A stretch of DNA of 64,000 nucleotides, from the NCBI RefSeq assembly GCF_000331245.1, contig NZ_ANFZ01000018.1:1-64000 (forward strand), in the 5' to 3' direction. Shown here one piece after another: positions 1-64,000 of the stretch (positions within the stretch are counted from its first letter, which is position 1; every line of letters begins with the position of its first letter). Position numbers and translations under genes: made by a program. The stretch is from Blastomonas sp. AAP53. GTDB lineage: Bacteria > Pseudomonadota > Alphaproteobacteria > Sphingomonadales > Sphingomonadaceae. The notes below the pieces were generated by a model. It searched no databases and was not told the origin of the DNA. It saw only the letters and a program-made list of their open reading frames with translations.

Positions 1-1
1 G

Positions 2-547
2 GCGGGCGAAGAAGCCTATCCGCGGCTTGGCACCTATGCGCAGATGAACCCGCCGATCCGCAGCGGCGCGCATCGTGACGGTCTTTGGCACTGGCTGGCG
101 CAGGGCGTGCCCGATGTCATCGGGTCGGACCACGCGCCGCACACGATCGAGGAAAAGTCGAAGACCTATCCCGACAGCCCCAGCGGCATGCCCGGCGTCC
201 AGACGCTGCTGCCGCTGCTGCTCGATCACATGCACCATGGGCGGCTGTCGATGCAGCGGCTGATCGATCTCACCTCGGCAGGCGCGCAGCGCATTTTCGG
301 GCTGGTCGGCAAGGGACGGATCGCGGCGGGCTATGATGCCGATTTCACCGTGGTCGACCTCAAGAAAAAGTGGACGGTCACGCCCGACTGGCTGGAATCG
401 CGTTGCGGGTGGAGCCCGTTCAGCGGGATGGAGCTGACCGGCAAGCCGATCGGCACGATCATCCGCGGACACCGTGTGATGTGGGAGGATAGCCTAGCCG
501 GCAGTGCGATCGGCGAGCCGGTGCGGTTCGAGGCGACGGAATTCTAG
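2..547 (+). CDS. pyrC: Dihydroorotase, C-terminal part (5' end outside window)
   Basis: Cyclic amidohydrolase that closes carbamoyl-aspartate to dihydroorotate in de novo pyrimidine synthesis, cytoplasmic. The reading frame is open from base 2, so the N-terminal half with the HxH metal motif lies outside the window. The visible 181 residues contain YAQMNPPIR and the metal-site signature IGSDHAPHT, followed by the family's usual tail (GMPGVQTLLPLLL, GRIAAGYDADFTVVDL, CGWSPFSGMELTGKP). These fit the AllB-like class of bacterial dihydroorotases. Allantoinase is the main alternative because the folds are close, but MNPPIR and the tail favour dihydroorotase. Confidence 0.9.
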   Translation, partial: AGEEAYPRLGTYAQMNPPIRSGAHRDGLWHWLAQGVPDVIGSDHAPHTIEEKSKTYPDSPSGMPGVQTLLPLLLDHMHHGRLSMQRLIDLTSAGAQRIFGLVGKGRIAAGYDADFTVVDLKKKWTVTPDWLESRCGWSPFSGMELTGKPIGTIIRGHRVMWEDSLAGSAIGEPVRFEATEF

Positions 548-566
548 CAGCGCAGGCGGATCGGGC

Positions 567-2072
567 TCACTCCGCGCCGGTGCTGAGCCCCAGCTGCGGG
601 ATGCCGACTGACCGCCGCCCGCCAAAATCGGCGCGCACGACGATGACGCCCTGCTTTTCCATATAGTCGATCAACCGCTTGATCCGGCCCGGTGAGCTGG
701 TGCCATAGGCGCGGCCCAGCGCGGCGTCATCGGGGCAGGGCTGACCGTCCATCGCGGCGCGGGCGATCAGCAGGAACGGCGCATACATGTCCTGCGGCAA
801 CCGCGCTGCGGCATCGATCGCCGGTGCCCAGGCAGGCTCTGTCGGGTCGAAGATCCCGCCCCGCGCGAGCGCAAGGCGCTGACGGAAGCCTTCGAGATCC
901 AGCGGCGCACGCACCAGCCGCTGCATGCGGCAGCGCACCGAGAAATCCTGGTACAGCAGGGCATCGGGCTGGGTTGCAGCGCTGGCTTCGGCCAGCATGT
1001 CGCGCAACACGGCAATGATCACCGCCTCGCTGTCGATGGCGTCGGCGGCGTCCTCTGCCTCCTGCCGTGCCACGAAGATGGCTGGCTGGGCGGCCATCGG
1101 CGAGGGCGTGATCGAGCTGATCAGATCGTCCGCCGCGATCGGCAACGGCCGGGGCGCGACGGGCATGGGCGCAGGCGCGGTTCCATCGTCGGCGAACAGC
1201 CGGTCGCGCAGATCGTCTGCCCCGGCCTCGGGCATCGGCAGCAGTGCATGGGTGCCGGTGCGCGAGAAGGTCCTGGTCGCGCCGATGCGGATCGCGACCG
1301 GGCGGCGCGAGATGGCAGGGCCCAGCCCGAGAAAACAGCCGCGTTCCAGATCACGAATCCGTTCGGCCTGGCGGCGTTCCATGCCCAGCAGATCGGCGGC
1401 GCGCGCCATGTCGATGTCGAGGAAGGTGCGGCCCATCAGGAAGTTGCTGGCCTCTGCGGCGACGTTCTTAGCGAGCTTGGCCAGCCGCTGGGTGGCGATG
1501 GCCCCGGCGAGGCCGCGCTTGCGGCCCCGGCACATCAGGTTGGTCATCGCCGAGAGGCTGGCGCGGCGCACCACATCTGGCACGTCGCCTGCAACCGACG
1601 GCGCAAACATCTGCGCCTCGTCGACCACCACCAGCGCAGGATACCAATGTTCGCGCGGGGCATCGAACAGCGCGTTCAGGAACGCGGCGGCACAGGTCAT
1701 CTGCGCTTCGAGTTCCAGCGATTCGAGGTTGAGCACAACCGATGCGCGGTGTTCGCGGATGCGCGCGCCCATGCGTGCAATCTCGCGTTCGTTATAGTCG
1801 CCTGCATCGATGACGATGTGCGAATAGGCATCGGCCAGCGTGCCGAAGTCGCCTTCGGGGTCGATGATCACCTGCTGGACCAGGCCCGCGCTCTCTTCGA
1901 GCAGGCGGCGCAGCAGATGTGATTTTCCCGATCCGGAATTGCCCTGGACCAGCAGACGGGTCGCCAGCAGTTCTTCAATATCGATGCCGACAGGTCGCCC
2001 TGTCTCATCCAGTCCTATGTCGATCGATGCGCCCACGCGTTCGGCCCTATCGCCTTGTCCGGATGGTTGCAA
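567..2072 (-). CDS. HerA-like / DUF87 P-loop ATPase
   Basis: About 501 residues. A P-loop (GNSGSGKSH) lies near residue 45, a Walker B strand with DEAQMF near residue 150, and a winged-helix-like C-terminus near residues 430-490 (GTSSPGRIKRLIDYMEKQG). This is the HerA/FtsK-type DUF87 ATPase architecture, whose members translocate or remodel DNA. No NurA-like nuclease is adjacent, so the partner and role are unknown. The start is uncertain: base 2072 would be a TTG, and a GTG at 2036 gives MGASIDIGLDETGRP, which resembles relatives better. The gene lies downstream of HU on the same strand but beyond a strong terminator, so it is probably transcribed separately. Confidence 0.7.
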   Translation of the reverse strand: MQPSGQGDRAERVGASIDIGLDETGRPVGIDIEELLATRLLVQGNSGSGKSHLLRRLLEESAGLVQQVIIDPEGDFGTLADAYSHIVIDAGDYNEREIARMGARIREHRASVVLNLESLELEAQMTCAAAFLNALFDAPREHWYPALVVVDEAQMFAPSVAGDVPDVVRRASLSAMTNLMCRGRKRGLAGAIATQRLAKLAKNVAAEASNFLMGRTFLDIDMARAADLLGMERRQAERIRDLERGCFLGLGPAISRRPVAIRIGATRTFSRTGTHALLPMPEAGADDLRDRLFADDGTAPAPMPVAPRPLPIAADDLISSITPSPMAAQPAIFVARQEAEDAADAIDSEAVIIAVLRDMLAEASAATQPDALLYQDFSVRCRMQRLVRAPLDLEGFRQRLALARGGIFDPTEPAWAPAIDAAARLPQDMYAPFLLIARAAMDGQPCPDDAALGRAYGTSSPGRIKRLIDYMEKQGVIVVRADFGGRRSVGIPQLGLSTGAE

Positions 2073-2090
2073 CCGGGCGGCGCCGAAACG

Positions 2091-2120
2091 AAAAAGGCCC
2101 CGCCGCGGGGCGAGGCCTTT
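2091..2120 (-). terminator. Rho-independent terminator after HU
   Basis: Read on the minus strand this is a stem of AAAGGCC paired with GGCCTTT, enclosing a second GC stem (CCCCG/CGGGG), followed by a run of five T. It lies about 40 bases after the HU stop codon, where a transcript of that gene would end. Confidence 0.85.
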
Positions 2121-2161
2121 CCGTATGCTGAGCCCGGCTGGTCGCCAGGCTATGCGGCAGT

Positions 2162-2437
2162 TCAGCCGTTCAGCTTGTCCTTCACCGCCTTTGCGGGGGT
2201 GAAGCCGAGCTTCTTGGATGCCTTGATGGTGATCGTCGCGCCGGTGCCGGGGTTGCGACCTTCGCGCTCCGGGGTCGACTTGACCTTGAACTTGCCAAAG
2301 CCGTTGATCGAGATTTCTTCGCCAGCGGCAGCCGCATCGGTGATGGCGGCAAATACGCCGTCGACCAGCTTGCGGGCATCTGCCTTCGTCAAGTCGTGGT
2401 CGCCAGCAATTTTGTCTGCAAGTTCAGCATTGTTCAT
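2162..2437 (-). CDS. HU family nucleoid protein
   Basis: Small basic DNA-bending protein of 91 residues that binds as a dimer and compacts or architecturally shapes the nucleoid. It has the family's order of elements: N-terminal helices beginning MNNAELADKIA, the ISINGFGKFKV strand region, the DNA-binding arm with EGREGRNPGTG-like sequence, and a lysine-rich end. The ATG at 2437 was chosen because it begins the conserved HU N-terminus and is preceded by AAGGGACG. The longer open frame upstream is not conserved HU sequence. A good sigma-70-like promoter lies 120-150 bases upstream and a strong terminator follows, so the gene is probably monocistronic. Confidence 0.95.
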   Translation of the reverse strand: MNNAELADKIAGDHDLTKADARKLVDGVFAAITDAAAAGEEISINGFGKFKVKSTPEREGRNPGTGATITIKASKKLGFTPAKAVKDKLNG

Positions 2438-2521
2438 GAGGAAACGTCCCTTCTGATTGGATTTCGGTTGCGGCGGTTTAGCGACAGTTTTTCGGTTCGT
2501 CACGAGGATTGCGGGAGTTTT

Positions 2522-2536
2522 CCCCCAAAATGAGGG
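2522..2536. promoter_or_regulatory. Palindromic site in the HU leader
   Basis: CCCCCAAAATGAGGG, an imperfect palindrome just downstream of the predicted HU promoter, in the usual position of a repressor site. Read on the other strand it differs by one base from CCCCCATTTTGGGGG found upstream of the second chemoreceptor gene (33463-33477). The binding protein is unknown. Confidence 0.4.
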
Positions 2537-2558
2537 AGATTGGCGGCAACTGAGAAAC

Positions 2559-2588
2559 ATTATCAATTATTATGATCGATTTAGTCAA
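2559..2588 (-). promoter_or_regulatory. Sigma-70-type promoter of HU
   Basis: On the minus strand a TTGACT -35 hexamer (2583-2588) and a GATAAT -10 hexamer (2559-2564) are separated by 18 bases, inside a markedly AT-rich stretch of this GC-rich sequence. The predicted start of transcription is near 2552, leaving a leader of about 115 bases before HU. Confidence 0.6.
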
Positions 2589-2673
2589 TTATTCTGTGCA
2601 AAAAAATCAGATAGCACGCGGATTGCCCTGCTCGTAAGGTGCGCGCGAAATCATCCAGAGTCGCTCGTGAACG

Positions 2674-3006
2674 GTGTTTTACGGAGTTCCAGCGGTCCAA
2701 GCGCAAGAGTGCCTCGACACTGCAGAGTGTCTCAAGGATGCGTTCGCCGGCAAATTCCAGAAAACTTTGGGCATGCTGCTGGTCGAAGCCCGATTTTCAG
2801 TTGAACGACAACTCGGCCTGCTTTGCGTGCTTCGGCGCGCGGAGCAGGCCATTTTTCTGCCTGCTAACCTCCGGCTGCCAACCATCGCAAGCGCCAGACC
2901 TGGCGCGTCGCCCGATCGCAACGGCCAATTGGTCAGCGCGTTTTCGGATGTCATGAACTGGGCCAGCGATCGACACCGCCGCGATGCTGCATTGACCGGC
3001 TCCTGA
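2674..3006 (+). CDS. Doubtful small ORF of unknown function
   Basis: A 110-residue frame starting with GTG in the 629-base stretch between the HU start and the next gene. The codon third positions are moderately GC-rich, but there is no convincing ribosome site, recognisable domain, signal peptide or neighbour support. Open frames also exist on the other strand. It could be a decayed gene or chance. I see nothing else in 2590-3066. Confidence 0.15.
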   Translation: MFYGVPAVQAQECLDTAECLKDAFAGKFQKTLGMLLVEARFSVERQLGLLCVLRRAEQAIFLPANLRLPTIASARPGASPDRNGQLVSAFSDVMNWASDRHRRDAALTGS

Positions 3007-3066
3007 AAGCTCGACACCCCGTTTCGCGCGTATTGCTCATCGCAGCGCGCGCTGCCTTCGGCGTGT

Positions 3067-3417
3067 CTAATGGGGTTGGGGATACGGCATGCCCGGCCTG
3101 GGAGCGAACGTGCGCCGGCCATTTGCCGGGCCGTTCTGGTCAACAGATGGGCCCGGGTCGGGATCCGTGCTGACCTCACGCTGCGGCTCGGCCGGGATCA
3201 TTGGGGCGCCGAACTGGATGTCGCCGGTTTCCTCTCCAAAGACCGATCGAGGCTGTGACGACGATACGACGGGCGGAACAGCCTGAACCACAGGGGGTGT
3301 GGACGGCGATGGCGTGGTGGCGCCATCGGCCTGAACCGTGCCAGGTGTGATCGATGATGCAAAGATCGCAGCGGCCAGCAATATCCCGCCCGCTCCCATC
3401 ATGACCTGTTTCAGCAT
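3067..3417 (-). CDS. Small proline-rich exported or membrane-anchored protein
   Basis: Unrecognised 116-residue protein. Residues 1-31 form a basic start followed by a hydrophobic segment (GGILLAAAIFASSITPG), a signal peptide or anchor. The rest is rich in Pro, Ser and acidic residues with low complexity (TTPSPSTPP, DPDPGPS) and ends APRPGMPYPQPH. There are no Cys and no known domain. The ATG at 3417 starts directly before the signal sequence. An alternative ATG at 3558 has a better Shine-Dalgarno sequence (GGGGAGG, six bases away) and adds 47 residues, but it lies in a perfect hairpin that looks like a terminator. Function is unknown. Confidence 0.5.
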   Translation of the reverse strand: MLKQVMMGAGGILLAAAIFASSITPGTVQADGATTPSPSTPPVVQAVPPVVSSSQPRSVFGEETGDIQFGAPMIPAEPQREVSTDPDPGPSVDQNGPANGRRTFAPRPGMPYPQPH

Positions 3418-3524
3418 GCCAACGTTCCATCGCCTCAATTGCCGGTGCACCTGTGACAGCGATAGCAGGCGGGGGTTAACAGTCTGTTTGATCGTGCGGC
3501 CTGACGATGGACGGGCAAACGAAA

Positions 3525-3558
3525 ATGCCGCCGGAAGCGCGTGTGCTTCCGGCGGCAT
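3525..3558 (-). terminator. Perfect 14-bp hairpin, terminator-like on the minus strand
   Basis: Two exact 14-base arms (3525-3538 and 3545-3558) with a six-base loop. On the minus strand the hairpin is followed by TTTTCGTTT. No recognised minus-strand gene lies directly upstream, so it may end a small RNA or act as an attenuator for the gene at 3067-3417. The right arm also contains a potential ATG for that gene. Confidence 0.55.
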
Positions 3559-3720
3559 GTCTTTCCTCCCCAGGAAAGCTCGTGCAATTTGTTCGACCTG
3601 GCAGTCTGGCTTTTGTCGCCAAGGGAGGGTGGCGGGATTTCCCCGCTCACCCCATCCTCTCCTGCTAGCTCGTCCGATAACTGTTCCGTGCGGATTAGCT
3701 GCGTGATGTGCGGATGGCAG
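3559..3720 (-). ncRNA. Candidate structured small RNA or leader (minus strand)
   Basis: On the minus strand this stretch folds into successive hairpins: a long one around 3623-3656 (GGGGTG-A-GCGGG paired with CCCGC-CACCC, loop GAAAT), a short TGGC/GCCA hairpin near 3608-3622, and CTTTCCT/AGGAAAG at 3560-3577. The terminator-like hairpin at 3525-3558 follows directly. No known RNA family (SRP RNA, tmRNA, RNase P or common riboswitches) was recognised. A divergent regulator gene starts at 3806, so a promoter near 3730-3790 would serve it. Confidence 0.3.
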
Positions 3721-3778
3721 CACAAATTGACAAGAAATCGGCGGAATTCGCGACGTGCACTGCCAAAATGCTTGTCAG

Positions 3779-3798
3779 TTTGTCACGATTGTTACAAA
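3779..3798. promoter_or_regulatory. Palindromic operator at the regulator's start
   Basis: TTTGTCACGATTGTTACAAA is a 20-base palindrome matching its own reverse complement at 16 positions, ending seven bases before the regulator start codon. A related half-site (CAAATTGACAAG) lies at 3722-3733. Position and symmetry suggest autoregulation by the XRE-type regulator. Confidence 0.5.
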
Positions 3799-3805
3799 AC
3801 GGGTT

Positions 3806-5203
3806 ATGGCCGAACCCTCTCTTCACGCCGGGCCCGCGCTCCGTCGCCTGCGTCGCAATGCCGGCCTCACCCAGGCGGCGATGGCCGAGCGACTGGACAT
3901 ATCGCCCAGCTACCTCAACCTGCTGGAACGCAATCTGCGGCCGGTGAGCGCCCGGCTGATGCTGACCCTGGCCGAACGCTTCGATGTCGACCCGCGCGAC
4001 CTGACAGGCGATGAGCCTGGCGGGGGTCTTGGCCCGATGCGGCGACGGCTGGGTGACCCGGCCTTTGCCGATCTGGGTATCGAACCGGGAGAGATCGAGG
4101 ACTGGCTGGTTTCCTCGCCCGGTACCGCAGCGGCCTTCGCACGGTTGTACGACCGGCTTCAGGGCAGTGCGGGCGGGGTTGCGCAGCCGGGTGCGGTCGA
4201 TGATCCGGTCGCCCGGGTTCGCGGTGAAATCGAGCGATGGCGCAATCATTTTGCCGATCTGGACCATGCCGCCGAAGCCCTGGCCGATGCACTGCGGCTG
4301 CAAAGCGGTGACCTGTATTCGGCGATATCGGAAAGGCTGCGGACGAAGCATCAGCTGTCTATCCGTATCCTGCCCGAAAACGTGATGCCGGGCCGGCTGC
4401 GGCGGCTGGATCTGCACGCCCGCCAGTTGCAGCTTTCCGAAATGCTCGACATGGCATCGCGCACCTTTCAGGCGGCCTATCTGCTGGGGCAGCTCGAGTT
4501 CCGGGCAGACATCAACGCGCTGGTGGCAGGCGCGCAGTTTGGCGATCGCACCGCCGAACGGCTCTACCAGCGGCACATCTTCAGCTATTTCGCTGCGGCC
4601 GTCATGATGCCCTACGGCCGCTTCCTGCGCGCCTGCGAACAATCGGGCTATGACATGCTGCTGCTCCAGCGCCGGTTCGGGGCGGGGTTCGAGCATGTTG
4701 CCCACCGGCTGACGACCTTGCAGCGGGTGGGCCAGCGGGGCCTGGGCTTCTTCATGATCCGTATCGACCGGGCAGGGCAGGTATCGAAGCGCTTTGGCGG
4801 GGCCAATCGCGCGCCGCTGGCCGATACCGAGGTGACATGCCCGCTTTGGCATCTGCACCAGGCCTTCTCGCGCCCCAGCCAGGTACAGGTGCAGCTGGTG
4901 GAACTGGAGGACGCCAGCCGCTGGCTGACGCTGGCGCGCAGCGTGCAGGGGGCAGGCTATGGCGCGGGCGGCACCACGGCAGAGTTCGCAATTGGCCTGG
5001 GCGTCTCGGTCGACCAGGCCGCGACGCTTTGCTATGCGCGCGGGCTGGACCTGAGCGCTGCGGGCGCGAGCCGGATCGGGCCGGGATGCGCGATGTGCAA
5101 GCGGGGCGATTGTCCGCAGCGATCGAAGCCGCCCCTCGGCATCCGCCTGAAATTCGACGACCGCGAGCGGGGGGTTACGCCGTTCGATTTCGTGACCGAC
5201 TAA
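3806..5203 (+). CDS. XRE-family short-chain fatty acyl regulator (ScfR/PccR-like)
   Basis: Transcription factor of 465 residues. The N-terminal helix-turn-helix spans about residues 10-65 (LRRNAGLTQAAMAERLDIS..YLNLLERN). An IrrE/ImmA-like middle and a DUF2083-type C-terminal domain follow, ending in a cysteine cluster PGCAMCKRGDCPQRSKPP. That order is the RamB/PccR/ScfR family, which senses acyl-CoA esters and controls acetate, propionate or glyoxylate-cycle genes. The middle domain lacks a clear HExxH, as expected for the regulator rather than a protease. The ATG at 3806 was preferred over 3755 because it begins just before the HTH. A palindrome directly upstream suggests autoregulation. No acyl-CoA catabolic gene is adjacent, so targets are elsewhere. 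Confidence 0.8.
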   Translation: MAEPSLHAGPALRRLRRNAGLTQAAMAERLDISPSYLNLLERNLRPVSARLMLTLAERFDVDPRDLTGDEPGGGLGPMRRRLGDPAFADLGIEPGEIEDWLVSSPGTAAAFARLYDRLQGSAGGVAQPGAVDDPVARVRGEIERWRNHFADLDHAAEALADALRLQSGDLYSAISERLRTKHQLSIRILPENVMPGRLRRLDLHARQLQLSEMLDMASRTFQAAYLLGQLEFRADINALVAGAQFGDRTAERLYQRHIFSYFAAAVMMPYGRFLRACEQSGYDMLLLQRRFGAGFEHVAHRLTTLQRVGQRGLGFFMIRIDRAGQVSKRFGGANRAPLADTEVTCPLWHLHQAFSRPSQVQVQLVELEDASRWLTLARSVQGAGYGAGGTTAEFAIGLGVSVDQAATLCYARGLDLSAAGASRIGPGCAMCKRGDCPQRSKPPLGIRLKFDDRERGVTPFDFVTD

Positions 5204-5327
5204 CCAGCAGGCCGCGTGGCTCCAGCGTAAAGAGCTTCGACACTTCTGACGAAAAACCATCCGCTTGCGGCAGGGGTGGCTGTAAAATTAACCGACACTT
5301 GACGATTGCCGGGCTATAGCCGCAGCC

Positions 5328-6713
5328 ATGTTCAGGCTGTTCAAACATTATGTGCCGCATGCGGTGCTGCTGCTGGGGTTTTTCGACCTGGCATTGCTGG
5401 GATTGGCGGCCGAGATCGGCTGGGTCTGGCGTGCGCATGAAATCGGCATGGAGATAGAGCCGCTGAGCCAGCGGCCGCTGCCCATCGTCACATTTGCCGT
5501 GCTGGTCCATATGGCGATGATCGCAGTGGGCGTTTATGGCCCGGATTCGCTGCAATCGCTGCGCTTTGCTGCGGCGCGGCTGCTGGTGGCCATCTCGCTG
5601 GGCGTGATCTTCCTGTCCGTCACCTATTTCATGCTGCCGGGCACCAGCCTGTGGCGATCGAACAGCCTGTACGCCATGGGCCTGTCGATCGTCTTTCTGA
5701 TCGGCATCCGCATCCTGCTGGGCGGGCTGTTGGGCACCACGGCCTTCAAGCGCAGGCTGATGGTGCTGGGCGCGGGAAAGCGGGCGCAGCGCGTGCTGGA
5801 CCTGTCCGAACGATCCGACGCCGGCTTCGTACTGGTCGGCTTCGTCGCGATGAACGATGGCGCGCTTGTCGTCGAAGAGGCGATCAACCGCGACGCGATC
5901 AAGAACCTCGCCAAGCATGTCGAGAACCTCAACGTCACCGAAGTGGTGCTGGCGCTGGAAGAGCGGCGCAACGCGCTGCCGGTCAACGATCTGCTGCGGA
6001 TCAAGACGACAGGCGTGCATGTCAACGACCTGTCGACCTTTCTGGAACGCGAGACGGGCCGGGTCGATCTGGACACGGTCAACCCCAGCTGGCTGATCTT
6101 TTCCGACGGGTTTTCGGCAGGCCGCCGCATCTCGACCATCGCCAAGCGCTTGTTCGATCTTGTCGTGAGTTCGATCCTGCTTGCGCTGACCGCGCCGATC
6201 ATCGCGCTGTTTGCGCTGCTGGTGAAGCTGGACAGCAAGGGGCCGGCATTCTTCAAGCAGGAACGGGTGGGTCTGTATGGCCAGCCGTTCGAGATCATCA
6301 AGCTGCGCTCGATGCGGACCGATGCCGAGATCGATGGCGCGCAATGGGCGCAGAAGGACGACCCGCGCGTCACGCGGCTGGGCCGCTTCATCCGCAAGGT
6401 GCGGATCGACGAGCTGCCCCAGGCGTGGAGCGTGCTGAAGGGCGACATGAGCTTTGTCGGACCGCGTCCCGAAAGGCCGGAATTCGTGGCCGACCTGGAA
6501 ACCAAGATGCGCTATTACAACGAGCGCCACATGGTGAAGCCGGGCATCACCGGCTGGGCACAGATCAACTATCCTTACGGCGCATCGGTCGAGGATTCGC
6601 GGCACAAGCTGGAATACGACCTGTATTATGCCAAGAACTATACGCCGTTTCTCGACCTGCTGATCATCCTGCAGACGCTGCGTGTCGTGCTGTGGCCGGA
6701 TGGTGCCCGGTGA
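5328..6713 (+). CDS. Polyprenyl-phosphate sugar transferase, PEP-CTERM/EPS type
   Basis: Integral membrane enzyme of 461 residues that transfers a sugar-1-phosphate to undecaprenyl phosphate, starting an exopolysaccharide repeat unit. Four or five N-terminal membrane spans (residues 10-135) precede a CoA-binding-like domain (LMVLGAGKRAQRVLDL). The C-terminal catalytic domain shows KRLFDLVVSSILL, KLRSMRTDAE, RKVRIDELPQ, SFVGPRPERPEFV and KPGITGWAQIN. The overall form matches the EpsB_2 subfamily associated with exosortase/PEP-CTERM loci, and the next three genes confirm this. Other glycosyltransferases of the EPS pathway and the exosortase are not in the window. Confidence 0.9.
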   Translation: MFRLFKHYVPHAVLLLGFFDLALLGLAAEIGWVWRAHEIGMEIEPLSQRPLPIVTFAVLVHMAMIAVGVYGPDSLQSLRFAAARLLVAISLGVIFLSVTYFMLPGTSLWRSNSLYAMGLSIVFLIGIRILLGGLLGTTAFKRRLMVLGAGKRAQRVLDLSERSDAGFVLVGFVAMNDGALVVEEAINRDAIKNLAKHVENLNVTEVVLALEERRNALPVNDLLRIKTTGVHVNDLSTFLERETGRVDLDTVNPSWLIFSDGFSAGRRISTIAKRLFDLVVSSILLALTAPIIALFALLVKLDSKGPAFFKQERVGLYGQPFEIIKLRSMRTDAEIDGAQWAQKDDPRVTRLGRFIRKVRIDELPQAWSVLKGDMSFVGPRPERPEFVADLETKMRYYNERHMVKPGITGWAQINYPYGASVEDSRHKLEYDLYYAKNYTPFLDLLIILQTLRVVLWPDGAR

Positions 6714-6717
6714 CGCA

Positions 6718-8838
6718 ATGGCCAACTGGGCCGATATAAGCCTCTGGGCTCATTCCGGCGCTGCGGCGCTGACAATGCTGGTCGCCGTCTGGCTGCTGCG
6801 CCGTTGGGCGGGTCTGCGCGGGGCGCGTCCTTCGCTGGGCGATGCCGCACTGCTCCTGGCGCTGCTGGCAACCAGCCTGTGGGGCTATGCCGCTGCCAGC
6901 ATGGGGCCTGCACATCCGATTGCCGGCCTATCCGAATCGCTTCGCAATCTCGCCTGGCTGGCGTTTCTGTTCCAGATGGTGCGCTCGGCCAAGGCGCAGC
7001 CGCGCACGGTGAGTGCCGTATACCTGGTGTTGATGCTGGTGCTCGTGGCGCAGCCTGTGATCGACGGCTGGATGGCCGCATCTGCCCTGCCAAGCAATCT
7101 GGAGGCCCTGGTCTTCGATGCTGCGATGCTGTTGCGGATGATCTTCGTCGTCGGGGCGCTAGTGCTGGCAAACAACCTCTACAGCGTAGCCGATGCCGAA
7201 ACCCGCGCCAGCCTGCGCGTGCCGCTGACCGCGCTGGCGGCGATGTGGCTGTACGACCTCAACCTCTATGCCACCGGCTATCTCAACGGTAGCCCGAGCA
7301 GCGACATGCTGGCGCTGCGCGGCGTGCTGATGATCTTTGCGGTCCCCTTTTTCGCGCTTGCCGCCAACCGGGCCGGCGGGTGGAAGCTCACTCTGTCGCG
7401 CAAGATCGCCTATCGCTCGCTCTCGCTGTTCGCGATTCTGGGCTATCTGGTGACGATGATCGCGGTCGCGCAGATGCTGCGCGCAGTGGGCGGCACGCTG
7501 GCATCGGGCGCGCAGGTGCTGCTGGTGCTGGGCATGTCGCTGGCTGCCCTGATCCTGCTGCCGTCGGATCGTTTTCGCGCCTGGTTCAAGGTCAAGGCGA
7601 CCAAGCATTTCTTCCAGCACCGCTATGATTACCGGGCCGAGTGGATCCGCTTTACCGAAACGATCGGCCGCCCCGGCGATGGCACCGCACCATTCCACGA
7701 ACGCGTGATCAAGGCGGCAGCCGATATCAGCGACAGTCCCGCCGGGCTGCTGCTGGCGCCCGGCGACAATGGCCGGTTGCAATTGCAGGCGCGGTTCAAC
7801 TGGCCAACCGCCGATGTGCCGGCACAGGCCTGTACCGCAGGCACGATCGGCTATTTCCAGGCGACAGGGCGGATCGTGGAGCTGGATGGGCTGCGTTCCG
7901 GGCATGATCGGCTGACCGATGTGCGTGCGATTCCGGACTGGATGCTGGCGGAGAGCAATGCCTGGGCGATCGTGCCGCTGGTCCATTTCGACCGGCTGGC
8001 AGGTCTTGTGGTGCTGTCCCGCCCGTTGGTGGAACGACGGCTGGACTGGGAGGATCTCGATCTGCTGCGTCTGGTCGGGCGGCAGCTCGCCAGCTATCTC
8101 GCCGAGGCGCGCAGCCAGGAAGCGCTGCGCGAGGCCGATCAGTTCGATGAGTTCAACCGCCGGATGGCGTTCGTCATGCACGACATCAAGAACCTCGTCA
8201 GCCAGCTCAGCCTGGTCGCGCGCAACGCCGAACGCCACGCGGACAATCCCGAATTCCGCGCCGACATGATCGTGACGCTGCAGAATTCGGTCGGCAAGAT
8301 GAACACGCTGATCCGGCGGCTGACCGGCTATGCGCGCGCCAGCGGAGAGGCTGTGCGTGCCTTCGACGCCGAACGCCTGGTGCGTCATGTGATCGCCGAA
8401 AAGGCGCAGCGCCACCCGGTCATCGCCAGCAGCGCGCAGCGCTTGATGGTGATGGCCGACGCAGCCCAGCTGGAGCAGGTGCTGGGTCACCTGATCCAGA
8501 ACGCGATCGATGCCAGCGAACCCGACACCCCGGTCTATGTCAGCATGGCGCGCGATGGGCTCAACGGGGTTATCGAGATCGTCGACCATGGCACGGGCAT
8601 GTCGGCCGAATTCGTCCGCGCAAAACTGTTCAAGCCCTTCATCTCGAGCAAGGCCGACGGCTTTGGCATCGGTGCCTATGAAGCGCGATTGCTCGTCGAG
8701 GCGATGCACGGTCGTATCGAGGTCGAAAGCCGCGAAGGCGAAGGCAGTCGTTTCACCATCCATCTCCCGCTCGCCACCCGGATCGATGCCGACGAACCGG
8801 GTGCCCCGTCGCTGCAATTGGCTGCAAAGGTATCCTGA
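6718..8838 (+). CDS. prsK: PEP-CTERM system sensor histidine kinase PrsK
   Basis: Membrane sensor kinase of 706 residues. About eight hydrophobic helices occupy residues 5-285, followed by a GAF-like region (about 320-460). A dimerisation/phosphoacceptor helix carries VMHDIKNLVSQL (His near 497), and a HATPase domain shows LIQNAIDAS and a compact GFGIGAYEA ATP lid. This N-terminal membrane plus GAF plan is characteristic of PrsK, which pairs with PrsR in exosortase-carrying bacteria. The ATG at 6718 lies four bases after the sugar transferase stop; a GTG at 6682 overlaps that gene and is less likely. It is presumed to phosphorylate the PrsR protein encoded three bases downstream. Confidence 0.85.
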   Translation: MANWADISLWAHSGAAALTMLVAVWLLRRWAGLRGARPSLGDAALLLALLATSLWGYAAASMGPAHPIAGLSESLRNLAWLAFLFQMVRSAKAQPRTVSAVYLVLMLVLVAQPVIDGWMAASALPSNLEALVFDAAMLLRMIFVVGALVLANNLYSVADAETRASLRVPLTALAAMWLYDLNLYATGYLNGSPSSDMLALRGVLMIFAVPFFALAANRAGGWKLTLSRKIAYRSLSLFAILGYLVTMIAVAQMLRAVGGTLASGAQVLLVLGMSLAALILLPSDRFRAWFKVKATKHFFQHRYDYRAEWIRFTETIGRPGDGTAPFHERVIKAAADISDSPAGLLLAPGDNGRLQLQARFNWPTADVPAQACTAGTIGYFQATGRIVELDGLRSGHDRLTDVRAIPDWMLAESNAWAIVPLVHFDRLAGLVVLSRPLVERRLDWEDLDLLRLVGRQLASYLAEARSQEALREADQFDEFNRRMAFVMHDIKNLVSQLSLVARNAERHADNPEFRADMIVTLQNSVGKMNTLIRRLTGYARASGEAVRAFDAERLVRHVIAEKAQRHPVIASSAQRLMVMADAAQLEQVLGHLIQNAIDASEPDTPVYVSMARDGLNGVIEIVDHGTGMSAEFVRAKLFKPFISSKADGFGIGAYEARLLVEAMHGRIEVESREGEGSRFTIHLPLATRIDADEPGAPSLQLAAKVS

Positions 8839-8841
8839 CCG

Positions 8842-10251
8842 ATGAATGATCTCACCCCCCAACCGGCGCTGAACGGCAGCGGCAAGGGTCCGTCCAGACT
8901 GCCCCGGCTGCTGGTGGTCGAGGACGATGCGGGGCTGCAGCGCCAGCTGAAATGGGCCTTTGACGATTTCGAGGTGCTGTGCGCCAGCGACCGGGCAAGC
9001 GCGATCGACCTGCTGCGCTATGAAGAGCCCGATGTCGTCACGCTGGACCTTGGCCTGCCGCCCGATCCGGACGGAGTGAGCGAAGGCTTTGCCACGCTGG
9101 CGGAGATCCTGCGGCTGAAACCCGATACCAAGGTGATCATCGCATCAGGCCATGGCGAGCGGCAGAGCGCGCGCGATGCGATCGCGCAAGGGGCGTATGA
9201 TTTCTATCGCAAGCCGGTCGAGATCGACGACCTCGCACTGATCGTCCGCCGCGCGCTCAACGTCCAGCAGATCGAGCGCGAGAACGCCCGGCTCAGCCAG
9301 AAATCGGGCGAGGACCATACTGTGCTGGGCGGCATGATCACCGCCGATGCGCAGATGGTCAAGGCCGCGCGCACGATCGAGCGGGTGGCCAACACCAATG
9401 TCTCGGTCATGCTGCTGGGGGCCAGCGGTACCGGCAAGGAGCTGTTTGCGCGCGGGCTGCACGAAAAGAGCAACCGGCGCAAAGGGGCATTCATCGCCAT
9501 CAACTGTGCCGCGATCCCTGAAAACCTGCTCGAATCCGAACTGTTCGGGCATGAAAAGGGTGCGTTCACCGGCGCGATCAAGACCACCATCGGCAAGATC
9601 GAGCAGGCCGAGGGCGGCACCCTGTTTCTGGACGAAGTGGGCGATATTCCGCTGCCGTTGCAGGTCAAGCTGCTGCGCTTTCTGCAGGAGAGAGTGATCG
9701 AGCGCGTCGGCGGTCGCAGCCCGATCGCGGTCGATACCCGTGTCGTCTGTGCGACCCACCAGAATCTGGAGAAAATGATCGCGCAGGAGCGGTTCCGCGA
9801 GGACCTGTTCTACCGGCTGGCAGAGATTGTCGTGACCATCCCGACACTGGCGGAGCGGCCGGGCGATGCAGCGCTGCTGGCGAAGCACTTTCTGGGGCGC
9901 TTTGCGGCGGAGATGAACCCTGTGGTCAAGGGCTTTGCCCCCGATGCGCTCAAGATGCTCGATGCCTGGCACTGGCCCGGCAACGTGCGCGAGCTGGAAA
10001 ACCGCGTGAAGCGCGCGGTGATCATGTCGGAAAGCCGGCTGGTGCGGGCCGAAGACCTGGACCTTGAGCGCGCAGAGACCGAAACGCCCGAGTTCCTCAA
10101 CCTCAAGGCGGTGCGGGAACTGGCCGACCGCAAGGCGATCCGCCACGCGCTGGCGCGCACCGAGGGCAATATCTCGGGCGCGGCCAAGCTGCTGGGCATC
10201 AGCCGCCCGACCTTGTACGATCTGCTCAGGCAATATGACATCCAGAGCTGA
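8842..10251 (+). CDS. prsR: PEP-CTERM-box response regulator PrsR (sigma-54 activator)
   Basis: NtrC-type regulator of 469 residues. The receiver domain occupies residues 20-145 with acidic pocket E27-D29 and phosphoacceptor D69 (VTLDLGLPPDPDG). An AAA+ domain (about 165-395) has Walker A GASGTGKE and the sigma-54 contact loop GAFTGA. A Fis-type HTH forms the C-terminus (GAAKLLGISRPTLYDLLRQY). In exosortase systems PrsR acts with sigma-54 at conserved boxes upstream of PEP-CTERM protein genes. Neither such a box nor a PEP-CTERM protein was seen in the window, so the targets lie elsewhere. The stop codon overlaps the start of prsT. Confidence 0.9.
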   Translation: MNDLTPQPALNGSGKGPSRLPRLLVVEDDAGLQRQLKWAFDDFEVLCASDRASAIDLLRYEEPDVVTLDLGLPPDPDGVSEGFATLAEILRLKPDTKVIIASGHGERQSARDAIAQGAYDFYRKPVEIDDLALIVRRALNVQQIERENARLSQKSGEDHTVLGGMITADAQMVKAARTIERVANTNVSVMLLGASGTGKELFARGLHEKSNRRKGAFIAINCAAIPENLLESELFGHEKGAFTGAIKTTIGKIEQAEGGTLFLDEVGDIPLPLQVKLLRFLQERVIERVGGRSPIAVDTRVVCATHQNLEKMIAQERFREDLFYRLAEIVVTIPTLAERPGDAALLAKHFLGRFAAEMNPVVKGFAPDALKMLDAWHWPGNVRELENRVKRAVIMSESRLVRAEDLDLERAETETPEFLNLKAVRELADRKAIRHALARTEGNISGAAKLLGISRPTLYDLLRQYDIQS

Positions 10252-12313
10252 AAATACCCCGGGTCTGGCCCGGCGGCTGATGCTGGCGCTTGTCGCCGGT
10301 GCCTTGCTGCTGGGCGGTCCGGCAAGCCGCTTGCAGGCGGAAGATACTGGCGCAGCGCGCGAGGCGATGGCGCGCGCCGAGGCGCATCGTGCGCGCGGCG
10401 ACAACCGCGCGGCGCGGATCGAGCTGATGAACGCGATCAAGGCCGCGCCCCGCCTGCCCGCTGCGCGGATGATGCAGGCCCGCGTGTTCCTGTCGCTGTT
10501 CGATGCGGCAGGAGCCGAAGGCGAACTCGCCCAGGCGCTGGAACTGGGAGCGGATCGCTCGCTGGTGCGGGCACCGATGGCAGAGGCGTTGCTGCTGCAG
10601 GGCCGTGCAGAGGCCGCGCTGGCCTGGCTCGGCGAGGGGCCGGTTCCCGCGCCTGATGCGGGCTATGCGGCGCGCACCTTGGGCCGGGCACAGCTGGCGC
10701 TGGGCGCGATGGACGCGGCACGCGCCGCCTTCGACCGGGCGCTCGAGTTCTCGCCCGATGACAGCCTGTTGTGGACCGATATCGCCCGCTTCCGCATTGC
10801 CTCGGGCGATCAGGCGGGCGGAATGGAGGCGGCGGATCATGCCGTCGCTCTCAATCCGTCCAATGTCCGCGCGCTGCAGCTGCGCGGCGAGCTGACCCGC
10901 AACCAGACCGGCCTTGGCGCCGCGCTGCCATGGTTCGAACGCGCGCTCGCGCTCGATCCTAATGATGTCAGCGTGCTGGGCGAATATGCCGCTACCCTGG
11001 GCGACATGGGCCGGATGCGCGCGATGCTCATGGCCGCGCGGCAGATCGTGGCGCTGCAGCCGGATAATCCGCGTGGCTATTTCCTCCAGGCGGTGCTCGC
11101 GGCGCGCGCAGGCAAATACAGCCTCGCACGTACCCTCATCCAGAAGACCGGCGGTGCGCTCGAGCGCGTACCTGCTGCGATGCAGGTCGAAGGCGTGGTC
11201 GAGTTTCAGCTCGGCAACTATCGCCAGGCCATCGACCGGTTCGAACGGCTGGCCGATGCCCAGCCGCACAACCGGCGTGCTGCCGAACTGCTGGCGCGGG
11301 CGCTGTATGCCGAAGGCGAGCATGAGACGCTGCTGGAGCGGTTCCGCCCGCAGGCTGATCACGCCGGGTCGAGCGCCTATATCCTGACGCTCGTCGCCCG
11401 CTCGCTCGAAGCAATGGGGGAAGGCAACGCCGCGCTCGAATATCTGGCGCGCGCTGCCGTGCCCGATACCACGCCCCTGCAGCGGCTGGATGAGGGCGAT
11501 GAGCCCTGGTTGCTGGCCGAAGCCGCGCGCACGGCACCCCGCGACGCCCGCGCGGTGATCCCCTATGTCCGTATGCTGGTGGCGCGGGGCGATTTTCCGC
11601 TCGCTGCCGAGTTCGCCAAGCCGTTGGCCGACGGCAACCCCGGGGTGCCCGATGCGCAGATCTTGCTGGGTGATGTGTACCTGGCGTCCGGCAATGCCGC
11701 AGGCGCGCTGCCCTTGTACCAGCGTGCGGCGCAGATTCGCCTGGCGGAGCCGGTGGTCCGCCGCCTTTCGCTCGCGCTGCGCGAAACCGGACGCGGTGCT
11801 GAGGCGGACGCGCTGCTGCATAGCTTCGTCGACTACAGCCCTGCCAATACCGGTGGTCTCAGGTTGCTGGCCAACGCCTATATCGACCGGGCCAACTGGC
11901 CGGGCGCGGTCGCGGCGCTCACCGCACTGCACGCGCAGCTGGGCAGCAATCAGCCCGTGCTGCTGACCGATCTGGCGCTGGCCCGGCTGCGCGCTGGCGA
12001 TCCTGGCATGGCGGCGCACGATTCGCGTCTGGCCTATCGCATCCAGCCCGCCAGCCCGCTCGCCGCCCACGTACGCGGCATGGCGCTGACCGCGCAATCC
12101 GACAGGCCGATGCTGGCGGTGGAGATGCTGGAAAAGGCGCAGGCGCTGCAGCCGCGCAACCCCTGGCTGCGTTTTCATCTGGCGCAGGCCTATGCTGCCG
12201 CAGGCAAGACCTCGCGCGCGATGGGCGCGTTGCGCGCCTCGCTGTCGCTCGGGGCCTTCCCCGAACGCACCCAGGCCGCCGCGATGCTGCGCGACTTGCA
12301 GGGCAGCAGCTAA
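10235..12313 (+). CDS. prsT: TPR-repeat protein, PrsT-like (PEP-CTERM associated)
   Basis: Exported repeat protein of 692 residues. A signal sequence ends near LQAED (residue 36); the remainder is a series of 34-residue tetratricopeptide units (for example ALEFSPDDSLLWTDIARFRIASGD and ALALDPNDVSVLGEYAATLGD). Position directly after prsR, with a 17-base overlap, fits PrsT, the TPR protein of PEP-CTERM clusters. It is shorter than the roughly 900 residues usual for that family, so it may be a reduced version. Such proteins are thought to support EPS export or envelope assembly. The start at 10235 keeps the signal peptide; a later ATG at 10280 is also possible. Confidence 0.75.
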   Translation: MTSRAENTPGLARRLMLALVAGALLLGGPASRLQAEDTGAAREAMARAEAHRARGDNRAARIELMNAIKAAPRLPAARMMQARVFLSLFDAAGAEGELAQALELGADRSLVRAPMAEALLLQGRAEAALAWLGEGPVPAPDAGYAARTLGRAQLALGAMDAARAAFDRALEFSPDDSLLWTDIARFRIASGDQAGGMEAADHAVALNPSNVRALQLRGELTRNQTGLGAALPWFERALALDPNDVSVLGEYAATLGDMGRMRAMLMAARQIVALQPDNPRGYFLQAVLAARAGKYSLARTLIQKTGGALERVPAAMQVEGVVEFQLGNYRQAIDRFERLADAQPHNRRAAELLARALYAEGEHETLLERFRPQADHAGSSAYILTLVARSLEAMGEGNAALEYLARAAVPDTTPLQRLDEGDEPWLLAEAARTAPRDARAVIPYVRMLVARGDFPLAAEFAKPLADGNPGVPDAQILLGDVYLASGNAAGALPLYQRAAQIRLAEPVVRRLSLALRETGRGAEADALLHSFVDYSPANTGGLRLLANAYIDRANWPGAVAALTALHAQLGSNQPVLLTDLALARLRAGDPGMAAHDSRLAYRIQPASPLAAHVRGMALTAQSDRPMLAVEMLEKAQALQPRNPWLRFHLAQAYAAAGKTSRAMGALRASLSLGAFPERTQAAAMLRDLQGSS

Positions 12314-12367
12314 GCCTTCGTGCACATTTTTGCCTGACCCTGCGCCATTTTGGGCTAAAGGGCAGGG

Positions 12368-14413
12368 ATGACTGACACAGCCAACCCCCTTCTCGATACG
12401 CGCGCGCTGCCGCGCTTTGCCGAAATCACGGCCGACCAGATCGCGCCCGCACTCGATGTGGCGCTGGAACGTCATGCTGCGACCGTCGCGGCGCTGGTCC
12501 GCGACAAGCCTGCGACCTTCGCCGAGGCCTGGTTGCCGTTCGAGCGGGCTGAAGCCGATCTGGGCGCGATCTGGGCGGCAGTTTCGCACCTGCATGCGGT
12601 CGCCGACTCGCCCGAACTGCGCACTGCCTATCAGCAGGGCGAGGAGCGTCTTGTCACCAACGGCATCATGGTCGCGCAGAACCGCGATCTGTTCGACGTA
12701 TTCGAAGCTTTGTCGAAAACCGCCGAGTTCTCCGCGCTCCCGCAGGCAGATCGCGTTGCCGTCGAACGCGCGCTGCGCGATTTCCGCCTCTCGGGCGTCG
12801 CGCTGGAACAGGCTGCGCGCGATCGGTTCAAGGCGGTTTCGGTCGAGATGGCCTCGCTTTCCAACGAGTTCGGCAGCGCGGTGCTCGATGCGACCGATGC
12901 TTGGGACGAGCTGGTCACCGACGAGGCGGACCTGGCCGGCGTGTCGGACACCGACAAGGCGATGTTCGCTGCAGCCGCTGCCGCCAAGGGGCTGACCGGC
13001 TGGCGGGTGACGCTGCAGATGCCCAGCGTCAACGCAATCCTGACCTTCGCCGAGAACCGCGATCTTCGCGCGCGCGTCTATCGGGCCTTTGGCACCCGCG
13101 CGTCCGACCAGGGGCCCAATGCGGGCGAGTTCGACAATTCGCAGCGCATATCGCGCATCCTTGAGCTGCGACGCGAAGCGGCCGGCCTGCTGGGCTTTGC
13201 CGATCCGGTCGAATGGTCGCTCGCCACCAAGATGGCATCGGATGGCGGCGCAGTGCTTGCCTTCCTGCGCGATCTGGCGGGCCGGGCGCGGCCTGCCGCG
13301 CAGCGCGACCTCGACGAATTGCGCGCCTTTGCCGCCGAGCAGCTGGGGATTGCCGATCTCCAGCCATGGGATGTCGGCTTTGCCTCCAACCGGCTGCGTC
13401 AGGCGCTCTATGCGGTCGACGAGTCCGAGGTCCGCGGATATTTCCCGGTCGAAAAGGTGATGGCCGGCTGGCAGATGCTGCTCGAACGGCTGTTTGGCAT
13501 CCGGCTGGTCCAGCGCACCGACGCCTCGCTTTACCACGCCGATGCGCGGTTCTACGATGTCGTTGACGAGGCAGGCGAGGCGATCGCCGGGCTGTATCTC
13601 GATCTGTTCGCCCGGTCCGGCAAGCGCGGCGGCGCGTGGATGGGAGAGGCGCGCCCGCGTCGCAACGACGGCGACCACAGGCAATTGCCGGTCGCCTATA
13701 TGGTGTGCAACTTCTCGCCCGCCAGCGCCGCTACGCCCTCGCTGCTGAGCCACAATGACGTCGGCACCTTGCTGCACGAGACCGGCCATTGCCTGCACCT
13801 GCTGCTCACCGAAGTGAACCGCCCCAGCATCGCCGGGGTCAGCGGGTTCGAATGGGATGCGGTCGAGCTGCCAAGCCAGCTGATGGAGGATTTCGCCTGG
13901 GACCGGCAGGTGCTCACCGCGATGTCGGGGCATTACCGCACTGGCGAGCCCTTGCCTGATGACCTGTTCGACCGGCTGGTCAAGGCGCGGCACTTCCAGG
14001 CCGGGATGTTCCTGATCCGCCAGATCGAATTCGCGCTGTTCGACATGCTGCTGCATCTGGGCACGATGGGCAGCGACCCCATCGAGGTGATCGAGGCGGT
14101 GCGCGACGAAGTGTCGGTGCTTCGCCCACCCGAATGGCATCGCTTCCCGCATGCCTTCAGCCATATTTTCGCGGGCGGCTATGCGTCGGGCTATTACAGC
14201 TATCTGTGGGCAGAGCTGCTGGCAGCCGACGGCTTTATGGCGTTTGCCGAAGCCGGGCTGCTCGACCGTGCGACCGGTGACCGGTTCCGCGCCGAGGTGC
14301 TGTCGCGCGGGGCCACACGCCCTGCTGCAGAGAGCTTCCGGGCCTTCCGGGGCCGCGATCCCGACCCGCAGGCGATGCTGGTGCGGCACGGGCTGCAGGA
14401 TGTGGCTGAATGA
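12368..14413 (+). CDS. M3 family oligopeptidase (Dcp/PrlC type)
   Basis: Zinc metallopeptidase of 681 residues that degrades short peptides in the cytoplasm. It has the long helical N-terminal part of the thimet oligopeptidase fold and the zinc motif HETGH (in [13 protein letters not shown], near residue 470), with the third ligand glutamate in [17 protein letters not shown]. Most relatives have HEFGH; the Thr variant preserves HExxH. The C-terminus has the family's [16 protein letters not shown]. No signal peptide is visible, which supports a cytoplasmic enzyme rather than a periplasmic Dcp. The start of the next gene overlaps its stop by four bases (ATGA). Confidence 0.9.
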
Positions 14414-15510
14414 GCGATCTGTGCCCGCGGGGCTGGCTGAACGATGCCGTCCGCCGGATCGAGGCGGATTATAACCGCTCCGCCGATACCCACCTGATCC
14501 GGCTCGATCTGCCGCGCTATCCTGGCATCACGCTGTATCTGAAGGATGAAAGCTCGCACCCGACCGGCAGCCTCAAGCACCGGCTAGCGCGCTCGCTGTT
14601 CCTCTATGCCCTGTGCAACGAATGGATCGGGCCCGACAGCTGCGTGATCGAGGCATCGTCGGGGTCGACCGCGGTCAGCGAGGCGTATTTTGCGCGGATG
14701 CTGGGGCTGCGCTTCATCGCGGTCGTGCCCGCGACCACGGCAGCAGAGAAGCTCGACGCAATCCGATTCCAGGGCGGCGAGATCCACATGGTCGACGATC
14801 CGCGCACCGTCTACGATGTCGCGCACCGGCTCGCGGCGGAAACCGGTGGCCATTATCTCGACCAGTTCACCTATGCCGAGCGTGCGACCGACTGGCGCGG
14901 CAACAATAACATCGCCGAGAGCATCTTCGCGCAGATGGCGCAGGAAGAGCACGCGATACCCGACTGGATCGTATGCGGCGCTGGCACAGGCGGCACGTCT
15001 GCCACGATCGGCCGCTATCTGCGCTATCAGCGCTTTGCCACGCGGCTGTGCGTTGCCGACCCCGAGCATTCGGTGTTCCACCGGCATTACCATGACCGAT
15101 CGGCCAAACTGCTGCCCGAGGGTTGCGCCAGCCGGATCGAAGGCATCGGTCGCCCGCGCGTCGAGCCCAGCTTTGTCCCCGGCGTCATCGACCGCATGAT
15201 CGCGGTCGACGATGCTGCGAGCATCGGCGCCATGCGCGCCCTGTCCGACCGATTGGGGCGCCGTGTCGGCGGATCGACCGGCACCAACCTGGTCGCCTGC
15301 GCCGCGCTGATCGAGGAGATGGCAGCGGCGGGCGCAAGCGGCAGCATCGTCACCCTGCTGTGCGATGGCGGCGACCGTTATGGCACGACCTATTACGACG
15401 ATGCCTGGCTGAACGGCAGCGGGCTCGACTGGCAACCGGACGCGGCACGGATCGGCACGCTGCTGGGGCCGGATAGCCAGCATAACCACAAGGGATTTGC
15501 GCGATGCTGA
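14410..15510 (+). CDS. PLP-dependent cysteine synthase-family enzyme
   Basis: Fold-type II PLP enzyme of 366 residues. The PLP lysine is K56 in [10 protein letters not shown], followed by the substrate loop [15 protein letters not shown] and the phosphate-binding [12 protein letters not shown] (near residue 195). It has the general CysK/CBS layout but differs from housekeeping O-acetylserine sulfhydrylases (no SVKDR or TSGNTG in standard form). It resembles the subgroup containing L-cysteine desulfhydrase Cds1. It could make or break down cysteine; sequence alone does not decide. It is translationally coupled to the M3 peptidase and to the DUF423 gene on both sides. Confidence 0.75.
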
Positions 15511-15833
15511 TCGGGATACTGGCCGCCATTTCAGCTGCACTGGCCGTGGCGGCGGGCGCGTTCGGCGCGCATGCGGCAGCGGGCGAACAGCAGGCCGAAT
15601 GGCTGCGCACCGGCGGTCTGTATCAGTTGATCCATGCCGTCGCCGCGATCGCGATCATGGGTGTTGCGCGGGGGCCGGCACTACTGCTGCTGGCGGGCTC
15701 GGCGATCTTTGCGCTGACGTTATACGCCATGGCGCTGGGCGCGCCGCGCTGGTTGGGGGCGGTGACGCCGATTGGCGGCACGCTGCTGATCGGCGGATGG
15801 CTGTGGGCGGCGTGGATGTACGCCAAGGCCTGA
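15504..15833 (+). CDS. DUF423 small membrane protein
   Basis: A 109-residue hydrophobic protein with four predicted membrane helices. It has the DUF423 (YgdD-like) signatures AGAFGAHA near residue 20 and [13 protein letters not shown] near residue 39, where a His in the second helix is conserved. The biochemical role of the family is unknown. It overlaps the preceding PLP enzyme gene by seven bases, so the three genes from 12368 form one operon that ends at a convergent hairpin. Confidence 0.85.
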
Positions 15834-15848
15834 GCCATCAAGAACCAC

Positions 15849-15876
15849 CACCATCCGCGCCGTGGCGCGGATGGTG
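15849..15876. terminator. Bidirectional hairpin between convergent genes
   Basis: Two exact 13-base arms (CACCATCCGCGCC and its complement) with a two-base spacer, midway between the DUF423 stop (plus) and the TonB receptor stop (minus). There is no long T run on either side, so termination strength is uncertain. Confidence 0.6.
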
Positions 15877-15889
15877 ACAGCTGGGCTGG

Positions 15890-18403
15890 TCAAAACTTGT
15901 AGGCGACCTCGACACCGATGCGGCGCAGACCGCCGGGCGAGATGAACGATCCGCCAAATTCGGCAGCGGTGATGACCTCGTTCAGGTACTCGCGCTTGAG
16001 AACGTTGTCGGCGAACACCGTCATCCGCCAGTTTTCACCCTCAAGCCCGGCGCGCAGGTCGAGCACGCCAAAGGCTTCGCGCCGCGTTACGCCATAGTCG
16101 GCATCGCCGACAAAAGCCGGCAGCGCGAGCGCCGATCCCGGCAGCAGGCCGCTGAAGATCGTAGGCACGGTATTGTTCTGCAGCGTGTGGAACCAGGTCG
16201 GCCCGGTAATGCGGTAATCGGCGCGCACCACCAGATCGAAGGTGCTGGCGATCGGGGCGACCATCTGGCTGCCCAGGTTGATGGTATAATCGGCGGTCGA
16301 CGGCGACTTGTTGCCCACCGTCTGGGGGCGCGACGCGTTGGCCTTGATCTCGCTTTCGGTGACGTTGAACGCACCGAAGATCGTCCAGCCGGGCGTGACT
16401 TCCGCATTCAAATTGAGTTCTGCCCCGTAGAGCTGGACCTCGTCGATGTTCGATACCACGCGCAGCAGGCCAAAGCCGCCGACGAAGAATTCGAAGAACT
16501 GCATGTCATCGACATCGGTGTAATAGCCCGCAAGGTCGAAGGTGACCTTGCCATCCAGCAGCGAACCCTTGATGCCCCCTTCAAAGGCGCTCGACGTTTC
16601 CTTTCGATAATTGTCGGTGATGCGGACGTCCGAACCGATGAACTGGTTGAACGACTGGTCGATGACCGCCGCTGACCCTGAGTTGTTGAATCCGCCCGCC
16701 TTGAAGCCGATTCCCCAGTTCGCATAGAGGTTGACCGCATCGCTCATGGCCCAGCGGAAGGTCAGCTTGGGCTGCAGCTGCTTGTAGCTTTGCGACTTGT
16801 CGGCGATCGCGCCGCCCACCTGGCCGGGGTTGATCGGGCCACCGGTGAACGGATCGGTGACCAGGGGCACGCGGTTCGACACGCTGCGGTCTTCGATGTC
16901 ATAGCGCAGGGCCAGACCGATATTGACCACATCGTTCCAGTTGTAATCCGCCGAACCGAAGGCGGCGTAGACGTCGGTGCTGAACCGGTCGAAATACAGC
17001 TGCGTGGTCGGGTTGCTGGTGTTGGGCGCGTTGTAGAGCGAGCGGATGATGCCCTGGCCCAGGTCCGCGCCCAGGCTGACGCCGACATCGCGGCTGATGT
17101 TGAGGTAATACGCGCCCAGCTGCCAGTTGAACGGACCATCGCCGGTCGACGAGAGGCGCACTTCGCCGCTGAAGTCTTCCTGCTCGCGGATCTGATATTG
17201 CGTGCCGTCGCATGTGGTCGGGCTGTACGGGCCGAAGGTCGATCCGGTCGCGGGCGCGAAGATGAACGGCACCGGGGTCGCCCCGATGAAGCCGGGCTGG
17301 TTGACCGGGAAGCCGGTCAGCGCTGCCGTGCTGGCAAAGCAGGAATTCGACGCCGCGACCGACGCGGGCGTGGCGCCGGGGAAGGTGAAGCGGGCAAAGT
17401 CTGCCGAGGTGCCGTCTGCCGTCAGCGACTGGTCGACATTGCTGTACAGGCCCCACAGCGTCAACTTGGCGAAGTCGAATTCATGCTCCAGCTTGATTGA
17501 GGCATCGAGCGTCGTCTGGTCGTTGGTCGGGCGGATGTTGTTGTAGAAGTTGAACGGGTGGCGGTTCACGTCCTCGAAGAACGCAGGGTTGGCGCCTGCG
17601 AAATTGGGCAGATGGAACGCGGCGTTGAACGCGATGGATGCACCGGTGAGGTCCGAATATCGGGCCTTCGCGTCGATTTCGGTGCGGTCGCCCAGTTGCG
17701 CGACGAACCTGCCATCGACCGACCAGACCTCCTGGTCATCGATGGTCTTGGAGTTGTTGAGGAAGATGTTGCGATAGAAGCCATCGGTCTTCAGATACGA
17801 GCCCGAGAGCACGAACCCGGCGTTTTCGCCCACCGGCACCGAGATGAAGGCGTTGCCGCGATAGGTCTGCTGCTGCGCGGCGCTCAGCTCGATTCCCGCT
17901 TCCAGCGTATCGCCAGGCTTCATCGTCTGGATGACGATCGCACCGGCAGCGGCGTTGCGGCCGTAGAGCGCGCCCTGTGGTCCTTTGAGAATTTCGATCT
18001 GGCGCAGCGTGCCCTGGTTCTGGTTGAGCTGCGCGGTGTTGGTCTTGAGAATGCCGTCGACGACCAGCGCCACCGAGCTTTCGGCATCGCGCGCACCGTT
18101 GATGCCGCGAATGTTGATCTGCGTATCGCCCGCCTCTGCCGTGCCGGTAACGATCGTCACGCCCGGCGTCAGCTGAACGAACTGGTCGGCGGTGTCCACG
18201 CCGGTCTTCTGGATCGCATCGGCGGTGAACACGGTGATCGATGCCGGAACATCGGCGAGCTCTTCATTCTGGCGGCGGGCGGTGACGATGATGACATCAT
18301 CGCTGGCCTCGACCTGATCGGCCTGCTGCGCCAGCGCGGGTGTCGCCAGCGCACTGGCGAGAACGGTGGCCGATGCTGCGGCAAACAAACTGGATATGCG
18401 CAT
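15890..18403 (-). CDS. TonB-dependent receptor
   Basis: Outer-membrane receptor of 837 residues for energised uptake of a substrate. A signal peptide (MRISSLFAAASATVLASALATPALAQ) precedes an N-terminal plug domain (about 35-160: VIIVTARRQNEELADVPASITVF, INIRGINGARDAES, LKGPQGALYGRNAAAGAI). A 22-strand-type barrel follows, ending in the outer-membrane signature aromatic (VEVAYKF). The ATG at 18403 has AGGGAG upstream. It is the last gene of the minus operon that starts with the racemase-fold gene, 74 bases after a SnoaL-like gene. This suggests it imports the compound the island degrades. Iron uptake is an alternative, but nothing in the context supports it. Confidence 0.9.
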   Translation of the reverse strand: MRISSLFAAASATVLASALATPALAQQADQVEASDDVIIVTARRQNEELADVPASITVFTADAIQKTGVDTADQFVQLTPGVTIVTGTAEAGDTQINIRGINGARDAESSVALVVDGILKTNTAQLNQNQGTLRQIEILKGPQGALYGRNAAAGAIVIQTMKPGDTLEAGIELSAAQQQTYRGNAFISVPVGENAGFVLSGSYLKTDGFYRNIFLNNSKTIDDQEVWSVDGRFVAQLGDRTEIDAKARYSDLTGASIAFNAAFHLPNFAGANPAFFEDVNRHPFNFYNNIRPTNDQTTLDASIKLEHEFDFAKLTLWGLYSNVDQSLTADGTSADFARFTFPGATPASVAASNSCFASTAALTGFPVNQPGFIGATPVPFIFAPATGSTFGPYSPTTCDGTQYQIREQEDFSGEVRLSSTGDGPFNWQLGAYYLNISRDVGVSLGADLGQGIIRSLYNAPNTSNPTTQLYFDRFSTDVYAAFGSADYNWNDVVNIGLALRYDIEDRSVSNRVPLVTDPFTGGPINPGQVGGAIADKSQSYKQLQPKLTFRWAMSDAVNLYANWGIGFKAGGFNNSGSAAVIDQSFNQFIGSDVRITDNYRKETSSAFEGGIKGSLLDGKVTFDLAGYYTDVDDMQFFEFFVGGFGLLRVVSNIDEVQLYGAELNLNAEVTPGWTIFGAFNVTESEIKANASRPQTVGNKSPSTADYTINLGSQMVAPIASTFDLVVRADYRITGPTWFHTLQNNTVPTIFSGLLPGSALALPAFVGDADYGVTRREAFGVLDLRAGLEGENWRMTVFADNVLKREYLNEVITAAEFGGSFISPGGLRRIGVEVAYKF

Positions 18404-18477
18404 GATGTGAACTCCCTGAAATGCTGTGGTTCCCCCGAACCATTTTTGGCTTGTGGCGGCTGTTGTCATGCTGGTCC

Positions 18478-18876
18478 TCAGACCAGCACGTTGGCTCCGC
18501 TCATATAGACATGGACTTCCTGGAACTTGCCGTCGCGCAGGCGCCAGAAATTGGTGTTGGTCAGGCTCGTCACGCTGCCATCGGCGGCGGTCAGGTCTGC
18601 GATGAAACTCGCCGCTATCCGCCCATTGGTCTCATCGACGGTGCAAGTGAAATCGCGGTGGACGATGGTTTCGTACGCGCCGAAGAAATCGGCGAACATC
18701 CGCTCGATCTCGGCCTTGCCCGCGTGCGTGGTAAAGCTGGTCTGGACGGTGAACAAAGCCTCGTCGTGGAAGCAGGCGAGCGTGGCCGCCATGTCCTTGG
18801 CATCGACGCTGGCAAAATAGGTCTGGGTGGCAAACTGGATCAGTTCATCGCGGCTGAGCGTGGGTGCATATTGCAT
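18478..18876 (-). CDS. SnoaL-like / NTF2-fold protein (second copy)
   Basis: A 132-residue protein of the SnoaL/NTF2-like alpha+beta cone fold, whose members are polyketide cyclases, hydratases, isomerases or binding proteins. Visible signatures are the N-terminal helix with YFASVDAKDMAATLACFHDEALF, then FADFFGAYETIVHRDF, and an ending strand FQEVHVYMSGANVLV. It resembles the neighbouring 143-residue protein (both have a ..DVYVYMSG/EVHVYMSG end and a D-M-A/D-Q count helix). The pair probably arose by duplication and may form a heterodimer. The start overlaps the previous stop as TGATG, so translation is coupled. Substrate is unknown. Confidence 0.7.
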   Translation of the reverse strand: MQYAPTLSRDELIQFATQTYFASVDAKDMAATLACFHDEALFTVQTSFTTHAGKAEIERMFADFFGAYETIVHRDFTCTVDETNGRIAASFIADLTAADGSVTSLTNTNFWRLRDGKFQEVHVYMSGANVLV

Positions 18877-19307
18877 CAGGCGTCCCCTTCTTTCAGCAGA
18901 TTGTCGCCGCTCATGTAGACGTAGACGTCCTTGAACAGCCGGTCCTCGAGATAGAAGCGGTTGCAGTTTTCATAGCGCAACTGCTCGCCGCCATTGGGCG
19001 TGATCAGCACGGTGAACTGCGAGCAGACCGCATTCGATTCCGGGTCTGCGACATGGACGAAATTGCCGTGCCAGATCTGCTCGAAATCGGCGAACAGCTT
19101 GACGAACATCGCCCGGATCGCCTCGCGGCCCTCGTGCACGGTGTTCGATGTCACCTCGGTCAGCGTGGCGTCGGGTGCAAAGCAGTTGAGCACCTGATCC
19201 ATGTTCTTGTTATCGACGCCGTCGAAATACCGCTTGGTGACGATGTCGATATAAAACGGATACGGCAGAGGCACTTGCCCTGCGCCCCCGGGTGACCAGT
19301 CTGCCAT
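18876..19307 (-). CDS. SnoaL-like / NTF2-fold protein (first copy)
   Basis: A 143-residue protein of the same fold as its downstream neighbour: YFDGVDNKNMDQVLNCFAPDATL, then FVKLFADFEQIWHGNFVHV, then LFKDVYVYMSGDNLL. It has no signal peptide. The start codon overlaps the racemase-fold gene stop by one base (TGATG), and its own stop overlaps the second copy in the same way. The three proteins are therefore made from one coupled message. Many ring-cleavage and alkaloid or terpenoid catabolic clusters carry such proteins as small hydratases or isomerases, but no specific reaction can be assigned. Confidence 0.7.
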   Translation of the reverse strand: MADWSPGGAGQVPLPYPFYIDIVTKRYFDGVDNKNMDQVLNCFAPDATLTEVTSNTVHEGREAIRAMFVKLFADFEQIWHGNFVHVADPESNAVCSQFTVLITPNGGEQLRYENCNRFYLEDRLFKDVYVYMSGDNLLKEGDA

Positions 19308-20059
19308 CAGAACCAACCCTTTCTTATGTCTGCATCCTTGGGCACTTCCGGCATCGGAAACGCCTTTTTGCTGTGCGTCAGCCCGCATTCGATCAGGCCT
19401 TCCATGAACTTCCATGCGATCTGGCCCGGGTTTATCACCGGGATCGGCAGGTTGGCGGCGAGGAACGCCGCCGACTGGTGCATGGTGGTGGAGCCGAGCA
19501 CGATGACGTCGGCGCCGTCCTCTTCCATCGCGCGGGTCGCCTCGGCCTTCAATTTGTCGAAGATCACCTCTTCCTTGCCCGCGAGCAGTTCGGTGACATC
19601 GGGCCGGGTGTTGATCGACCGCAGCGAGGCGACGCGGTCCCAGAAGCCATATTCGGTCAGCGTCTTCTGATAGAGCGGGAACCATTCGGGCCACATCGTG
19701 AGCACGGCGAACTTCTTGCCCAGCATCATCGCAGCGGCAAACGCAGCCTCACCCGGCCCGATCACCGGGATCGTGAGGCGCGAGCGCAGCGCGCGCAGCC
19801 CCGAATCGCTGACGGTATCGATGAGGACGCCCGAATAGCCTTCCTCTTCCGCGGTGACTCCGGCCTGGAACACCGTCCAGTCCATCAGCAGCATGTCGTG
19901 ATAGCTGTCGCCGAGCGCCGCGCCCCAGGGCACGGCAACGAATTCGGGCACGAAACCGGGGCGGACGAAGTCTGCAGGCAGTTGCTCGGCGCGGGCCGCG
20001 ACGCCGGCTGCGTCCATGGGGATGGGAACTATAACCTTGATGCGGCGATCATCTGTCAT
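19307..20059 (-). CDS. Asp/Glu/hydantoin racemase-superfamily protein lacking both catalytic Cys
   Basis: A 250-residue protein with the two-domain racemase fold. In hydantoin, Asp and Glu racemases each domain supplies a catalytic Cys, in contexts like ACFGDPG and LGCAGM. Here the corresponding positions read DTVSDSG (T82) and LGSTTMH (S190), and the only Cys is C225. The rest of the scaffold is kept (PVIGPGEAAFAAAMMLG, DGADVIVLGS, PIPVINPG). Proton transfer by a Cys pair is therefore impossible, so a racemase or isomerase label should not be taken literally. The ATG at 20059 follows GGGGG. It is the first gene of the minus operon with two SnoaL-like genes and a TonB receptor, facing the GntR gene. 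Confidence 0.7.
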   Translation of the reverse strand: MTDDRRIKVIVPIPMDAAGVAARAEQLPADFVRPGFVPEFVAVPWGAALGDSYHDMLLMDWTVFQAGVTAEEEGYSGVLIDTVSDSGLRALRSRLTIPVIGPGEAAFAAAMMLGKKFAVLTMWPEWFPLYQKTLTEYGFWDRVASLRSINTRPDVTELLAGKEEVIFDKLKAEATRAMEEDGADVIVLGSTTMHQSAAFLAANLPIPVINPGQIAWKFMEGLIECGLTHSKKAFPMPEVPKDADIRKGWF

Positions 20060-20109
20060 GCGAACCCCCAAGCTGGATCGTTCCATAGGTCGATCCATGG
20101 CTTGACGGT

Positions 20110-20121
20110 ATTGTATACAAA
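20110..20121. promoter_or_regulatory. GntR/FadR-type operator, copy 1
   Basis: ATTGTATACAAA contains the perfect palindrome TTGTATACAA (20111-20120), fitting the TnGT..ACnA pattern of GntR/FCD regulators. It lies between the divergent racemase-fold and GntR genes. An 11 of 12 base match (20949-20960) precedes the HMG-CoA-lyase-like gene. Confidence 0.65.
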
Positions 20122-20214
20122 TGTCTATCGTCAATAGCGAAATTTGGTTGGCATGCGATCAACCGGTTTCGGTTCCGGCCAGGCAAGGGACGCCAAAGGT
20201 GGCGGGACTGTGGG

Positions 20215-20913
20215 ATGGGATTGAAAACAATGGAAAAAGCCGCAACACCGCGCGCGTCGGACATTGCTTATGACAAGATCCGGCAGTTCGTGCTGTCGGG
20301 GCGTGCCGAACCGGGCGAGCAACTGACCGAAGAGCAGCTGGCGCGCATTTCCGGCGTTTCGCGCACGCCGGTGCGCGAGGCGGTGCGGCGGCTGGAGAAC
20401 GAACTGCTGATCGTGCGCAGCGATTCCAAGCGGCTGTTCGTCGCCGACTGGACGGCGGGCGACATCGACGAGATGTTCGTTTTGCGTGGCATGCTGGAGG
20501 GGCACGCGGCCAGCCGTGCGGCGCGGAACATCACCAGCCGCCAAATCGAGGAGCTGGGCCAGATTTCGGATTTGCTCGATGCGGCAGTCCACGCCAATCC
20601 CCCCGATGTGGCCGAGTTTTTGGCGCAAAATCGACGCTTTCACGATATCATCCTCGATGCCGCGCGTTCACCCCGGCTGAGTGCGATGCTGCCGATGCTG
20701 GTCGAGCAGCCGGTCGTCCGCCGCACGGCCGCGCAGTATCGCACCGACGAGCTGGTGCAGTCCGCGCGCGAGCATCGCGAGCTGATCACAGCCTTTGCCG
20801 CGCGGGATTCGCATTGGGCGAGGGCGGTGATGACCAGCCATATCCGCCGCGCCTTTCATGTGTTCAGCAGCACGGCCATGCGCCGTAGCGAGCAGGTGCA
20901 GGCCAATGATTGA
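20215..20913 (+). CDS. GntR family regulator, FCD domain
   Basis: Repressor-type regulator of 232 residues. The N-terminal winged helix (about 15-75) shows AYDKIRQFVLSGRAEPGEQLTEEQLARISGVSRTPVREAVRRLE with the family's RTPVREA recognition helix. The FCD ligand domain follows with metal-binding features NRRFHDIILDA, EHRELITAF and SHIRRAF, typical of members that bind organic acids. It stands between the two arms of the catabolic island, and two matching operators flank it, so it very likely controls both arms and itself. A second start at 20230 is equally plausible. Confidence 0.9.
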   Translation: MGLKTMEKAATPRASDIAYDKIRQFVLSGRAEPGEQLTEEQLARISGVSRTPVREAVRRLENELLIVRSDSKRLFVADWTAGDIDEMFVLRGMLEGHAASRAARNITSRQIEELGQISDLLDAAVHANPPDVAEFLAQNRRFHDIILDAARSPRLSAMLPMLVEQPVVRRTAAQYRTDELVQSAREHRELITAFAARDSHWARAVMTSHIRRAFHVFSSTAMRRSEQVQAND

Positions 20914-20948
20914 ACCAATTTCTCGCAGGTCTGGACGAGCAGAATTGA

Positions 20949-20960
20949 AATGTATACAAA
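20949..20960. promoter_or_regulatory. GntR/FadR-type operator, copy 2
   Basis: AATGTATACAAA, differing from copy 1 by one base, lies directly before the HMG-CoA-lyase-like gene. The central TATACA could also serve as a -10 element, which would start transcription almost at the ATG at 20968. An earlier ATG at 20950 overlaps the site. Confidence 0.6.
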
Positions 20961-20967
20961 CCCCGGC

Positions 20968-21873
20968 ATGAGCAGCCTCCAGATCGTCGAAGTCGGCCCG
21001 CGTGACGGGCTGCAGAACGAACCCGATATCGTGTCCACCGCCGACAAGCTGGCGATGATCGGTCGCATGATCGATTCGGGTGCGCGGCGGCTGGAGGTCG
21101 CCAGCTTCGTCCATCCCCAGCGCGTGCCGCAGATGGCCGATGCCGAAGCCGTGATCGCCGGGCTGCCGGATCGGGCGGACGTCTCGTACATCGGCCTGAC
21201 GCTGAACAAGCGCGGCGTGCTGCGCGCGCTGGCGACGCGCGAAGGCGGCAGGCGCGGGGTGGACGAGATCGGCTGCGTCATCGTCGCCACCGACACCTTC
21301 GGGCAGAAGAACCAGGGGCAGACGGTGGCAGAAGGCATCGCCGAGGCGAGCGAGATGATCCGCTTTGCCAAGGCAGAAAGCCTGATAGCGCAGGTGACCA
21401 TCTCTGCCGCGTTCGGTTGTCCGTTCGAGGGCGATGTGCCGCCGCAGCGGGTTGTCGATATCGCCAGGGCGGTGCTTGAGGCCGGGCCCGCGGAGATCGC
21501 GCTCGCAGACACCATCGGCGTCGGCGTGCCTGCGCAGGTGACCGATCTGTACGGCCGTCTCGCCGAGTTCGTGCCCGCTGACGTGCGACTGCGCGCACAT
21601 TTTCACAACACCCGCGGCACCGGCATCGCCAATGCCTGGGCCGCGATCGAGGCTGGGGTGAAGGTGCTGGATGCCAGCCTTGGCGGCCTGGGCGGATGTC
21701 CGTTCGCGCCCAAGGCCACCGGCAATATTGCCACCGAAGAGCTGATCTATCTCGCACAGCGGTCAGGAATTGACCACGGCATGGACCTCGACGGTGTGAT
21801 TGCTGCCAATCGCTGGATGGCCGGAGTTCTTGGCCGCGAGCTGCCATCCCTCGTCGCGCGCGCTGCGGCATAG
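20968..21873 (+). CDS. Hydroxymethylglutaryl-CoA lyase family enzyme
   Basis: TIM-barrel aldolase/lyase of 301 residues of the HMGL-like family, cleaving 3-hydroxy-3-methylglutaryl-CoA or a related 3-hydroxyacyl-CoA. Signatures are IVEVGPRDGLQNE (residues 5-17), a metal site with HFHNTRGTG, and the C-terminal GLGGCPFAPKATGNIATE containing the lyase Cys. These are the key residues of true HMG-CoA lyases, so activity is expected. The real substrate may differ because no leucine-degradation gene is nearby and a CoA transferase is in the same operon. The ATG at 20968 leaves the operator upstream; 20950 would place it within the coding region. Confidence 0.85.
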   Translation: MSSLQIVEVGPRDGLQNEPDIVSTADKLAMIGRMIDSGARRLEVASFVHPQRVPQMADAEAVIAGLPDRADVSYIGLTLNKRGVLRALATREGGRRGVDEIGCVIVATDTFGQKNQGQTVAEGIAEASEMIRFAKAESLIAQVTISAAFGCPFEGDVPPQRVVDIARAVLEAGPAEIALADTIGVGVPAQVTDLYGRLAEFVPADVRLRAHFHNTRGTGIANAWAAIEAGVKVLDASLGGLGGCPFAPKATGNIATEELIYLAQRSGIDHGMDLDGVIAANRWMAGVLGRELPSLVARAAA

Positions 21874-21932
21874 GGGCGGATCAAATAGTCAATCGTGTCG
21901 GCGTTCGCGTCGGCGAGCCAAGGGGTGAAGGA

Positions 21933-23990
21933 ATGAGTTACAGGCTGGGTGTCGATGTGGGCGGCACATTTACCGATCTGCTGCTGTTCGACGAGCAATC
22001 GGGTGCGTTCTGGCGGCACAAGACCCCTTCGACACCGCACGACAGCTCCGAGGGCATTCTCGTCGGCGTGCAGGCGATCTGCGCCAGCGCCGGCATCACC
22101 CCTGCCGATGTCGAGATTTTCCTCCACGGCACCACCGTCGCCACCAATGCGGTGCTCGAAGGCAAGGGCGCGCGCGTTGGCCTGATCGTTACCGAAGGCT
22201 ATCGCCAGGTGATGCAGATCGCGCGCAGCTTTGTTCCCGGCGGCCTGGCCGGCTGGATCGTCTGGCCCAAGCCGACCCCGCTCGCAGCTCTCGAAGACAC
22301 CGTCGAGGTGACTGGCCGCATGTCGGCGCAGGGCGAAGAGATGCGCGGTACCGATGATGCCGATATCCGCGCTGCGCTGGAAAAGCTTAAAAGCCAAGGC
22401 GTCGAGGCGCTGACCGTCAGCCTGATGAACGCGTACCTGAACGGCGCGCATGAAAAACGCGTCGCCGAGCTCGCTGCAGAGGTCATGCCCGATGTGCCGA
22501 TCTCGCTCAGCCACATCGTGCTGCCCGAGATGCAGGAATACGAACGCACGCTGACCACTGTTGCCAATGCTGCGGTGCGCCCGGTCGTCGGCCGCTATGT
22601 CCGCAATCTGCGCAGCCGCCTGCGCGATGCCGGCATGGCCGGCAAGCTGGCGCTGCTGCGTTCCGATGGCGGGCTCATGAGCTCCGAAAAGTCGGAAGAG
22701 CACCCCGTCTCGCTGCTGATGTCCGGTCCCGCAGGCGGCGTCACCGGCGCGATCTGGGTCGGCAAGAACGCCGGGATCAGGAACATCCTCACGCTCGACG
22801 TCGGCGGCACCTCGACCGACGTGGCGCTGATCGAGAATCTGGAGGCGCGCCGGGTGCGCACCACCGAGGTCGGGCATCTGTCGGTCCGCGCCTCGGCCCT
22901 CGACGTCAAGACCGTGGGCGCGGGCGGCGGCTCGATCGCCTATGTGCCGGAATTGACCGGCGCGCTGCGTGTCGGCCCGCAATCGGCAGGCGCAGTGCCG
23001 GGGCCGGTGGCCTATGGCAAGGGCGGCGAACTGCCCACGGTGACCGACGCCAATGTCGTGCTGGGATACCTGCCCGAAGCCCTGCTCGGGGGCACGTTCA
23101 AGCTCGACCGTGAAGGTGCCAAGAAGGCGGTGCAGACCATTGCCGACGCGCTCAAGATCGATCTGTACGCCGCCGCGCGCGGCATCATCGATATCGTCAA
23201 CGAGAACATGTTCGGCGCGCTGCGCATGATCTCGGTGCAGCAGGGCTATGACCCGCGCGACTTCGCGCTGATGGGCTTTGGCGGCGCGGGCCCGCTGCAC
23301 GTCAACGCCGTGGCACGGCTGATGGGCAGCTGGCCTGCGGTCTCGCCGGTGAGCCCTGGCGTGCTGTGCGCGCTGGGCGATGCGACGACCCGGATGCGCA
23401 CCGAAACCGCGCGCAGCTTCTCACGGCTCGCAAGCGCCACCACGCTGGAGGAACTGGGCGGCATCCTCGACGAAATGGCGAGCCAGATCGGCGATGAACT
23501 GGTCTCGGAAGGCGTCGCGAAGGAAGACGTCACGATCACCTTCGAGGTCGATGTGCGCTATGCGGGCCAGGCCTTCGAGGTGCCGATGGCGGTCACCCGC
23601 GAGGAGCTGCACACGCACGGCATCGAATGGCTGACCGGCAGGTTCGACGAGGAACACCACCGGCTGTTCACCTTCAACATGGATAGCGAGCACGAGATCG
23701 TGAACCTGCGCGCCGTCGCGATGGGCCTGGCGCTCGACCTGCCTGCTGCGAAACTTGCTGAGGGCAATGGCGATCCGTCTGCGGCCAAGCTGCGAGATCA
23801 CGAATTGTGGATGGACGGGGCGATGATGCCCGCCGTCATCTACGACCGCTCGAAGCTGCTCGCAGGCGACGTGATCCCCGGCCCTGCCATCGTCATCGAA
23901 ATGGATTCCACCACGCTGATCGAAGCCGACTGCACCGGCACCGTCGATGCCGTCGGCAACATCCTGATCACGCTCAAGACGGGGAACTGA
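21933..23990 (+). CDS. Hydantoinase/oxoprolinase family, A subunit (HyuA-like)
   Basis: ATP-dependent subunit of 685 residues with an actin-like fold. VDVGGTFTDLLLFD near residue 8 and LHGTTVATNAVLEGKGA near residue 65 are the nucleotide-binding signatures, and LDVGGTSTDVALI near residue 290 the second. Relatives include N-methylhydantoinase, 5-oxoprolinase, acetone and acetophenone carboxylases and caprolactamase, all coupling ATP hydrolysis to carboxylation or to opening of a stable ring amide. With the B subunit four bases downstream it forms such an enzyme here. The exact ring or ketone substrate cannot be read from sequence. The start is preceded by AAGGGGTGAAGGA. Confidence 0.9.
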   Translation: MSYRLGVDVGGTFTDLLLFDEQSGAFWRHKTPSTPHDSSEGILVGVQAICASAGITPADVEIFLHGTTVATNAVLEGKGARVGLIVTEGYRQVMQIARSFVPGGLAGWIVWPKPTPLAALEDTVEVTGRMSAQGEEMRGTDDADIRAALEKLKSQGVEALTVSLMNAYLNGAHEKRVAELAAEVMPDVPISLSHIVLPEMQEYERTLTTVANAAVRPVVGRYVRNLRSRLRDAGMAGKLALLRSDGGLMSSEKSEEHPVSLLMSGPAGGVTGAIWVGKNAGIRNILTLDVGGTSTDVALIENLEARRVRTTEVGHLSVRASALDVKTVGAGGGSIAYVPELTGALRVGPQSAGAVPGPVAYGKGGELPTVTDANVVLGYLPEALLGGTFKLDREGAKKAVQTIADALKIDLYAAARGIIDIVNENMFGALRMISVQQGYDPRDFALMGFGGAGPLHVNAVARLMGSWPAVSPVSPGVLCALGDATTRMRTETARSFSRLASATTLEELGGILDEMASQIGDELVSEGVAKEDVTITFEVDVRYAGQAFEVPMAVTREELHTHGIEWLTGRFDEEHHRLFTFNMDSEHEIVNLRAVAMGLALDLPAAKLAEGNGDPSAAKLRDHELWMDGAMMPAVIYDRSKLLAGDVIPGPAIVIEMDSTTLIEADCTGTVDAVGNILITLKTGN

Positions 23991-23994
23991 ACTC

Positions 23995-25872
23995 ATGCCC
24001 GCCACCATCATTCAGACCAACACCACCCCGTTCGAGAAGCAGACCATCGATCCGGTCAGCCTCGACATCATCGAAAACGCGCTGCGCAACGCGCGCATTG
24101 AAATGGACGCGACGCTGGTGCGTACCGCCATGTCGCCCGGCATCCGCGAACAGGGCGATGCCTTCCCGCTGATCGCAGACCATCTCGGTCGCATGATCGT
24201 CGGCCAGTTCGGCAGCTTCATCGGCGGCTTCCTCGAGGGCTATGACGGCACGCTCGAGGATGGCGACATGATCTTCCTGTCCGATCCCTATTCGGTCGGC
24301 GGCGCGATCAGCCATTGCAACGACTGGCTGGTGCTGCTGCCCGTGTTCAAGGACGGCCGCCTGCTCGCCTATACCGCGATGTTCGGCCACCAGAGCGACA
24401 TCGGCGGCAAGGTTCCCGGATCGATGCCGATCGATGCGACCAACATCTTCCAGGAGGGCGTGCGCATTCCGCCGGTGAAGATCTACAAGCAGGGCGTCTA
24501 TAACGAGGACCTGGTCAAGCTGGTGCTGCACCAGAGCCGCACGCCTGCGTGGTGCGCGGCCGACCTCAACGCGCTGATCGCCTCGTGCCGCGTGGCCGCG
24601 CGCCGCGTCATCGAGATGAGTGAGCGCTTCGGCGTCGATACCTATGTCTCGGCGACGCAGGAACTGCTCGCACGCAACCATCGCGCGATGAAGGTGCTGC
24701 TGTCTCAGGCGATCAGCGAAGATCCGGTGAGCTTCGAGGATTACATCTGTGACGACGGCATGGGCTATGGCCCGTACAAGCTGAAGTGCACGATGTGGCG
24801 CGATGGCGACAAGGTGATCCTCGATTTCGACGGCACCGATCCGCAAAGCCAGGCCTCGATCAACTTCCTGCTCAACGAGAACATGTTCAAGATGTTCTTC
24901 GGCATCTACATGATCATGGTCTTCGATCCGCAGATCCTGTTCAACGACGGGTTCTACGACCTGATCGAGGTGCGCATTCCCGATGGGTCGCTGCTCAAGC
25001 CGCGCTATCCCGCCGCGCTGTCGGGCCGCACCCACGCACTGGGCCGCATCTTCGACATCCTGGGCGGGCTGCTCGGCCAGAAGACGCCCGAGTTTTTGAA
25101 CGCCGCCGGTTTCTCCTCGTCGCCGCACCTGTTCTATGCGGGCACCGACAAGAAGGGTGACTGGTTCCAGCTGTTCCAGATCGGCTTTGGCGGCATTCCG
25201 GGGCGGCCGATGGGCGATGGCCCCGATGGCCATTCGCTGTGGCCGGGCTTTACCAACGTGCCCAACGAGTTCCTCGAGCGGTACTTCCCACTGGTGATCG
25301 AACGCTATGAGACCGTGCCCGACAGCGGCGGCGCAGGCCTGCACCGCGGCGGCAATGGCATTATCATGACCTACCGCTTCCTCGAGCCCGGCGTCATCGC
25401 CATCCACGATGATCGCTGGTTCGTGCCGCCCTGGGGCGTCAACGGCGGCAAGCCAGGCGCGCGCGCGCGCAAGATCCTGGAAAAGGCCGATGGCACGCAG
25501 ACCATCGTCGGCAACAAGGTCGAGGACGTCCGCATCGAAGCGGGCGATGTGCTGCACTTCATCACCTGGGGCGGCGGCGGCTGGGGCGATCCGCTGGAGC
25601 GCGCACCCGAGCTGGTCGCCAAGGAAATCCGCCAGGGGCTGGTGACGTCCGAAGGCGCGAAGGCCTATGGCGTGATCGCCGATGCCGATGGCGTGCTCGA
25701 CATGGCCGCTACCGAGGCGCTGCGCACCAAGATGCGCGCTGAGCGCAGCGATCTGCCCTTGTTCGATTACGGCCCGAGCATTGAGGAGCTGCGTGCCAAC
25801 TGCCTCGCTGAAACCGGGCTGCCCGCACCGATCCAGCCGCGCTGGAATACGCACGCCATCGCTGCAGAATAA
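23995..25872 (+). CDS. Hydantoinase/oxoprolinase family, B subunit (HyuB-like)
   Basis: Partner subunit of 625 residues. Signatures are ARIEMDATLVRTAMSPGIREQGD near residue 33, SDPYSVGGAISHCND near residue 98, GHQSDIGGKVPGS near residue 131 (metal ligands in the family) and the C-terminal GGGWGDPLERAPE. It completes the two-subunit HyuA/HyuB enzyme whose B subunit binds the ring or carbonyl substrate. Coupled spacing to HyuA (four bases) and to the CoA transferase (twelve bases) puts all three in one operon. An acetophenone-carboxylase-like reaction would produce a beta-keto acid that a CoA transferase and a lyase could process; this is inference. Confidence 0.9.
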   Translation: MPATIIQTNTTPFEKQTIDPVSLDIIENALRNARIEMDATLVRTAMSPGIREQGDAFPLIADHLGRMIVGQFGSFIGGFLEGYDGTLEDGDMIFLSDPYSVGGAISHCNDWLVLLPVFKDGRLLAYTAMFGHQSDIGGKVPGSMPIDATNIFQEGVRIPPVKIYKQGVYNEDLVKLVLHQSRTPAWCAADLNALIASCRVAARRVIEMSERFGVDTYVSATQELLARNHRAMKVLLSQAISEDPVSFEDYICDDGMGYGPYKLKCTMWRDGDKVILDFDGTDPQSQASINFLLNENMFKMFFGIYMIMVFDPQILFNDGFYDLIEVRIPDGSLLKPRYPAALSGRTHALGRIFDILGGLLGQKTPEFLNAAGFSSSPHLFYAGTDKKGDWFQLFQIGFGGIPGRPMGDGPDGHSLWPGFTNVPNEFLERYFPLVIERYETVPDSGGAGLHRGGNGIIMTYRFLEPGVIAIHDDRWFVPPWGVNGGKPGARARKILEKADGTQTIVGNKVEDVRIEAGDVLHFITWGGGGWGDPLERAPELVAKEIRQGLVTSEGAKAYGVIADADGVLDMAATEALRTKMRAERSDLPLFDYGPSIEELRANCLAETGLPAPIQPRWNTHAIAAE

Positions 25873-25884
25873 GGGAAACACTCG

Positions 25885-27096
25885 ATGAACCAGGAGAACC
25901 AGGGTGCATTGGCGGGCATCCGTGTCATCGAACTGGGGCAGCTGATTGCAGGACCGTTCTGCGGCCAGCTGCTGGGTGACATGGGCGCGGAAGTCATCAA
26001 GGTCGAACCCCCCGCCGTCGATGGCAAGGGCGGGGGCGATCCGATGCGCGCCTGGGGTCATGGCGAACACAAATTGTGGTGGGAGGTCGTTGCCCGCAAC
26101 AAGAAGTCGGTCAGCGCCAACCTGCGCGTGCCGGAAGGGCAGGAGATCGTGCGCAAGCTGATCGCACAGGCCGATATCCTGATCGAGAACTTCAAGCCCG
26201 GCACGATCGAGAAATGGGGGCTGGGACCTGATGCACTGCACGCCATCAACCCGCGGCTGATCATCGTGCGCGTGTCAGGCTATGGCCAGACGGGGCCGTA
26301 TTCATCGCGCGCTGGCTTTGGCGGTATCGGCGAGGCGATGGGCGGATGGCGCGCGATCGTCGGTGATCCCGATCGCCCGCCCAGCCGCATGGGGGTTTCG
26401 ATCGGGGATTCGCTCGCTGCCACTTATGGCTGCATGGGCGCGCTTGCCGCGCTGCATGCCAGGGAGCGCACCGGCAAGGGCCAGGTTGTCGACAGCGCGC
26501 TCTATGAAGCCGTGCTGCAGGTGATGGAAAGCCTGGTGCCCGAATATATGGTCGGCGGCCATGTCCGCCAGCGCACCGGATCGATCCTGGAAGGCGTCGC
26601 GCCAAGCAATGTCTATCAGTGCAGCGATGGCGAATATCTGATCGGCGCCAACCAGGATGCGGTGTTCGCGCGGCTGTGCGCGGCGATGGGGCGGCCTGAG
26701 CTCGCCAGCGATCCGCGCTACGCCACCCATCTGGCGCGCGGCGAGCGGCAGAAGGAGCTCGACGACCTGATCGAAGCCTGGACCAAGACGCTCACCGTCG
26801 CTGAGGTCGAGGCGCTGATGATCGAGTTCAGCGTGCCCGCGGGCCGGATTTTCGGTGCATCGGACATGCTGGAGGACGAGCACTTCAAGGCGCGCGAGGC
26901 TTTGGTCGAGGTGGACAGCCCGCGCTGGGGCAAATTCGCCATGCAGAACAGCTTTCCCAAGCTGTCCGACACGCCGAGCAGCATCCGCACGCTCGCCCCG
27001 CAGAGCATCGGCGAGCATAATGCTGAAGTTTATGGCGATCTGCTGGGGCTCGACGAACAGGCTATCGCCGAGCTGAAGGCGACGGGCGCGGTGTAA
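25885..27096 (+). CDS. CaiB/BaiF family CoA transferase
   Basis: Family III CoA transferase of 403 residues with the interlocked fold. IRVIELGQLIAGPFCGQLLGDMGAEVIKVEPP opens the protein; ADILIENFKPG is the usual CoA loop, and D in SIGDSLAATYGCMGAL is the expected catalytic Asp. It transfers CoA between carboxylic acids without hydrolysis. As the last gene of the plus operon it would activate the acid produced by HyuA/HyuB so that the HMG-CoA-lyase-like enzyme can cleave it. Donor and acceptor acids are unknown. Confidence 0.9.
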   Translation: MNQENQGALAGIRVIELGQLIAGPFCGQLLGDMGAEVIKVEPPAVDGKGGGDPMRAWGHGEHKLWWEVVARNKKSVSANLRVPEGQEIVRKLIAQADILIENFKPGTIEKWGLGPDALHAINPRLIIVRVSGYGQTGPYSSRAGFGGIGEAMGGWRAIVGDPDRPPSRMGVSIGDSLAATYGCMGALAALHARERTGKGQVVDSALYEAVLQVMESLVPEYMVGGHVRQRTGSILEGVAPSNVYQCSDGEYLIGANQDAVFARLCAAMGRPELASDPRYATHLARGERQKELDDLIEAWTKTLTVAEVEALMIEFSVPAGRIFGASDMLEDEHFKAREALVEVDSPRWGKFAMQNSFPKLSDTPSSIRTLAPQSIGEHNAEVYGDLLGLDEQAIAELKATGAV

Positions 27097-27159
27097 CGCT
27101 TCGGCTGGTTAGCTTCGTTCTCCGGCGAACGCGGGCCGTTGGCATAACCGTTGTGCATA

Positions 27160-27296
27160 CGTCCCTCGACTTCGCTCGGGAACACGGGCGATTGGGACTG
27201 GCGCGTCTTCGATGTCCCATAGGTAACTACACATCCAAGCAGATTATCGGTTTGCTAACGCTCTCCCCCGTCTGTCCCGAGCGAAGTCGAGGGACG
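27160..27296. repeat. Inverted repeat between convergent genes
   Basis: Exact 22-base arms at 27160-27181 and 27275-27296 (core CCCTCGACTTCGCTCGGG and its complement) around a 93-base spacer. The arms have the sequence of a short palindromic repeat widespread in sphingomonad intergenic regions. Lying between the CoA transferase (plus) and cysteine hydrolase (minus), it may terminate both. Confidence 0.75.
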
Positions 27297-27306
27297 TTGT
27301 GCGCCC

Positions 27307-27936
27307 TCATCCCAATCCCGCCAGATGCGCCAGCACTTCGGCCTCGCTGACGACGTCGGCATATTTGGCGTTCATGTCGAACAGGTTCGCCTCGTGCGGG
27401 GCCTGGTGGCGGTCACCGCAGGCATCGGCAACGACGATGGGGATGAAGCCATGGCTTGAGGTGTCGACGCAGCTCGCGCGCACGCAACCGCTGGTCGAAA
27501 GTCCGGTCAAAATCACGCTGTCCACGCCCATCGCGGTCAAGGTCGCGGCGAGCGAGGTGCCGAAGAACGCGCTGGGATATTGCTTGGAAATCACCAGTTC
27601 ATCGGCATTGGGCTCGAGCCCTTCAGGCCATGCGCCCATCGGTGAACCGGCGACGAACACCTCAAGCAACGGCGTCTTCTGCATGAAGCGCCCGCCATCG
27701 ACCATGCTGGGGTGATAGACGACATTGGTGTAGATGATCGGGATGCCCACTACGCGCGCGGCATCGCGCACGCGGATGGCGCTGGCCAGTGCATCCTCCA
27801 CGCCTGCAAACAGCACGCAATCCGGGTCGAAATAGGCCTGGACGAAATCGATCAGCAGCAGCGCGGGGCGCTTGCCGAAGCCGATGCGGTTGCCGAACAC
27901 CCCGGCATAGTTCGATTGCGCGTCTGATGCCGTCAT
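27307..27936 (-). CDS. Isochorismatase-fold cysteine hydrolase (N-carbamoyl/maleamate amidase type)
   Basis: Hydrolase of 209 residues with the isochorismatase fold. The catalytic triad is visible: D in LLLIDFVQAYF (near 30), K in LVISKQYPSAFFGT (near 118) and nucleophilic Cys in LTGLSTSGCVRA (near 151). With the Asp-Lys-Cys triad this is the amidase group (N-carbamoylsarcosine amidase, maleamate amidase, nicotinamidase) rather than true isochorismatase. It is convergent with the plus operon but probably belongs to the same pathway, opening or deaminating an amide intermediate. It has its own promoter region upstream of 27936. No copy of the GntR palindrome was noticed there. Confidence 0.85.
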   Translation of the reverse strand: MTASDAQSNYAGVFGNRIGFGKRPALLLIDFVQAYFDPDCVLFAGVEDALASAIRVRDAARVVGIPIIYTNVVYHPSMVDGGRFMQKTPLLEVFVAGSPMGAWPEGLEPNADELVISKQYPSAFFGTSLAATLTAMGVDSVILTGLSTSGCVRASCVDTSSHGFIPIVVADACGDRHQAPHEANLFDMNAKYADVVSEAEVLAHLAGLG

Positions 27937-28005
27937 GACCTGTTGCTCCCCCGTTCGATCAGGCTGCGCGCGCCGATTCGCGCGTGCAATGCCGAAAGGA
28001 TAAGC

Positions 28006-29349
28006 TCAACAGGCTGGGGCGGCGGAATGCAAGCGGCTGGCTCCGCTGTGCGGATGAATGGCCCCGCGAAAACCATCGAACTGTGCCGCGATCACGCGAG
28101 CATAGGGTTCAGAGCCTTGAGCCAGCACCAGATCGCTGTCCTCCCAAAAAAGCAGCCCGCGCCGTTCGAATTCGGTCAGAACGGCGCGGGCAGTAGGGAG
28201 GAACTCTTGCGGCAGGGTGGCGCGGCCCTGGCACAGCAATGCGTTGATGATGGCACTTCGCCGCGCATCGTCGGCATTGAGCGAGACGCCGCGTGTTGCC
28301 GTCAACCGACCCTCGCCGATGAGGGTGCGATAGGGGCCTGCGTTCTTCTCGTTCTGCACGATCAGGCCGGGAAGAATGCTGATCGCGCTCGCGCCGAAGC
28401 CCAGCAGTGATGTCGCGCCGTCGTGCGTGAAGCCCTGGAAGTTGCGGTTCACCCGGTTCTCGCGCGCGGCAACCGCCAGCGGATCGCCGGGCAGGGCGAA
28501 ATGATCGAACCCGACAGGCACATAGCCGGCAGCGGTGAGCGTGAGGTAACCGAACGCGGCCTGCTCGAAGCGTTCGCGGTCATCCGGCAGATCGCTGGCG
28601 TCGATCCGCTTCTGCCGGGGGATCATGGCGGGCAGATGCGCATAGCCGAACAGCGCGATGCGGCTGGGGGCGAGGCGGATCGTCTGTTGCAGCGTGGCGT
28701 CGAGATCATCGAGATGCTGGCCGGGCAGGCCGTACATCAGATCGAAATTGATCGCATCGATGCCGCGCATCCGAAGCGACGTCATTGCCGTTTCGATATG
28801 GTCCAGCGGCTGGATACGGCCGATCGCGGCCTGAATGTGCGGGGCAAAGGTCTGAACGCCCATGCTGACCCGGGTTACCTGAGACGAGGCCAGCACCAGC
28901 GCCCATTCGGAGGTGAAATTGCGCGGGTCGATCTCGATCGAGATTTCGGGGCGGCTGCAATCGAACACCGTCATGATCCGGTCGAGCAGACGGACGAACT
29001 CGACCGGCGCGATCGCATTGGGGCTGCCGCCGCCAAAGGCGATATGCTTCACCCGTCCGCGCCCACCCAGCCGCTTGGCGACCAGCGCAATCTCGGCGCG
29101 CAGCGCGGTGAGATAATCGGTCAGCCGGTGCTTGCGGTTGGCGGCCCCCGTGTTGCATCCGCAATACCAGCAGATCTGCTCGCAATAGGGGATATGGATG
29201 TACAGCGACAGCGCCGTCCCCGATTCCACGCCATCGAGCGCGCGCATATACTCTGCGGCCCCCACATCCTCGCCGAAATCGGCGGCGGTGGGGTAGCTCG
29301 TGTAGCGCGGCACGGGGCGGCTGAGCAGATCGGGGTGATAGGTCCACAT
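28006..29349 (-). CDS. hemN: Oxygen-independent coproporphyrinogen III oxidase
   Basis: Radical SAM enzyme of 447 residues that decarboxylates coproporphyrinogen III in haem synthesis without oxygen. The N-terminus is typical (LLSRPVPRYTSYPTAADF), the iron-sulphur motif is CEQICWYCGCN with CxxxCxxC (near residues 55-61), and the HemN C-terminal domain follows with FQGFTHDGATSLLGFGASAIS. The LPRYTSYPTA start and length fit true HemN rather than HemW. A TTGAC-N4-GTCAA box 34 bases upstream of the start codon indicates activation by an FNR-type regulator at low oxygen, matching the cco operon and the FNR gene in this window. Confidence 0.95.
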   Translation of the reverse strand: MWTYHPDLLSRPVPRYTSYPTAADFGEDVGAAEYMRALDGVESGTALSLYIHIPYCEQICWYCGCNTGAANRKHRLTDYLTALRAEIALVAKRLGGRGRVKHIAFGGGSPNAIAPVEFVRLLDRIMTVFDCSRPEISIEIDPRNFTSEWALVLASSQVTRVSMGVQTFAPHIQAAIGRIQPLDHIETAMTSLRMRGIDAINFDLMYGLPGQHLDDLDATLQQTIRLAPSRIALFGYAHLPAMIPRQKRIDASDLPDDRERFEQAAFGYLTLTAAGYVPVGFDHFALPGDPLAVAARENRVNRNFQGFTHDGATSLLGFGASAISILPGLIVQNEKNAGPYRTLIGEGRLTATRGVSLNADDARRSAIINALLCQGRATLPQEFLPTARAVLTEFERRGLLFWEDSDLVLAQGSEPYARVIAAQFDGFRGAIHPHSGASRLHSAAPAC

Positions 29350-29383
29350 GCCTGCACCTTATGGGGCCTGGGCACAGGGGTCT

Positions 29384-29397
29384 TTGACGGAGGTCAA
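29384..29397. promoter_or_regulatory. FNR-type box upstream of hemN
   Basis: TTGACGGAGGTCAA, a fully symmetrical TTGAC-N4-GTCAA, 35-48 bases before the hemN start. It deviates from the FNR/FixK consensus TTGAT-N4-ATCAA only by symmetrical C/G changes. An FNR homologue is encoded at 43508-44200. Confidence 0.75.
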
Positions 29398-29465
29398 AAT
29401 TGGCAGGTCTTGCGCAATAGTTTCAATGGCGGTTGGCCAGAGTGCGGCGCACCTGCCACGCGGCT

Positions 29466-31289
29466 TCAGAAATTCGACCAGTCGTCGTCGGAAACATCGG
29501 GCTTCAGCGCCAGGTTGCCCGAAACCATCGGCGCGCGGGTCCTGGTGCGCTGTGGTTGCCGGTGGGCCGGCATCCGCGCGGCATCAGGCCTGCGCGATCC
29601 GGTTTCAAAGGCCTGGACCATGTTCGCCAGATCGGTCGCCTCTTCGGCCAGGCTGCGGGCCGCGGCGTTCGACTGTTCGACCATCGCGGCGTTCTGCTGC
29701 GTCATCTTGTCCATTTCACCGACCGACAGGTTCACCTGCTGCAGCCGTTGCGCCTGATTTTGTGCGGAATCGGCAATTTCGGTGATCCGCGCGTTGATCG
29801 CGGCCACGCGTTCGCCGATCTGCAGCAGCACCGATCCGGTTTCATCGACCATCGCCACGCCTTCTGCGACCGACTCGTTCGACGCATTGATCAGTGCCTT
29901 GATGTCGCTGGCGGCATCGGCCGATCGCTGCGCCAGCGCGCGGACCTCGTTCGCCACAACGGCAAAGCCCTTGCCCGCGTCGCCGGCACGGGCCGCCTCG
30001 ACGCCGGCGTTCAGCGCCAGCAGATTGGTCTGGAAAGCGATGCCATCAATCACATCGATGATGTTGGTGATCTGGTTGGCGGATTTCTGGATATTGCCCA
30101 TGGCACCCACGGCGCGGTTGACGACGGTTGCCCCTTCGCTGGTGCTGCTGTGCGCATCGGACACCTGGCGCCCCACCTCCAGTGCGCTGCGCGCGGTTTT
30201 CTGCACCATCTCGGTGACCTCGTGCATTGCAGCAGCGCTCTCTTCCAGATTGGCCGCCTGCTTTTCCGTGCGCTGCGCCAGGTCACCCGACGCAGAGCGG
30301 ATTTCCGCTGCGCCGGTGAGCACGTTGCTGGTCGATGATGTGGTGTGGGCCAGTACGTCGCACAGTTCGTCGGTTGCGCTGTTGTAGCTGATGCGCAGGG
30401 CCTCGAATTCCGGCGGGAACGGGGTGCTGATGCGATGGGTCAGGTTCTTGGCCGCCAGCGCTTCCAGCCCTGCCGTCAGTTCGCGCACCATCACCAGTTG
30501 CTGTTCGGCAGCGACGGACATGAGCGATGACTGGCGGAACACCTCGATGGCTGAAACCATCTCGGCAATCTCGGTCATCGGCGTGTTCACCTGCGTTTTG
30601 ACGTCCAGATTGCCGGCCGCCATTGCGCGCATCACATCGGCCACGGCCTTGAGCGGGTTGGTGATGTGGCGCCCCAGCAGCACGTTCGCCGCTGCCAGCA
30701 CCAGTGCCAGCACAAGGCCCGCCAGCACCATCGTCCAGATGGCAAAGGAGACATGTTCAGCGCCGGTTGTGCGCGCGGTTTGCTGGAACGCGCCGCTTTG
30801 CGTCACCAGCGTGTCGATCTCGCGGCGGTGCTGGGCATAGGCCTTGGCCAACCGATCAACGCTGGCCGCTACGGCTGCCTCATCGCCACGCTTCAGACTG
30901 GGGATGAGCGACGTGTCGACTTCCGCAAAGAACCGACTGGCTGGCGCGTCTACCTGCTTCAACTGAGCTTTCAGCTCATCAGGCAGGGTTGATGCAGCCC
31001 AGTATTCCTGCCGAGCGTGATATTCGTCCTGCAGCTGCTTGAGCCGATCCATATGCCGCTGGGCAAGCTGCGGTTCGGCCATTGCCAATCGCGCTTCGAG
31101 ATAGGATTCAATCAGGTAGACGGGGGGCGGCAATATGTCGGCAATCAGATCGGACGATTGCTGGTTGAGGTTCGAAATGGGGCCGCCCACGCTGATCGTG
31201 TTGATGGTGACGCCGATGTAAAGCGCCGCGACTGCGACGGTGGAGAAGATGATCGCTGATCCTGCCAGTAGAGCCCTGCTGATATTCAC
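29466..31289 (-). CDS. Methyl-accepting chemotaxis protein (paralogue 1)
   Basis: Chemoreceptor of 607 residues. One membrane helix (6-28) is followed by a periplasmic helical sensor domain (about 30-185), a second membrane helix (190-212) and a HAMP domain. The cytoplasmic coiled-coil signalling domain has the invariant hairpin tip IDGIAFQTNLLALNAGVEAA and FAVVANEVRALAQRSADAA. The last residues are DWSNF, resembling the CheR/CheB-binding pentapeptide NWETF. Start is GTG at 31289 with GGGAGGGG upstream. It is a close paralogue of the next gene (same IADILPPPVYLIESYLEARLA sensor start), so the two arose by tandem duplication. The ligand is unknown. Confidence 0.95.
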   Translation of the reverse strand: MNISRALLAGSAIIFSTVAVAALYIGVTINTISVGGPISNLNQQSSDLIADILPPPVYLIESYLEARLAMAEPQLAQRHMDRLKQLQDEYHARQEYWAASTLPDELKAQLKQVDAPASRFFAEVDTSLIPSLKRGDEAAVAASVDRLAKAYAQHRREIDTLVTQSGAFQQTARTTGAEHVSFAIWTMVLAGLVLALVLAAANVLLGRHITNPLKAVADVMRAMAAGNLDVKTQVNTPMTEIAEMVSAIEVFRQSSLMSVAAEQQLVMVRELTAGLEALAAKNLTHRISTPFPPEFEALRISYNSATDELCDVLAHTTSSTSNVLTGAAEIRSASGDLAQRTEKQAANLEESAAAMHEVTEMVQKTARSALEVGRQVSDAHSSTSEGATVVNRAVGAMGNIQKSANQITNIIDVIDGIAFQTNLLALNAGVEAARAGDAGKGFAVVANEVRALAQRSADAASDIKALINASNESVAEGVAMVDETGSVLLQIGERVAAINARITEIADSAQNQAQRLQQVNLSVGEMDKMTQQNAAMVEQSNAAARSLAEEATDLANMVQAFETGSRRPDAARMPAHRQPQRTRTRAPMVSGNLALKPDVSDDDWSNF

Positions 31290-31558
31290 GATGCATCCCC
31301 TCCCGTCAGCAATCGATTGCCATCATCCCAAGTTACAGATCATTTCGTTCATTCTGGCTCTGCGTCGACCAGTTCAACGCGCGCAGAGTATCACCTCCTT
31401 TACCGAACAACCGGTGAAGTAGTGGTTAATGAACGTTTGACTGTCAGTCGGTGGAGGTAAGGGCCAAGTCCTGTAAGGATTTTCGGGCGTGCCGGTCAGT
31501 GATCAGAGAGTATAGCGGCTCCTTGAGTATCGAATGTTCAAAATCGACTGGTACTTGG

Positions 31559-33385
31559 TCAAAAGTTCGACCAGGCGTCTATCTGGCTGTTGACCTTGAG
31601 CGCCAGATTACCCGACGTTATGGCTGTGCGGGCAGAAGGGCGGTGATGGGGCCGGGTCATGGGCATCCGGCTGACTTCCGCCTTGTGGGCAACGGTCTGG
31701 AATGCCTGAACCAATCCGGCGAGCTGGGTCGCTTCTTCGGAAAGGCTGCGTGCCGCAGCGTTCGACTGCTCGACCATGGCGGCGTTCTGCTGGGTCATCT
31801 TGTCCATTTCGTTCACTGCCATGTTGACCTGTTGCAGACGCAGCGCCTGATTATGGGCTGAAGAGGCGATATCGCTGATCCTGGCATTGATGGCGGCGAC
31901 GCTCTGGCCGATCTGCAGCAGCACCGAACCGGTCTCGTCGACCAGCGCAACGCCCTCCGCAACGGAATCGTTCGACGCGGTGATCAGCGACTTGATGTCG
32001 TGCGCGGCGTCGGCAGAACGCTGGGCCAGCGCGCGCACCTCATTGGCGACAACGGCAAAGCCCTTGCCGGCCTCGCCCGCCCGGGCCGCCTCGACCCCGG
32101 CATTCAATGCCAGCAGATTGGTTTGGAAGGCGATGCCATCGATCACATTGATGATGTTGGTGATCTCGCTGGCGGACTTCTGGATCGTGCCCATGGCAGT
32201 GACCGCGCGATGGACCACCGTGCCGCCGTCGGTAGCGCTGGTGTGCGCTTCCGACACCTGCTTGCCGACCTCTGCGGCGTTCTGCGCGGTCTTGTGCACC
32301 ATTTCGGTGACCTCGCGCATCGCCGCTGCGCTTTCCTCGAGGCTGGCGGCTTGCTGCTCGGTGCGCTGGGCCAGATCGTCCGAAGCGCAGCGGATTTCAC
32401 CTGCGCCGGTCAGCACGTTGCTGGTCGATGATACCGTATGGGTGAGCACTTCGCACAATTCCGCCGTGGTCTTGTTGAAGCTCACCCGCAGCGGGTCATA
32501 TTCGGCCGGAAAGCTCGCATCGATGCGATAGGCCAGGTTCTTGGCCGCCAGGGCATCGAGGCCGGTGGTCAATTCGCGTACAATGAACGCCTGCTTTTCC
32601 TCGGATGCAAGCCGCGCCTGCGAGGATTTGCGGAAGACCTCGATCGCCCGCAGCATGTCCGCGATCTCTTCCATCGGTTGCTGGATGTTCGCCTTCGCCT
32701 CAAGATCGCCGCCCGCCATGCGCCTCATGGCGTCGGCCACCGATTTGAGCGGGTTGATCGCAAATCGGCTGAGAAGGACGTTGGCACCGACCATTACCAC
32801 TGCCAGCACCAGTCCTGCCAGCGCCATGGTCCAGAAGGCGAACGCAACCCGGCTTTCACCGGCCTGTTTTGTTGCGGCCTGATAGGCTGCGGTCTGTGCG
32901 ACAAGGGCATCGATTTCGCGGCGATGGGCAGCATAATCGGCGGCCAGACGCACACCGCTGGTGGCGGCTGCAGCCTGATCGCCGCGCTGCAGGCTGGGCA
33001 GAAGCTGGGTTTCGATCTCGGCATAGAACTGGCGTGCAGGCTGATCGACCCGAACAAGCTGCGCCTTGAGGCTTTCAGGCAGCGTTGAGGTCTCCCAGTG
33101 CTTCTGGCGGGTCTCGTATTCGGCCTTGAGTGTCTGGAGCCGTTCTGTGCGGCGGGCAAGTTCGCGCGGGTTGGTAATCGCCAGCCGCGCTTCGAGGTAG
33201 GATTCGAGGATGTAGACCGGAGGAGGCAGGATATCGGCGACGAGATCAGACGCCTGCTGGTTCTGTTCGGCAATGGGGCCACCTACGCTGATCGTGCTGA
33301 TGGTGCTAGCCAGATACAATGCGGCGGCAGCCACCGTGGCGAAGATGGCAACCGATCCAGTCAGTGTCGCCCGTTTCAAGTCCAT
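31559..33385 (-). CDS. Methyl-accepting chemotaxis protein (paralogue 2)
   Basis: Chemoreceptor of 608 residues with the same plan as its neighbour: membrane helix 8-28, periplasmic sensor to about 190, second helix, HAMP, and a signalling domain with IDGIAFQTNLLALNAGVEAA. It ends AWSNF. The ATG at 33385 was chosen because it begins the membrane helix (MDLKRATLTGSVAIF); the open frame extends 103 codons further without conserved sequence. The 268 bases between the two receptor genes hold a TTAACCA motif at 31421-31430 and a sequence identical to the core of the 16S rRNA 3' end (31390-31401), so each receptor probably has its own promoter. Confidence 0.95.
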   Translation of the reverse strand: MDLKRATLTGSVAIFATVAAAALYLASTISTISVGGPIAEQNQQASDLVADILPPPVYILESYLEARLAITNPRELARRTERLQTLKAEYETRQKHWETSTLPESLKAQLVRVDQPARQFYAEIETQLLPSLQRGDQAAAATSGVRLAADYAAHRREIDALVAQTAAYQAATKQAGESRVAFAFWTMALAGLVLAVVMVGANVLLSRFAINPLKSVADAMRRMAGGDLEAKANIQQPMEEIADMLRAIEVFRKSSQARLASEEKQAFIVRELTTGLDALAAKNLAYRIDASFPAEYDPLRVSFNKTTAELCEVLTHTVSSTSNVLTGAGEIRCASDDLAQRTEQQAASLEESAAAMREVTEMVHKTAQNAAEVGKQVSEAHTSATDGGTVVHRAVTAMGTIQKSASEITNIINVIDGIAFQTNLLALNAGVEAARAGEAGKGFAVVANEVRALAQRSADAAHDIKSLITASNDSVAEGVALVDETGSVLLQIGQSVAAINARISDIASSAHNQALRLQQVNMAVNEMDKMTQQNAAMVEQSNAAARSLSEEATQLAGLVQAFQTVAHKAEVSRMPMTRPHHRPSARTAITSGNLALKVNSQIDAWSNF

Positions 33386-33461
33386 ACCACTACCCTCTTG
33401 TCTCGATCGATGGTGGCGTGAGCCACAATCGATTGCGCCGCCAGGATGAGTGGCTGGCGGT

Positions 33462-33477
33462 CCCCCCATTTTGGGGG
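33462..33477. promoter_or_regulatory. C6-ATTTT-G5 palindrome
   Basis: CCCCCCATTTTGGGGG lies 77-92 bases upstream of the paralogue 2 chemoreceptor start. Its core matches 14 of 15 bases of the palindrome in the HU leader. It is probably a protein-binding site. Confidence 0.4.
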
Positions 33478-33551
33478 TGACGCCTCCTATTCCGGCGTGG
33501 CTGAAACAATGGTTAATTTTTGGACCGATAGTCTTCACTATGAAGCTATAC

Positions 33552-33570
33552 ACCCCCCAAATCCGGGGGT
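33552..33570. promoter_or_regulatory. A-C6-AAATCC-G5-T palindrome
   Basis: ACCCCCCAAATCCGGGGGT is a second palindrome of the same style, about 91 bases (roughly nine helical turns) from the first. Spacing and similarity suggest one protein binding both. Confidence 0.35.
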
Positions 33571-33948
33571 ACGTCGCCGAGGAGATCGTGTCGCAAATGT
33601 TGATCGCGATCAGGCTGAAAACGATTGTAACGCGCCCATCGGGCCTATGGGCGACCAGATTTAATCGTTTTATATCAATAGCTTCTGGAATCACGCGAAC
33701 TCCTGGCGAGCGGATTGGCTCTGCGTTCGGGGCGGCGCGCCAAGGTTAACGCAAATGGTTAACAACACTTCAGTTCGCCCCGTGGGGCGGCAGCAATCTA
33801 TTGTCTGTCGAATTGTAAATTGTTTCGATGCCCCGCTGCCGGGGCCCGCGCAACCGCTACACCGCCGTCATTTTTACCGTGAAACGACCGGTTCCAGCCG
33901 AATCATCCGCCTCCGATTCGGGTAAATTTGCGCAGTTACATCCGTCGC

Positions 33949-33973
33949 GGAACGCTCTGGCAGTCCCATCGTA
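33949..33973 (+). promoter_or_regulatory. EcfG-type general stress promoter
   Basis: GGAAC (33949-33953), 16 bases, then CGTA (33970-33973). This matches the alphaproteobacterial EcfG consensus GGAAC-N16/17-CGTT in all but the last base. It lies 38 bases before the start of a YflT-like general stress protein gene, which supports the assignment. Confidence 0.55.
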
Positions 33974-34011
33974 CCCTGATGTGTCGGGACGGGTGACAAA
34001 GGAGAGACAAC

Positions 34012-34542
34012 ATGCACAACAGCTTTGTATCCGCCATATTTGATGATCAGCGCGCCGCCGGGCAGGCGGTGGAGCAACTGCGTTCCGCCGGGGTTGCGGA
34101 CAGCGCGATCTCGATCATCGCACGGTCAGACAGCGGCAAGGCGACGACAACCGATGGTTCGGGCGAAGAGCAGACCCGCGATATCGTCGGTACTGCGGCA
34201 GCCGGTGCAGGGCTGGGCGCCCTGTTCGGTATCGCCGCATTGGCGATCCCCGGTGTGGGTCCGTTCATCGCTGCCGGTGCGATCGCCGAGGCGGCTGTCG
34301 GCGGCGCTGCGATCACCGGGACAGCAATCGGCGCGGCGGCCGGTGGCCTGCTGGGCGTGCTTACCAGCCATGGCGTCGAAGAGGACGAGGCGCGCTTTTA
34401 CGAGGAACGGATGACCGACGGGGGAATCTTCGTGTCGGTCGATGCGGATTCCGCCGGAATGTCCGCAGACCATCTGCGCGATATCCTGTTCGGCGCGGGC
34501 GGTTACTCATCCACGCAGGGACGCAGCGGCACGCTGGCCTGA
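34012..34542 (+). CDS. YflT-like general stress protein with glycine-zipper core
   Basis: A 176-residue protein. Residues 3-40 (FVSAIFDDQRAAGQAVEQLRSAGVADSAISII) match the YflT / general stress protein 17M N-terminal domain. Residues 60-120 form a Gly/Ala-rich hydrophobic zipper (GAGLGALFGIAALAIPGVGPF). A second alpha/beta part near 125-155 shows FYEERMTDGGIFVSVDA. Members are induced by heat, salt or starvation; molecular function is unknown, though the zipper suggests membrane association or oligomerisation. A strong ribosome site (AAGGAGAGACAAC) and an EcfG-like promoter precede it, so expression in the general stress response is likely. Confidence 0.75.
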   Translation: MHNSFVSAIFDDQRAAGQAVEQLRSAGVADSAISIIARSDSGKATTTDGSGEEQTRDIVGTAAAGAGLGALFGIAALAIPGVGPFIAAGAIAEAAVGGAAITGTAIGAAAGGLLGVLTSHGVEEDEARFYEERMTDGGIFVSVDADSAGMSADHLRDILFGAGGYSSTQGRSGTLA

Positions 34543-34563
34543 TCGCCTGTAACGGCTCCACTG

Positions 34564-34597
34564 CCCCATCCCTTTCCCGACGGGGGAGGGGGTGGGT
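34564..34597. terminator. GC hairpin between convergent genes
   Basis: CCCATCCCTTTCCC pairs with GGGGGAGGGGGTGGG around a GAC loop, between the stress gene (plus) and the last gene of the cco chain (minus). Similar C/G palindromes occur at 46501, 54359 and 62242. Confidence 0.5.
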
Positions 34598-34616
34598 GCG
34601 TGGCGTTCAGGCGCGG

Positions 34617-34877
34617 TCAGCAGTGCGAGCCCGTTTTCTTGCCCGCATGTTTGCTGCGGCGTTCATTTGCAGCGTGACAGGCCTTTGCACAATCGCTGCC
34701 CTTCTTGCCGGGCATGTCGTCTTCGCCTGGAATAACGATCAAGCTGCTGCCGCCATTGCAGTTGCTTACCTCGATCATTCGGGCGTCGGCGCGGGCCAAG
34801 GGGGCATGGACCAGTGCGAACACGACCAGCAACGCACCCAGCGCGCGCAGCCTACGTGACAACGGTTTAACGGTCAT
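34617..34877 (-). CDS. Small exported Cys/His-rich protein coupled to ccoS
   Basis: Unrecognised 86-residue protein. A signal peptide (residues 1-30, ending LARADA) leads to a mature part of about 56 residues with four Cys (C40, C63, C67, C86) and His 68, 77 and 85: VSNCNGG, SDCAKACHAANERR and KTGSHC. CxxxCH and the terminal HC look like metal or haem/disulphide ligands. The start codon overlaps the ccoS stop as ATGA, with AAGG seven bases upstream, so it is translated as the ninth gene of the cbb3 oxidase chain. A periplasmic assembly or copper-handling role for cbb3 is an inference from position and residues. Confidence 0.65.
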   Translation of the reverse strand: MTVKPLSRRLRALGALLVVFALVHAPLARADARMIEVSNCNGGSSLIVIPGEDDMPGKKGSDCAKACHAANERRSKHAGKKTGSHC

Positions 34878-35038
34878 GGCAGCACCTTGGGCACATCGGC
34901 TTCGTCATCGATCAAGATCCGCAACGCTGCGCCGTCCATATCGTCGAACTGACCTCGCCCCAGCGACCAGAAAAAGGCACCCAGCCCCAGCAGGCCCAGC
35001 GACAGCGCAATGGGGATGAGTACGAGAAGGCCGTTCAT
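34874..35038 (-). CDS. ccoS: cbb3 oxidase assembly protein CcoS
   Basis: A 54-residue single-span membrane protein: MNGLLVLIPIALSLGLLGLG, then FFWSLGRGQFDDMDGAALRI, a close match to the CcoS family including the WSLGRGQFDD signature. CcoS is needed for insertion of haem and copper cofactors into subunit CcoN. The gene overlaps ccoI by four bases upstream (ATGA) and the small Cys-rich gene by four bases downstream. Confidence 0.95.
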   Translation of the reverse strand: MNGLLVLIPIALSLGLLGLGAFFWSLGRGQFDDMDGAALRILIDDEADVPKVLP

Positions 35039-37170
35039 GTCAGTGTCCTCTTGAGCCTGAGCGCATTGCCCACCACGATCAGCGACGACCCCGACATCGC
35101 GATGGCAGCGATCAGCGGCGTGACGATCCCGGCGAAGGCCAGGGGCACCGCGATGACGTTATATCCGATGGCGAGCATGAAATTCTGGCGGACCACGGCC
35201 TGCGTCTGCCGCGCCATGCGGATGGTGTCGGCCACCGGCATCAACCGGTCGCCCAGGAAGATGCAGTCCGATGCGTTCTTGCCGACATCGCTGGCCGAGC
35301 CGGGGGCCATCGAGGCGTGCCCGGCAGCCAGCGCAGGCCCATCGTTCAGACCATCGCCGATCATCAGCACCTTGTGTCCCGAAGCGGTCTGACGACCGAT
35401 CGCGGACAGCTTGTCCTGAGGGCTGAGCCCGGTCAGCGCGGTAAGGCCCAAGGTACGCGCGACCGGCGCAACCGCGGCGGTGCGATCGCCCGACAGGATC
35501 ATCGCATCGACGCCCAGTGCCTGAAGCGCCGAAATCGCTTCGAGTGCATCGGGGCGGAGCGCATCGGCAAAGCGGATCGTGGCGACCGGCGTGCCATCCA
35601 GGCTCAGTTCGGTGGCCAGTTCGCTGCTGGTATCGATCCCCTGCGGCCTGCCAAGCGTGACCGCCCTGCCGTGCCATACCGCTGCCACGCCGAAGCCGGG
35701 CGTCTCCTGCGCCTCGTCGATCATCGCGGCATGCACGCCCATCGCGCCCAGATCGCGGGTGAGGGCGGTGCTCAGCGGATGGCGGCTCATCTGTGCCATG
35801 GCCAGCAATACCGGGTGATATTCGCTCGCGATCTCGCCCAGGTTGCTGGCCACCGGGCGGCCCAGGGTCAGCGTGCCGGTCTTGTCGATTAGCGCGCGGT
35901 CGACCTCGGCCATGCGCTCGAGCGCAGATCCGTCCTTGATCAGCACGCCGCGCTTCATCAGCGCGCCGGCGGCGACGATCTGTGCGGCGGGGACGGCAAG
36001 GCCCAAAGCGCACGGGCAGGTAATGATCAGCACCGCCACCGCGATCAGCAGCGCATCATGCCAGCCTGCGCCTGCCAGCATCCAGCCTGCGAACGCCAAC
36101 AGCGCCAGCGCATGGACGGCGGGGGCATAAAGCCGTGCCGCGCGATCGGCGATGCGGACATAGCGCGACTTGCCTTGGGATGCCTCGCCCATCAGGCGTG
36201 CGATATCGGCAATCGCGGTGTCGGTACCTGCAGCGGTCACGCGGACGCGCACCGGTGATTCCAGGTTGAGCGTGCCTGCGTGAACGGGATCGTCGATGCC
36301 CGATGGCAGCGGCGCGCTCTCGCCGGTCAGCAGGGACAGGTCCATCCGGGTGGCACCCTGCACGATCACGCCATCGGCGGCGAGCCTTTCGCCCGCAGCG
36401 ACCAGCATCACCATGCCGGGCTGCAATGCGGTGGCATCGACCCAGTGCGTGTTGCCATCAGGCTGCACCACCATGGCGCCGGTGCCCATGTTGCGCAGCA
36501 GCGCGGTGACGCCGCCGCGCGCCCGGTCGCGCATCACGCTGTCGAGCCAGCGGCCGCACAGCAGGAAGAACAGCAGCATGACGGCGCTGTCGAAATAGGC
36601 ATGCGCGCCGTGCGTTGCGGTCTCGTACAGGCTGAGCGCGGTGGCGAGCGTCACGCCGATGCTGATCGGCACGTCCATGTTGGTATGGCCATGGCGGACA
36701 GCGCGCCACGCCGAGCGGAAGAACGGCTGCCCTGCATAGGCGATCGTCGGCAATGCGATCATCGCGGACAGCCAGTGGAACAGGTCGCGCGTGACTCCGG
36801 TCGCGCCCGACCATACCGAGACCGACAGCAGCATGATGTTCATCATCGCAAAGCCCGACACCGCCACGGCACGCAACAGTGCGCGGCTGCTGGCGGCGTC
36901 GGCATCGACCTCGGCTGGACCTTCGCCGATCGGATGCGCCTCGAAGCCCAGCGAGGTAAAGGCTCCGAGCAGGTCGGGCATGTCCGCATCGGCGGTGCAC
37001 GAAAGGTGCACGCGCTTTTCCGTGAAATTGACGCGCGCAACCTTGATGCGCGCGTCGCGCACCAGCCCCTGTTCGAGTTTGGAGATGCATCCGGCGCATC
37101 GGATGTCGGGCACGGAGAAATCACGCTCGATCAACGGGGTTTCAGGCACGAGGCGGGTCATCACGGTCAT
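35035..37170 (-). CDS. ccoI: Copper-transporting P-type ATPase CcoI
   Basis: P1B-type ATPase of 711 residues. An N-terminal metal-binding domain has CAGC (near residues 25-28). Eight membrane helices include the ion-path motif CPC in IITCPCALGLA (near 385). Phosphorylation motif DKTGT is near 430, TGES-type actuator sequence is LLTGES near 275, and the GDGLNDGPAL hinge is near 630. CcoI supplies copper to the cbb3 oxidase and is a CtpA/FixI-type exporter rather than a detoxifying CopA. Overlaps with ccoH and ccoS by four bases each fix its place in the ccoGHIS assembly set. Confidence 0.95.
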   Translation of the reverse strand: MTVMTRLVPETPLIERDFSVPDIRCAGCISKLEQGLVRDARIKVARVNFTEKRVHLSCTADADMPDLLGAFTSLGFEAHPIGEGPAEVDADAASSRALLRAVAVSGFAMMNIMLLSVSVWSGATGVTRDLFHWLSAMIALPTIAYAGQPFFRSAWRAVRHGHTNMDVPISIGVTLATALSLYETATHGAHAYFDSAVMLLFFLLCGRWLDSVMRDRARGGVTALLRNMGTGAMVVQPDGNTHWVDATALQPGMVMLVAAGERLAADGVIVQGATRMDLSLLTGESAPLPSGIDDPVHAGTLNLESPVRVRVTAAGTDTAIADIARLMGEASQGKSRYVRIADRAARLYAPAVHALALLAFAGWMLAGAGWHDALLIAVAVLIITCPCALGLAVPAAQIVAAGALMKRGVLIKDGSALERMAEVDRALIDKTGTLTLGRPVASNLGEIASEYHPVLLAMAQMSRHPLSTALTRDLGAMGVHAAMIDEAQETPGFGVAAVWHGRAVTLGRPQGIDTSSELATELSLDGTPVATIRFADALRPDALEAISALQALGVDAMILSGDRTAAVAPVARTLGLTALTGLSPQDKLSAIGRQTASGHKVLMIGDGLNDGPALAAGHASMAPGSASDVGKNASDCIFLGDRLMPVADTIRMARQTQAVVRQNFMLAIGYNVIAVPLAFAGIVTPLIAAIAMSGSSLIVVGNALRLKRTLT

Positions 37171-37640
37171 TGCACGTCGCTCCGGTAGCGGGCCTCTTCG
37201 GTGCCATGGCGCACCAGCGCGTCGAGTCTCCAGCGACCCGGCGCCAGGGCTTCGCGCGAGCGCATGCTGCCCAGACCGTCGGCGACAAAGTGCATGTCGA
37301 TCGCCGGAACGCGGCCCAGCGGGTGGCTGAGTGTTGCTGTGACGCCCGAAATCGCCAGCGGCTTGCCCTGTCTGGTAATCGTCAGCCTGACATGGCGGTC
37401 GGCATCGACGGTGATCACCTCGTCCCAGCCCATCGCGTCCTGCGCCTCGGCGCGGGCGAGCAGATCGTTATACTGCTGGCTGGCGACATAGCTGTTTTCC
37501 ACAACCTTGCCGCCAAAGGTCGAGAAGGCCAGCCGTGCCATGGTGAAGTTCACCGCCATGACGATGGCGAAGAAGCCCACCAGGATGCCGGTCATGTGCC
37601 AGCCGGTGAACGGCTTTCTTACGGACAGGGTGCTCATCAT
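37167..37640 (-). CDS. ccoH: cbb3 assembly protein CcoH / FixH
   Basis: A 157-residue protein with one N-terminal membrane helix (MTGILVGFFAIVMAVNFTMA, residues 16-35) and a periplasmic beta domain. Family signatures are RKPFTGWHM before the helix, then FGGKVVENSYVASQQYND. FixH/CcoH proteins are required for stable assembly of cbb3 oxidase with CcoN. Four-base overlaps join it to ccoG and ccoI. Confidence 0.95.
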   Translation of the reverse strand: MMSTLSVRKPFTGWHMTGILVGFFAIVMAVNFTMARLAFSTFGGKVVENSYVASQQYNDLLARAEAQDAMGWDEVITVDADRHVRLTITRQGKPLAISGVTATLSHPLGRVPAIDMHFVADGLGSMRSREALAPGRWRLDALVRHGTEEARYRSDVQ

Positions 37641-39091
37641 TGTGCCTCCGGGCGATCGAACTGGATGGTATCGTCGTCACCGCGCGGATCGCCGTCGCGG
37701 CCGATCGTGGCGATGGTGAAGTCCTGCCGCACAGGGCCCTGCGCCGGCGCTGCCACGAACAGCCGCACGCGGGTGACGCTGTCGGGCGAGATGGTCATCT
37801 CGACCCGCTGGCTCGCGGTGCTGCGTGATCCGTTCTCGGTCCACAATTGCGCACCGGGCAGGCCGGTCACGGTGATCGCTACCTTGCGCGGCCGCGCCTC
37901 CATGTTGCGCAGCTTGAGCGTGTAGTTGTTGCGGATCATGCCGTCGGACAGCTGCACATAGAGCGGGCTGCGCTCGTGCTGCACGGCAAGGTCCAGCCGG
38001 GTGCGCTCGCCCAGCGAAAAGAGCATCGTCACGCCGATCGCGCTCCAGATGGCCAGATAGACCATCAGACGCGGGCGCATCAGCGTCTTGAGCAGCGGCG
38101 GGGCGGTGCCGCCCGCCTTTTCCACCGCGACATCGTCGAGCGCGCAATAGTCGATCAGCCCGCGCGGGCGGCCGACCTGCGCCATCACGGTGTCGCAGGC
38201 ATCGATGCACAAGGCGCAGGTGATGCAGCCGATCTGCGGTCCTTCCCGGATGTCGATGCCGGTGGGGCAGACCGCGACGCACTGGTTGCAATCGACACAG
38301 TCGCCGAGCGATCCGGGATGCGCGAGCGCTTTCTTGAGGCTGCCGCGCGGTTCGCCGCGCCAATCCTTGTAGGTCACCAGCAGCGACTTTTCGTCCATCA
38401 TCGCGGTCTGGATGCGCGGCCATGGGCACATGTAGATGCACACCTGCTCGCGCATGAACCCTCCCAGCACGAAGGTCGTGGCGGTCAATGCGGCAACGGT
38501 GCCATAGGCGATGAACGCTGCGTCGCCCGCCCAGAAATCGCGAGTCAGCGTGGGAGCATCGGCGAAGTACATGATCCACGCGCCGCCGGTCCAGAAGGCG
38601 ATCGACAGATAGATGGCGTATTTGGCGGCGCGCCTAGCGATCTTTTCCGCCGTCCAGGGTCCATTGGCGAGGCGGATCTGCGCGTTGCGATCACCATCTA
38701 TCAACCGGTCGACATGCTGGAACAGGTCGGTCCACACCGTTTGCGGACAGGCATAGCCGCACCAGGCACGACCCACCGCGCTGGTCACCAGGAACAGGCC
38801 GATGCCCGCCATGATCAGCAGGCCCGCGACATAATAGAATTCATGCGGCCAGATTTCGATCTGGAACATGTAGAAGCGGCGGTTGGCCAGATCGATCAGC
38901 ACCGCCTGGTCGGGTGCATAGGGCCCCCGGTCCCAGCGGATCCACGGCGTGCCGTAATAGATCGCCAGCGTGATCCCCATGATCAGCCATTTCAGCCGCC
39001 GGAAATTGCCGTCTACCTTTTTGGGGTAGACGCCCTTGCGTGGCGCGTACAGCGGGCCTTCCGTGCCAGCAAGGGCGTCGGGGTTAGCCAT
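37637..39091 (-). CDS. ccoG: cbb3 accessory iron-sulphur protein CcoG / FixG
   Basis: Membrane protein of 484 residues. About five membrane spans surround the cytoplasmic ferredoxin region: CIYMCPWPRIQ (near 240), CVDCNQCVAVCPTGID and CITCALCIDACD (near 270-305), giving two [4Fe-4S] clusters. A C-terminal immunoglobulin-like domain follows from about 370. CcoG reduces copper for insertion into cbb3 oxidase. The ATG at 39091 overlaps ccoP by eight bases; upstream codons in frame do not resemble the family. Confidence 0.95.
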   Translation of the reverse strand: MANPDALAGTEGPLYAPRKGVYPKKVDGNFRRLKWLIMGITLAIYYGTPWIRWDRGPYAPDQAVLIDLANRRFYMFQIEIWPHEFYYVAGLLIMAGIGLFLVTSAVGRAWCGYACPQTVWTDLFQHVDRLIDGDRNAQIRLANGPWTAEKIARRAAKYAIYLSIAFWTGGAWIMYFADAPTLTRDFWAGDAAFIAYGTVAALTATTFVLGGFMREQVCIYMCPWPRIQTAMMDEKSLLVTYKDWRGEPRGSLKKALAHPGSLGDCVDCNQCVAVCPTGIDIREGPQIGCITCALCIDACDTVMAQVGRPRGLIDYCALDDVAVEKAGGTAPPLLKTLMRPRLMVYLAIWSAIGVTMLFSLGERTRLDLAVQHERSPLYVQLSDGMIRNNYTLKLRNMEARPRKVAITVTGLPGAQLWTENGSRSTASQRVEMTISPDSVTRVRLFVAAPAQGPVRQDFTIATIGRDGDPRGDDDTIQFDRPEAQ

Positions 39092-40013
39092 TGTCGGCTT
39101 CCCCCTCGGGTGCAGCGGCGCGGACAGGTGCGGGAGCATCCTCGCCGCCGCCCAGTGAATGGACGTACGCACTCAGCATCTTGATGGTCGCGGCATCCAG
39201 CTTGTCGTTCCAGCGCGGCATCACGCCGTTGCGGGGGTTGTGGATGGTCTTGGCCAGAGCTTCGCGGCTGCCGCCATAGAGCCACACCGCATCAGTCAGC
39301 CTGGGGCCGCCGAGTTCGCGGATACCCTCGCCGTTGGTGCCATGGCAGGCGACGCAGTTCGCCTCGAACAGGGTTGCGCCGCGCGCAGACGATGCGCTGG
39401 GCTTTTCCTGGCGGCTGATCACGCGGACATGGCTGACCAGATCGTTGATCGAAGCCGCATCGAGGATCGCGTCACGACCGAAGGCGGGCATCACGTTCAT
39501 CCGCGTCTCGGCATGGTCGGGATTGCGGATGCCGTGGGTCAGCGTGGTCTCGATCGCGGCGAGGTCGCCGCCCCACAGCCAGTCGTCATCGGTCAGGCTG
39601 GGGTACAGTCCGACAACGCCTGCGCCGCCTGCGCCATGGCATTGCACGCAATGCACCTTGAACGCGGCGCTGCCGCCCTGGATCGCGGCTTCCAGCAGCT
39701 CGGGCTTGCCGGGCAGGGCAGCGATCGGCAGTGCGGCGATGGCGTTGGTGATCGGCGCGCGCTTGGCGCCGTGGCTGGCCATCTCGCGCTCCAGATCGTC
39801 GCGGCTCGACCATTGCAGCACGCCGCGCGTCGCGCTGTTGACCATCGGCCAGGCGGGATACAGGACGACATACACCGCCGCCCAGGCGATGCAGGCATAG
39901 AAGCTCCACAGCCACCAGCGTGGCAGCGGGGTGTTCAGCTCTTCGATCCCGTCCCATTCATGGCCGACGGTGGAGGTGCCGGTGGGTTCGTCGATGCGGC
40001 TTTTGTCAGACAT
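39084..40013 (-). CDS. ccoP: cbb3 oxidase dihaem cytochrome c subunit CcoP
   Basis: Subunit III of 309 residues. A short cytoplasmic start contains GIEELNTPLPRWW, the usual CcoP opening, followed by one membrane helix (about 33-53). Two cytochrome c domains carry CVQCHG (near 123) and CVACHG (near 218), each with a downstream Met ligand. It passes electrons from cytochrome c to CcoO/CcoN in the periplasm. Overlaps with ccoQ and ccoG of eight bases each indicate coupling. Confidence 0.95.
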   Translation of the reverse strand: MSDKSRIDEPTGTSTVGHEWDGIEELNTPLPRWWLWSFYACIAWAAVYVVLYPAWPMVNSATRGVLQWSSRDDLEREMASHGAKRAPITNAIAALPIAALPGKPELLEAAIQGGSAAFKVHCVQCHGAGGAGVVGLYPSLTDDDWLWGGDLAAIETTLTHGIRNPDHAETRMNVMPAFGRDAILDAASINDLVSHVRVISRQEKPSASSARGATLFEANCVACHGTNGEGIRELGGPRLTDAVWLYGGSREALAKTIHNPRNGVMPRWNDKLDAATIKMLSAYVHSLGGGEDAPAPVRAAAPEGEADNG

Positions 40014-40164
40014 TGTCGTCTTCCCTGAAGATCATGTTGGCGGCGTCCTCATGGTGCTGGCGCGCGCCCTTGCGGAACGGCCAGGCGATGAGGCCGATGA
40101 ACATCACGGTCATGCCCAGCAGGCCCCAGCTGTCGGCGAAATGGCGCAGGTCGTCATAGCTCAT
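40006..40164 (-). CDS. ccoQ: cbb3 oxidase small subunit CcoQ
   Basis: A 52-residue single-span membrane protein: [20 protein letters not shown] with hydrophobic residues to about 30 and a basic [15 protein letters not shown] end. Length, position between ccoO and ccoP, and the FxxSWGLLxM signature match CcoQ, which stabilises the interaction of CcoP with the core. Start overlaps the ccoO stop by four bases. Confidence 0.93.
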
Positions 40165-40964
40165 GGCTTGCCTCCCTTGATGGGCGCAGCGGTTGCGACC
40201 TTGGCCGGAGCCGGGGCATCGCCCTGGTCCTGCGGCGCGGCCTTTTCGACATCGACCAACGTGCCCAGCATCTGCAGATAGGCGATCAGCGCATCCATCT
40301 CGGTGATTCGGGCAGGATCGCCGTCAAAGTCGCGCACCTGCGCCTTGGGATAACGCGCCTGCAGATCGGCTGCGCCATCGGCATTGGGATCGGCCTGCGC
40401 CTTGAGATCGGCATTGGCAGCGGCAATCGCGGCCTTGGTGTATGGCACGCCCACCCGCGAGAGCGCGGTCAGGTCGTCGCTCATGTCGCCCACATCCAGC
40501 TCGCGCTCGGCGAGGAAGGCGTAGGGCGGCATGATCGATTCCCCCACCACGCTGCGCGGATCGGCGAGGTGCGCGCGGTGCCATTCGTCCGAATAGCGGT
40601 TGCCGACGCGCGCCAGATCCGGCCCGGTGCGCTTGGACCCCCATTGGAACGGGTGATCGTACATGCTCTCTGCCGCCAGGCTGTAATGGCCATAGCGTTC
40701 CACCTCGTCGCGGAATGGGCGGATCATCTGGCTGTGGCAGGTGTAGCAGCCCTCGCGCATGTAGATGTTGCGCCCCGACAGCTCGAGCGGGGTGTAGGGG
40801 CGCATCCCGTCCACCTTCTCGATCGTGTTGTCGATCCAGAACAAGGGCGCGATCTCGACGATGCCGCCGATGGCGACCGCGACCAGTGCGCCCAGGCTGA
40901 GCAGGGTGACGTTGCGCTCCAGCTTCTTGTGGCTGAAGCGAGGTTCAGCGTTGGTATCGGCCAT
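40161..40964 (-). CDS. ccoO: cbb3 oxidase monohaem cytochrome c subunit CcoO
   Basis: Subunit II of 267 residues. An N-terminal membrane helix (about 15-37) is followed by a periplasmic cytochrome c domain with [12 protein letters not shown] (near 75) and Met ligand region. The YPLTELAGR-like sequence [19 protein letters not shown] is characteristic of CcoO/FixO. It receives electrons from CcoP. It begins two bases after the ccoN stop and overlaps ccoQ. Confidence 0.95.
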
Positions 40965-40966
40965 GA

Positions 40967-42649
40967 TCAGGCTTCCTTTGCGACGGCGGCGACGTTGAGG
41001 GCCGCTGGAACCAGCGGGCGATCAGCGGCGGCGTTGTGCGGCGTTTCGGTCATCGGCTTTTCTTCGCGGATGTGTCCGGCGATCGTCGCCCAGACGTTGA
41101 CGATCATCACGATGAAGCCGGTGAGGTAGAGCAGGCCGCCGGTGGCACGGATCAGGTACATCGGATGCATGGCCGCGACCGTTTCGACGAAGCTGTAGAC
41201 GAGGTAGCCGTCGCTGCCATATTCGCGCCACATGAGGCCCTGCATGATGCCTGCGACCCACATCGAGGCGGCGTAGAAAACGATGCCGATCGTCGCCAAC
41301 CAGAAGTGCCAGTTGACCATCCGCAGCGAGTAGAGCCGTGGGCGACCCCACAGACGCGGGACCAGATAATAGACACAGGCGAAGGTGATCATGCCGTTCC
41401 AGCCCAGCGCGCCGGAATGGACGTGGCCGATGGTCCAGTCGGTATAATGCGACAGGCTGTTGACCCATTTGATCGACATCATCGGGCCTTCGAAGGTGCT
41501 CATCCCGTAGAAGGCGAGCGCCATCACCATCATGCGGATGATGGGATCGGTGCGGATCTTGTCCCAGGCGCCGTTGAGCGTCATCAGGCCGTTGATCATC
41601 CCGCCCCAGCTGGGCATCCACAGCATGATCGAGAACACCATGCCCAGGGTCTGCGCCCAATCGGGCAGTGCGGTGTAGTGGAGGTGATGCGGACCTGCCC
41701 AGATGTACAGGAAGATCAGCGACCAGAAGTGGATGATCGACAGCCGATAGCTGTAGACCGGGCGCTCGGCCTGCTTGGGGACGAAGTAGTACATCATCGC
41801 CAGAAAGCCTGCGGTCAGGAAGAAGCCGACCGCGTTATGCCCGTACCACCACTGGGTCAGCGCATCCTGCACGCCTGCGAACGCCGAATAGCTCTTCGAT
41901 CCGAAGATCGATGCGGGCAGCGACAGGTTGTTGACCACGTGAAGCATCGCCACGGTGATGATGAAGGCGAGATAGAACCAGTTGGCGACATAGATGTGCG
42001 GTTCCTTGCGGCGCACGATGGTGCCCAGGAACACCGCCAGATAGGCCAGCCAAACGATCGTCAGCCACAGGTCGACATACCATTCGGGCTCGGCATATTC
42101 CTTGGCCTCGGTGACGCCCATCAGATAGCCGGTAGCGGCCAGCACGATGAACAGCTGGTAACCCCAGAAGACGAAGCGGGCCATCGTCGGGAAGGCGAGG
42201 CGCGCGCGGCAGGTGCGCTGCACGACGTAGAAGCTGGTCGCGATCAGCGCGTTGCCGCCGAACGCAAAGATCACTGCCGAGGTGTGCAGTGGCCGCAGCC
42301 GTCCGAAGGTCGTGTATTCCAGATTCAGGTTCAGCACCGGGAAGGCGAGCTGCAGCGCGATGTACAGCCCGGCGGCCATGCCCGCTGCGCCCCAGAACAA
42401 GGTCGCGATGACGCCCCAGCGGACCGGATCGTCATCATATTGTCCAAGGTCTGCGGGCGCCTTCAGGATGCCGCGTGCCATCGCGCCATAATCGGCGCTC
42501 GACATGGTGAACCACAATGCCGCCAGGCAGGCGATCATGACGATCGTCATGTGCACCGCAAACGGCCAATCGACCGCCAGTATCGCCATCGCCAACGCCA
42601 GCAGAGCCAGCCCCAGCCAGCCACCGGCCTTTAAAACCAAACCATCCAT
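40967..42649 (-). CDS. ccoN: cbb3 oxidase catalytic subunit CcoN
   Basis: Haem-copper oxidase subunit I, C-type, 560 residues and about 13-14 membrane helices. Conserved histidines for the low- and high-spin haems and CuB are seen in [41 protein letters not shown] and [17 protein letters not shown]. The enzyme reduces oxygen with high affinity at the cytoplasmic membrane. The ATG at 42649 follows GGGGACACGGAT; an upstream GTG at 42667 is possible. A perfect FNR box 82-95 bases upstream predicts induction under low oxygen. Confidence 0.97.
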
Positions 42650-42730
42650 ATCCGTGTCCCCGTGCACGCCGGGCCACCGGCCCCGCGCTTCAACTGGGGT
42701 TGCTGATGCGCCTGATCGGGCATCGAAACA

Positions 42731-42744
42731 TTGATCCTGATCAA
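42731..42744. promoter_or_regulatory. Perfect FNR/FixK box between ccoN and ompW-like gene
   Basis: TTGATCCTGATCAA is an exact TTGAT-N4-ATCAA consensus, 82 bases upstream of ccoN (minus) and 79 bases upstream of the ompW-like gene (plus). One bound dimer could regulate both. Confidence 0.9.
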
Positions 42745-42822
42745 GTTATGTTTTGCGCCGCGTCAATGCGCTGCGGCAGGCCCGGGCGCAGAGATGCGAT
42801 CGCTCAAGGAGGAGTGATCAAC

Positions 42823-43494
42823 ATGAATACCAAGATTGTCCCGCTGGCCGCCATGGCCGTTGCCCTCGCCATTCCCGGCCAGGCCATGGCGCAAAGCGGT
42901 GAAGTGCATTTCAAGCTGCTGGGCACGCTGGTGGCGCCCGATGGCAAGATCAAGGATGTGAAGGTGGACCGCATCGGACTGCCTGCAGGGACGCAGACCA
43001 AGGCCAATGACAATTTCATCCCCACGGTCGCGATCGAGTATTTCTTCGCCGATTCGGTGTCGGTGGAAACGATCGCCGGGGTGACCCAGCATGACGTCGA
43101 TGGACGTGGCCCGCTCGCAGGGGCCGGCCTGGTGTCGAACGCCAAGATCGTGCCCGCCACGGTCACGCTGAAATATCATTTCGGCAAGGCTGGCGGCATC
43201 CGGCCCTATATCGGCGCAGGTCCCAGCTATTTCATCTTCATCGATGAAAAGCCCGGCGCAACGACGCGGGCGCTCGGGGCGACCAGCCAGAAGATCAACG
43301 ATACCGTTGGTGCGGCCTTGCAGGCAGGCGTCGATATCCCGGTCAATGACAAGGGCATGTTCGCTTCGGTCGATGTGAAACGCTATTTCATGCGCCCGCT
43401 GGCCAGCTGGCGCGCCAATGGTGTCGAGGTGCTGCGCACCCGGCACGAACTGGACCCCTGGGTGATCAGCGCGGGGATCGGCTTCCGGTTCTGA
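42823..43494 (+). CDS. OmpW family outer membrane protein
   Basis: An eight-stranded beta-barrel protein of 223 residues. The signal peptide ends AMAQSGE (about residue 24). OmpW signatures are FKLLGTLVAPDG, then FIPTVAIEYFFADSVSVETIAG, then PATVTLKYHF with IRPYIGAGPSYFIF, ending in WVISAGIGFRF with the terminal aromatic. OmpW forms a narrow hydrophobic channel in the outer membrane. A strong ribosome site (AAGGAGGAGTG) fixes the start. In enterobacteria ompW is FNR-controlled, and the shared FNR box here suggests the same link. Confidence 0.9.
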   Translation: MNTKIVPLAAMAVALAIPGQAMAQSGEVHFKLLGTLVAPDGKIKDVKVDRIGLPAGTQTKANDNFIPTVAIEYFFADSVSVETIAGVTQHDVDGRGPLAGAGLVSNAKIVPATVTLKYHFGKAGGIRPYIGAGPSYFIFIDEKPGATTRALGATSQKINDTVGAALQAGVDIPVNDKGMFASVDVKRYFMRPLASWRANGVEVLRTRHELDPWVISAGIGFRF

Positions 43495-43507
43495 CAGGCA
43501 GAAGCGT

Positions 43508-44200
43508 TCAGCCTGCCATCTCTTCCATCGCGGCGCGGTTGTGGATCACGATCTCGCGTCGCGATGGCAGGGCCAGCAGGCCATCGCTCTTCATTCGCGT
43601 CAGCTGGCGGCTGGTCGTCTCGATCGTCAGACCCAGAATGTCGGCAATCTGCTGACGCCCGAACGGCAGCTCGAAGCCGTTGAGCGAGCCATCGGCGTTG
43701 CAGCCCTGGCCTGACAGGCGGTCGGACATTTCGAGCAAAAACGAGGCGACCTTTTCCGTTGCCGACTTGCGGCCCAGCAGCATCATCCAGTGCCGCGCGC
43801 GGTCGAGCTCATCGAGCGTCCGGCGCAACAGCTTCTGCTGGAGGTCGGGATGCTCGCTGGCAAAATCGTCGAAGGCGTTGCGGTTGAAGATGCACACTTC
43901 GGCATCGGTCATCGCGGTGACCGAATAGGGGCTTTCCTTGCCGAACGGACGACCGATGAAATCGGAAGGGAAGACGACGCCAACGATCTGCTCGCGCCCG
44001 TCCGATGCGGCGACGACCAGCTTGAGCACGCCTTCCAGCACATTGGCGACGACCGGCGCGTCATCGCCTTCCCACAATAGGGTGTGGCCCGACTTGACCT
44101 TCTGGCGACGCCCCATCTTGCCCAGCAGCAGCAGTTCATCGGGCGTCAGGCTGGCGCAGATCGCGCGGTTGCGGACAATACAGGATGAGCAATCGTTCAT
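43508..44200 (-). CDS. fnr: Crp/Fnr family oxygen sensor, FNR type
   Basis: Regulator of 230 residues. The N-terminal cysteines C4, C7 and C15 (MNDCSSCIVRNRAIC) and a fourth in AEVCIF near 101 give the pattern that holds the oxygen-labile [4Fe-4S] cluster of FNR. A cyclic-nucleotide-fold domain and dimer helix follow. The HTH has LPFGRQQIADILGLTIETTSRQLTRM, whose recognition helix E-TTSR corresponds to E-xxSR of FNR and predicts TTGAT half-sites, exactly those seen before ccoN. It would activate cco, ompW and hemN under low oxygen. The alternative FixK label lacks the N-terminal cysteines. Confidence 0.92.
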   Translation of the reverse strand: MNDCSSCIVRNRAICASLTPDELLLLGKMGRRQKVKSGHTLLWEGDDAPVVANVLEGVLKLVVAASDGREQIVGVVFPSDFIGRPFGKESPYSVTAMTDAEVCIFNRNAFDDFASEHPDLQQKLLRRTLDELDRARHWMMLLGRKSATEKVASFLLEMSDRLSGQGCNADGSLNGFELPFGRQQIADILGLTIETTSRQLTRMKSDGLLALPSRREIVIHNRAAMEEMAG

Positions 44201-44256
44201 GACGTTCCTCTACGCCCTCCCAGGCTCGATGAACAGGGCGCTGCGCCAGTACGAAA

Positions 44257-45558
44257 TTACCGCGGCGGCAGGCCTGCAAAAGTTACTGCGCTTTCCGCGC
44301 CGTTTTCTGCAATCGCAGCGACACCTGCGAAATGGTCGTCCACGATTACGCCAGGCAATGTCAGCTTGGTATCTGTGGTTTCCTGCGATTGTTCCCAGTC
44401 GCGTGCATCGGCCCTGCGCCAATACACCTTGTAGCGCGCCGCGCCCGGCACCTTGGCCCAGCTGACCTGCGTGTCGCTGGTCACCGCCCCGCCCAGCATC
44501 GCACTGGCAGGGGCGGCAGGGGCGCTGGCGAGCTCGCGGATCACCGCGACGTTGAGCGCGGTGACGCGGGCGAGATAGGGAAAGTCCATCTCGTCGATGG
44601 TGTCGCCGAACTTTCGACCGTTCTCCTCGCGGATATCCTGATGCTGGTGGTCGTAATTCTCGACGCCCACGGTGAAGCGGATCGCGGGATAGCCCAGCTC
44701 GAGCGCAGGCAGATGATCGCCGCCGCGCGCGAACCGGTCGGGCCTGCGGACGCCAAACACCTCCAGGCCCAGATCGCCGCGTGCCTTGCCGACCCGCTGC
44801 GCTGCGCGCATCAGGGCGCGGGAGGGGCCGTCATCCTCGCCGCCGCTGCCGCGCCGCGCCATCGCCTCGACGGTCGATTCAGACGCACGGATACCTTCGG
44901 AGAACACCCGCACCCGGTCGCTGACCTTGCGGCCATCCTGACCTTCGGTGTTGCCGACGATATCGTTGTTGAGCAGCGCGCGCACCTGCCAACCGCGTGC
45001 GCGCGCGGTTTCCGCGATCAGCCGCCCGCCCCACAATCCCTGTTCCTCGCCCGAAAGCAGCGCATAGATGATTGTCGGCGCGAACTTTTCCTTGCTCAGG
45101 ATGCGCGCGGCTTCCAGCACCAGTGCGCTGCCCGATCCATCGTCGTTTGCGCCGGGGGCATCGCTGGTGAAATCGGCGACGTCGGACACACGGCTGTCGA
45201 TATGCGCAGAGATGATGATGATGTCATCGGGGTTGCCGGTGCCCAGCTGGACGCCCAGCACGTTGACGACATTCACGCCGCCCGGGGCGCGCGGTCCGGT
45301 GAAGCGGCGGTCGATCTGCTCGACGCGCAGGCAGCCGCCACAGGCCTTGCCGATCTTCGCGAACTCTTCCGCCGCCCAGCGCCGAGCGGCACCAATGCCG
45401 CGTGTCGGGTGATCGGGCGAGGACAGGGTATGACGGGTGCCGAAGCCGACCAGCTTTTCGACATCGGCGCGCAGACGCTCCGGCTTGGCCTCGGCTTGCG
45501 CCAGCGCAGGCGAGGAGGACAGCAGAACGGCAGCGACCAGCGTTGAGATTTTGTGCAT
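44257..45558 (-). CDS. Secreted M28 family metallopeptidase
   Basis: Zinc aminopeptidase-type enzyme of 433 residues. Signal peptide to about residue 21 (VLLSSSPALAQA). The co-catalytic zinc core shows ISAHIDSRV with the His ligand, GANDDGSGSALVLEAARIL with the bridging Asp, and SGEEQGLWGGRLIAE with the catalytic Glu. The C-terminal 90 residues (from about 345) form a fibronectin type III-like domain (TQVSWAKVPGAARYKVYWRR). It probably trims N-terminal residues from peptides in the periplasm or outside. The ATG at 45558 begins the signal peptide. Confidence 0.9.
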   Translation of the reverse strand: MHKISTLVAAVLLSSSPALAQAEAKPERLRADVEKLVGFGTRHTLSSPDHPTRGIGAARRWAAEEFAKIGKACGGCLRVEQIDRRFTGPRAPGGVNVVNVLGVQLGTGNPDDIIIISAHIDSRVSDVADFTSDAPGANDDGSGSALVLEAARILSKEKFAPTIIYALLSGEEQGLWGGRLIAETARARGWQVRALLNNDIVGNTEGQDGRKVSDRVRVFSEGIRASESTVEAMARRGSGGEDDGPSRALMRAAQRVGKARGDLGLEVFGVRRPDRFARGGDHLPALELGYPAIRFTVGVENYDHQHQDIREENGRKFGDTIDEMDFPYLARVTALNVAVIRELASAPAAPASAMLGGAVTSDTQVSWAKVPGAARYKVYWRRADARDWEQSQETTDTKLTLPGVIVDDHFAGVAAIAENGAESAVTFAGLPPR

Positions 45559-45610
45559 GGCGCGCACGCTGGCTCAATTTTCCAGCGGGTGCAAGGCCTT
45601 GTGCGCGTGC

Positions 45611-46384
45611 TTATTGCCCGGTCTTGAGATACCAGCGGTCGCGGCCTTCCAGCGCCAGTGCGGTGAGCATTCCGCTCATATAGGCCCCGGTGTCGATGCC
45701 GATCCGGTTGGTGCACTCCTCGACATCGTCGGTGATGGTGTGGCCATGGACGATCAACTTGTCGTGCGGGGTGTCGTCGATCAGGAAATCCTCGCGGATC
45801 CAGCGCAGATCCTTGGGCTTCTGGTTCTCGATCGAGGTGCCGGGGCGGACGCCGGCATGGACGAAGGCATAATCGCCGATCACGATGCGGTCCTCGAAGC
45901 GGCGGACGAAATCCAGATGCGCCTGTGGCAGCAGCGTCGGCAGGCGCGCGGTAAGCTCTTCCATCGTCAGCGCGTTATATTCCGCAGGCTCGATGTCATA
46001 GCTCAAAATCGTCTCACGACCGCCAATCTTGCAGAAAAAGCGGACCAGTTTTTCATCGCCGCTGACGGCAGCCAGATACACTTCCTCATGGTTGCCCATC
46101 AGGAAGTGGGCGTTCTGCCCCAGCGTTTCGGACAGTTCGATGGCACGGTCGATGACACCGGCGCTGTCCGGGCCGCGATCCATCAGATCTCCCAGAAACA
46201 CGATATGCGTATCGGCAGGGCCGCGCGCGCGGTCGTCCGCCATGATCTGATCGAGCAGCTGATCGAGCAGGTCGCGACGCCCATGAATGTCGCCGATGGC
46301 GTAAACGCGCATTCCGTCGGGCAGCATCGCAGAATCGATGGGAGCCACAGGTTTGGGTTTTCTGCGCAGCAAGGCCTTCAGCAT
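45611..46384 (-). CDS. Metallophosphoesterase (PP2A-like serine/threonine phosphatase)
   Basis: Calcineurin-like phosphoesterase of 257 residues, cytoplasmic. The dimetal motifs appear in order: YAIGDIHGRRDLL (near 28), VFLGDLMDRGPDS (near 63), FLMGNHEE (near 93), AFVHAGVRPG (near 175) and VHGHTI (near 213). This is the arrangement of bacterial PrpA/ApaH-like phosphatases. It could act on phosphoproteins or dinucleoside polyphosphates. It stands alone between an M28 peptidase and an oxidoreductase gene. Confidence 0.9.
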   Translation of the reverse strand: MLKALLRRKPKPVAPIDSAMLPDGMRVYAIGDIHGRRDLLDQLLDQIMADDRARGPADTHIVFLGDLMDRGPDSAGVIDRAIELSETLGQNAHFLMGNHEEVYLAAVSGDEKLVRFFCKIGGRETILSYDIEPAEYNALTMEELTARLPTLLPQAHLDFVRRFEDRIVIGDYAFVHAGVRPGTSIENQKPKDLRWIREDFLIDDTPHDKLIVHGHTITDDVEECTNRIGIDTGAYMSGMLTALALEGRDRWYLKTGQ

Positions 46385-46500
46385 TTCGCGTTCGATTCTT
46401 CGTTTAACTGTGTCGTGCGTTGCCCCAAGCGGCTGCTATATGCGCCAATTGACGAAAAGTTCAACCGTCAGTTGTTCGCAGGTGCAGCAATGGCACCATG

Positions 46501-46520
46501 CCCTCCCCCGCAGGGGAGGG
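46501..46520 (-). terminator. CCCTCCCC hairpin after the reductase gene
   Basis: CCCTCCCC and its exact complement with a four-base loop, directly downstream of the oxidoreductase gene on the minus strand. It has no T run. It belongs to the family of short C/G palindromes repeated through this window. Confidence 0.4.
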
Positions 46521-46528
46521 CGTGTCGA

Positions 46529-47713
46529 TCATTCCGCTGCGAAAGTCAGCCCCGCCTTGGCGACAAGCCGATTGACCAGATGCTCGCCCAGCGTCGCGCC
46601 GGGTGTGGTTATGCCGCCCGCGCTGTCTGGCACATCGTGCACCAGGCACAATGCGCTCTCTGCAATCATCTTGGAGGTCGAGCCATAGCCGGGGTCCTTG
46701 TCGCCCTTGACGCCATATTTCTGGGTGGCGCCATCGGGCATCTCGGCGATGAACAGCACATCGTAGAAACCGTTTTCGCGCTCCTCCTTGCTCGGGCCTT
46801 CGCCCGGCTTGGGACCGCCTTCGCCGCCCATCATGTCGGTGGTGGCGAGGTGCTTGGCGATGGCCTCGCCCTTTTCGCCGGGGCCGGTCAGCATCATCTC
46901 GTCATAGACGAAATCCTGGCCATAGGGATGGCCCAGCAGCGCGTTGGTGCGGTGGACATTCTTGGTGTTGATCGGCGCCATGATGAACGGCGCGGCCCAG
47001 CTGCCCAATGCCTCGTCGAGCTCGGGCTTGTTGCCCTTGGGCTGCGCGGGGCCTTCGAAGCCGCCGGCAAGGCTGAACGGGTTGGTCAGATAGCCCAGCA
47101 GCGCAGGATCGCGCGCGACCGACGCCATCGTCGCCTTGAGCGAGGCGGCGGTGCCGCCCGAGAACGTGCCCTGCATCGCGCGGACACGGCCCTTGATGCG
47201 CGCGGCAGGCTTGCCGAAGCGGGCAAGGCATTCGTTCTGCAGCATCAGCACGCCCAGATCGAAGGGAATCGAATCGAAGCCGGTCGAGAACACGATCCGT
47301 GCACCACTGGCCTTGGCGGCGGCGTCGTACTTGTCGATCATCTGCCGCATCCAGGCAGGCTCACCGCACAGGTCGACATAATCGGTGCCATGCTCGGCGC
47401 AGGCCGCGACCAGAGGTTCGCCATAGAGCTGGTACGGGCCGACCGTGGTCAGTACGACCTTGGTGCGCATGGCCATCGCCGCGATGCTGGCGGCATCATC
47501 GGCATCGGCAATCACCACCGGCGTGTCGGCGGGCAGGCCCATTTCGGCAAGCACCGCCGCCATCTTTTCGGCCGAGCGCGCGGCAACGGCCCATTTGGGG
47601 GCATCGCCACCCTGGCCATATGTCTTCTGCAGATATTCGGCGACCAGCCGTCCGGTAAAGCCGCTGGCACCATAGACGATCACATCGAATTCACGGTTCT
47701 CTCTGGACGACAT
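46529..47713 (-). CDS. Saccharopine dehydrogenase-like NAD(P)-binding protein
   Basis: Oxidoreductase of 394 residues with an N-terminal Rossmann fold: FDVIVYGASGFTGRLVAEYL (GxSGFTG) near residue 10, followed by WAVAARSAEKM. The next signature is YVDLCGEPAWMRQMID near 120. This is the saccharopine dehydrogenase NADP-binding group that includes the trans-acting enoyl reductases of mycobacterial lipid synthesis and eukaryotic SCCPDH, not true lysine-pathway enzymes. The substrate is unknown; a lipid or polyketide intermediate is plausible. The ATG at 47713 follows AGGAGAGAGCC. Confidence 0.8.
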   Translation of the reverse strand: MSSRENREFDVIVYGASGFTGRLVAEYLQKTYGQGGDAPKWAVAARSAEKMAAVLAEMGLPADTPVVIADADDAASIAAMAMRTKVVLTTVGPYQLYGEPLVAACAEHGTDYVDLCGEPAWMRQMIDKYDAAAKASGARIVFSTGFDSIPFDLGVLMLQNECLARFGKPAARIKGRVRAMQGTFSGGTAASLKATMASVARDPALLGYLTNPFSLAGGFEGPAQPKGNKPELDEALGSWAAPFIMAPINTKNVHRTNALLGHPYGQDFVYDEMMLTGPGEKGEAIAKHLATTDMMGGEGGPKPGEGPSKEERENGFYDVLFIAEMPDGATQKYGVKGDKDPGYGSTSKMIAESALCLVHDVPDSAGGITTPGATLGEHLVNRLVAKAGLTFAAE

Positions 47714-47754
47714 CGGCTCTCTCCTGGTGTTTTGATTGTTGTTGATATTGTGGT

Positions 47755-48309
47755 TCAAAGTCGGGGCAGTGTCACGCCGCGCTGACCCATGTATTTGCCT
47801 GCGCGGTCGGCATAGCTCGTCTCGCACGGCTCGTTCCCCTTGAGGAACAGGAACTGGCACGCGCCTTCATTGGCGTAGATCTTGGCGGGCAACGGGGTCG
47901 TGTTGCTGAACTCCAGCGTCACATGACCCTCCCAACCGGGCTCGAGCGGGGTCACGTTGACGATGATACCGCAGCGCGCGTAGGTCGATTTGCCCAGGCA
48001 GATTACCAGCACGTCGCGCGGCACACGGAAATACTCGACCGTGCGTGCCAGCGCGAAGCTGTTCGGCGGAATGATGCAGACATCGGTCTTGCGGTCGACA
48101 AAGCTGTTGGGATCGAACTGCTTGGGGTCGACCACCGAGGAATTGACGTTGGTGAAGATCTTGAACTCGTCCGCCACCCGCGCGTCATAGCCGTAGGACG
48201 ACAGGCCGTAGGAAATGCAGCCATCGCGCCGCTGGGCTTCGACGAACGGCTCGATCATGCCGCTGTCCTGCGCCTGGGTGCGGATCCATTTGTCGGAAAG
48301 GATGGACAT
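47755..48309 (-). CDS. dcd: dCTP deaminase
   Basis: A 184-residue enzyme that deaminates dCTP to dUTP, supplying thymidylate synthesis. The trimeric dUTPase-like fold shows [17 protein letters not shown] at the start, then [42 protein letters not shown] and GACQFLF. The catalytic Glu lies in WEGHVTLE. Cytidine deaminase is encoded just upstream on the same strand, separated by an inverted repeat, so both pyrimidine deaminases may be co-expressed. Confidence 0.97.
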
Positions 48310-48330
48310 CGCTGAAAAATCTCCTGCATC

Positions 48331-48408
48331 CGTTCAGCCTGAGCTTGTCGAAGGCCCCGCTATGCGGCTGGCGTGGGCGCGCTGCCTTCGACAGGCTCAA
48401 GCTGAGCG
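48331..48408. repeat. Imperfect inverted repeat between cdd and dcd
   Basis: Arms of 24 bases (48331-48354 and 48385-48408, core GAGCTTGTCGAAGG / CCTTCGACAGGCTC) with three mismatches around a 30-base spacer. The arm sequence is a common dispersed repeat in sphingomonads and other proteobacteria. It could fold in the cdd-dcd transcript. Confidence 0.7.
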
Positions 48409-48430
48409 GGGTTGGGTAAGGGTGGCTGGT

Positions 48431-48877
48431 TCATTCCAGATTGGCCGGGCCAAAGGCCGCTGGCAAGAGCACCGAGAGCCGGTGTTCGATACTGCCGGTG
48501 GCATGGCCGGAATAGACGATGGGATCGGTGCCGCCCAGTTGCGCCAGCTCGTTCATGACCTGCCTGCAGCGACCGCATGGCGTGACGGGAGCCGCGGTGG
48601 GCGCCAGCTGACCATCCTCGCCCAATGGCCCGCCCATGATCGCGACCTCGACAAGCCCCGTGCGGCGGCCCTGCAGATTGGCGACAATCGCAGCGGAGGT
48701 TTCCGCGCAGATAGCGAGGCCATAGCTCGCGTTCTCGAAATTGCTGCCGGTGATGATCGTGCCATCGTCGAAGCGGAAGGCCGCGCCGACATGGAAGCCC
48801 GAATAGGGCGCATAGGCCGTCAAAGCCGCCTGGCGGGCTGCGTCGAGAAGTGCCTGTCTGGCCGTTGGTTCACTCAT
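48431..48877 (-). CDS. cdd: Cytidine deaminase
   Basis: Salvage enzyme of 148 residues converting cytidine and deoxycytidine to uridine and deoxyuridine. The homotetrameric class is indicated by length. Zinc and catalytic residues are in CAETSAA (near 55) and TPCGRCRQV (near 97); substrate contact FENASYG is near 47. The ATG at 48877 starts within the stop of no other gene but overlaps the GH25-like gene end by four bases (ATGA), so it is translationally coupled to it. Confidence 0.93.
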   Translation of the reverse strand: MSEPTARQALLDAARQAALTAYAPYSGFHVGAAFRFDDGTIITGSNFENASYGLAICAETSAAIVANLQGRRTGLVEVAIMGGPLGEDGQLAPTAAPVTPCGRCRQVMNELAQLGGTDPIVYSGHATGSIEHRLSVLLPAAFGPANLE

Positions 48878-49566
48878 GGTCGCACCACATTCCAGCGCAC
48901 GCCCTGCGGCGCGCCGTTGATCCGGTAAAAGCTGCTCGATTGCCACATCACCCAGCGCTTGGCGGCATAATCGGGGGGCACGAAATCACCGATCAGCCAC
49001 ACTGTCCGCGCCAGCCCGTCGCTGATCTGGTATTCGTCCTCGAAATCGCGGCCAATGCGCAGCAGCGCAGGCTTGCCGGCATGGTTCTCGATCTGGTTGA
49101 GGAAGGTGTTGAGTTCGCCCAGCAGCATGGCGCGGTCGGGCCGGGTCTTGCACGCCTCGTCAAGTTCCAGGCTGACGACCGGGGGCAGCATTTCGGGGTC
49201 GCGCGGGACGGTGGTGATGAACTGCTCGGCCTGCGCCGCTTCGTCCGCGCACAGGCTGAATTCGTGCACAGCGCCTGACCGCATGCCTGCAGAGCGGGCA
49301 CCCTTGAGGTTGGCGGCAAAGCGCGGGTCGCGAAGGCGCCCGCCCGCGCTGGCGCGCACATAGGCAAAGTCCGCACCCATGGCCGCCAGGGTGGGCCACG
49401 CCAGATCGCCGTCTGCGGCGCTGACATAGAGGCCCTGCACCGGATAATCCTTGCGTGCAGGCGCCCAGCCGGTGATGCCACCCCAGATCAGCCCGCCCAG
49501 CACCGCGATCAGCAGTGCTAGCAGCCCAAGGCCGATGGTCCATCGTTTCAGCGTCGAGGTTTGCAT
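48874..49566 (-). CDS. GH25 (lysozyme)-like protein with altered active site
   Basis: A 230-residue protein with an N-terminal membrane anchor or signal (residues 9-34) and a TIM-barrel domain of the GH25 muramidase family (WPTLAAMGADFAYVRASAGGRLRDPRFAANLKGARSAGMRSGA region). In active enzymes the barrel opens with GxDVS and the second strand pair carries DxE. Here they read GLYVS (Y47) and VVSLELDE (S132, E134). The acidic residues at two catalytic positions seem to be lost. It may bind peptidoglycan or be non-catalytic. Overlaps cdd. Confidence 0.65.
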   Translation of the reverse strand: MQTSTLKRWTIGLGLLALLIAVLGGLIWGGITGWAPARKDYPVQGLYVSAADGDLAWPTLAAMGADFAYVRASAGGRLRDPRFAANLKGARSAGMRSGAVHEFSLCADEAAQAEQFITTVPRDPEMLPPVVSLELDEACKTRPDRAMLLGELNTFLNQIENHAGKPALLRIGRDFEDEYQISDGLARTVWLIGDFVPPDYAAKRWVMWQSSSFYRINGAPQGVRWNVVRP

Positions 49567-49577
49567 GGCGGCTCTGG

Positions 49578-50060
49578 TCAGCCCTTGATGTGCAGCACGC
49601 AGATCAGCGTGAACAGCCGGCGCGCGGTGGGAAAGTCGATCTCGATCTTGTCCTGCAACCGCTCGACCAGCAGTTCTGCCGCTTCGTTGTGGACGCCGCG
49701 CCGCGCCATGTCGATCGTCTCGATCTCCTGCGCAGTGGCCTTGCGGATGGCCTGGTAATAGCTGTCGCAGATCGCGAAATATTCGCGGATCGGGCGGCGA
49801 AAGCGGCCCAGCGCCAGCACCAGCGTTTCGAGGTGGGCGCCATCCTCGCGGGCGATGGTGATCGCAAGACGCCCCTCGAAGACCGCCAGGCTCAGTCGGA
49901 AGGGCCCTGCATAGCCATCGGGATAGTCCTTCAGCGGCTTGAAGAAATTGTCCTCGATCAGGTCGAAAATGGCGATGCGCCGTTCCTGCTCGATATCCGC
50001 ATTGCGCCACAGGATGGTCTGCTCGTCGAGCTCGACATGAATGATGCGCGGATCGGACAT
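49578..50060 (-). CDS. UPF0262 family protein
   Basis: A 160-residue alphaproteobacterial protein of unknown function. Family signatures: IIHVELDEQTILWRN at the start, ERRIAIFDLIEDNFF near 33, and the C-terminal RRGVHNEAAELLVERL and DFPTARRLFTLICVLH. No catalytic motif or membrane segment is visible. The ATG at 50060 begins the conserved region; another at 50081 adds seven residues. It is followed after eleven bases by the GH25-like gene. Confidence 0.9.
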   Translation of the reverse strand: MSDPRIIHVELDEQTILWRNADIEQERRIAIFDLIEDNFFKPLKDYPDGYAGPFRLSLAVFEGRLAITIAREDGAHLETLVLALGRFRRPIREYFAICDSYYQAIRKATAQEIETIDMARRGVHNEAAELLVERLQDKIEIDFPTARRLFTLICVLHIKG

Positions 50061-50196
50061 AGAGCGCAGTCTTTCACCCATGCTTTGCCAAGGGGCAAGC
50101 GGAAAAACCCGGCAGCCCCGCTGTCCCCGGCCTTGTCCACACGATTATTGGCCCCAGTGCCTTGCGCGCCACAGCGCCAGCGGCGAATATGGCCGG

Positions 50197-51759
50197 ATGG
50201 TCCAAGACACTCTTCTCCAGTCCGCTCCCCCGATCGGCCTGCCGCCGCAGATCGCTGCACCGCTCGCGCGCGATACGCCCGAGGCCAAGCTGCCGCGCAA
50301 TATCGAGGCAGAGGCCGCGTTTCTGGGCGCGCTGCTGATCGACAATCGCATTGCCGAAGAGGTCGGCGCGCGGCTGAAGGCGGAGCATTTCTTCGAGAGC
50401 GTCCACCAGCGGCTGTATGCACAGATCATGCGGCTGATCGACAAGAACGTGACCGTCACCCCGGTAACGCTCAAGCCGTTCTTCGAAAGCGATGCCGGCC
50501 TCGCCGAACTGGGCGGCATGCGCTACCTGGCCCGGCTGACCGGCGATGCCGGCGGCCTCATCGGCGCGCGCGACTTTGCCGAGCAGATCTACAACCTGGC
50601 GCTGCTGCGCGAGCTGGTACAGGTGGGACGCACCCTGGTCGACAAGGCGATGGACACCAGCGAGGAAGTCGATCCGCTCAGCCAGATCGAGCAGGCCGAA
50701 GCGGCGTTGTACAATGTTGCGCAGGGCGAGGGCGACACCAGCGGCGCGGTGCATTTCAACGTTGCGGTCGGCGCGGCGCTGGGCATGGTCGAAAAGGCGC
50801 TGAACAGCGGCGGGCACGTGTCGGGCGTGACCACGGGTCTGACCGATCTCAACGCCAAGATCGGCGGCCTCCACCCGTCCGACCTTCTGATCCTCGCGGC
50901 CCGTCCCGGCATGGGCAAGACCTCGCTCGCCACCAACATCGCGTTCAACGCGGCGTCGCGCTGGCGGCTCGACAAGGCGGCAGGCATTGCCGACGACAAG
51001 AATGTGGGCGCGAAGACCGCGTTCTTCAGCCTCGAAATGTCGTCCGACCAGCTGGCGACGCGTATTCTGGCGGAACAGTCGCGGATCAGCTCCGAAAAGC
51101 TGCGTATGGGGCAGATCGCGCGCAACGAGTTCCAGCGGCTGGTGACCGCCTCGCAGGAGCTCGAAGACCTGCCGCTGTTCATCGATGATACGCCGGGTCT
51201 TACGATTGCCGCGCTGCGCGCCCGCGCACGCCGGCTGAAGCGCAAGCACGATATCGGTTTCATCGTCGTCGATTACCTTCAGCTGCTGCAGGGCACGGGG
51301 CGCAACGAGGGGCGCGTCAACGAAATTTCGGAGATCAGCCGCGGCCTGAAGACGCTGGCCAAGGAACTGCAGGTGCCGGTGATGGCTCTGTCGCAGCTCA
51401 GCCGTGCGGTGGAAAGCCGCGAGGACAAGCGCCCGCAGCTGTCGGATCTGCGCGAATCGGGATCGATCGAGCAGGACGCCGATATCGTGCTGTTCATCTA
51501 TCGCGAGGAATATTACCGGCTGATGGTCAAGCCCGACGGCCCGATCATGGACCCCAAGACGGCAGCGGACGAAGAGATCAACCAGAAATACCAGGAGTGG
51601 GAAGACAAGTTCAGCCCCACCGCCAACAAGGCGACCGTGATCGTCGCCAAGCAGCGCCACGGTTCGACCGGCAACGTCCAGCTGCGCTTCGAGAGCGAGA
51701 TTACCAAGTTCAGCGATCTGGCACGCGAGGATTATCTGCCGGGCGGATTTGACGAATAG
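50197..51759 (+). CDS. dnaB: Replicative DNA helicase
   Basis: Hexameric helicase of 520 residues that unwinds DNA at the replication fork. The N-terminal DnaG-binding domain spans about 30-135 (LPRNIEAEAAFLGALLIDNR). The RecA-like domain has Walker A ARPGMGKT near 230, AFFSLEMSSDQLATR, Walker B IGFIVVDYLQLL near 350, and SQLSRAVESREDKRPQLSDLRESGSIEQDAD. Compared with E. coli DnaB there are two short insertions, one before FFSLEMS and one of about 25 residues before NKATVIVAKQRHG; neither has intein motifs. It starts 136 bases from the divergent UPF0262 gene. Confidence 0.97.
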   Translation: MVQDTLLQSAPPIGLPPQIAAPLARDTPEAKLPRNIEAEAAFLGALLIDNRIAEEVGARLKAEHFFESVHQRLYAQIMRLIDKNVTVTPVTLKPFFESDAGLAELGGMRYLARLTGDAGGLIGARDFAEQIYNLALLRELVQVGRTLVDKAMDTSEEVDPLSQIEQAEAALYNVAQGEGDTSGAVHFNVAVGAALGMVEKALNSGGHVSGVTTGLTDLNAKIGGLHPSDLLILAARPGMGKTSLATNIAFNAASRWRLDKAAGIADDKNVGAKTAFFSLEMSSDQLATRILAEQSRISSEKLRMGQIARNEFQRLVTASQELEDLPLFIDDTPGLTIAALRARARRLKRKHDIGFIVVDYLQLLQGTGRNEGRVNEISEISRGLKTLAKELQVPVMALSQLSRAVESREDKRPQLSDLRESGSIEQDADIVLFIYREEYYRLMVKPDGPIMDPKTAADEEINQKYQEWEDKFSPTANKATVIVAKQRHGSTGNVQLRFESEITKFSDLAREDYLPGGFDE

Positions 51760-51770
51760 GCCACGAAGCA

Positions 51771-52025
51771 ATGACCCGGATCGGCAAGCTGCAGGACAAG
51801 ATGCTGCGCGGCGGTTCACTGAGCTTTGCGGAGTTTGAACGGCTGCTGGCGGCATATGGTTTCGTGCTCGACCGGGTGAAGGGAAGCCACCACATCTTCA
51901 AGCACCCCGGTATTGCCGATCGCATCAACGCTCAACCGGACGGCAAGTCGGCCAAACCCTATCAAGTCCGCCAGTTTGTCGTTATAGTCGAGGCTAACGG
52001 GCTTTCGCTGGATGACAAGGCATGA
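51771..52025 (+). CDS. hicA: HicA family toxin
   Basis: An 84-residue double-stranded-RNA-binding-fold protein of the HicA/YcfA family, typically an mRNA interferase. The conserved active-site stretch is VKGSHHIFKHP with the catalytic His (near residue 40). It is longer than minimal HicA (about 60) because of an N-terminal extension MTRIGKLQDKMLRGG. Its stop overlaps the start of the partner antitoxin gene (ATGA), the usual HicAB arrangement. It lies 11 bases after dnaB, which may place it on the dnaB message. Confidence 0.85.
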   Translation: MTRIGKLQDKMLRGGSLSFAEFERLLAAYGFVLDRVKGSHHIFKHPGIADRINAQPDGKSAKPYQVRQFVVIVEANGLSLDDKA

Positions 52026-52249
52026 CACCGCACTACCACATCAACCTGTTCTGGTCGGTCGAGGACGGATGCTGGATAGCAGACGTCCCCGACCTGAAGC
52101 ATTGCAGCGCGCATGGGGCTACCCCGGAACAGGCAGCAGCAGAGGTCGCAATCGCGATCGAGGCTTTTGTGGAAAGCCTTGAAGCGGATGGCCTTCCAGT
52201 GCCGGAACCGCGCTATCGTCCTGCCTATCACAACGTTCGCGCCGCCTAA
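52022..52249 (+). CDS. hicB: HicB family antitoxin
   Basis: A 75-residue antitoxin with the partial RNase H-like HicB fold: INLFWSVEDGCWIADVPDLKHCSAHG, then ATPEQAAAEVAIAIEAFVESL. There is no C-terminal DNA-binding helix-turn-helix of the kind found in longer HicB proteins, so repression of its own operon is doubtful. It would neutralise HicA by direct binding. The stop codon overlaps the convergent ubiG stop (shared CTAA). Confidence 0.85.
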   Translation: MTPHYHINLFWSVEDGCWIADVPDLKHCSAHGATPEQAAAEVAIAIEAFVESLEADGLPVPEPRYRPAYHNVRAA

Positions 52250-53019
52250 CCCCGCACCACCGTCATCAGATAGTTCAGCGCCAGATTGTCGCTGAGGTGC
52301 AGGCCCTTCAAGGGATCCCAGGCGATGCCGCGCGTGTCGGTGACGGTGAGGCCTGCTGCATGAAGGTGCTCGGTCAGCTCTTCGGGCGTCAGGAACTTGT
52401 GCCAGTCGTGCGTGCCGCGCGGCACCTGGCCCAGCCGTTCGGCCGCTTCCACCAGCATGATCCGCGACATGGCGGTGCGGTTGGGGGTGGAGAGCAGCAT
52501 CAGCCCGCCGGGCGCAAGCGCGCGTTCCAGCGCAGCGATGAACGTCGCCGGGTCGGTCACATGCTCGATCACCTCCATCGAGGTGACAAGATCGAAGGTT
52601 TCGCCTTCGAGCGTCTCGATATCGGCGCAGCGGTAATCGATCGTCAGGCCGACGGCTTGCGCATGCGCGCTGGCAGCAGCGACGTTTTCCGACGCTGCAT
52701 CGAGCCCGGTGACGGTAGCGCCCAGCCGGGCGAGCGGCTCGGCGAGCAGGCCTGCGCCGCAGCCGACGTCGATCGCGCTCCTGCCCGTCAGCGGCTTGCG
52801 CGCGCTGCCCGCCTCTGGCCAGTGATGGTCGATGGCATTGCGGATATAGGCCAGCCGCACCGGGTTCAGCTTGTGCAGCATCGCCGATTCGCCCTTCGGG
52901 TCCCACCATTCCGCTGCCAGCCGCCCGAAATGCGCCGCCTCTTTGGGGTCTATGGTCCCGTTGCGCGGCGCGTCCGTGCCGTTACGTGTTTCGATGGTTC
53001 CGGTGCTTGCGTTCATCAT
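52246..53019 (-). CDS. ubiG: Ubiquinone biosynthesis O-methyltransferase
   Basis: SAM-dependent methyltransferase of 257 residues catalysing both O-methylation steps in ubiquinone synthesis. Signatures: EAAHFGRLAAEWWDPKGESAMLHKLNPVRL (UbiG-specific start), SAM-binding DVGCGAGLLAEPLARLGA (near 87), SMEVIEHV (near 148) and STPNRT. The GTHDWHKFLTPEEL region is the UbiG lid. Divergent from lysC with 67 bases between the starts; convergent and overlapping with hicB. Confidence 0.95.
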   Translation of the reverse strand: MMNASTGTIETRNGTDAPRNGTIDPKEAAHFGRLAAEWWDPKGESAMLHKLNPVRLAYIRNAIDHHWPEAGSARKPLTGRSAIDVGCGAGLLAEPLARLGATVTGLDAASENVAAASAHAQAVGLTIDYRCADIETLEGETFDLVTSMEVIEHVTDPATFIAALERALAPGGLMLLSTPNRTAMSRIMLVEAAERLGQVPRGTHDWHKFLTPEELTEHLHAAGLTVTDTRGIAWDPLKGLHLSDNLALNYLMTVVRG

Positions 53020-53086
53020 GGGGCCTCTCTATGGCAGCGCCCGACTATAGGGGCGAACTTCGCATAAGGGAAAGAACGAACGGCCA

Positions 53087-54349
53087 ATGGCACGGATCGT
53101 GATGAAATTCGGCGGCACTTCGATGGCCGGAACCGAGCGCATCCGCAGGGTGGCGCGCATCGTCAAGCGTCAGCAGGACGCGGGGCACGAGGTGGCCGTG
53201 GTCGTCTCTGCCATGGCGGGCGAGACCGACCGGCTGGTCAATTTCTGCCGCGAGGCCAATCCGCTGTACGATCCGGCAGAATATGACGTGGTCGTCGCCA
53301 GCGGCGAGCAGGTGACCAGTGGCCTGCTGGCCATCGCGCTGCAGGCACTGGGGGCGCAGGCGCGCAGCTGGCTGGGCTGGCAGCTGCCGATCCACACGGT
53401 CGAGGCGCATGCCAAGGCGCGTGTCGAAACCATCGATGCCGATGCCCTGATCGCCGAAATGCAAAAAGGCGTGATCGCCGTCATCCCCGGCTTCCAGGGC
53501 GTCAGCGATGCCGGACGGATCACCACTCTGGGGCGTGGCGGATCGGACACGTCTGCTGTGGCAGTGGCAGCGGCGGTCAAGGCCGACCGGTGCGATATCT
53601 ATACCGATGTCGACGGCGTCTACACCACCGACCCGCGCATCGTCGCCAAGGCGCGCAAGCTGCAGCATGTGACATACGAGGAAATGCTTGAGCTGGCGAG
53701 CGTCGGGGCCAAGGTGCTGCAGACCCGGTCGGTGGGCCTTGCGATGAAGGAGCGCGTGCGCGTTCAGGTGCTCTCCTCGTTCATCGACGATGATGCGCCT
53801 GCGGCAGACACGATCCCCGGCACGATGATCGTCAGCGATGAAGAACTGGAAGGAATGGACATGGAACGCCAGCTGATCACCGGCATTGCGCACGACAAGA
53901 ACGAAGCCAAGATCACGCTGACCCGCGTGCCGGACAAGCCAGGCGCGGTCGCGAACATCTTCGGCCCGCTGGCGGAAGCCGCGATCAACGTCGACATGAT
54001 CATCCAGAATGTCGGTCGCGACAAGGGCGAGACCGACGTGACCTTCACCGTGCCGCGCGCCGATCTGGCCCGGTCGCTGGACCTGCTGGAAGCTGCGAAG
54101 GAATCGATCGGTTTCAACCGCATCATCCCCGATACCAATGTCGCCAAGATTTCGGTGGTTGGCGTCGGCATGAAGAGCCATGCTGGCGTGGCATCGACGA
54201 TGTTTAAGGCGCTGGCCGATCGCGGCGTCAATATCGTCGCCATCTCGACCAGCGAGATCAAGGTCAGCGTGCTGATCGAGGAAGACTATACCGAACTGGC
54301 CGTGCGCGTGCTGCACACGGCTTATGGGCTGGACGCAGTCGAGGCGTAA
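53087..54349 (+). CDS. lysC: Aspartate kinase
   Basis: First enzyme of the aspartate pathway to lysine, threonine and methionine; 420 residues. The kinase domain opens with RIVMKFGGTSMAG and includes GRGGSDTSAVAVAAA near 150 and TDVDGVYTTDPRI near 180. Two ACT domains at the C-terminus (from about 270) would bind lysine and/or threonine for feedback inhibition. The length and sequence fit the class in which an internal start makes a separate beta subunit; an ATG at about 53860 after GGAAGGAATGG is a candidate. Confidence 0.95.
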   Translation: MARIVMKFGGTSMAGTERIRRVARIVKRQQDAGHEVAVVVSAMAGETDRLVNFCREANPLYDPAEYDVVVASGEQVTSGLLAIALQALGAQARSWLGWQLPIHTVEAHAKARVETIDADALIAEMQKGVIAVIPGFQGVSDAGRITTLGRGGSDTSAVAVAAAVKADRCDIYTDVDGVYTTDPRIVAKARKLQHVTYEEMLELASVGAKVLQTRSVGLAMKERVRVQVLSSFIDDDAPAADTIPGTMIVSDEELEGMDMERQLITGIAHDKNEAKITLTRVPDKPGAVANIFGPLAEAAINVDMIIQNVGRDKGETDVTFTVPRADLARSLDLLEAAKESIGFNRIIPDTNVAKISVVGVGMKSHAGVASTMFKALADRGVNIVAISTSEIKVSVLIEEDYTELAVRVLHTAYGLDAVEA

Positions 54350-54358
54350 CCGGCAAGC

Positions 54359-54382
54359 GCCCCTTCCCTTGCGGGGAGGGGC
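54359..54382. repeat. CCCCTTCCC hairpin between lysC and the next gene
   Basis: CCCCTTCCC and GGGGAGGGG around TTGC, one mismatch, extended by a flanking G-C pair. It resembles other C/G palindromes of this window and may act as a weak terminator after lysC. Confidence 0.45.
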
Positions 54383-54395
54383 CCAACAAGGATCG

Positions 54396-55403
54396 ATGAT
54401 GAACCACCCCCTCACGCACAGCGCCATGGCGCGCGGCACGGCCTTTCTGGGCAGCGAGACCGCGATCCTGTGCGGCGCGATGAGCTGGGTGTCTGAACGC
54501 AACCTTGTCTCGGCCATCTCGAACGCGGGAGGCTTTGGCGTGATCGCGTGCGGGGCGATGACGCCCGCATTGCTCGATGCCGAGATTGCCGCGACCAAGC
54601 TGCTCGCGAAGCGACCGTTCGGCGTCAACCTCATCACCATGCACCCGCAGCTGATGGAGCTGATCGCGGTGTGCGCATCGCACCAGGTCAGCCATATCGT
54701 GCTCGCCGGCGGCCTGCCGCCCAAGGGCAGCATCGAGGCGATCAAGGACGCCGGTGCCAAGGTCGTGTGCTTTGCCCCGGCGCTCGCGCTGGCGAAGAAG
54801 TTCATTCGCTCAGGCGTCGATGCGCTGGTGATCGAGGGCATGGAAGCAGGCGGTCACATCGGCCCGGTATCGACCAGCGTGCTGGCGCAGGAAATCCTGC
54901 CTGAAGTCGCGCACGAGGTGCCGGTGTTCGTCGCAGGCGGCATCGGACGGGGCAGCGCGATTGCAGCCTATCTGGAGATGGGGGCATCAGGCGTTCAGCT
55001 GGGCACCCGCTTTGTCTGCGCGCATGAATCGATTGCGCACCCTGCGTTCAAGAAGGCGTTTCTGCGCGGCAACGCGCGCGATGCCATCGCCAGCGTGCAG
55101 GTCGATCCGCGGCTGCCGGTGATCCCGGTACGCGCGCTCAAGAACAAGGGCACCGAGGAATTCACCGCCAAGCAGCGCGAAGTTGCTGCCCTGCTCGATG
55201 CGGGCGGCATCGACATGACCGAGGCGCAGCTGCAGATCGAGCATTTCTGGGCAGGCGCGCTCCGCCGCGCGGTGATCGATGGCGATGTCGAGAACGGATC
55301 GGTGATGGCGGGCCAGTCGGTCGGCATGGTGACGCGCGAGGAAAGCGCCGCCGAGATCATCGCCACGTTAATGGACGAGACCGAAGCGGCGCTGGCGCGC
55401 TGA
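54396..55403 (+). CDS. Nitronate monooxygenase / NAD(P)H-dependent flavin oxidoreductase
   Basis: FMN TIM-barrel enzyme of 335 residues of the 2-nitropropane dioxygenase-like family. Signatures: AMSWVSERNLVSAISNAGGFGVIACG at the start, KRPFGVNL near 68, then EGMEAGGHIGPVSTSVL near 148 and VFVAGGIGRGSAIAAYLEMGASGVQLGTRF near 175, which form the phosphate site of FMN. It may detoxify nitronates or reduce quinones; family members differ. ATG at 54396 follows AAGGATCG. Confidence 0.85.
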   Translation: MMNHPLTHSAMARGTAFLGSETAILCGAMSWVSERNLVSAISNAGGFGVIACGAMTPALLDAEIAATKLLAKRPFGVNLITMHPQLMELIAVCASHQVSHIVLAGGLPPKGSIEAIKDAGAKVVCFAPALALAKKFIRSGVDALVIEGMEAGGHIGPVSTSVLAQEILPEVAHEVPVFVAGGIGRGSAIAAYLEMGASGVQLGTRFVCAHESIAHPAFKKAFLRGNARDAIASVQVDPRLPVIPVRALKNKGTEEFTAKQREVAALLDAGGIDMTEAQLQIEHFWAGALRRAVIDGDVENGSVMAGQSVGMVTREESAAEIIATLMDETEAALAR

Positions 55404-55425
55404 TCCACAGCGCGCCAGCCACAGG

Positions 55426-55668
55426 TTACGGGTTGGGGTCGGGCAATGGCCTGGTGCCAGCCGGGGGCTCAGTGGGTTCGGAAATCGATTCGGAAGGCGC
55501 CGGTGTCGGGTCCTCGGGACCCGTGGCAGCGCCGGTCATCCAGATGATGCTGAGCGCCAGAATGGCAAGCCCGGTCGAGATCAGCAGGACGTAGCGGACA
55601 ATGCCGCGCTTCTGGCCACCACTGGCGTCTTCGGTGTTCATCTCAACTTCTTCGCCGTGTCTGATCAT
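55426..55668 (-). CDS. Small single-span membrane protein
   Basis: Unrecognised 80-residue protein. A charged N-terminus (MIRHGEEVEMNTEDASGGQKR) precedes one membrane helix (about residues 25-45, VRYVLLISTGLAILALSIIW) and a low-complexity Pro/Ser/Glu tail ending LPDPNP on the opposite side. The ATG at 55668 has an excellent ribosome site (GAGGAGG, six bases away), so it is very likely expressed. No domain or function can be given. Confidence 0.6.
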   Translation of the reverse strand: MIRHGEEVEMNTEDASGGQKRGIVRYVLLISTGLAILALSIIWMTGAATGPEDPTPAPSESISEPTEPPAGTRPLPDPNP

Positions 55669-55728
55669 GGCCAACCTCCTCTGGTAGATAGACCATAGCT
55701 ACGGGAAAGGGGCCGAAACGTTCCGTCG

Positions 55729-56349
55729 CTATGCCTTGGGCGCAGCGGTATTGAACAGAAACCATATGGCGATTGTGACTAGCCCGATCGCAAGGATATG
55801 GCGTGTGCTGCGCATCCTGCCCGGTTGTTGCAGCAGCGGATACAGCTGTGCTGCAAGCACTACGATGGTCAGATGGACCGCCGTCGCCACCGCCAGGCTG
55901 ATCGCGGTGAGCATGAGGCCCCAGGCCAGCGCCGCCCCCGTGTCCGGCACGAAGCGCGGCACGATGGCGACATAGAACAGCGCTGCCTTCGGGTTCAGGA
56001 TGTTGGTGATGACGCCCCGCTGGAAGTATCGCACGCCAGAGCTGCCGGTCTCGGGGGTGCCTGCGGGCGAGGTTTCGGCTTCGCCCCGCCATGTTTCCCA
56101 GGCGAGGTAGAACAGATAAGCCGTGCCAGCCCAGCGCAGCGCATTCCAGATCACGGGGTTGGCGGCCACCAGTGCGGCAAAGCCCAGGGCCGCCGCCACG
56201 CCGATCAATGCCAGCCCCAATGCGACCCCCGCCACGGCCGCCAGCCCGGCACGTCTGCCGCTGCCCAGCGTCAGGGCCGCCAGATAGGCCATGTTCGGCC
56301 CTGGCGTCAGTTCGATCAGCAGCACCGTGGCGAGATAGCTTGTCAACAT
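55729..56349 (-). CDS. LysE family exporter
   Basis: Amino-acid or metabolite exporter of 206 residues in the cytoplasmic membrane with about six helices. The LysE/RhtB signature LIELTPGPNMAYLAALTLGSGRRAGL lies at residues 11-36, and the second signature FQRGVITNILNPKAALFYVAIVP near 110. Substrate cannot be predicted; RhtB-like exporters handle homoserine, threonine, lysine or leucine. The ATG at 56349 starts the first membrane helix. Confidence 0.9.
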   Translation of the reverse strand: MLTSYLATVLLIELTPGPNMAYLAALTLGSGRRAGLAAVAGVALGLALIGVAAALGFAALVAANPVIWNALRWAGTAYLFYLAWETWRGEAETSPAGTPETGSSGVRYFQRGVITNILNPKAALFYVAIVPRFVPDTGAALAWGLMLTAISLAVATAVHLTIVVLAAQLYPLLQQPGRMRSTRHILAIGLVTIAIWFLFNTAAPKA

Positions 56350-56411
56350 CGGCCAACAGCCTAGTCTGCTGGTCAACAAGCGCAATGATCGCGCCCAGGA
56401 GAGCCGCCGGA

Positions 56412-56906
56412 ATGTTGAAACGCGAAGAGTCCCATGTCTTTGCCCATGCAATCGAACATGTCGTCGCCTGCTGGACGGATGAGGCCTTTCTCACCGCGAT
56501 GATGGCGGATCAGGGGTCGCGCGATGTGGTGGTAACCGTGGAGCGGCCCGAGCCGGGGCTGATCCATATCGCGATCACGCGTCAGGTGCCCGTCGATGCG
56601 CCAATGATGATTCGTTCGGTGATCGGGTCGTGGCTCTCCCTCACGCAGCGCGATGTCTGGCAGCAGCAAGCAGACGGCAGCTGGACCGCTGTGCGCGATG
56701 CCAAGCCCAAGGGTCTGTCTGCAGAAGGTCAGGCGATGCTGACGCTGAACCCGCAGAAGGATGGCGGCACGCAGTGCCAGGCCACGGTCAGCGTGCAATC
56801 GCGCGCGCCGATGGTCGCCGCGATGGTCGAGGCGCTGATGCTGGAAGACAGCACGCGGCTGCTGAAACAGGAATTCGATGCCATCGACGCATCGGCTAAC
56901 GCATGA
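56412..56906 (+). CDS. DUF2505 / START-like domain protein
   Basis: A 164-residue protein with a SRPBCC/START-like alpha+beta fold as in DUF2505: FAHAIEHVVACWTDEAFLTAM at the start, VTVERPEPGLIHIAITRQVPVD in the middle and a final long helix (MVEALMLEDSTRLLKQEFDAI). Members have a hydrophobic cavity but no assigned reaction. The start at 56412 is preceded by AGGAGAGCCGCCGGA. It is 12 bases before the GFA gene, probably one transcript. Confidence 0.65.
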   Translation: MLKREESHVFAHAIEHVVACWTDEAFLTAMMADQGSRDVVVTVERPEPGLIHIAITRQVPVDAPMMIRSVIGSWLSLTQRDVWQQQADGSWTAVRDAKPKGLSAEGQAMLTLNPQKDGGTQCQATVSVQSRAPMVAAMVEALMLEDSTRLLKQEFDAIDASANA

Positions 56907-56918
56907 GGGAGAGGTAAC

Positions 56919-57323
56919 ATGACGACGACCGGGGGGTGCCTGTGCGGCGCGGTGCGCTATGAAATCGAAGGAGATCCGCTGCTCACGGCGGTGTGCCACT
57001 GCCGCAACTGCCAGAAACAGGCGGGCAGCGCGATGTCGGTGCTGATCGGCGTGCGCGACGAGCAGATCGCGATCACGGGTGACCTCACCACCTATCAGGA
57101 CGCCGGGGAAAGCGGCGATCCGGTCTATCGCCGCTTCTGCGGGACGTGCGGATCGCCGATCCTGTCCGACCTGCCCAGCCAGCAGGGGATGCACTTCGTC
57201 AAGGCAGGCACGCTCGACGATGTCAGCGCGCTGGACCCCAAGATGCACTTCTGGACCGTCAGCGCCCAGCCCTGGGTGCGCTTTGGCGAAGATGCGGTGA
57301 AGTTCGACAAGACGCCGGGCTAG
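56919..57323 (+). CDS. GFA family protein (CENP-V fold)
   Basis: Zinc protein of 134 residues of the glutathione-dependent formaldehyde-activating (GFA)/CENP-V family. The metal cysteines are in GGCLCGAVRYEI, CHCRNCQKQAG and FCGTCGSPI. True GFA activity has been shown for only a few members, so the name should be taken as a family label. GGGAGAGG gives a clear ribosome site. Confidence 0.9.
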   Translation: MTTTGGCLCGAVRYEIEGDPLLTAVCHCRNCQKQAGSAMSVLIGVRDEQIAITGDLTTYQDAGESGDPVYRRFCGTCGSPILSDLPSQQGMHFVKAGTLDDVSALDPKMHFWTVSAQPWVRFGEDAVKFDKTPG

Positions 57324-57338
57324 GGTGGAGCTTCGCGG

Positions 57339-58163
57339 CTAACCGCCGCGCGCCTCGTCGCGCTTGGCGGCCATCTGTCCGCCCATCGCGCCGACCATTT
57401 CGAACAGCTTGACCGGGTCGCTCATCCGCAGCCTGGCGATCATGTCCTCGATCCCTTCTGCGACCAGAATTTCCGCGTCGCCGGCAGCGATGCCCTCAAG
57501 GATTCGTGCGGCGCATTCGGCAGGCTCCATGCCGTTGGCGATGGCGCTGTCGGTCTGGCCGTGCGCGCTGCCATCGCCGGACAGCGCATTGGCGGATACT
57601 TCGGTTCGGATCGAGCCCGGCAGCACGGTGTGCACCTTCAGCCCGTAGTGCAGCTCGGTCTCGGAACGAAGCGCGTCGAGATAGCCGATCAGCCCATGCT
57701 TGGCAGCGCAATAGGCCGTGCGCAAAGGCACACCGGCGCGGCCTGCGACCGAGGATATGCCGACGATCAATCCGGCCTTGCGCGCGGTCATGTGCGGCAG
57801 CAGCAGCTGCGTCAGCCAGATCGGGGCAAGCAGATCGACCGCGATGATCCGGTCGTAGACCTCGAGCGCGCTGTCGATGGCCAGCGCTCGCTGGCTGATC
57901 CCGGCATTGTTGATCAGCCCATCGACATGGCCCTGCCAGGCGATCGCCTGCGCAACGACTCCGGGGAGCGCGTCCTTGTCAGTGGTCTCGAACGGCAGGA
58001 CATGGGCCGGCGTGGGCAGCCGGTCGGCAACCGCCTGTAACGCATCGGTGCGGCGACCCGAAAGGATGATATCAGCGCCGCGCGCTGCAAAGGCTTCTGC
58101 CAGCGCCTCGCCAATCCCCGACGACGCCCCGGTGATCCAGATGACCTTGCCTGTATAGTCCAT
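57339..58163 (-). CDS. Short-chain dehydrogenase/reductase
   Basis: Classical SDR of 274 residues. Cofactor motif TGASSGIGEALAEAF (residues 10-24), NNAGIS (near 89), and active-site Ser with YxxxK as TAYCAAKHGLIGYLDAL (near 152). The N-terminal GxxxGxG and an Arg in SGRRT favour NADP. Substrate is unknown. The ATG at 58163 begins MDYTGKVIWITG; the longer frame upstream is not conserved. Confidence 0.9.
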   Translation of the reverse strand: MDYTGKVIWITGASSGIGEALAEAFAARGADIILSGRRTDALQAVADRLPTPAHVLPFETTDKDALPGVVAQAIAWQGHVDGLINNAGISQRALAIDSALEVYDRIIAVDLLAPIWLTQLLLPHMTARKAGLIVGISSVAGRAGVPLRTAYCAAKHGLIGYLDALRSETELHYGLKVHTVLPGSIRTEVSANALSGDGSAHGQTDSAIANGMEPAECAARILEGIAAGDAEILVAEGIEDMIARLRMSDPVKLFEMVGAMGGQMAAKRDEARGG

Positions 58164-58330
58164 GTTGATCCTGCTCCTGGTCTGTTTGACGCCCATCAAA
58201 GAGTGCCAGCGGCTGCACGGCAAGCAAAAAGCGGGTGTCCGGACACCCCTGGCATCTGGCCTTGTCACGCGCGTATTGTGGCAGTAAGACGCCCATCCGC
58301 TCCAGCTATAGTGCAGGACCCTACGGTTTC

Positions 58331-59470
58331 ATGACTTCCGCCTATCCAACTGCCCGCCCGGTGATCTCCGCAACCGGCCTTTTCAGTCCCGCCGACTCCA
58401 TCAGCAACGATGAACTGGTCGCGAGCTTCAACGCCTATGTTGCGCAGCATAACCTGCACAATGCTGCGGCCATCGAAGCCGGAGAGATGAGCGCGCTGCA
58501 GCCTTCGTCGGTCGAGTTCATCGAGAAGGCGAGCGGCATCAAGGCGCGCAAGGTGCTGTCCAAGGCGGCGATTCTCGACATCGATGTCATGTGCCCCCGC
58601 TTTGACGAGCGGCCCAACGAGCAGATTTCCGTGCTCGCCGAAATCGGCGTGGCTGCCGCGCGCGATGCTTTGGCGCGGGCCGGACGCGCTGCCAAGGACG
58701 TCGATGCGGTGCTGGTCGCCTGCTCCAACCTGCAGCGCGCCTATCCTGCGATCGCGATCGAGGTGCAGGATGCCTTGGGCATCGAGGGCTTCGGTTTCGA
58801 CATGAACGTTGCCTGCTCGTCTGCTACCTTCGGCATCCAGACCGCGGCGGACTTCATCCGCGCAGGAAACGCCCGATCGGTGCTGGTGGTGAGCCCTGAA
58901 ATCTGTTCGGGGCATCTCAACTGGCGCGACCGGGACAGCCATTTCATCTTCGGCGATGTCGCCACCGCCGTGCTGGTGGAAGATGCGGAATTTGCGCCTG
59001 CGCAGCATTGGGACATCCTGGGCACCCAGCTCAAGACGCGATTTTCGAACAACATCCGCAACAATTTCGGTTTCTTGAACCGCACCGCGCCCGAAACCCG
59101 CGACAGCGCCGACAAGCTGTTCGTCCAGGAAGGCCGCAAGGTGTTCAAGGAAGTGGTGCCGATGGTGGGTGAATTGATCACCGATCATATCGCCCGGTTG
59201 GGGATCGCCCCCGACCAGCTGCGCCGCCTGTGGCTGCACCAGGCCAATGCCGGGATGAACCGGCTGATCGCGCAGCGCGTGCTGGGCCACGAGGCGAGCG
59301 AGGACGAGAGCCCGACGGTGCTCGATACCTATGCCAACACCTCGTCGGCCGGATCGATCATTGCCTTCCACCTGAACCACGAGGATCTGCAGGCAGGCGA
59401 CATCGGCCTGATCTGCTCGTTCGGCGCGGGCTATTCGGCAGGATCGGTGGTCATCCGCAAGGCGGGCTGA
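58331..59470 (+). CDS. Beta-ketoacyl-ACP synthase III (FabH2-like)
   Basis: Thiolase-fold condensing enzyme of 379 residues. The catalytic triad is C162 (MNVACSSATFG), H303 (LWLHQANAGM) and N336 (DTYANTSSAG), as in FabH. It is about 50 residues longer than standard FabH because of insertions near 40-70 and 225-265. Extended KAS III proteins such as the PA3286 group condense longer acyl-CoA units from beta-oxidation rather than acetyl-CoA. So this may be an alternative entry to fatty-acid synthesis rather than the essential FabH. Confidence 0.85.
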   Translation: MTSAYPTARPVISATGLFSPADSISNDELVASFNAYVAQHNLHNAAAIEAGEMSALQPSSVEFIEKASGIKARKVLSKAAILDIDVMCPRFDERPNEQISVLAEIGVAAARDALARAGRAAKDVDAVLVACSNLQRAYPAIAIEVQDALGIEGFGFDMNVACSSATFGIQTAADFIRAGNARSVLVVSPEICSGHLNWRDRDSHFIFGDVATAVLVEDAEFAPAQHWDILGTQLKTRFSNNIRNNFGFLNRTAPETRDSADKLFVQEGRKVFKEVVPMVGELITDHIARLGIAPDQLRRLWLHQANAGMNRLIAQRVLGHEASEDESPTVLDTYANTSSAGSIIAFHLNHEDLQAGDIGLICSFGAGYSAGSVVIRKAG

Positions 59471-59474
59471 GCCA

Positions 59475-60062
59475 ATGGCCGTGACGGTCGAGACACTGCC
59501 CGCCAGCCGCATCGGCGGGGCGATCGACGCGCTGGCCGCCCTGCGCATCGCGGTGTTCCGTGAATGGCCGTATCTGTATGATGGCGATCTCGTGTACGAG
59601 CGCGGCTATCTCGCCGCGTTTGCTGCAGCACCGCATGCGGTGCTGGTTGTCGCACGCGATGGCGACACTATCGTCGGGGCGGCGACGGCGTCACCGCTCG
59701 CGGCACAGAAGGCCGAGTTTCTCGCTCCGTTCGTGGCGCAAGGCTGGGATGTCGGACGCAGCTTCTATTTCGGGGAATCGGTGCTGCTGCCGGGCTATCG
59801 CGGGCGGGGCATCGGCCACGCGTTTTTCGATCACCGCGAGACAGCCGCAAGGGCGGCAGGGGCGTCCGTCGCCACCTTCTGCGCGGTCCAGCGCCCCGCC
59901 GATCATCCGCTGCACCCGCCGGAATACCGCCCGCTCGATGCGTTCTGGATGCAGCGGGGCTATGCGAAGGTCGAGGGGATGACCACCAGCTTGGACTGGC
60001 TCGACGTCGGCGAGGCCCACGAGACCGCACATTCGATGCAGTTCTGGGCGCGCAACCTTTAG
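59475..60062 (+). CDS. GNAT family N-acetyltransferase
   Basis: Acyl-CoA-dependent acetyltransferase of 195 residues. The acetyl-CoA pyrophosphate loop is seen in SVLLPGYRGRGIGHAFFDHRE (RGRGIG near residue 113). An N-terminal LRIAVFREWPYLYDG fits the fold. The acceptor is unknown. It starts four bases after the ketosynthase stop, so both are co-transcribed, and ends at a convergent hairpin. Confidence 0.85.
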   Translation: MAVTVETLPASRIGGAIDALAALRIAVFREWPYLYDGDLVYERGYLAAFAAAPHAVLVVARDGDTIVGAATASPLAAQKAEFLAPFVAQGWDVGRSFYFGESVLLPGYRGRGIGHAFFDHRETAARAAGASVATFCAVQRPADHPLHPPEYRPLDAFWMQRGYAKVEGMTTSLDWLDVGEAHETAHSMQFWARNL

Positions 60063-60063
60063 C

Positions 60064-60099
60064 GCCCCCGCAATCCGGCTTTCGCCGGAGAACGGGGGC
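60064..60099. terminator. Two-part hairpin between convergent genes
   Basis: GCCCCCG/CGGGGGC outer stem and TCCGGC-TTTC-GCCGGA inner stem with symmetrical three-base internal loops, directly after the GNAT stop (plus) and before the amidohydrolase stop (minus). A likely bidirectional terminator; the inner part occurs as a dispersed repeat in sphingomonads. Confidence 0.65.
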
Positions 60100-60111
60100 T
60101 TGGAAGGTGGC

Positions 60112-62160
60112 TCAGCCCTCCTTGGGCATCTTCACCTTCGGCTTGGTCGCGAACGGCTTGATGCCGAACTCGGGATAGACCTCGCTGGGGTAATAGAACA
60201 CGCCATCCTTGGCGACCATGCGGATGGCCTTGATCGCCTTCAGGTCCTTGGTGGGATCACCCTGGATCAGGAAGAAATCGGCATATTTGCCCTTTTCGAT
60301 GCTGCCCAGCGACTGATCCTGCTTGAGATACTGCGCCATGTCATAACTCGCGCGGCGCAGGATCTGCGCAGGCGTCATCCCGGCCTTCTGGTAGAGTTCC
60401 AGCTCGCGATGATAGGTGAAGCTGCCACCCATGTCGGTGCCGGGGATGAGGAAGATGCCGGCCTCGTGCATCTTGCGGATGGTGGCTGCGACCTGATCGA
60501 ACGCACCGCTGTACGCCTTGTCATCGGCGGCACTGGCAATGTTCGACCACGCCTGCTTGGAACTGCGCTGCACGCCGATGGGCATGTGGTCGACATAATC
60601 GACCATGCCCGGATTGATCTTGCCGTTGCGCGCCAGCAGCAAAGACTCATGGATCGCGAAGGTCGGATCGATGGTGACCTTGTTGTCGACCATCGCGCGG
60701 ATCGTGGCATTCACCCGGCCGCTGTTGAGGTCCAGACCCGGCAGGCGCTTCAATGCGGTCAGGCGCAGCAGCGTGCGCGTGTCCTCACCCGGCTCGAGCA
60801 CCCAGCCCAGCATCACCTGGTTGATGTGCGTCATCTCGTCATAACCCGCGGCGATCATCGCATCGGCGTTGGTGAACGCAGGCACATGGCCCATCACGTG
60901 CAGCCCCAGTGCCTTGGCTTCCTTGACCAGCGCCGGGATCCAATCGGGGTTCATGCTGTTGTAGATCTTGATCGCCTGATAATCGCGCGCGGCATAGAAG
61001 CGGGCGGCGTCGAGCGCCTCCTGCTGGCTGTTGACGAGCTTGCCGTTGTTCGAGCTGAACGGGCTCTTGCCCTCGATAAAGCCCGACTTGGTGATGCGCG
61101 GGCCTGCCAGCACGCCGCTTTCGATCCGCTCGACCAATCCATCGAGCACGTCGATCTCGTTGCCCATGTCGCGCACCGATGTGATGCCCGCCAGAATGTT
61201 GAGCATCGCGTCTTCCTGGCCGATATGGCCGTGCATCTCGTACAGACCAGGCACCAGCGTGCCGCCATTGCCATCGATGGTCACCTCGCCCTCGGTCGCA
61301 GGACTGTTCACGGGAAGCACAGCAGCGATGTGGCGACCGCGCACCACGACGCTCTTCGGTTCGGTCAGCGCCATGGCGACAGGATCGAACAGCCGCACAT
61401 TGGTAATCCGCACCGGCACCTTGTAGCTGTTGGCCGCCTTGGCCTGCATCTTCACGAAGCGTTCGGTCGAATATTTGACCGCCAGATCGCGCAGCTTGAT
61501 GTCTTCGCTCTCAAAGCCCTTGCGAACGAACACGGCGCGTGGGCTGATCGCGGCGAACAGCGTGCCGGTGTCGTCGAGCAGGAAATAGCCGGGGTCCAGA
61601 TCGTTGCCGGACAGCGCATAGGCGGTCACCGTCATGGCGCCCGCCGTGCCGCTGACCTGCACCTTCTCCAGTTCGCCCAGGGTGAGCGCCCCGCCCGGCA
61701 GTGCGGGAATGGAGCGGTCGTCATCGGCGAGCAGCGCGCGGGCATAGAGACCGGCGGCCCAGGGGCTGGCTTCCTGCGCGACATAGATCGCCTGGCCCTT
61801 GGGCTTGGCGGTGCCGCTGCCGGTCGAATCGGTCCAGCGCGCGGTACCGCGCTGCATGGAAAAGCTTTCGTTGATCGCGTTGCCGAAGGTGGAATTTCCG
61901 GTGATCTTCCATGAAACCGGCATGCCCTGGGCATCCAGTTTCAACTCTTCCTTCATCGTCGGCCCACGGCCGTTGTTCTTGTAATCATAGTCGATCTTGA
62001 CCGTATCACCGCTGCGCACGACATCGAGATGCCCGACGCGGGTGCCCCCGATGATGACGGTGTAGTTTTCGGTGGCGTCCTGCGCCTGTGCGACAGTGCA
62101 CAAGGGCGAGATCGCCAGTGCAAGCGCGATGGAGCCGAATTTCAAATTGCGAACGGCCAC
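60112..62160 (-). CDS. Secreted amidohydrolase
   Basis: Exported metal-dependent hydrolase of 682 residues. The signal peptide (about 1-28, ending TVAQAQD) is followed by a roughly 230-residue beta-rich N-terminal domain unique to a subgroup. The amidohydrolase barrel then begins with VPVRITNVRLFDPVAMAL. Metal-site residues: HxH in GLYEMHGHIGQED, the bridging Lys in AIKIYNSMN, His in VMGHVPAF and MTHINQ, and Asp in IPGTDMGG. It resembles imidazolonepropionase/prolidase-type amidohydrolases; substrate unknown. GTG at 62160 with AAGGA upstream is preferred over TTG at 62166. Confidence 0.85.
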   Translation of the reverse strand: MAVRNLKFGSIALALAISPLCTVAQAQDATENYTVIIGGTRVGHLDVVRSGDTVKIDYDYKNNGRGPTMKEELKLDAQGMPVSWKITGNSTFGNAINESFSMQRGTARWTDSTGSGTAKPKGQAIYVAQEASPWAAGLYARALLADDDRSIPALPGGALTLGELEKVQVSGTAGAMTVTAYALSGNDLDPGYFLLDDTGTLFAAISPRAVFVRKGFESEDIKLRDLAVKYSTERFVKMQAKAANSYKVPVRITNVRLFDPVAMALTEPKSVVVRGRHIAAVLPVNSPATEGEVTIDGNGGTLVPGLYEMHGHIGQEDAMLNILAGITSVRDMGNEIDVLDGLVERIESGVLAGPRITKSGFIEGKSPFSSNNGKLVNSQQEALDAARFYAARDYQAIKIYNSMNPDWIPALVKEAKALGLHVMGHVPAFTNADAMIAAGYDEMTHINQVMLGWVLEPGEDTRTLLRLTALKRLPGLDLNSGRVNATIRAMVDNKVTIDPTFAIHESLLLARNGKINPGMVDYVDHMPIGVQRSSKQAWSNIASAADDKAYSGAFDQVAATIRKMHEAGIFLIPGTDMGGSFTYHRELELYQKAGMTPAQILRRASYDMAQYLKQDQSLGSIEKGKYADFFLIQGDPTKDLKAIKAIRMVAKDGVFYYPSEVYPEFGIKPFATKPKVKMPKEG

Positions 62161-62241
62161 GGCCAATCCTTCCCTGCGAAGATTTTTATCTGCGCAGACA
62201 ATGGGCTAGCCGATGGTGCTTGGCAAGCGGGGCAATTTCAA

Positions 62242-62270
62242 ATCCTCCCCAAGCTGTGCTCGGGGAGGAT
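62242..62270 (-). terminator. ATCCTCCCC hairpin
   Basis: Exact nine-base arms (62242-62250 and 62262-62270) around an 11-base loop that can extend the stem with AGC/GCT. It lies after the secreted hypothetical gene on the minus strand and belongs to the recurring C/G palindrome family. Confidence 0.55.
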
Positions 62271-62280
62271 CTGGCAAAGG

Positions 62281-62751
62281 TCATCCAACAGGGGAACCCT
62301 GTGCGATGCTGAGTTCCGCCATCAACGCATTGCGGTCTTCTGCGGCGACGGCCATGACATGCTCGCGGACCTCATCGGCGCGCCGTGCGATCGCCTTGTT
62401 CGCCTGGTCCTTGCCTTGGGCGCAACGACCGTTGGTCGAGCCCTCGATCATCTTGGTGGGCACCAGGGTGCGGACGACATGGCTGCCCTGGCCTGCCGGC
62501 GCCTGAAGATGCCGCTCGACGGCGATCTCGGCCTTCCAGATGCATCGCGCCGAGTTGGGACGGTTGGGGGCCATGTTGCCGATCTGGCGATAGCTGACCA
62601 TCGTCTTGGGCTGATAGACTGCCGTTACCTGACGCTCGCCGTGGGGGACCTCCACCTGATGGCGGATGTCTTGAAAATCGGACGCGTGTGCGGTGATGCT
62701 GAGTCCTGCGACTGACAATGCCGCGATCGTTGCGGTCTTTATGGTTTTCAT
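62281..62751 (-). CDS. Secreted protein of unknown function
   Basis: A 156-residue protein with a signal peptide (MKTIKTATIAALSVAGLSITAHA, about 1-23). The mature part contains VEVPHGERQVTAVYQPKTM, two Cys in SARCIWKAEIAV and TNGRCAQGKDQA that could form a disulphide, and a charged helical C-terminus (RADEVREHVMAVAAEDRNALMAEL). This pattern occurs in many sphingomonad periplasmic proteins of unknown role. The ATG at 62751 has GGAAAGGACAC upstream. Confidence 0.65.
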   Translation of the reverse strand: MKTIKTATIAALSVAGLSITAHASDFQDIRHQVEVPHGERQVTAVYQPKTMVSYRQIGNMAPNRPNSARCIWKAEIAVERHLQAPAGQGSHVVRTLVPTKMIEGSTNGRCAQGKDQANKAIARRADEVREHVMAVAAEDRNALMAELSIAQGSPVG

Positions 62752-62955
62752 ACGTGTGTCCTTTCCAATGGATGTTTGCATTGGTCGGGATGCGCGGGGA
62801 TTTTGATCTGAAGACCGGGCCGAAAGCCCGGGATGTTGCGCATCCCGTAGCGGTCCGACATCACGCAGCATTGGGGTATGCTGTGTCAGAGGGGCCCGGC
62901 CCGCTGCGAGGAACATGAGGACGCCACCCGGTCTTGTCAACCACCTCTTGCCCAG

Positions 62956-62974
62956 GAAAAATGCTGCGCAGCAT
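62956..62974 (-). terminator. Rho-independent terminator after the BLUF gene
   Basis: The perfect palindrome ATGCTGCGCAGCAT (62961-62974) is followed on the minus strand by TTTTT, about 20 bases after the BLUF stop codon. Position and T run fit an intrinsic terminator. Confidence 0.7.
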
Positions 62975-62992
62975 TGTGCGCTGGCAGAGCCA

Positions 62993-63400
62993 TCAGATGT
63001 TGCGGGCGAATGCCAGAACTTCCACTCTCAGATTGGGGTGTGCTTCTGCGACCTTTGCGCAGATTGTCTCGTACAGCGCATCGCCAGGCGCGGTGTGGCC
63101 GTCGCGATACGCCATCGACCATTCGCCGAACTCGCGCTGGCTCACCGACTTGCGTGAGAGCACGACCTGGCCCCGATGGCGCGGGTCCTGGCTGATGCGG
63201 TTGTAGGTTGCCGCAACGGCGTCGGCAGGCCCTTCAAGCACTTGCAAGAAGCGCTTTCCGTTGAACAACAGCATGCCAGTGATGTCATTGGCTTGATTGT
63301 TTCGGCGCGCAGCTGCCAATATATGCGACAGATTCACCGACTGAGACGGTGAAACGGTGCTGATGTACAACAGCTGTTCTAGCGGGGCTTCATCAGACAT
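62993..63400 (-). CDS. Stand-alone BLUF domain blue-light sensor
   Basis: A 135-residue flavin-binding photoreceptor. The key BLUF residues are all present: Tyr in LLYIS (residue 12), Asn in NNQANDITGMLLF (near 38), Gln in RFLQVLEG (near 54) and Trp in EFGEWSMAYRDG (near 93). No output domain is attached, so it must act by protein contact, as in short BLUF proteins such as PixD, BlrB and Slr1694. Neighbours give no target. The 80 bases upstream are AT-rich and form its promoter region. Confidence 0.93.
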   Translation of the reverse strand: MSDEAPLEQLLYISTVSPSQSVNLSHILAAARRNNQANDITGMLLFNGKRFLQVLEGPADAVAATYNRISQDPRHRGQVVLSRKSVSQREFGEWSMAYRDGHTAPGDALYETICAKVAEAHPNLRVEVLAFARNI

Positions 63401-63480
63401 AGGTTATTGATAGGATTGGCAGGTTAACGACAAGTAAAATGGAAATTTACTTGATAGAAGAAGTAGATCAATTCTATTTT

Positions 63481-64000
63481 TCAGAACACCGGGTCGTTCG
63501 CACCGTTGTCATCCGCAATGCCCGGCAGCGGCGATACATCGCTGTGGATTCCACATTCGGTCTTGTCCCAGCCCTTCCAGCGACCCGAGCGCGGATCTTC
63601 GCCCGGCGCGACCTTGCTGGTGCAGGGCGCACAGCCGATCGACGGATAGCCCTGCGATTCGAGCGGATGGCGCGGCAGGTCATGCTCGGCGAAATATGCA
63701 TCGAGCATGTCCTTGCCCCAGCTGGCGAGCGGGTTCAGCTTGAACCGGCCCTGCGCATCGCTGGTGTCGATCTCGAAGCGCGGCAGGCCCTGGCGAGTCG
63801 CGGACTGGAAGCCCTTGCGGCCCGTGATCGAGCCATCATAGCCGAGCAGCGCCTTGGCGAGCGGACGCACCTTGCGGATTTCGCAGCACCCATCGGGGTC
63901 GTAAGACCAGCGCAGGCCGTTGCCATCCTGCGCAGCGACCTCGTCGGCGTCGGGTGTCAGCATGACCAGGTTGGTGAGACCAAGGCGTTCGACCAGCGTA
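63481..64000 (-). CDS. cysH: APS/PAPS reductase, C-terminal part (5' end outside window)
   Basis: Assimilatory sulphate pathway enzyme reducing adenylyl sulphate to sulphite. The visible 172 residues include GCCEIRKVRPL and CAPCTS, the CC...CxxC pattern that binds a [4Fe-4S] cluster and marks APS rather than PAPS reductases. They also show FKLNPLASWGKDML and the catalytic Cys motif KTECGIH near the C-terminus. The frame continues past base 64000, so the ATP/PAPS-binding N-terminus is not seen. Confidence 0.92.
   Translation of the reverse strand, partial: TLVERLGLTNLVMLTPDADEVAAQDGNGLRWSYDPDGCCEIRKVRPLAKALLGYDGSITGRKGFQSATRQGLPRFEIDTSDAQGRFKLNPLASWGKDMLDAYFAEHDLPRHPLESQGYPSIGCAPCTSKVAPGEDPRSGRWKGWDKTECGIHSDVSPLPGIADDNGANDPVF

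Follow-up and report, generated by a model that had tools for sequence, protein, structure and literature searches.

A conserved gene island with a GntR/FCD regulator as a candidate route for the import and breakdown of a cyclic amide

Ten neighbouring genes of Blastomonas sp. AAP53, contained in a 64,000-nt window (the whole stretch of DNA analysed), look like a compact and complete yet undescribed route, with a repressor of its own, for the import and breakdown of a ring-shaped nitrogen compound. We lean towards reading this island as a local GntR/FCD regulon for the breakdown of an imported cyclic amide, either a lactam or a cyclic imide. We infer an ordered series of reactions in which the compound would enter through the TonB-dependent receptor and one ring C–N bond would be hydrolysed by HyuAB acting as an ATP-dependent lactamase. 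The cysteine hydrolase would release ammonia from a terminal amide or carbamoyl group left over, giving a carboxylic and probably dicarboxylic acid to which the CaiB-type enzyme would transfer CoA; cleavage of the hydroxyacyl-CoA by the HMG-CoA-lyase-type enzyme would then supply central metabolism with an acyl-CoA and a keto acid. Bound to two TTGTATACAA operators, the GntR/FCD protein would keep both operons off until a ligand releases it, and the racemase-fold protein (Rac) with the SnoaL pair would be an add-on that broadens the substrate range. This operator-defined, near-complete catabolic gene set is found in many sphingomonads and is absent from the literature searched: the sequence-only reading of this DNA knew of no such pathway, and no paper describing it was found among open-licence publications. 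The set is small enough for deletion, expression and assay, so its substrate can be found directly.

The families and positions first assigned to all ten genes are borne out by profile matches, with only small changes of start (Table 1). The corrected starts are 20059 for Rac and 19307 for SnoaL-B. The receptor very likely starts at 18403, where a signal-peptide-like sequence (MRISSLFAAASA...) lies, rather than at 18469; for the lyase, 20968 is more likely than 20950, because the ATG at 20950 forms the left end of the second operator-like site. NCBIfam and PDB matches of the receptor were uninformative on its substrate.

Table 1. Genes and candidate operators of the island (window positions).
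Feature	Position	Strand	Evidence or location
TonB-dependent outer-membrane receptor, putative importer	15890..18403	-	Pfam TonB_dep_Rec barrel 5e-32, Plug 2e-19
SnoaL-A (SnoA1), NTF2/ketosteroid-isomerase-like	18478..18876	-	SnoaL_2 8e-11
SnoaL-B (SnoB2), NTF2/ketosteroid-isomerase-like	18876..19307	-	SnoaL_2 3e-12
Rac, Asp/Glu/hydantoin-racemase-fold protein	19307..20059	-	Asp_Glu_race 1e-29
Candidate operator 1, TTGTATACAA	20111-20120		between Rac and regulator
GntR/FCD-type regulator	20215..20913	+	GntR 4e-15, FCD 2e-23
Candidate operator 2, ATGTATACAA	20950-20959		9-18 bases before likely lyase start
HMGL, HMG-CoA-lyase-type retro-Claisen lyase	20968..21873	+	NF004283 297 bits, cut-off 246
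HyuA, predicted ATP-binding subunit, ATP-dependent lactamase/hydantoinase	21933..23990	+	Hydantoinase_A 9e-86
HyuB, predicted metal-binding hydrolytic subunit	23995..25872	+	Hydantoinase_B 3e-147
CaiB-type (family III) CoA-transferase	25885..27096	+	CoA_transf_3 1.5e-124, 416 bits
Isochorismatase-family cysteine hydrolase	27307..27936	-	Isochorismatase 1e-32

A neighbourhood check across relatives, proposed with the first reading, revealed that the island is conserved. Of 58 fetched loci that span 19.7 kb or more (long loci), 41 have all ten genes, with rearrangements inside the island, and the TonB receptor and the regulator gene each occur in 57. Rac and the SnoaL pair had been listed as part of the island, but 18 of the 22 Rac-negative relatives keep the remaining seven genes together, so this pair and Rac form an optional module outside the minimal set. 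The cysteine hydrolase, also listed as a member, is present and in relatives is usually a same-strand neighbour of CaiB or of the receptor (37 of 47 loci); in Blastomonas sp. AAP53 its minus-strand gene is convergent with CaiB, and no third TGTATACA able to serve it occurs in the window. Within the fetched 10-kb flanks, 15 of 58 long loci show no such hydrolase (13 of the 56 that carry HyuAB) and 4 of 58 no lyase (2 of 56); the locus therefore does not strictly depend on either. Other gene contexts add support to the cyclic-amide reading. A contig labelled Thiohalocapsa carries consecutive HyuA–HyuB–Rac–SnoaL–SnoaL genes, and a RutA-like gene adjoins two islands (L074 and L075). Close HyuAB homologues lie in two IclR-type clusters, one with allantoinase PuuE-like, arylmalonate-decarboxylase-like and methylisocitrate-lyase-like genes (L134) and one with a dihydropyrimidinase-like gene (L115). 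The PuuE-like and RutA-like genes score below their equivalog cut-offs.

The two TTGTATACAA-like sites noticed at the two promoter regions are real. The window holds exactly two with at most one mismatch, against a mean of 0.10 in shuffled windows (two sites in 1 of 100 shuffles); in the whole 3.6-Mb genome, exact TTGTATACAA has a single place and TTGTATACAA with one mismatch has 9, two of these in the island. In relatives, operator-like sites are far above chance: across 108 loci, 183 of 185 TGTATACA words fall at the starts of island genes, in zones that make up 13% of the sequence, and none is found in 16 fetched loci of another type. One site is present in 16 of the 108 loci and none in 9, including one (L123) with a seven-gene island. 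Six of 23 whole genomes hold the island's two TGTATACA copies and no others. Four Blastomonas-type genomes hold 13 other copies, of which two kinds recur, one 5′ of a gene that we take from its sequence to be carB-like (L147, L149) and one 5′ of a short, presumably ribbon-helix-helix-like gene (L148, L151, L156); the remainder are unshared, and these genes were not accepted as further regulon members. A palindrome conserved at the presumed target promoters fits a GntR/FCD regulator with a palindromic operator; the sites are candidate operators, and the GntR/FCD protein is probably the island repressor. Together, these results support the earlier view of one regulator between two coupled operons.

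The residues on which ring opening would depend are conserved throughout. Asp8 and Asp289 of two Asp-Val-Gly-Gly-Thr-type motifs and the PGP of a GxxPGP-type motif are present in 98 of 98 aligned HyuA rows, and the HyuB metal tetrad (Asp55, His107, Asp110 and His132, positions taken from alignment with 6yra_B) in 97 of 97. The roles of these ATP-site and metal-site residues are as given in a caprolactamase study (PMC8453981), in which replacing the equivalent residues left traces of activity or none. On these residues, HyuAB is predicted to be an ATP-dependent lactamase or hydantoinase of the HyuAB and CapAB kind.

The active-site residues of the lyase, the CoA-transferase and the hydrolase are likewise intact. 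The active-site Cys loop of HMGL (GGLGGCPFAP) is invariant in 63 rows, consistent with the HMG-CoA lyase subfamily; a second HMGL, with 41% identity, lies elsewhere in the genome. In CaiB, the Asp of the SIGD motif, which we take to be the catalytic residue, is invariant in 60 rows and aligns with the Asp of solved relatives, and together with the family score it points to a family III CoA-transferase; as a named equivalog (glutarate, mesaconate, oxalate or carnitine), CaiB stays below every cut-off, the best score being 275.8 of 750. The cysteine hydrolase has 26st as its best PDB match (1.6e-41) and N-carbamoylsarcosine amidohydrolase as its top-scoring relative, and is probably also related to maleamate amidohydrolases. 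Its Asp30, Lys118 and Cys151, corresponding to the Asp-Lys-Cys triad of the isochorismatase family, are invariant in 41 rows.

N-methylhydantoinase and N-carbamoylsarcosine amidohydrolase make up the creatinine/N-methylhydantoin route, and they are the nearest solved relatives of HyuB and the cysteine hydrolase. HyuAB might accordingly open a hydantoin and the hydrolase cut off the carbamoyl group, leaving the carbon skeleton to CaiB and HMGL. HyuB scores 231 bits against N-methylhydantoinase and 215 against caprolactamase; being as near to one as to the other, it is compatible with a hydantoin substrate, and Rac is nearest to allantoin/hydantoin racemases in sequence and fold. We nevertheless consider this route unlikely. 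To our knowledge, a pathway of the creatinine type works without a CoA-transferase or an HMG-CoA-type lyase. CaiB and HMGL would be out of place in it, as would the TonB receptor, the SnoaL pair and a Rac that lacks both catalytic cysteines; moreover, the hydrolase is not seen in 13 of the 56 HyuAB-bearing long loci.

Relative to allantoin racemase 3qvj, Rac has Cys79 replaced by Thr and Cys184 by Ser, and both replacements are found in 79 of 79 rows. According to PMC12661438, these two cysteines of the Klebsiella enzyme are conserved across the superfamily. The Rac model (pLDDT 90) has the racemase fold, with 3qvk as the best Foldseek match and TM scores of 0.83–0.84 to 3qvk and 3qvj. The first reading's term 'racemase-fold protein' thus holds for the fold, but a racemase role is unlikely because both catalytic cysteines are missing, and we reject it. 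Rac also lacks the single catalytic cysteine of arylmalonate decarboxylase, Cys188, which is the sole proton donor of that enzyme (PMC4996985); it has Ser at the equivalent position, as placed through the racemase alignment. Foldseek matches of the SnoaL-B model (pLDDT 93) include ketosteroid isomerases, and the Rac and SnoaL-B models returned only the expected folds. Taking the equivalents of Tyr14 and Asp38 as the functional positions of ketosteroid isomerase, the SnoaL proteins have Tyr at the former in 29 of 29 rows; at the catalytic-base position, SnoaL-B has Glu51 (Glu in 21 of 21 rows) and SnoaL-A has Val or Ile in 8 of 8, with no acidic residue. Rac would probably be a non-racemase isomerase that acts together with the SnoaL pair, whose ketosteroid-isomerase-like heteromer would shift a proton or a double bond. 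Such a branch of the Asp/Glu racemase superfamily, conserved under strong selection without either catalytic cysteine, points to unknown chemistry.

A more specific and, in our view, improbable reading makes the island a dedicated route for tetrapyrrole ring fragments. Chlorophyll and bilins would supply substituted maleimides and pyrrolinone lactams, whose breakdown would combine opening of the ring at the expense of ATP, removal of the amide and CoA-dependent cleavage of an acid of the alkylmalate type; the Cys-free Rac, partnered by the ketosteroid-isomerase-like pair, would have turned into a novel isomerase. In favour of this reading, photosynthetic reaction-centre genes are present in 19 of 36 island genomes and 15 of 163 others, a significant difference in raw counts with phylogeny uncontrolled. 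The 36 genomes were hand-picked by removing 13 of the 49 HyuB-bearing genomes, whose HyuAB is not part of an island, belongs to a variant locus or lies on a contig that is short or unexamined; all 49 give 21 against 13 of 150 and the genus level gives 12 of 24 against 8 of 72, both again significant in raw counts with phylogeny uncontrolled. Rhodopsin (7 of 36 versus 20 of 163) and flagellin (27 of 36 versus 106 of 163) do not differ significantly. We give the phototrophy link little weight, because in genera with mixed states the island and phototrophy do not co-vary. No bacterial maleimide or bilin pathway of this kind appears in the titles and abstract openings of the literature searched.

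HyuAB also shares a superfamily with acetone and acetophenone carboxylases, and could be an ATP-dependent ketone carboxylase that passes its product to CaiB for activation and on to HMGL for cleavage. The first reading had offered ring opening or carboxylation; family scores favour a ring-opening HyuAB and make carboxylation quite improbable. Against the 231 and 215 bits given above, HyuB scores 125 for acetophenone carboxylase and 61 for acetone carboxylase, and caprolactamase alpha gives 533 bits where acetophenone carboxylase gamma gives 308. Both sets of equivalogs stay out of reach: HyuA/HyuB score 533.5 and 220.3 bits, far below the cut-off of 1000, for caprolactamase (NF050156, NF050157), and 307.7/1500, 170.2/1250 and 127.5/1500 bits for acetophenone carboxylase (NF042975, NF042960, NF042976). 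Acetone and acetophenone carboxylases have extra subunits beside the A- and B-type; a general ORF clustering of the loci brought up no additional family that the islands share. The HyuB metal site has Asp55 where acetone carboxylase has Glu, although acetophenone carboxylase also has Asp, and a cysteine amide hydrolase usually accompanies HyuAB.

Dioxindole-3-acetate is an auxin breakdown product, and the hydantoinase-like IaaCE has a role in anaerobic auxin breakdown. The anaerobic indoleacetate pathway, found in anaerobes, combines IaaCE with a family III CoA-transferase, so that lactam hydrolysis precedes CoA transfer as proposed here; its other downstream enzymes differ and are not known to include an HMG-CoA-type lyase. 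HyuAB might open the dioxindole-3-acetate lactam, with CaiB activating the side-chain acid and HMGL releasing acetyl-CoA and isatinate, chemistry that would suit all three enzymes. The alignment of homologues in PMC8453981 includes a hydantoinase-like IaaCE. We think this route very improbable, since the island has no oxygenase and the amide hydrolase would be left without a role. A word search of an auxin paper (PMC12633357) gave no mention of a hydantoinase, and none of the papers listed in a literature search joined dioxindole-3-acetic acid with a hydantoinase. That unrelated operons are adjacent by chance is refuted by gene content kept despite rearrangement and by shared operator-like sites, and nothing found supports it.

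The cyclic-amide reading can be compared with several known systems. We know of no CoA-transferase/HMG-CoA-lyase pairing in caprolactam catabolism, and the island's HyuA and HyuB fall far under the caprolactamase cut-offs. The island resembles that pathway of Pseudomonas jessenii in that a two-subunit ATP-dependent lactamase, CapAB, heads the route (PMC8453981; see also PMC6061476), and the metal tetrad and ATP motifs of the two lactamases agree. Relatives of Rac (46–50% identity) that likewise have neither cysteine are encoded in plasmid clusters of Neorhizobium, Tistrella and Variovorax, but there ABC importers take the place of the TonB receptor. The Neorhizobium cluster shares HyuAB and a cysteine hydrolase with the island, and the Variovorax cluster has a cysteine hydrolase with two polysaccharide-deacetylase-family genes. 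CaiB and HMGL are replaced by MmgE/PrpD and a gene annotated as oxaloacetate decarboxylase in Neorhizobium, and by MmgE/PrpD and isocitrate lyase/PEP mutase in Tistrella.

The same genome has a second cluster, on contig C12, in which paralogues HMGL2 and CaiB2 lie with LeuCD, allantoinase-like (PuuE-like) and cysteine hydrolase genes. Like the island, it sets HMGL and CaiB paralogues next to cyclic-amide-type and amide hydrolases; unlike the island, it has PuuE-like hydrolases and a LeuCD hydratase. The contig carries no TGTATACA, and no HyuAB was found within the 26 of 52 kb examined. In 11 of 80 loci, orthologues of this second cluster lie next to the island.

Sequence comparison points to a real, conserved catabolic island in the window, delimited by two predicted operators: its enzyme families are known, and their combination is absent from the literature searched, which was limited to open-licence papers and in which, as the sequence-only reading had it, no pathway with this gene set is described. 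The window belongs to contig C18 of a genome of 28 contigs and 3.6 Mb, and the closest named relatives of its racemase-fold protein (Rac) are those of Blastomonas species and Sphingomonas ursincola, at 93–94% identity. All ten genes and the families first assigned to them were confirmed, with only small start-codon corrections, and both operator-like sites noticed at the outset were located as palindromes.

Corrected gene starts and candidate operators of the island (window coordinates).
Feature	Position	Remark
TonB receptor start	18403	corrected
SnoaL-B start	19307	corrected
Rac start	20059	corrected
Lyase (HMGL) start	20968	probable correction
Candidate operator 1	20111	palindrome TTGTATACAA
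Candidate operator 2	20950	palindrome ATGTATACAA

Outside the island, a HemN-like gene lies directly past the cysteine hydrolase (28006–29349; ORF family in 6 of 81 clustered loci) and is followed by tandem genes for two similar chemoreceptor-type (methyl-accepting) proteins (29466–33694). Positions 5328–12313 hold a sugar-transferase-like gene, then a sensor kinase, an AAA-domain response regulator and a TPR protein, a run that we take to resemble a PEP-CTERM/exopolysaccharide (PrsK/PrsR) locus. These flanking genes were all recognised by reading.

A scan of a genome collection with Rac yielded 84 relatives, 80 of which were retained as loci, and genes were counted in those 58 that span 19.7 kb or more. 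Besides Rac itself (58/58 by construction), these long loci hold SnoaL-A (58/58), SnoaL-B, the TonB receptor and GntR (57/58 each), HyuA, HyuB and CaiB (56/58 each), HMGL (54/58) and the cysteine hydrolase (43/58); the HyuAB island is absent from two of them (L072 and L077). The co-occurrence that the sequence-only reading had proposed to look for in relatives is borne out, the complete ten-gene set standing together in 41 of the 58. Gene order is variable: CaiB inverts and relocates beside the regulator, the receptor can come to lie between the regulator and Rac, and the hydrolase shifts position. Among the 47 of 80 loci that have the hydrolase together with CaiB and the regulator, the hydrolase's nearest neighbour is CaiB (24) or the receptor (13) on the same strand, or CaiB (5, the window's arrangement), GntR (4) or HMGL (1) on the opposite strand. 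That gene content is kept despite such rearrangement argues for function. ORF clustering of the loci and the window revealed no further family common to most loci, the next commonest occurring in 16.

The palindrome core TGTATACA was scanned in 108 loci (1.96 Mb; L002–L081 and 28 of the 40 loci fetched later). All but two of its 185 copies (183) fall in zones reaching from 300 bases before an island-gene start to 30 bases inside the gene; together these zones cover 13.4% of the scanned sequence. Two copies are present in 80 loci, three or more in 3, one in 16 and none in 9, and the start nearest to a copy is that of HMGL in 81 loci, Rac in 58, GntR in 35, CaiB, HyuA and the hydrolase in 2 each, and the receptor in 1. 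Of the nine loci without a copy, three (L114, L115 and L117) have HyuAB in an IclR-type cluster and five (L060, L072, L078, L079 and L108) are contig pieces or island-less; the remaining one, L123, is a true exception, with the island present. The core was likewise absent from 12 other fetched loci and the plasmid loci L102–L105, none of which is an island of the same type. Whole genomes (n = 23) have 2 to 10 copies, and in six of them there are just two, both within the island (with a locus scan added for G058 and G083). This distribution places the predicted set under GntR control close to the island itself, and the extent of that putative regulon suggests that few genes outside the island are required for the pathway. 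The sequence ATGTATACAA is also found immediately upstream of a carB-like gene in two Blastomonas-type genomes (L147, which lies at C21:65026 in the window's genome, and L149); this may be coincidence, or a link between ammonia release by the island and carbamoyl phosphate.

Among 199 sampled genomes of the family, 15 have Rac (at least 74% identity) and 49 have HyuB (E ≤ 1e-100). Receptor, GntR, HMGL, HyuA, HyuB, CaiB and hydrolase occur together in 18 of the 22 Rac-negative genomes of the island set, and at least one of the seven lies outside view in the other four (L106, L108, L116 and L118), so that the core is this seven-gene set and Rac with the two SnoaL genes is an add-on. The add-on is also seen in other settings. 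In Eilatimonas (L077) it is accompanied by a receptor gene and a GntR gene, HyuAB not being within reach; at L078, on a Thiohalocapsa-labelled contig, it comes directly after HyuA–HyuB; and in an alphaproteobacterial MAG (L072) no other island gene lies within 10 kb of it. In one genome (G174), which has no HyuB at E ≤ 1e-100, Rac stands with a GntR gene at the end of a contig.

Within the core, score comparisons put HyuA and HyuB on the lactamase side of their superfamily. The caprolactamase alpha profile scored 533 bits and that of acetophenone carboxylase gamma 308, and among solved relatives HyuB scored 231 bits with N-methylhydantoinase, 215 with caprolactamase, 125 with acetophenone carboxylase and 61 with acetone carboxylase. 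According to an excerpt of a caprolactamase study (PMC8453981), replacing residues that bind the ATP phosphates or the metal leaves traces of activity or nothing; their equivalents, placed by motif in HyuA and by alignment with a solved relative in HyuB, are invariant in 98 HyuA and 97 HyuB rows. HMGL scores above the HMG-CoA lyase cut-off and retains the Cys loop, and a second lyase (41% identity) is encoded elsewhere in the same genome. CaiB falls below the cut-off of every named CoA-transferase equivalog; its three best profile matches include two equivalogs, both dicarboxylate enzymes (glutarate and mesaconate), and succinate-hydroxymethylglutarate CoA-transferase ranks third among solved chains. 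The cysteine hydrolase, in which the Asp–Lys–Cys triad is retained, is closest to N-carbamoylsarcosine amidohydrolase and next to 3ot4 (PDB name, putative isochorismatase), presumably maleamate amidohydrolase.

The Rac model folds like allantoin racemase (TM 0.83 to 3qvk), and Rac departs from its own superfamily in a defining feature: cysteines 79 and 184 of allantoin racemase are Thr and Ser, within the blocks DTVSDSG and GSTTMHQSA, in all 79 rows selected at 60% identity or above. With both catalytic cysteines replaced, Rac does not count among the racemases by this criterion and a role as a racemase is unlikely; it may be an isomerase or a hydrolase. The GSTTMH block is also found in Rac relatives of 46–55% identity from Novosphingobium, Neorhizobium, Tistrella and Variovorax. 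In ketosteroid isomerase, Tyr14 and Asp38 are functional residues; at these positions SnoaL-B has Tyr and Glu, and SnoaL-A keeps the Tyr and has Val or Ile instead of the acid. Because the two genes are neighbours in almost every locus with both, we propose that the pair could be the active and the helper chain of a single isomerase.

A second cluster, on contig C12 of the same genome (26 of 52 kb examined: L159, C12:1–16000; L160, C12:42000–52120), encodes CaiB2, HMGL2, both subunits of a LeuCD-type hydratase, a cysteine hydrolase, three PuuE-like hydrolases, an amidase and a third type of racemase-fold protein, with Ser and Cys at the two catalytic positions by eye. HMGL/CaiB pairs are thus tied twice to cyclic-amide-type hydrolases, and the genes of the two clusters resemble each other only distantly. 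At 11 of 80 loci the island has orthologues of CaiB2 and HMGL2 (72–80% identity) next to it, and LeuD or LeuC can be seen in 5 of the 11. The LeuCD hydratase hints at a shared scheme in which, after ring opening and amide loss, an unsaturated diacid would be hydrated before CoA transfer and retro-Claisen cleavage. The island genes include no recognisable hydratase, so its substrate may already bear a hydroxyl, or the SnoaL pair may provide the step.

Tetrapyrrole ring fragments are an improbable substrate. The chemistry and the TonB receptor would both be consistent with them, as would the enrichment of island-bearing genomes in reaction-centre genes, in counts that ignore kinship; within genera of mixed state, island and reaction-centre genes show no co-variation. 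Chlorophyll is reported to yield mono- and dipyrrolic breakdown products in plants and herbivores (PMC7318184).

Other clusters point to a cyclic amide. HyuAB homologues at 78–87% identity lie in a different, mostly IclR-type cluster at seven other Sphingomonad loci (L114, L115, L117, L122, L133, L134 and L135). Profiles identified allantoinase PuuE-like, FAD hydroxylase, arylmalonate-decarboxylase-like and methylisocitrate-lyase-like genes in L134 and a dihydropyrimidinase-like gene in L115; similar genes were recognised by eye in the remaining loci, and L114 has HMGL and CaiB within the same gene run as HyuAB. A RutA-like flavin oxygenase gene adjoins the island on two Novosphingobium contigs (L074 and L075); the PuuE-like and RutA-like genes score under their equivalog cut-offs. 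Plasmid-borne relatives of Rac are accompanied in Neorhizobium by HyuAB, a cysteine hydrolase, MmgE/PrpD and a gene with an oxaloacetate decarboxylase annotation, in Variovorax by a cysteine hydrolase together with two genes of the polysaccharide-deacetylase family, and in Tistrella by MmgE/PrpD with a gene of isocitrate-lyase/PEP-mutase type. The lyases of these plasmid clusters could replace the role of CaiB and HMGL through another chemistry. A 118-residue protein with no Pfam or NCBIfam match (L117:260–613) recurs near HyuAB-type clusters (L117, L122 and L133), adjoining a long methyltransferase-domain protein in L117 (613–1899) and L133.
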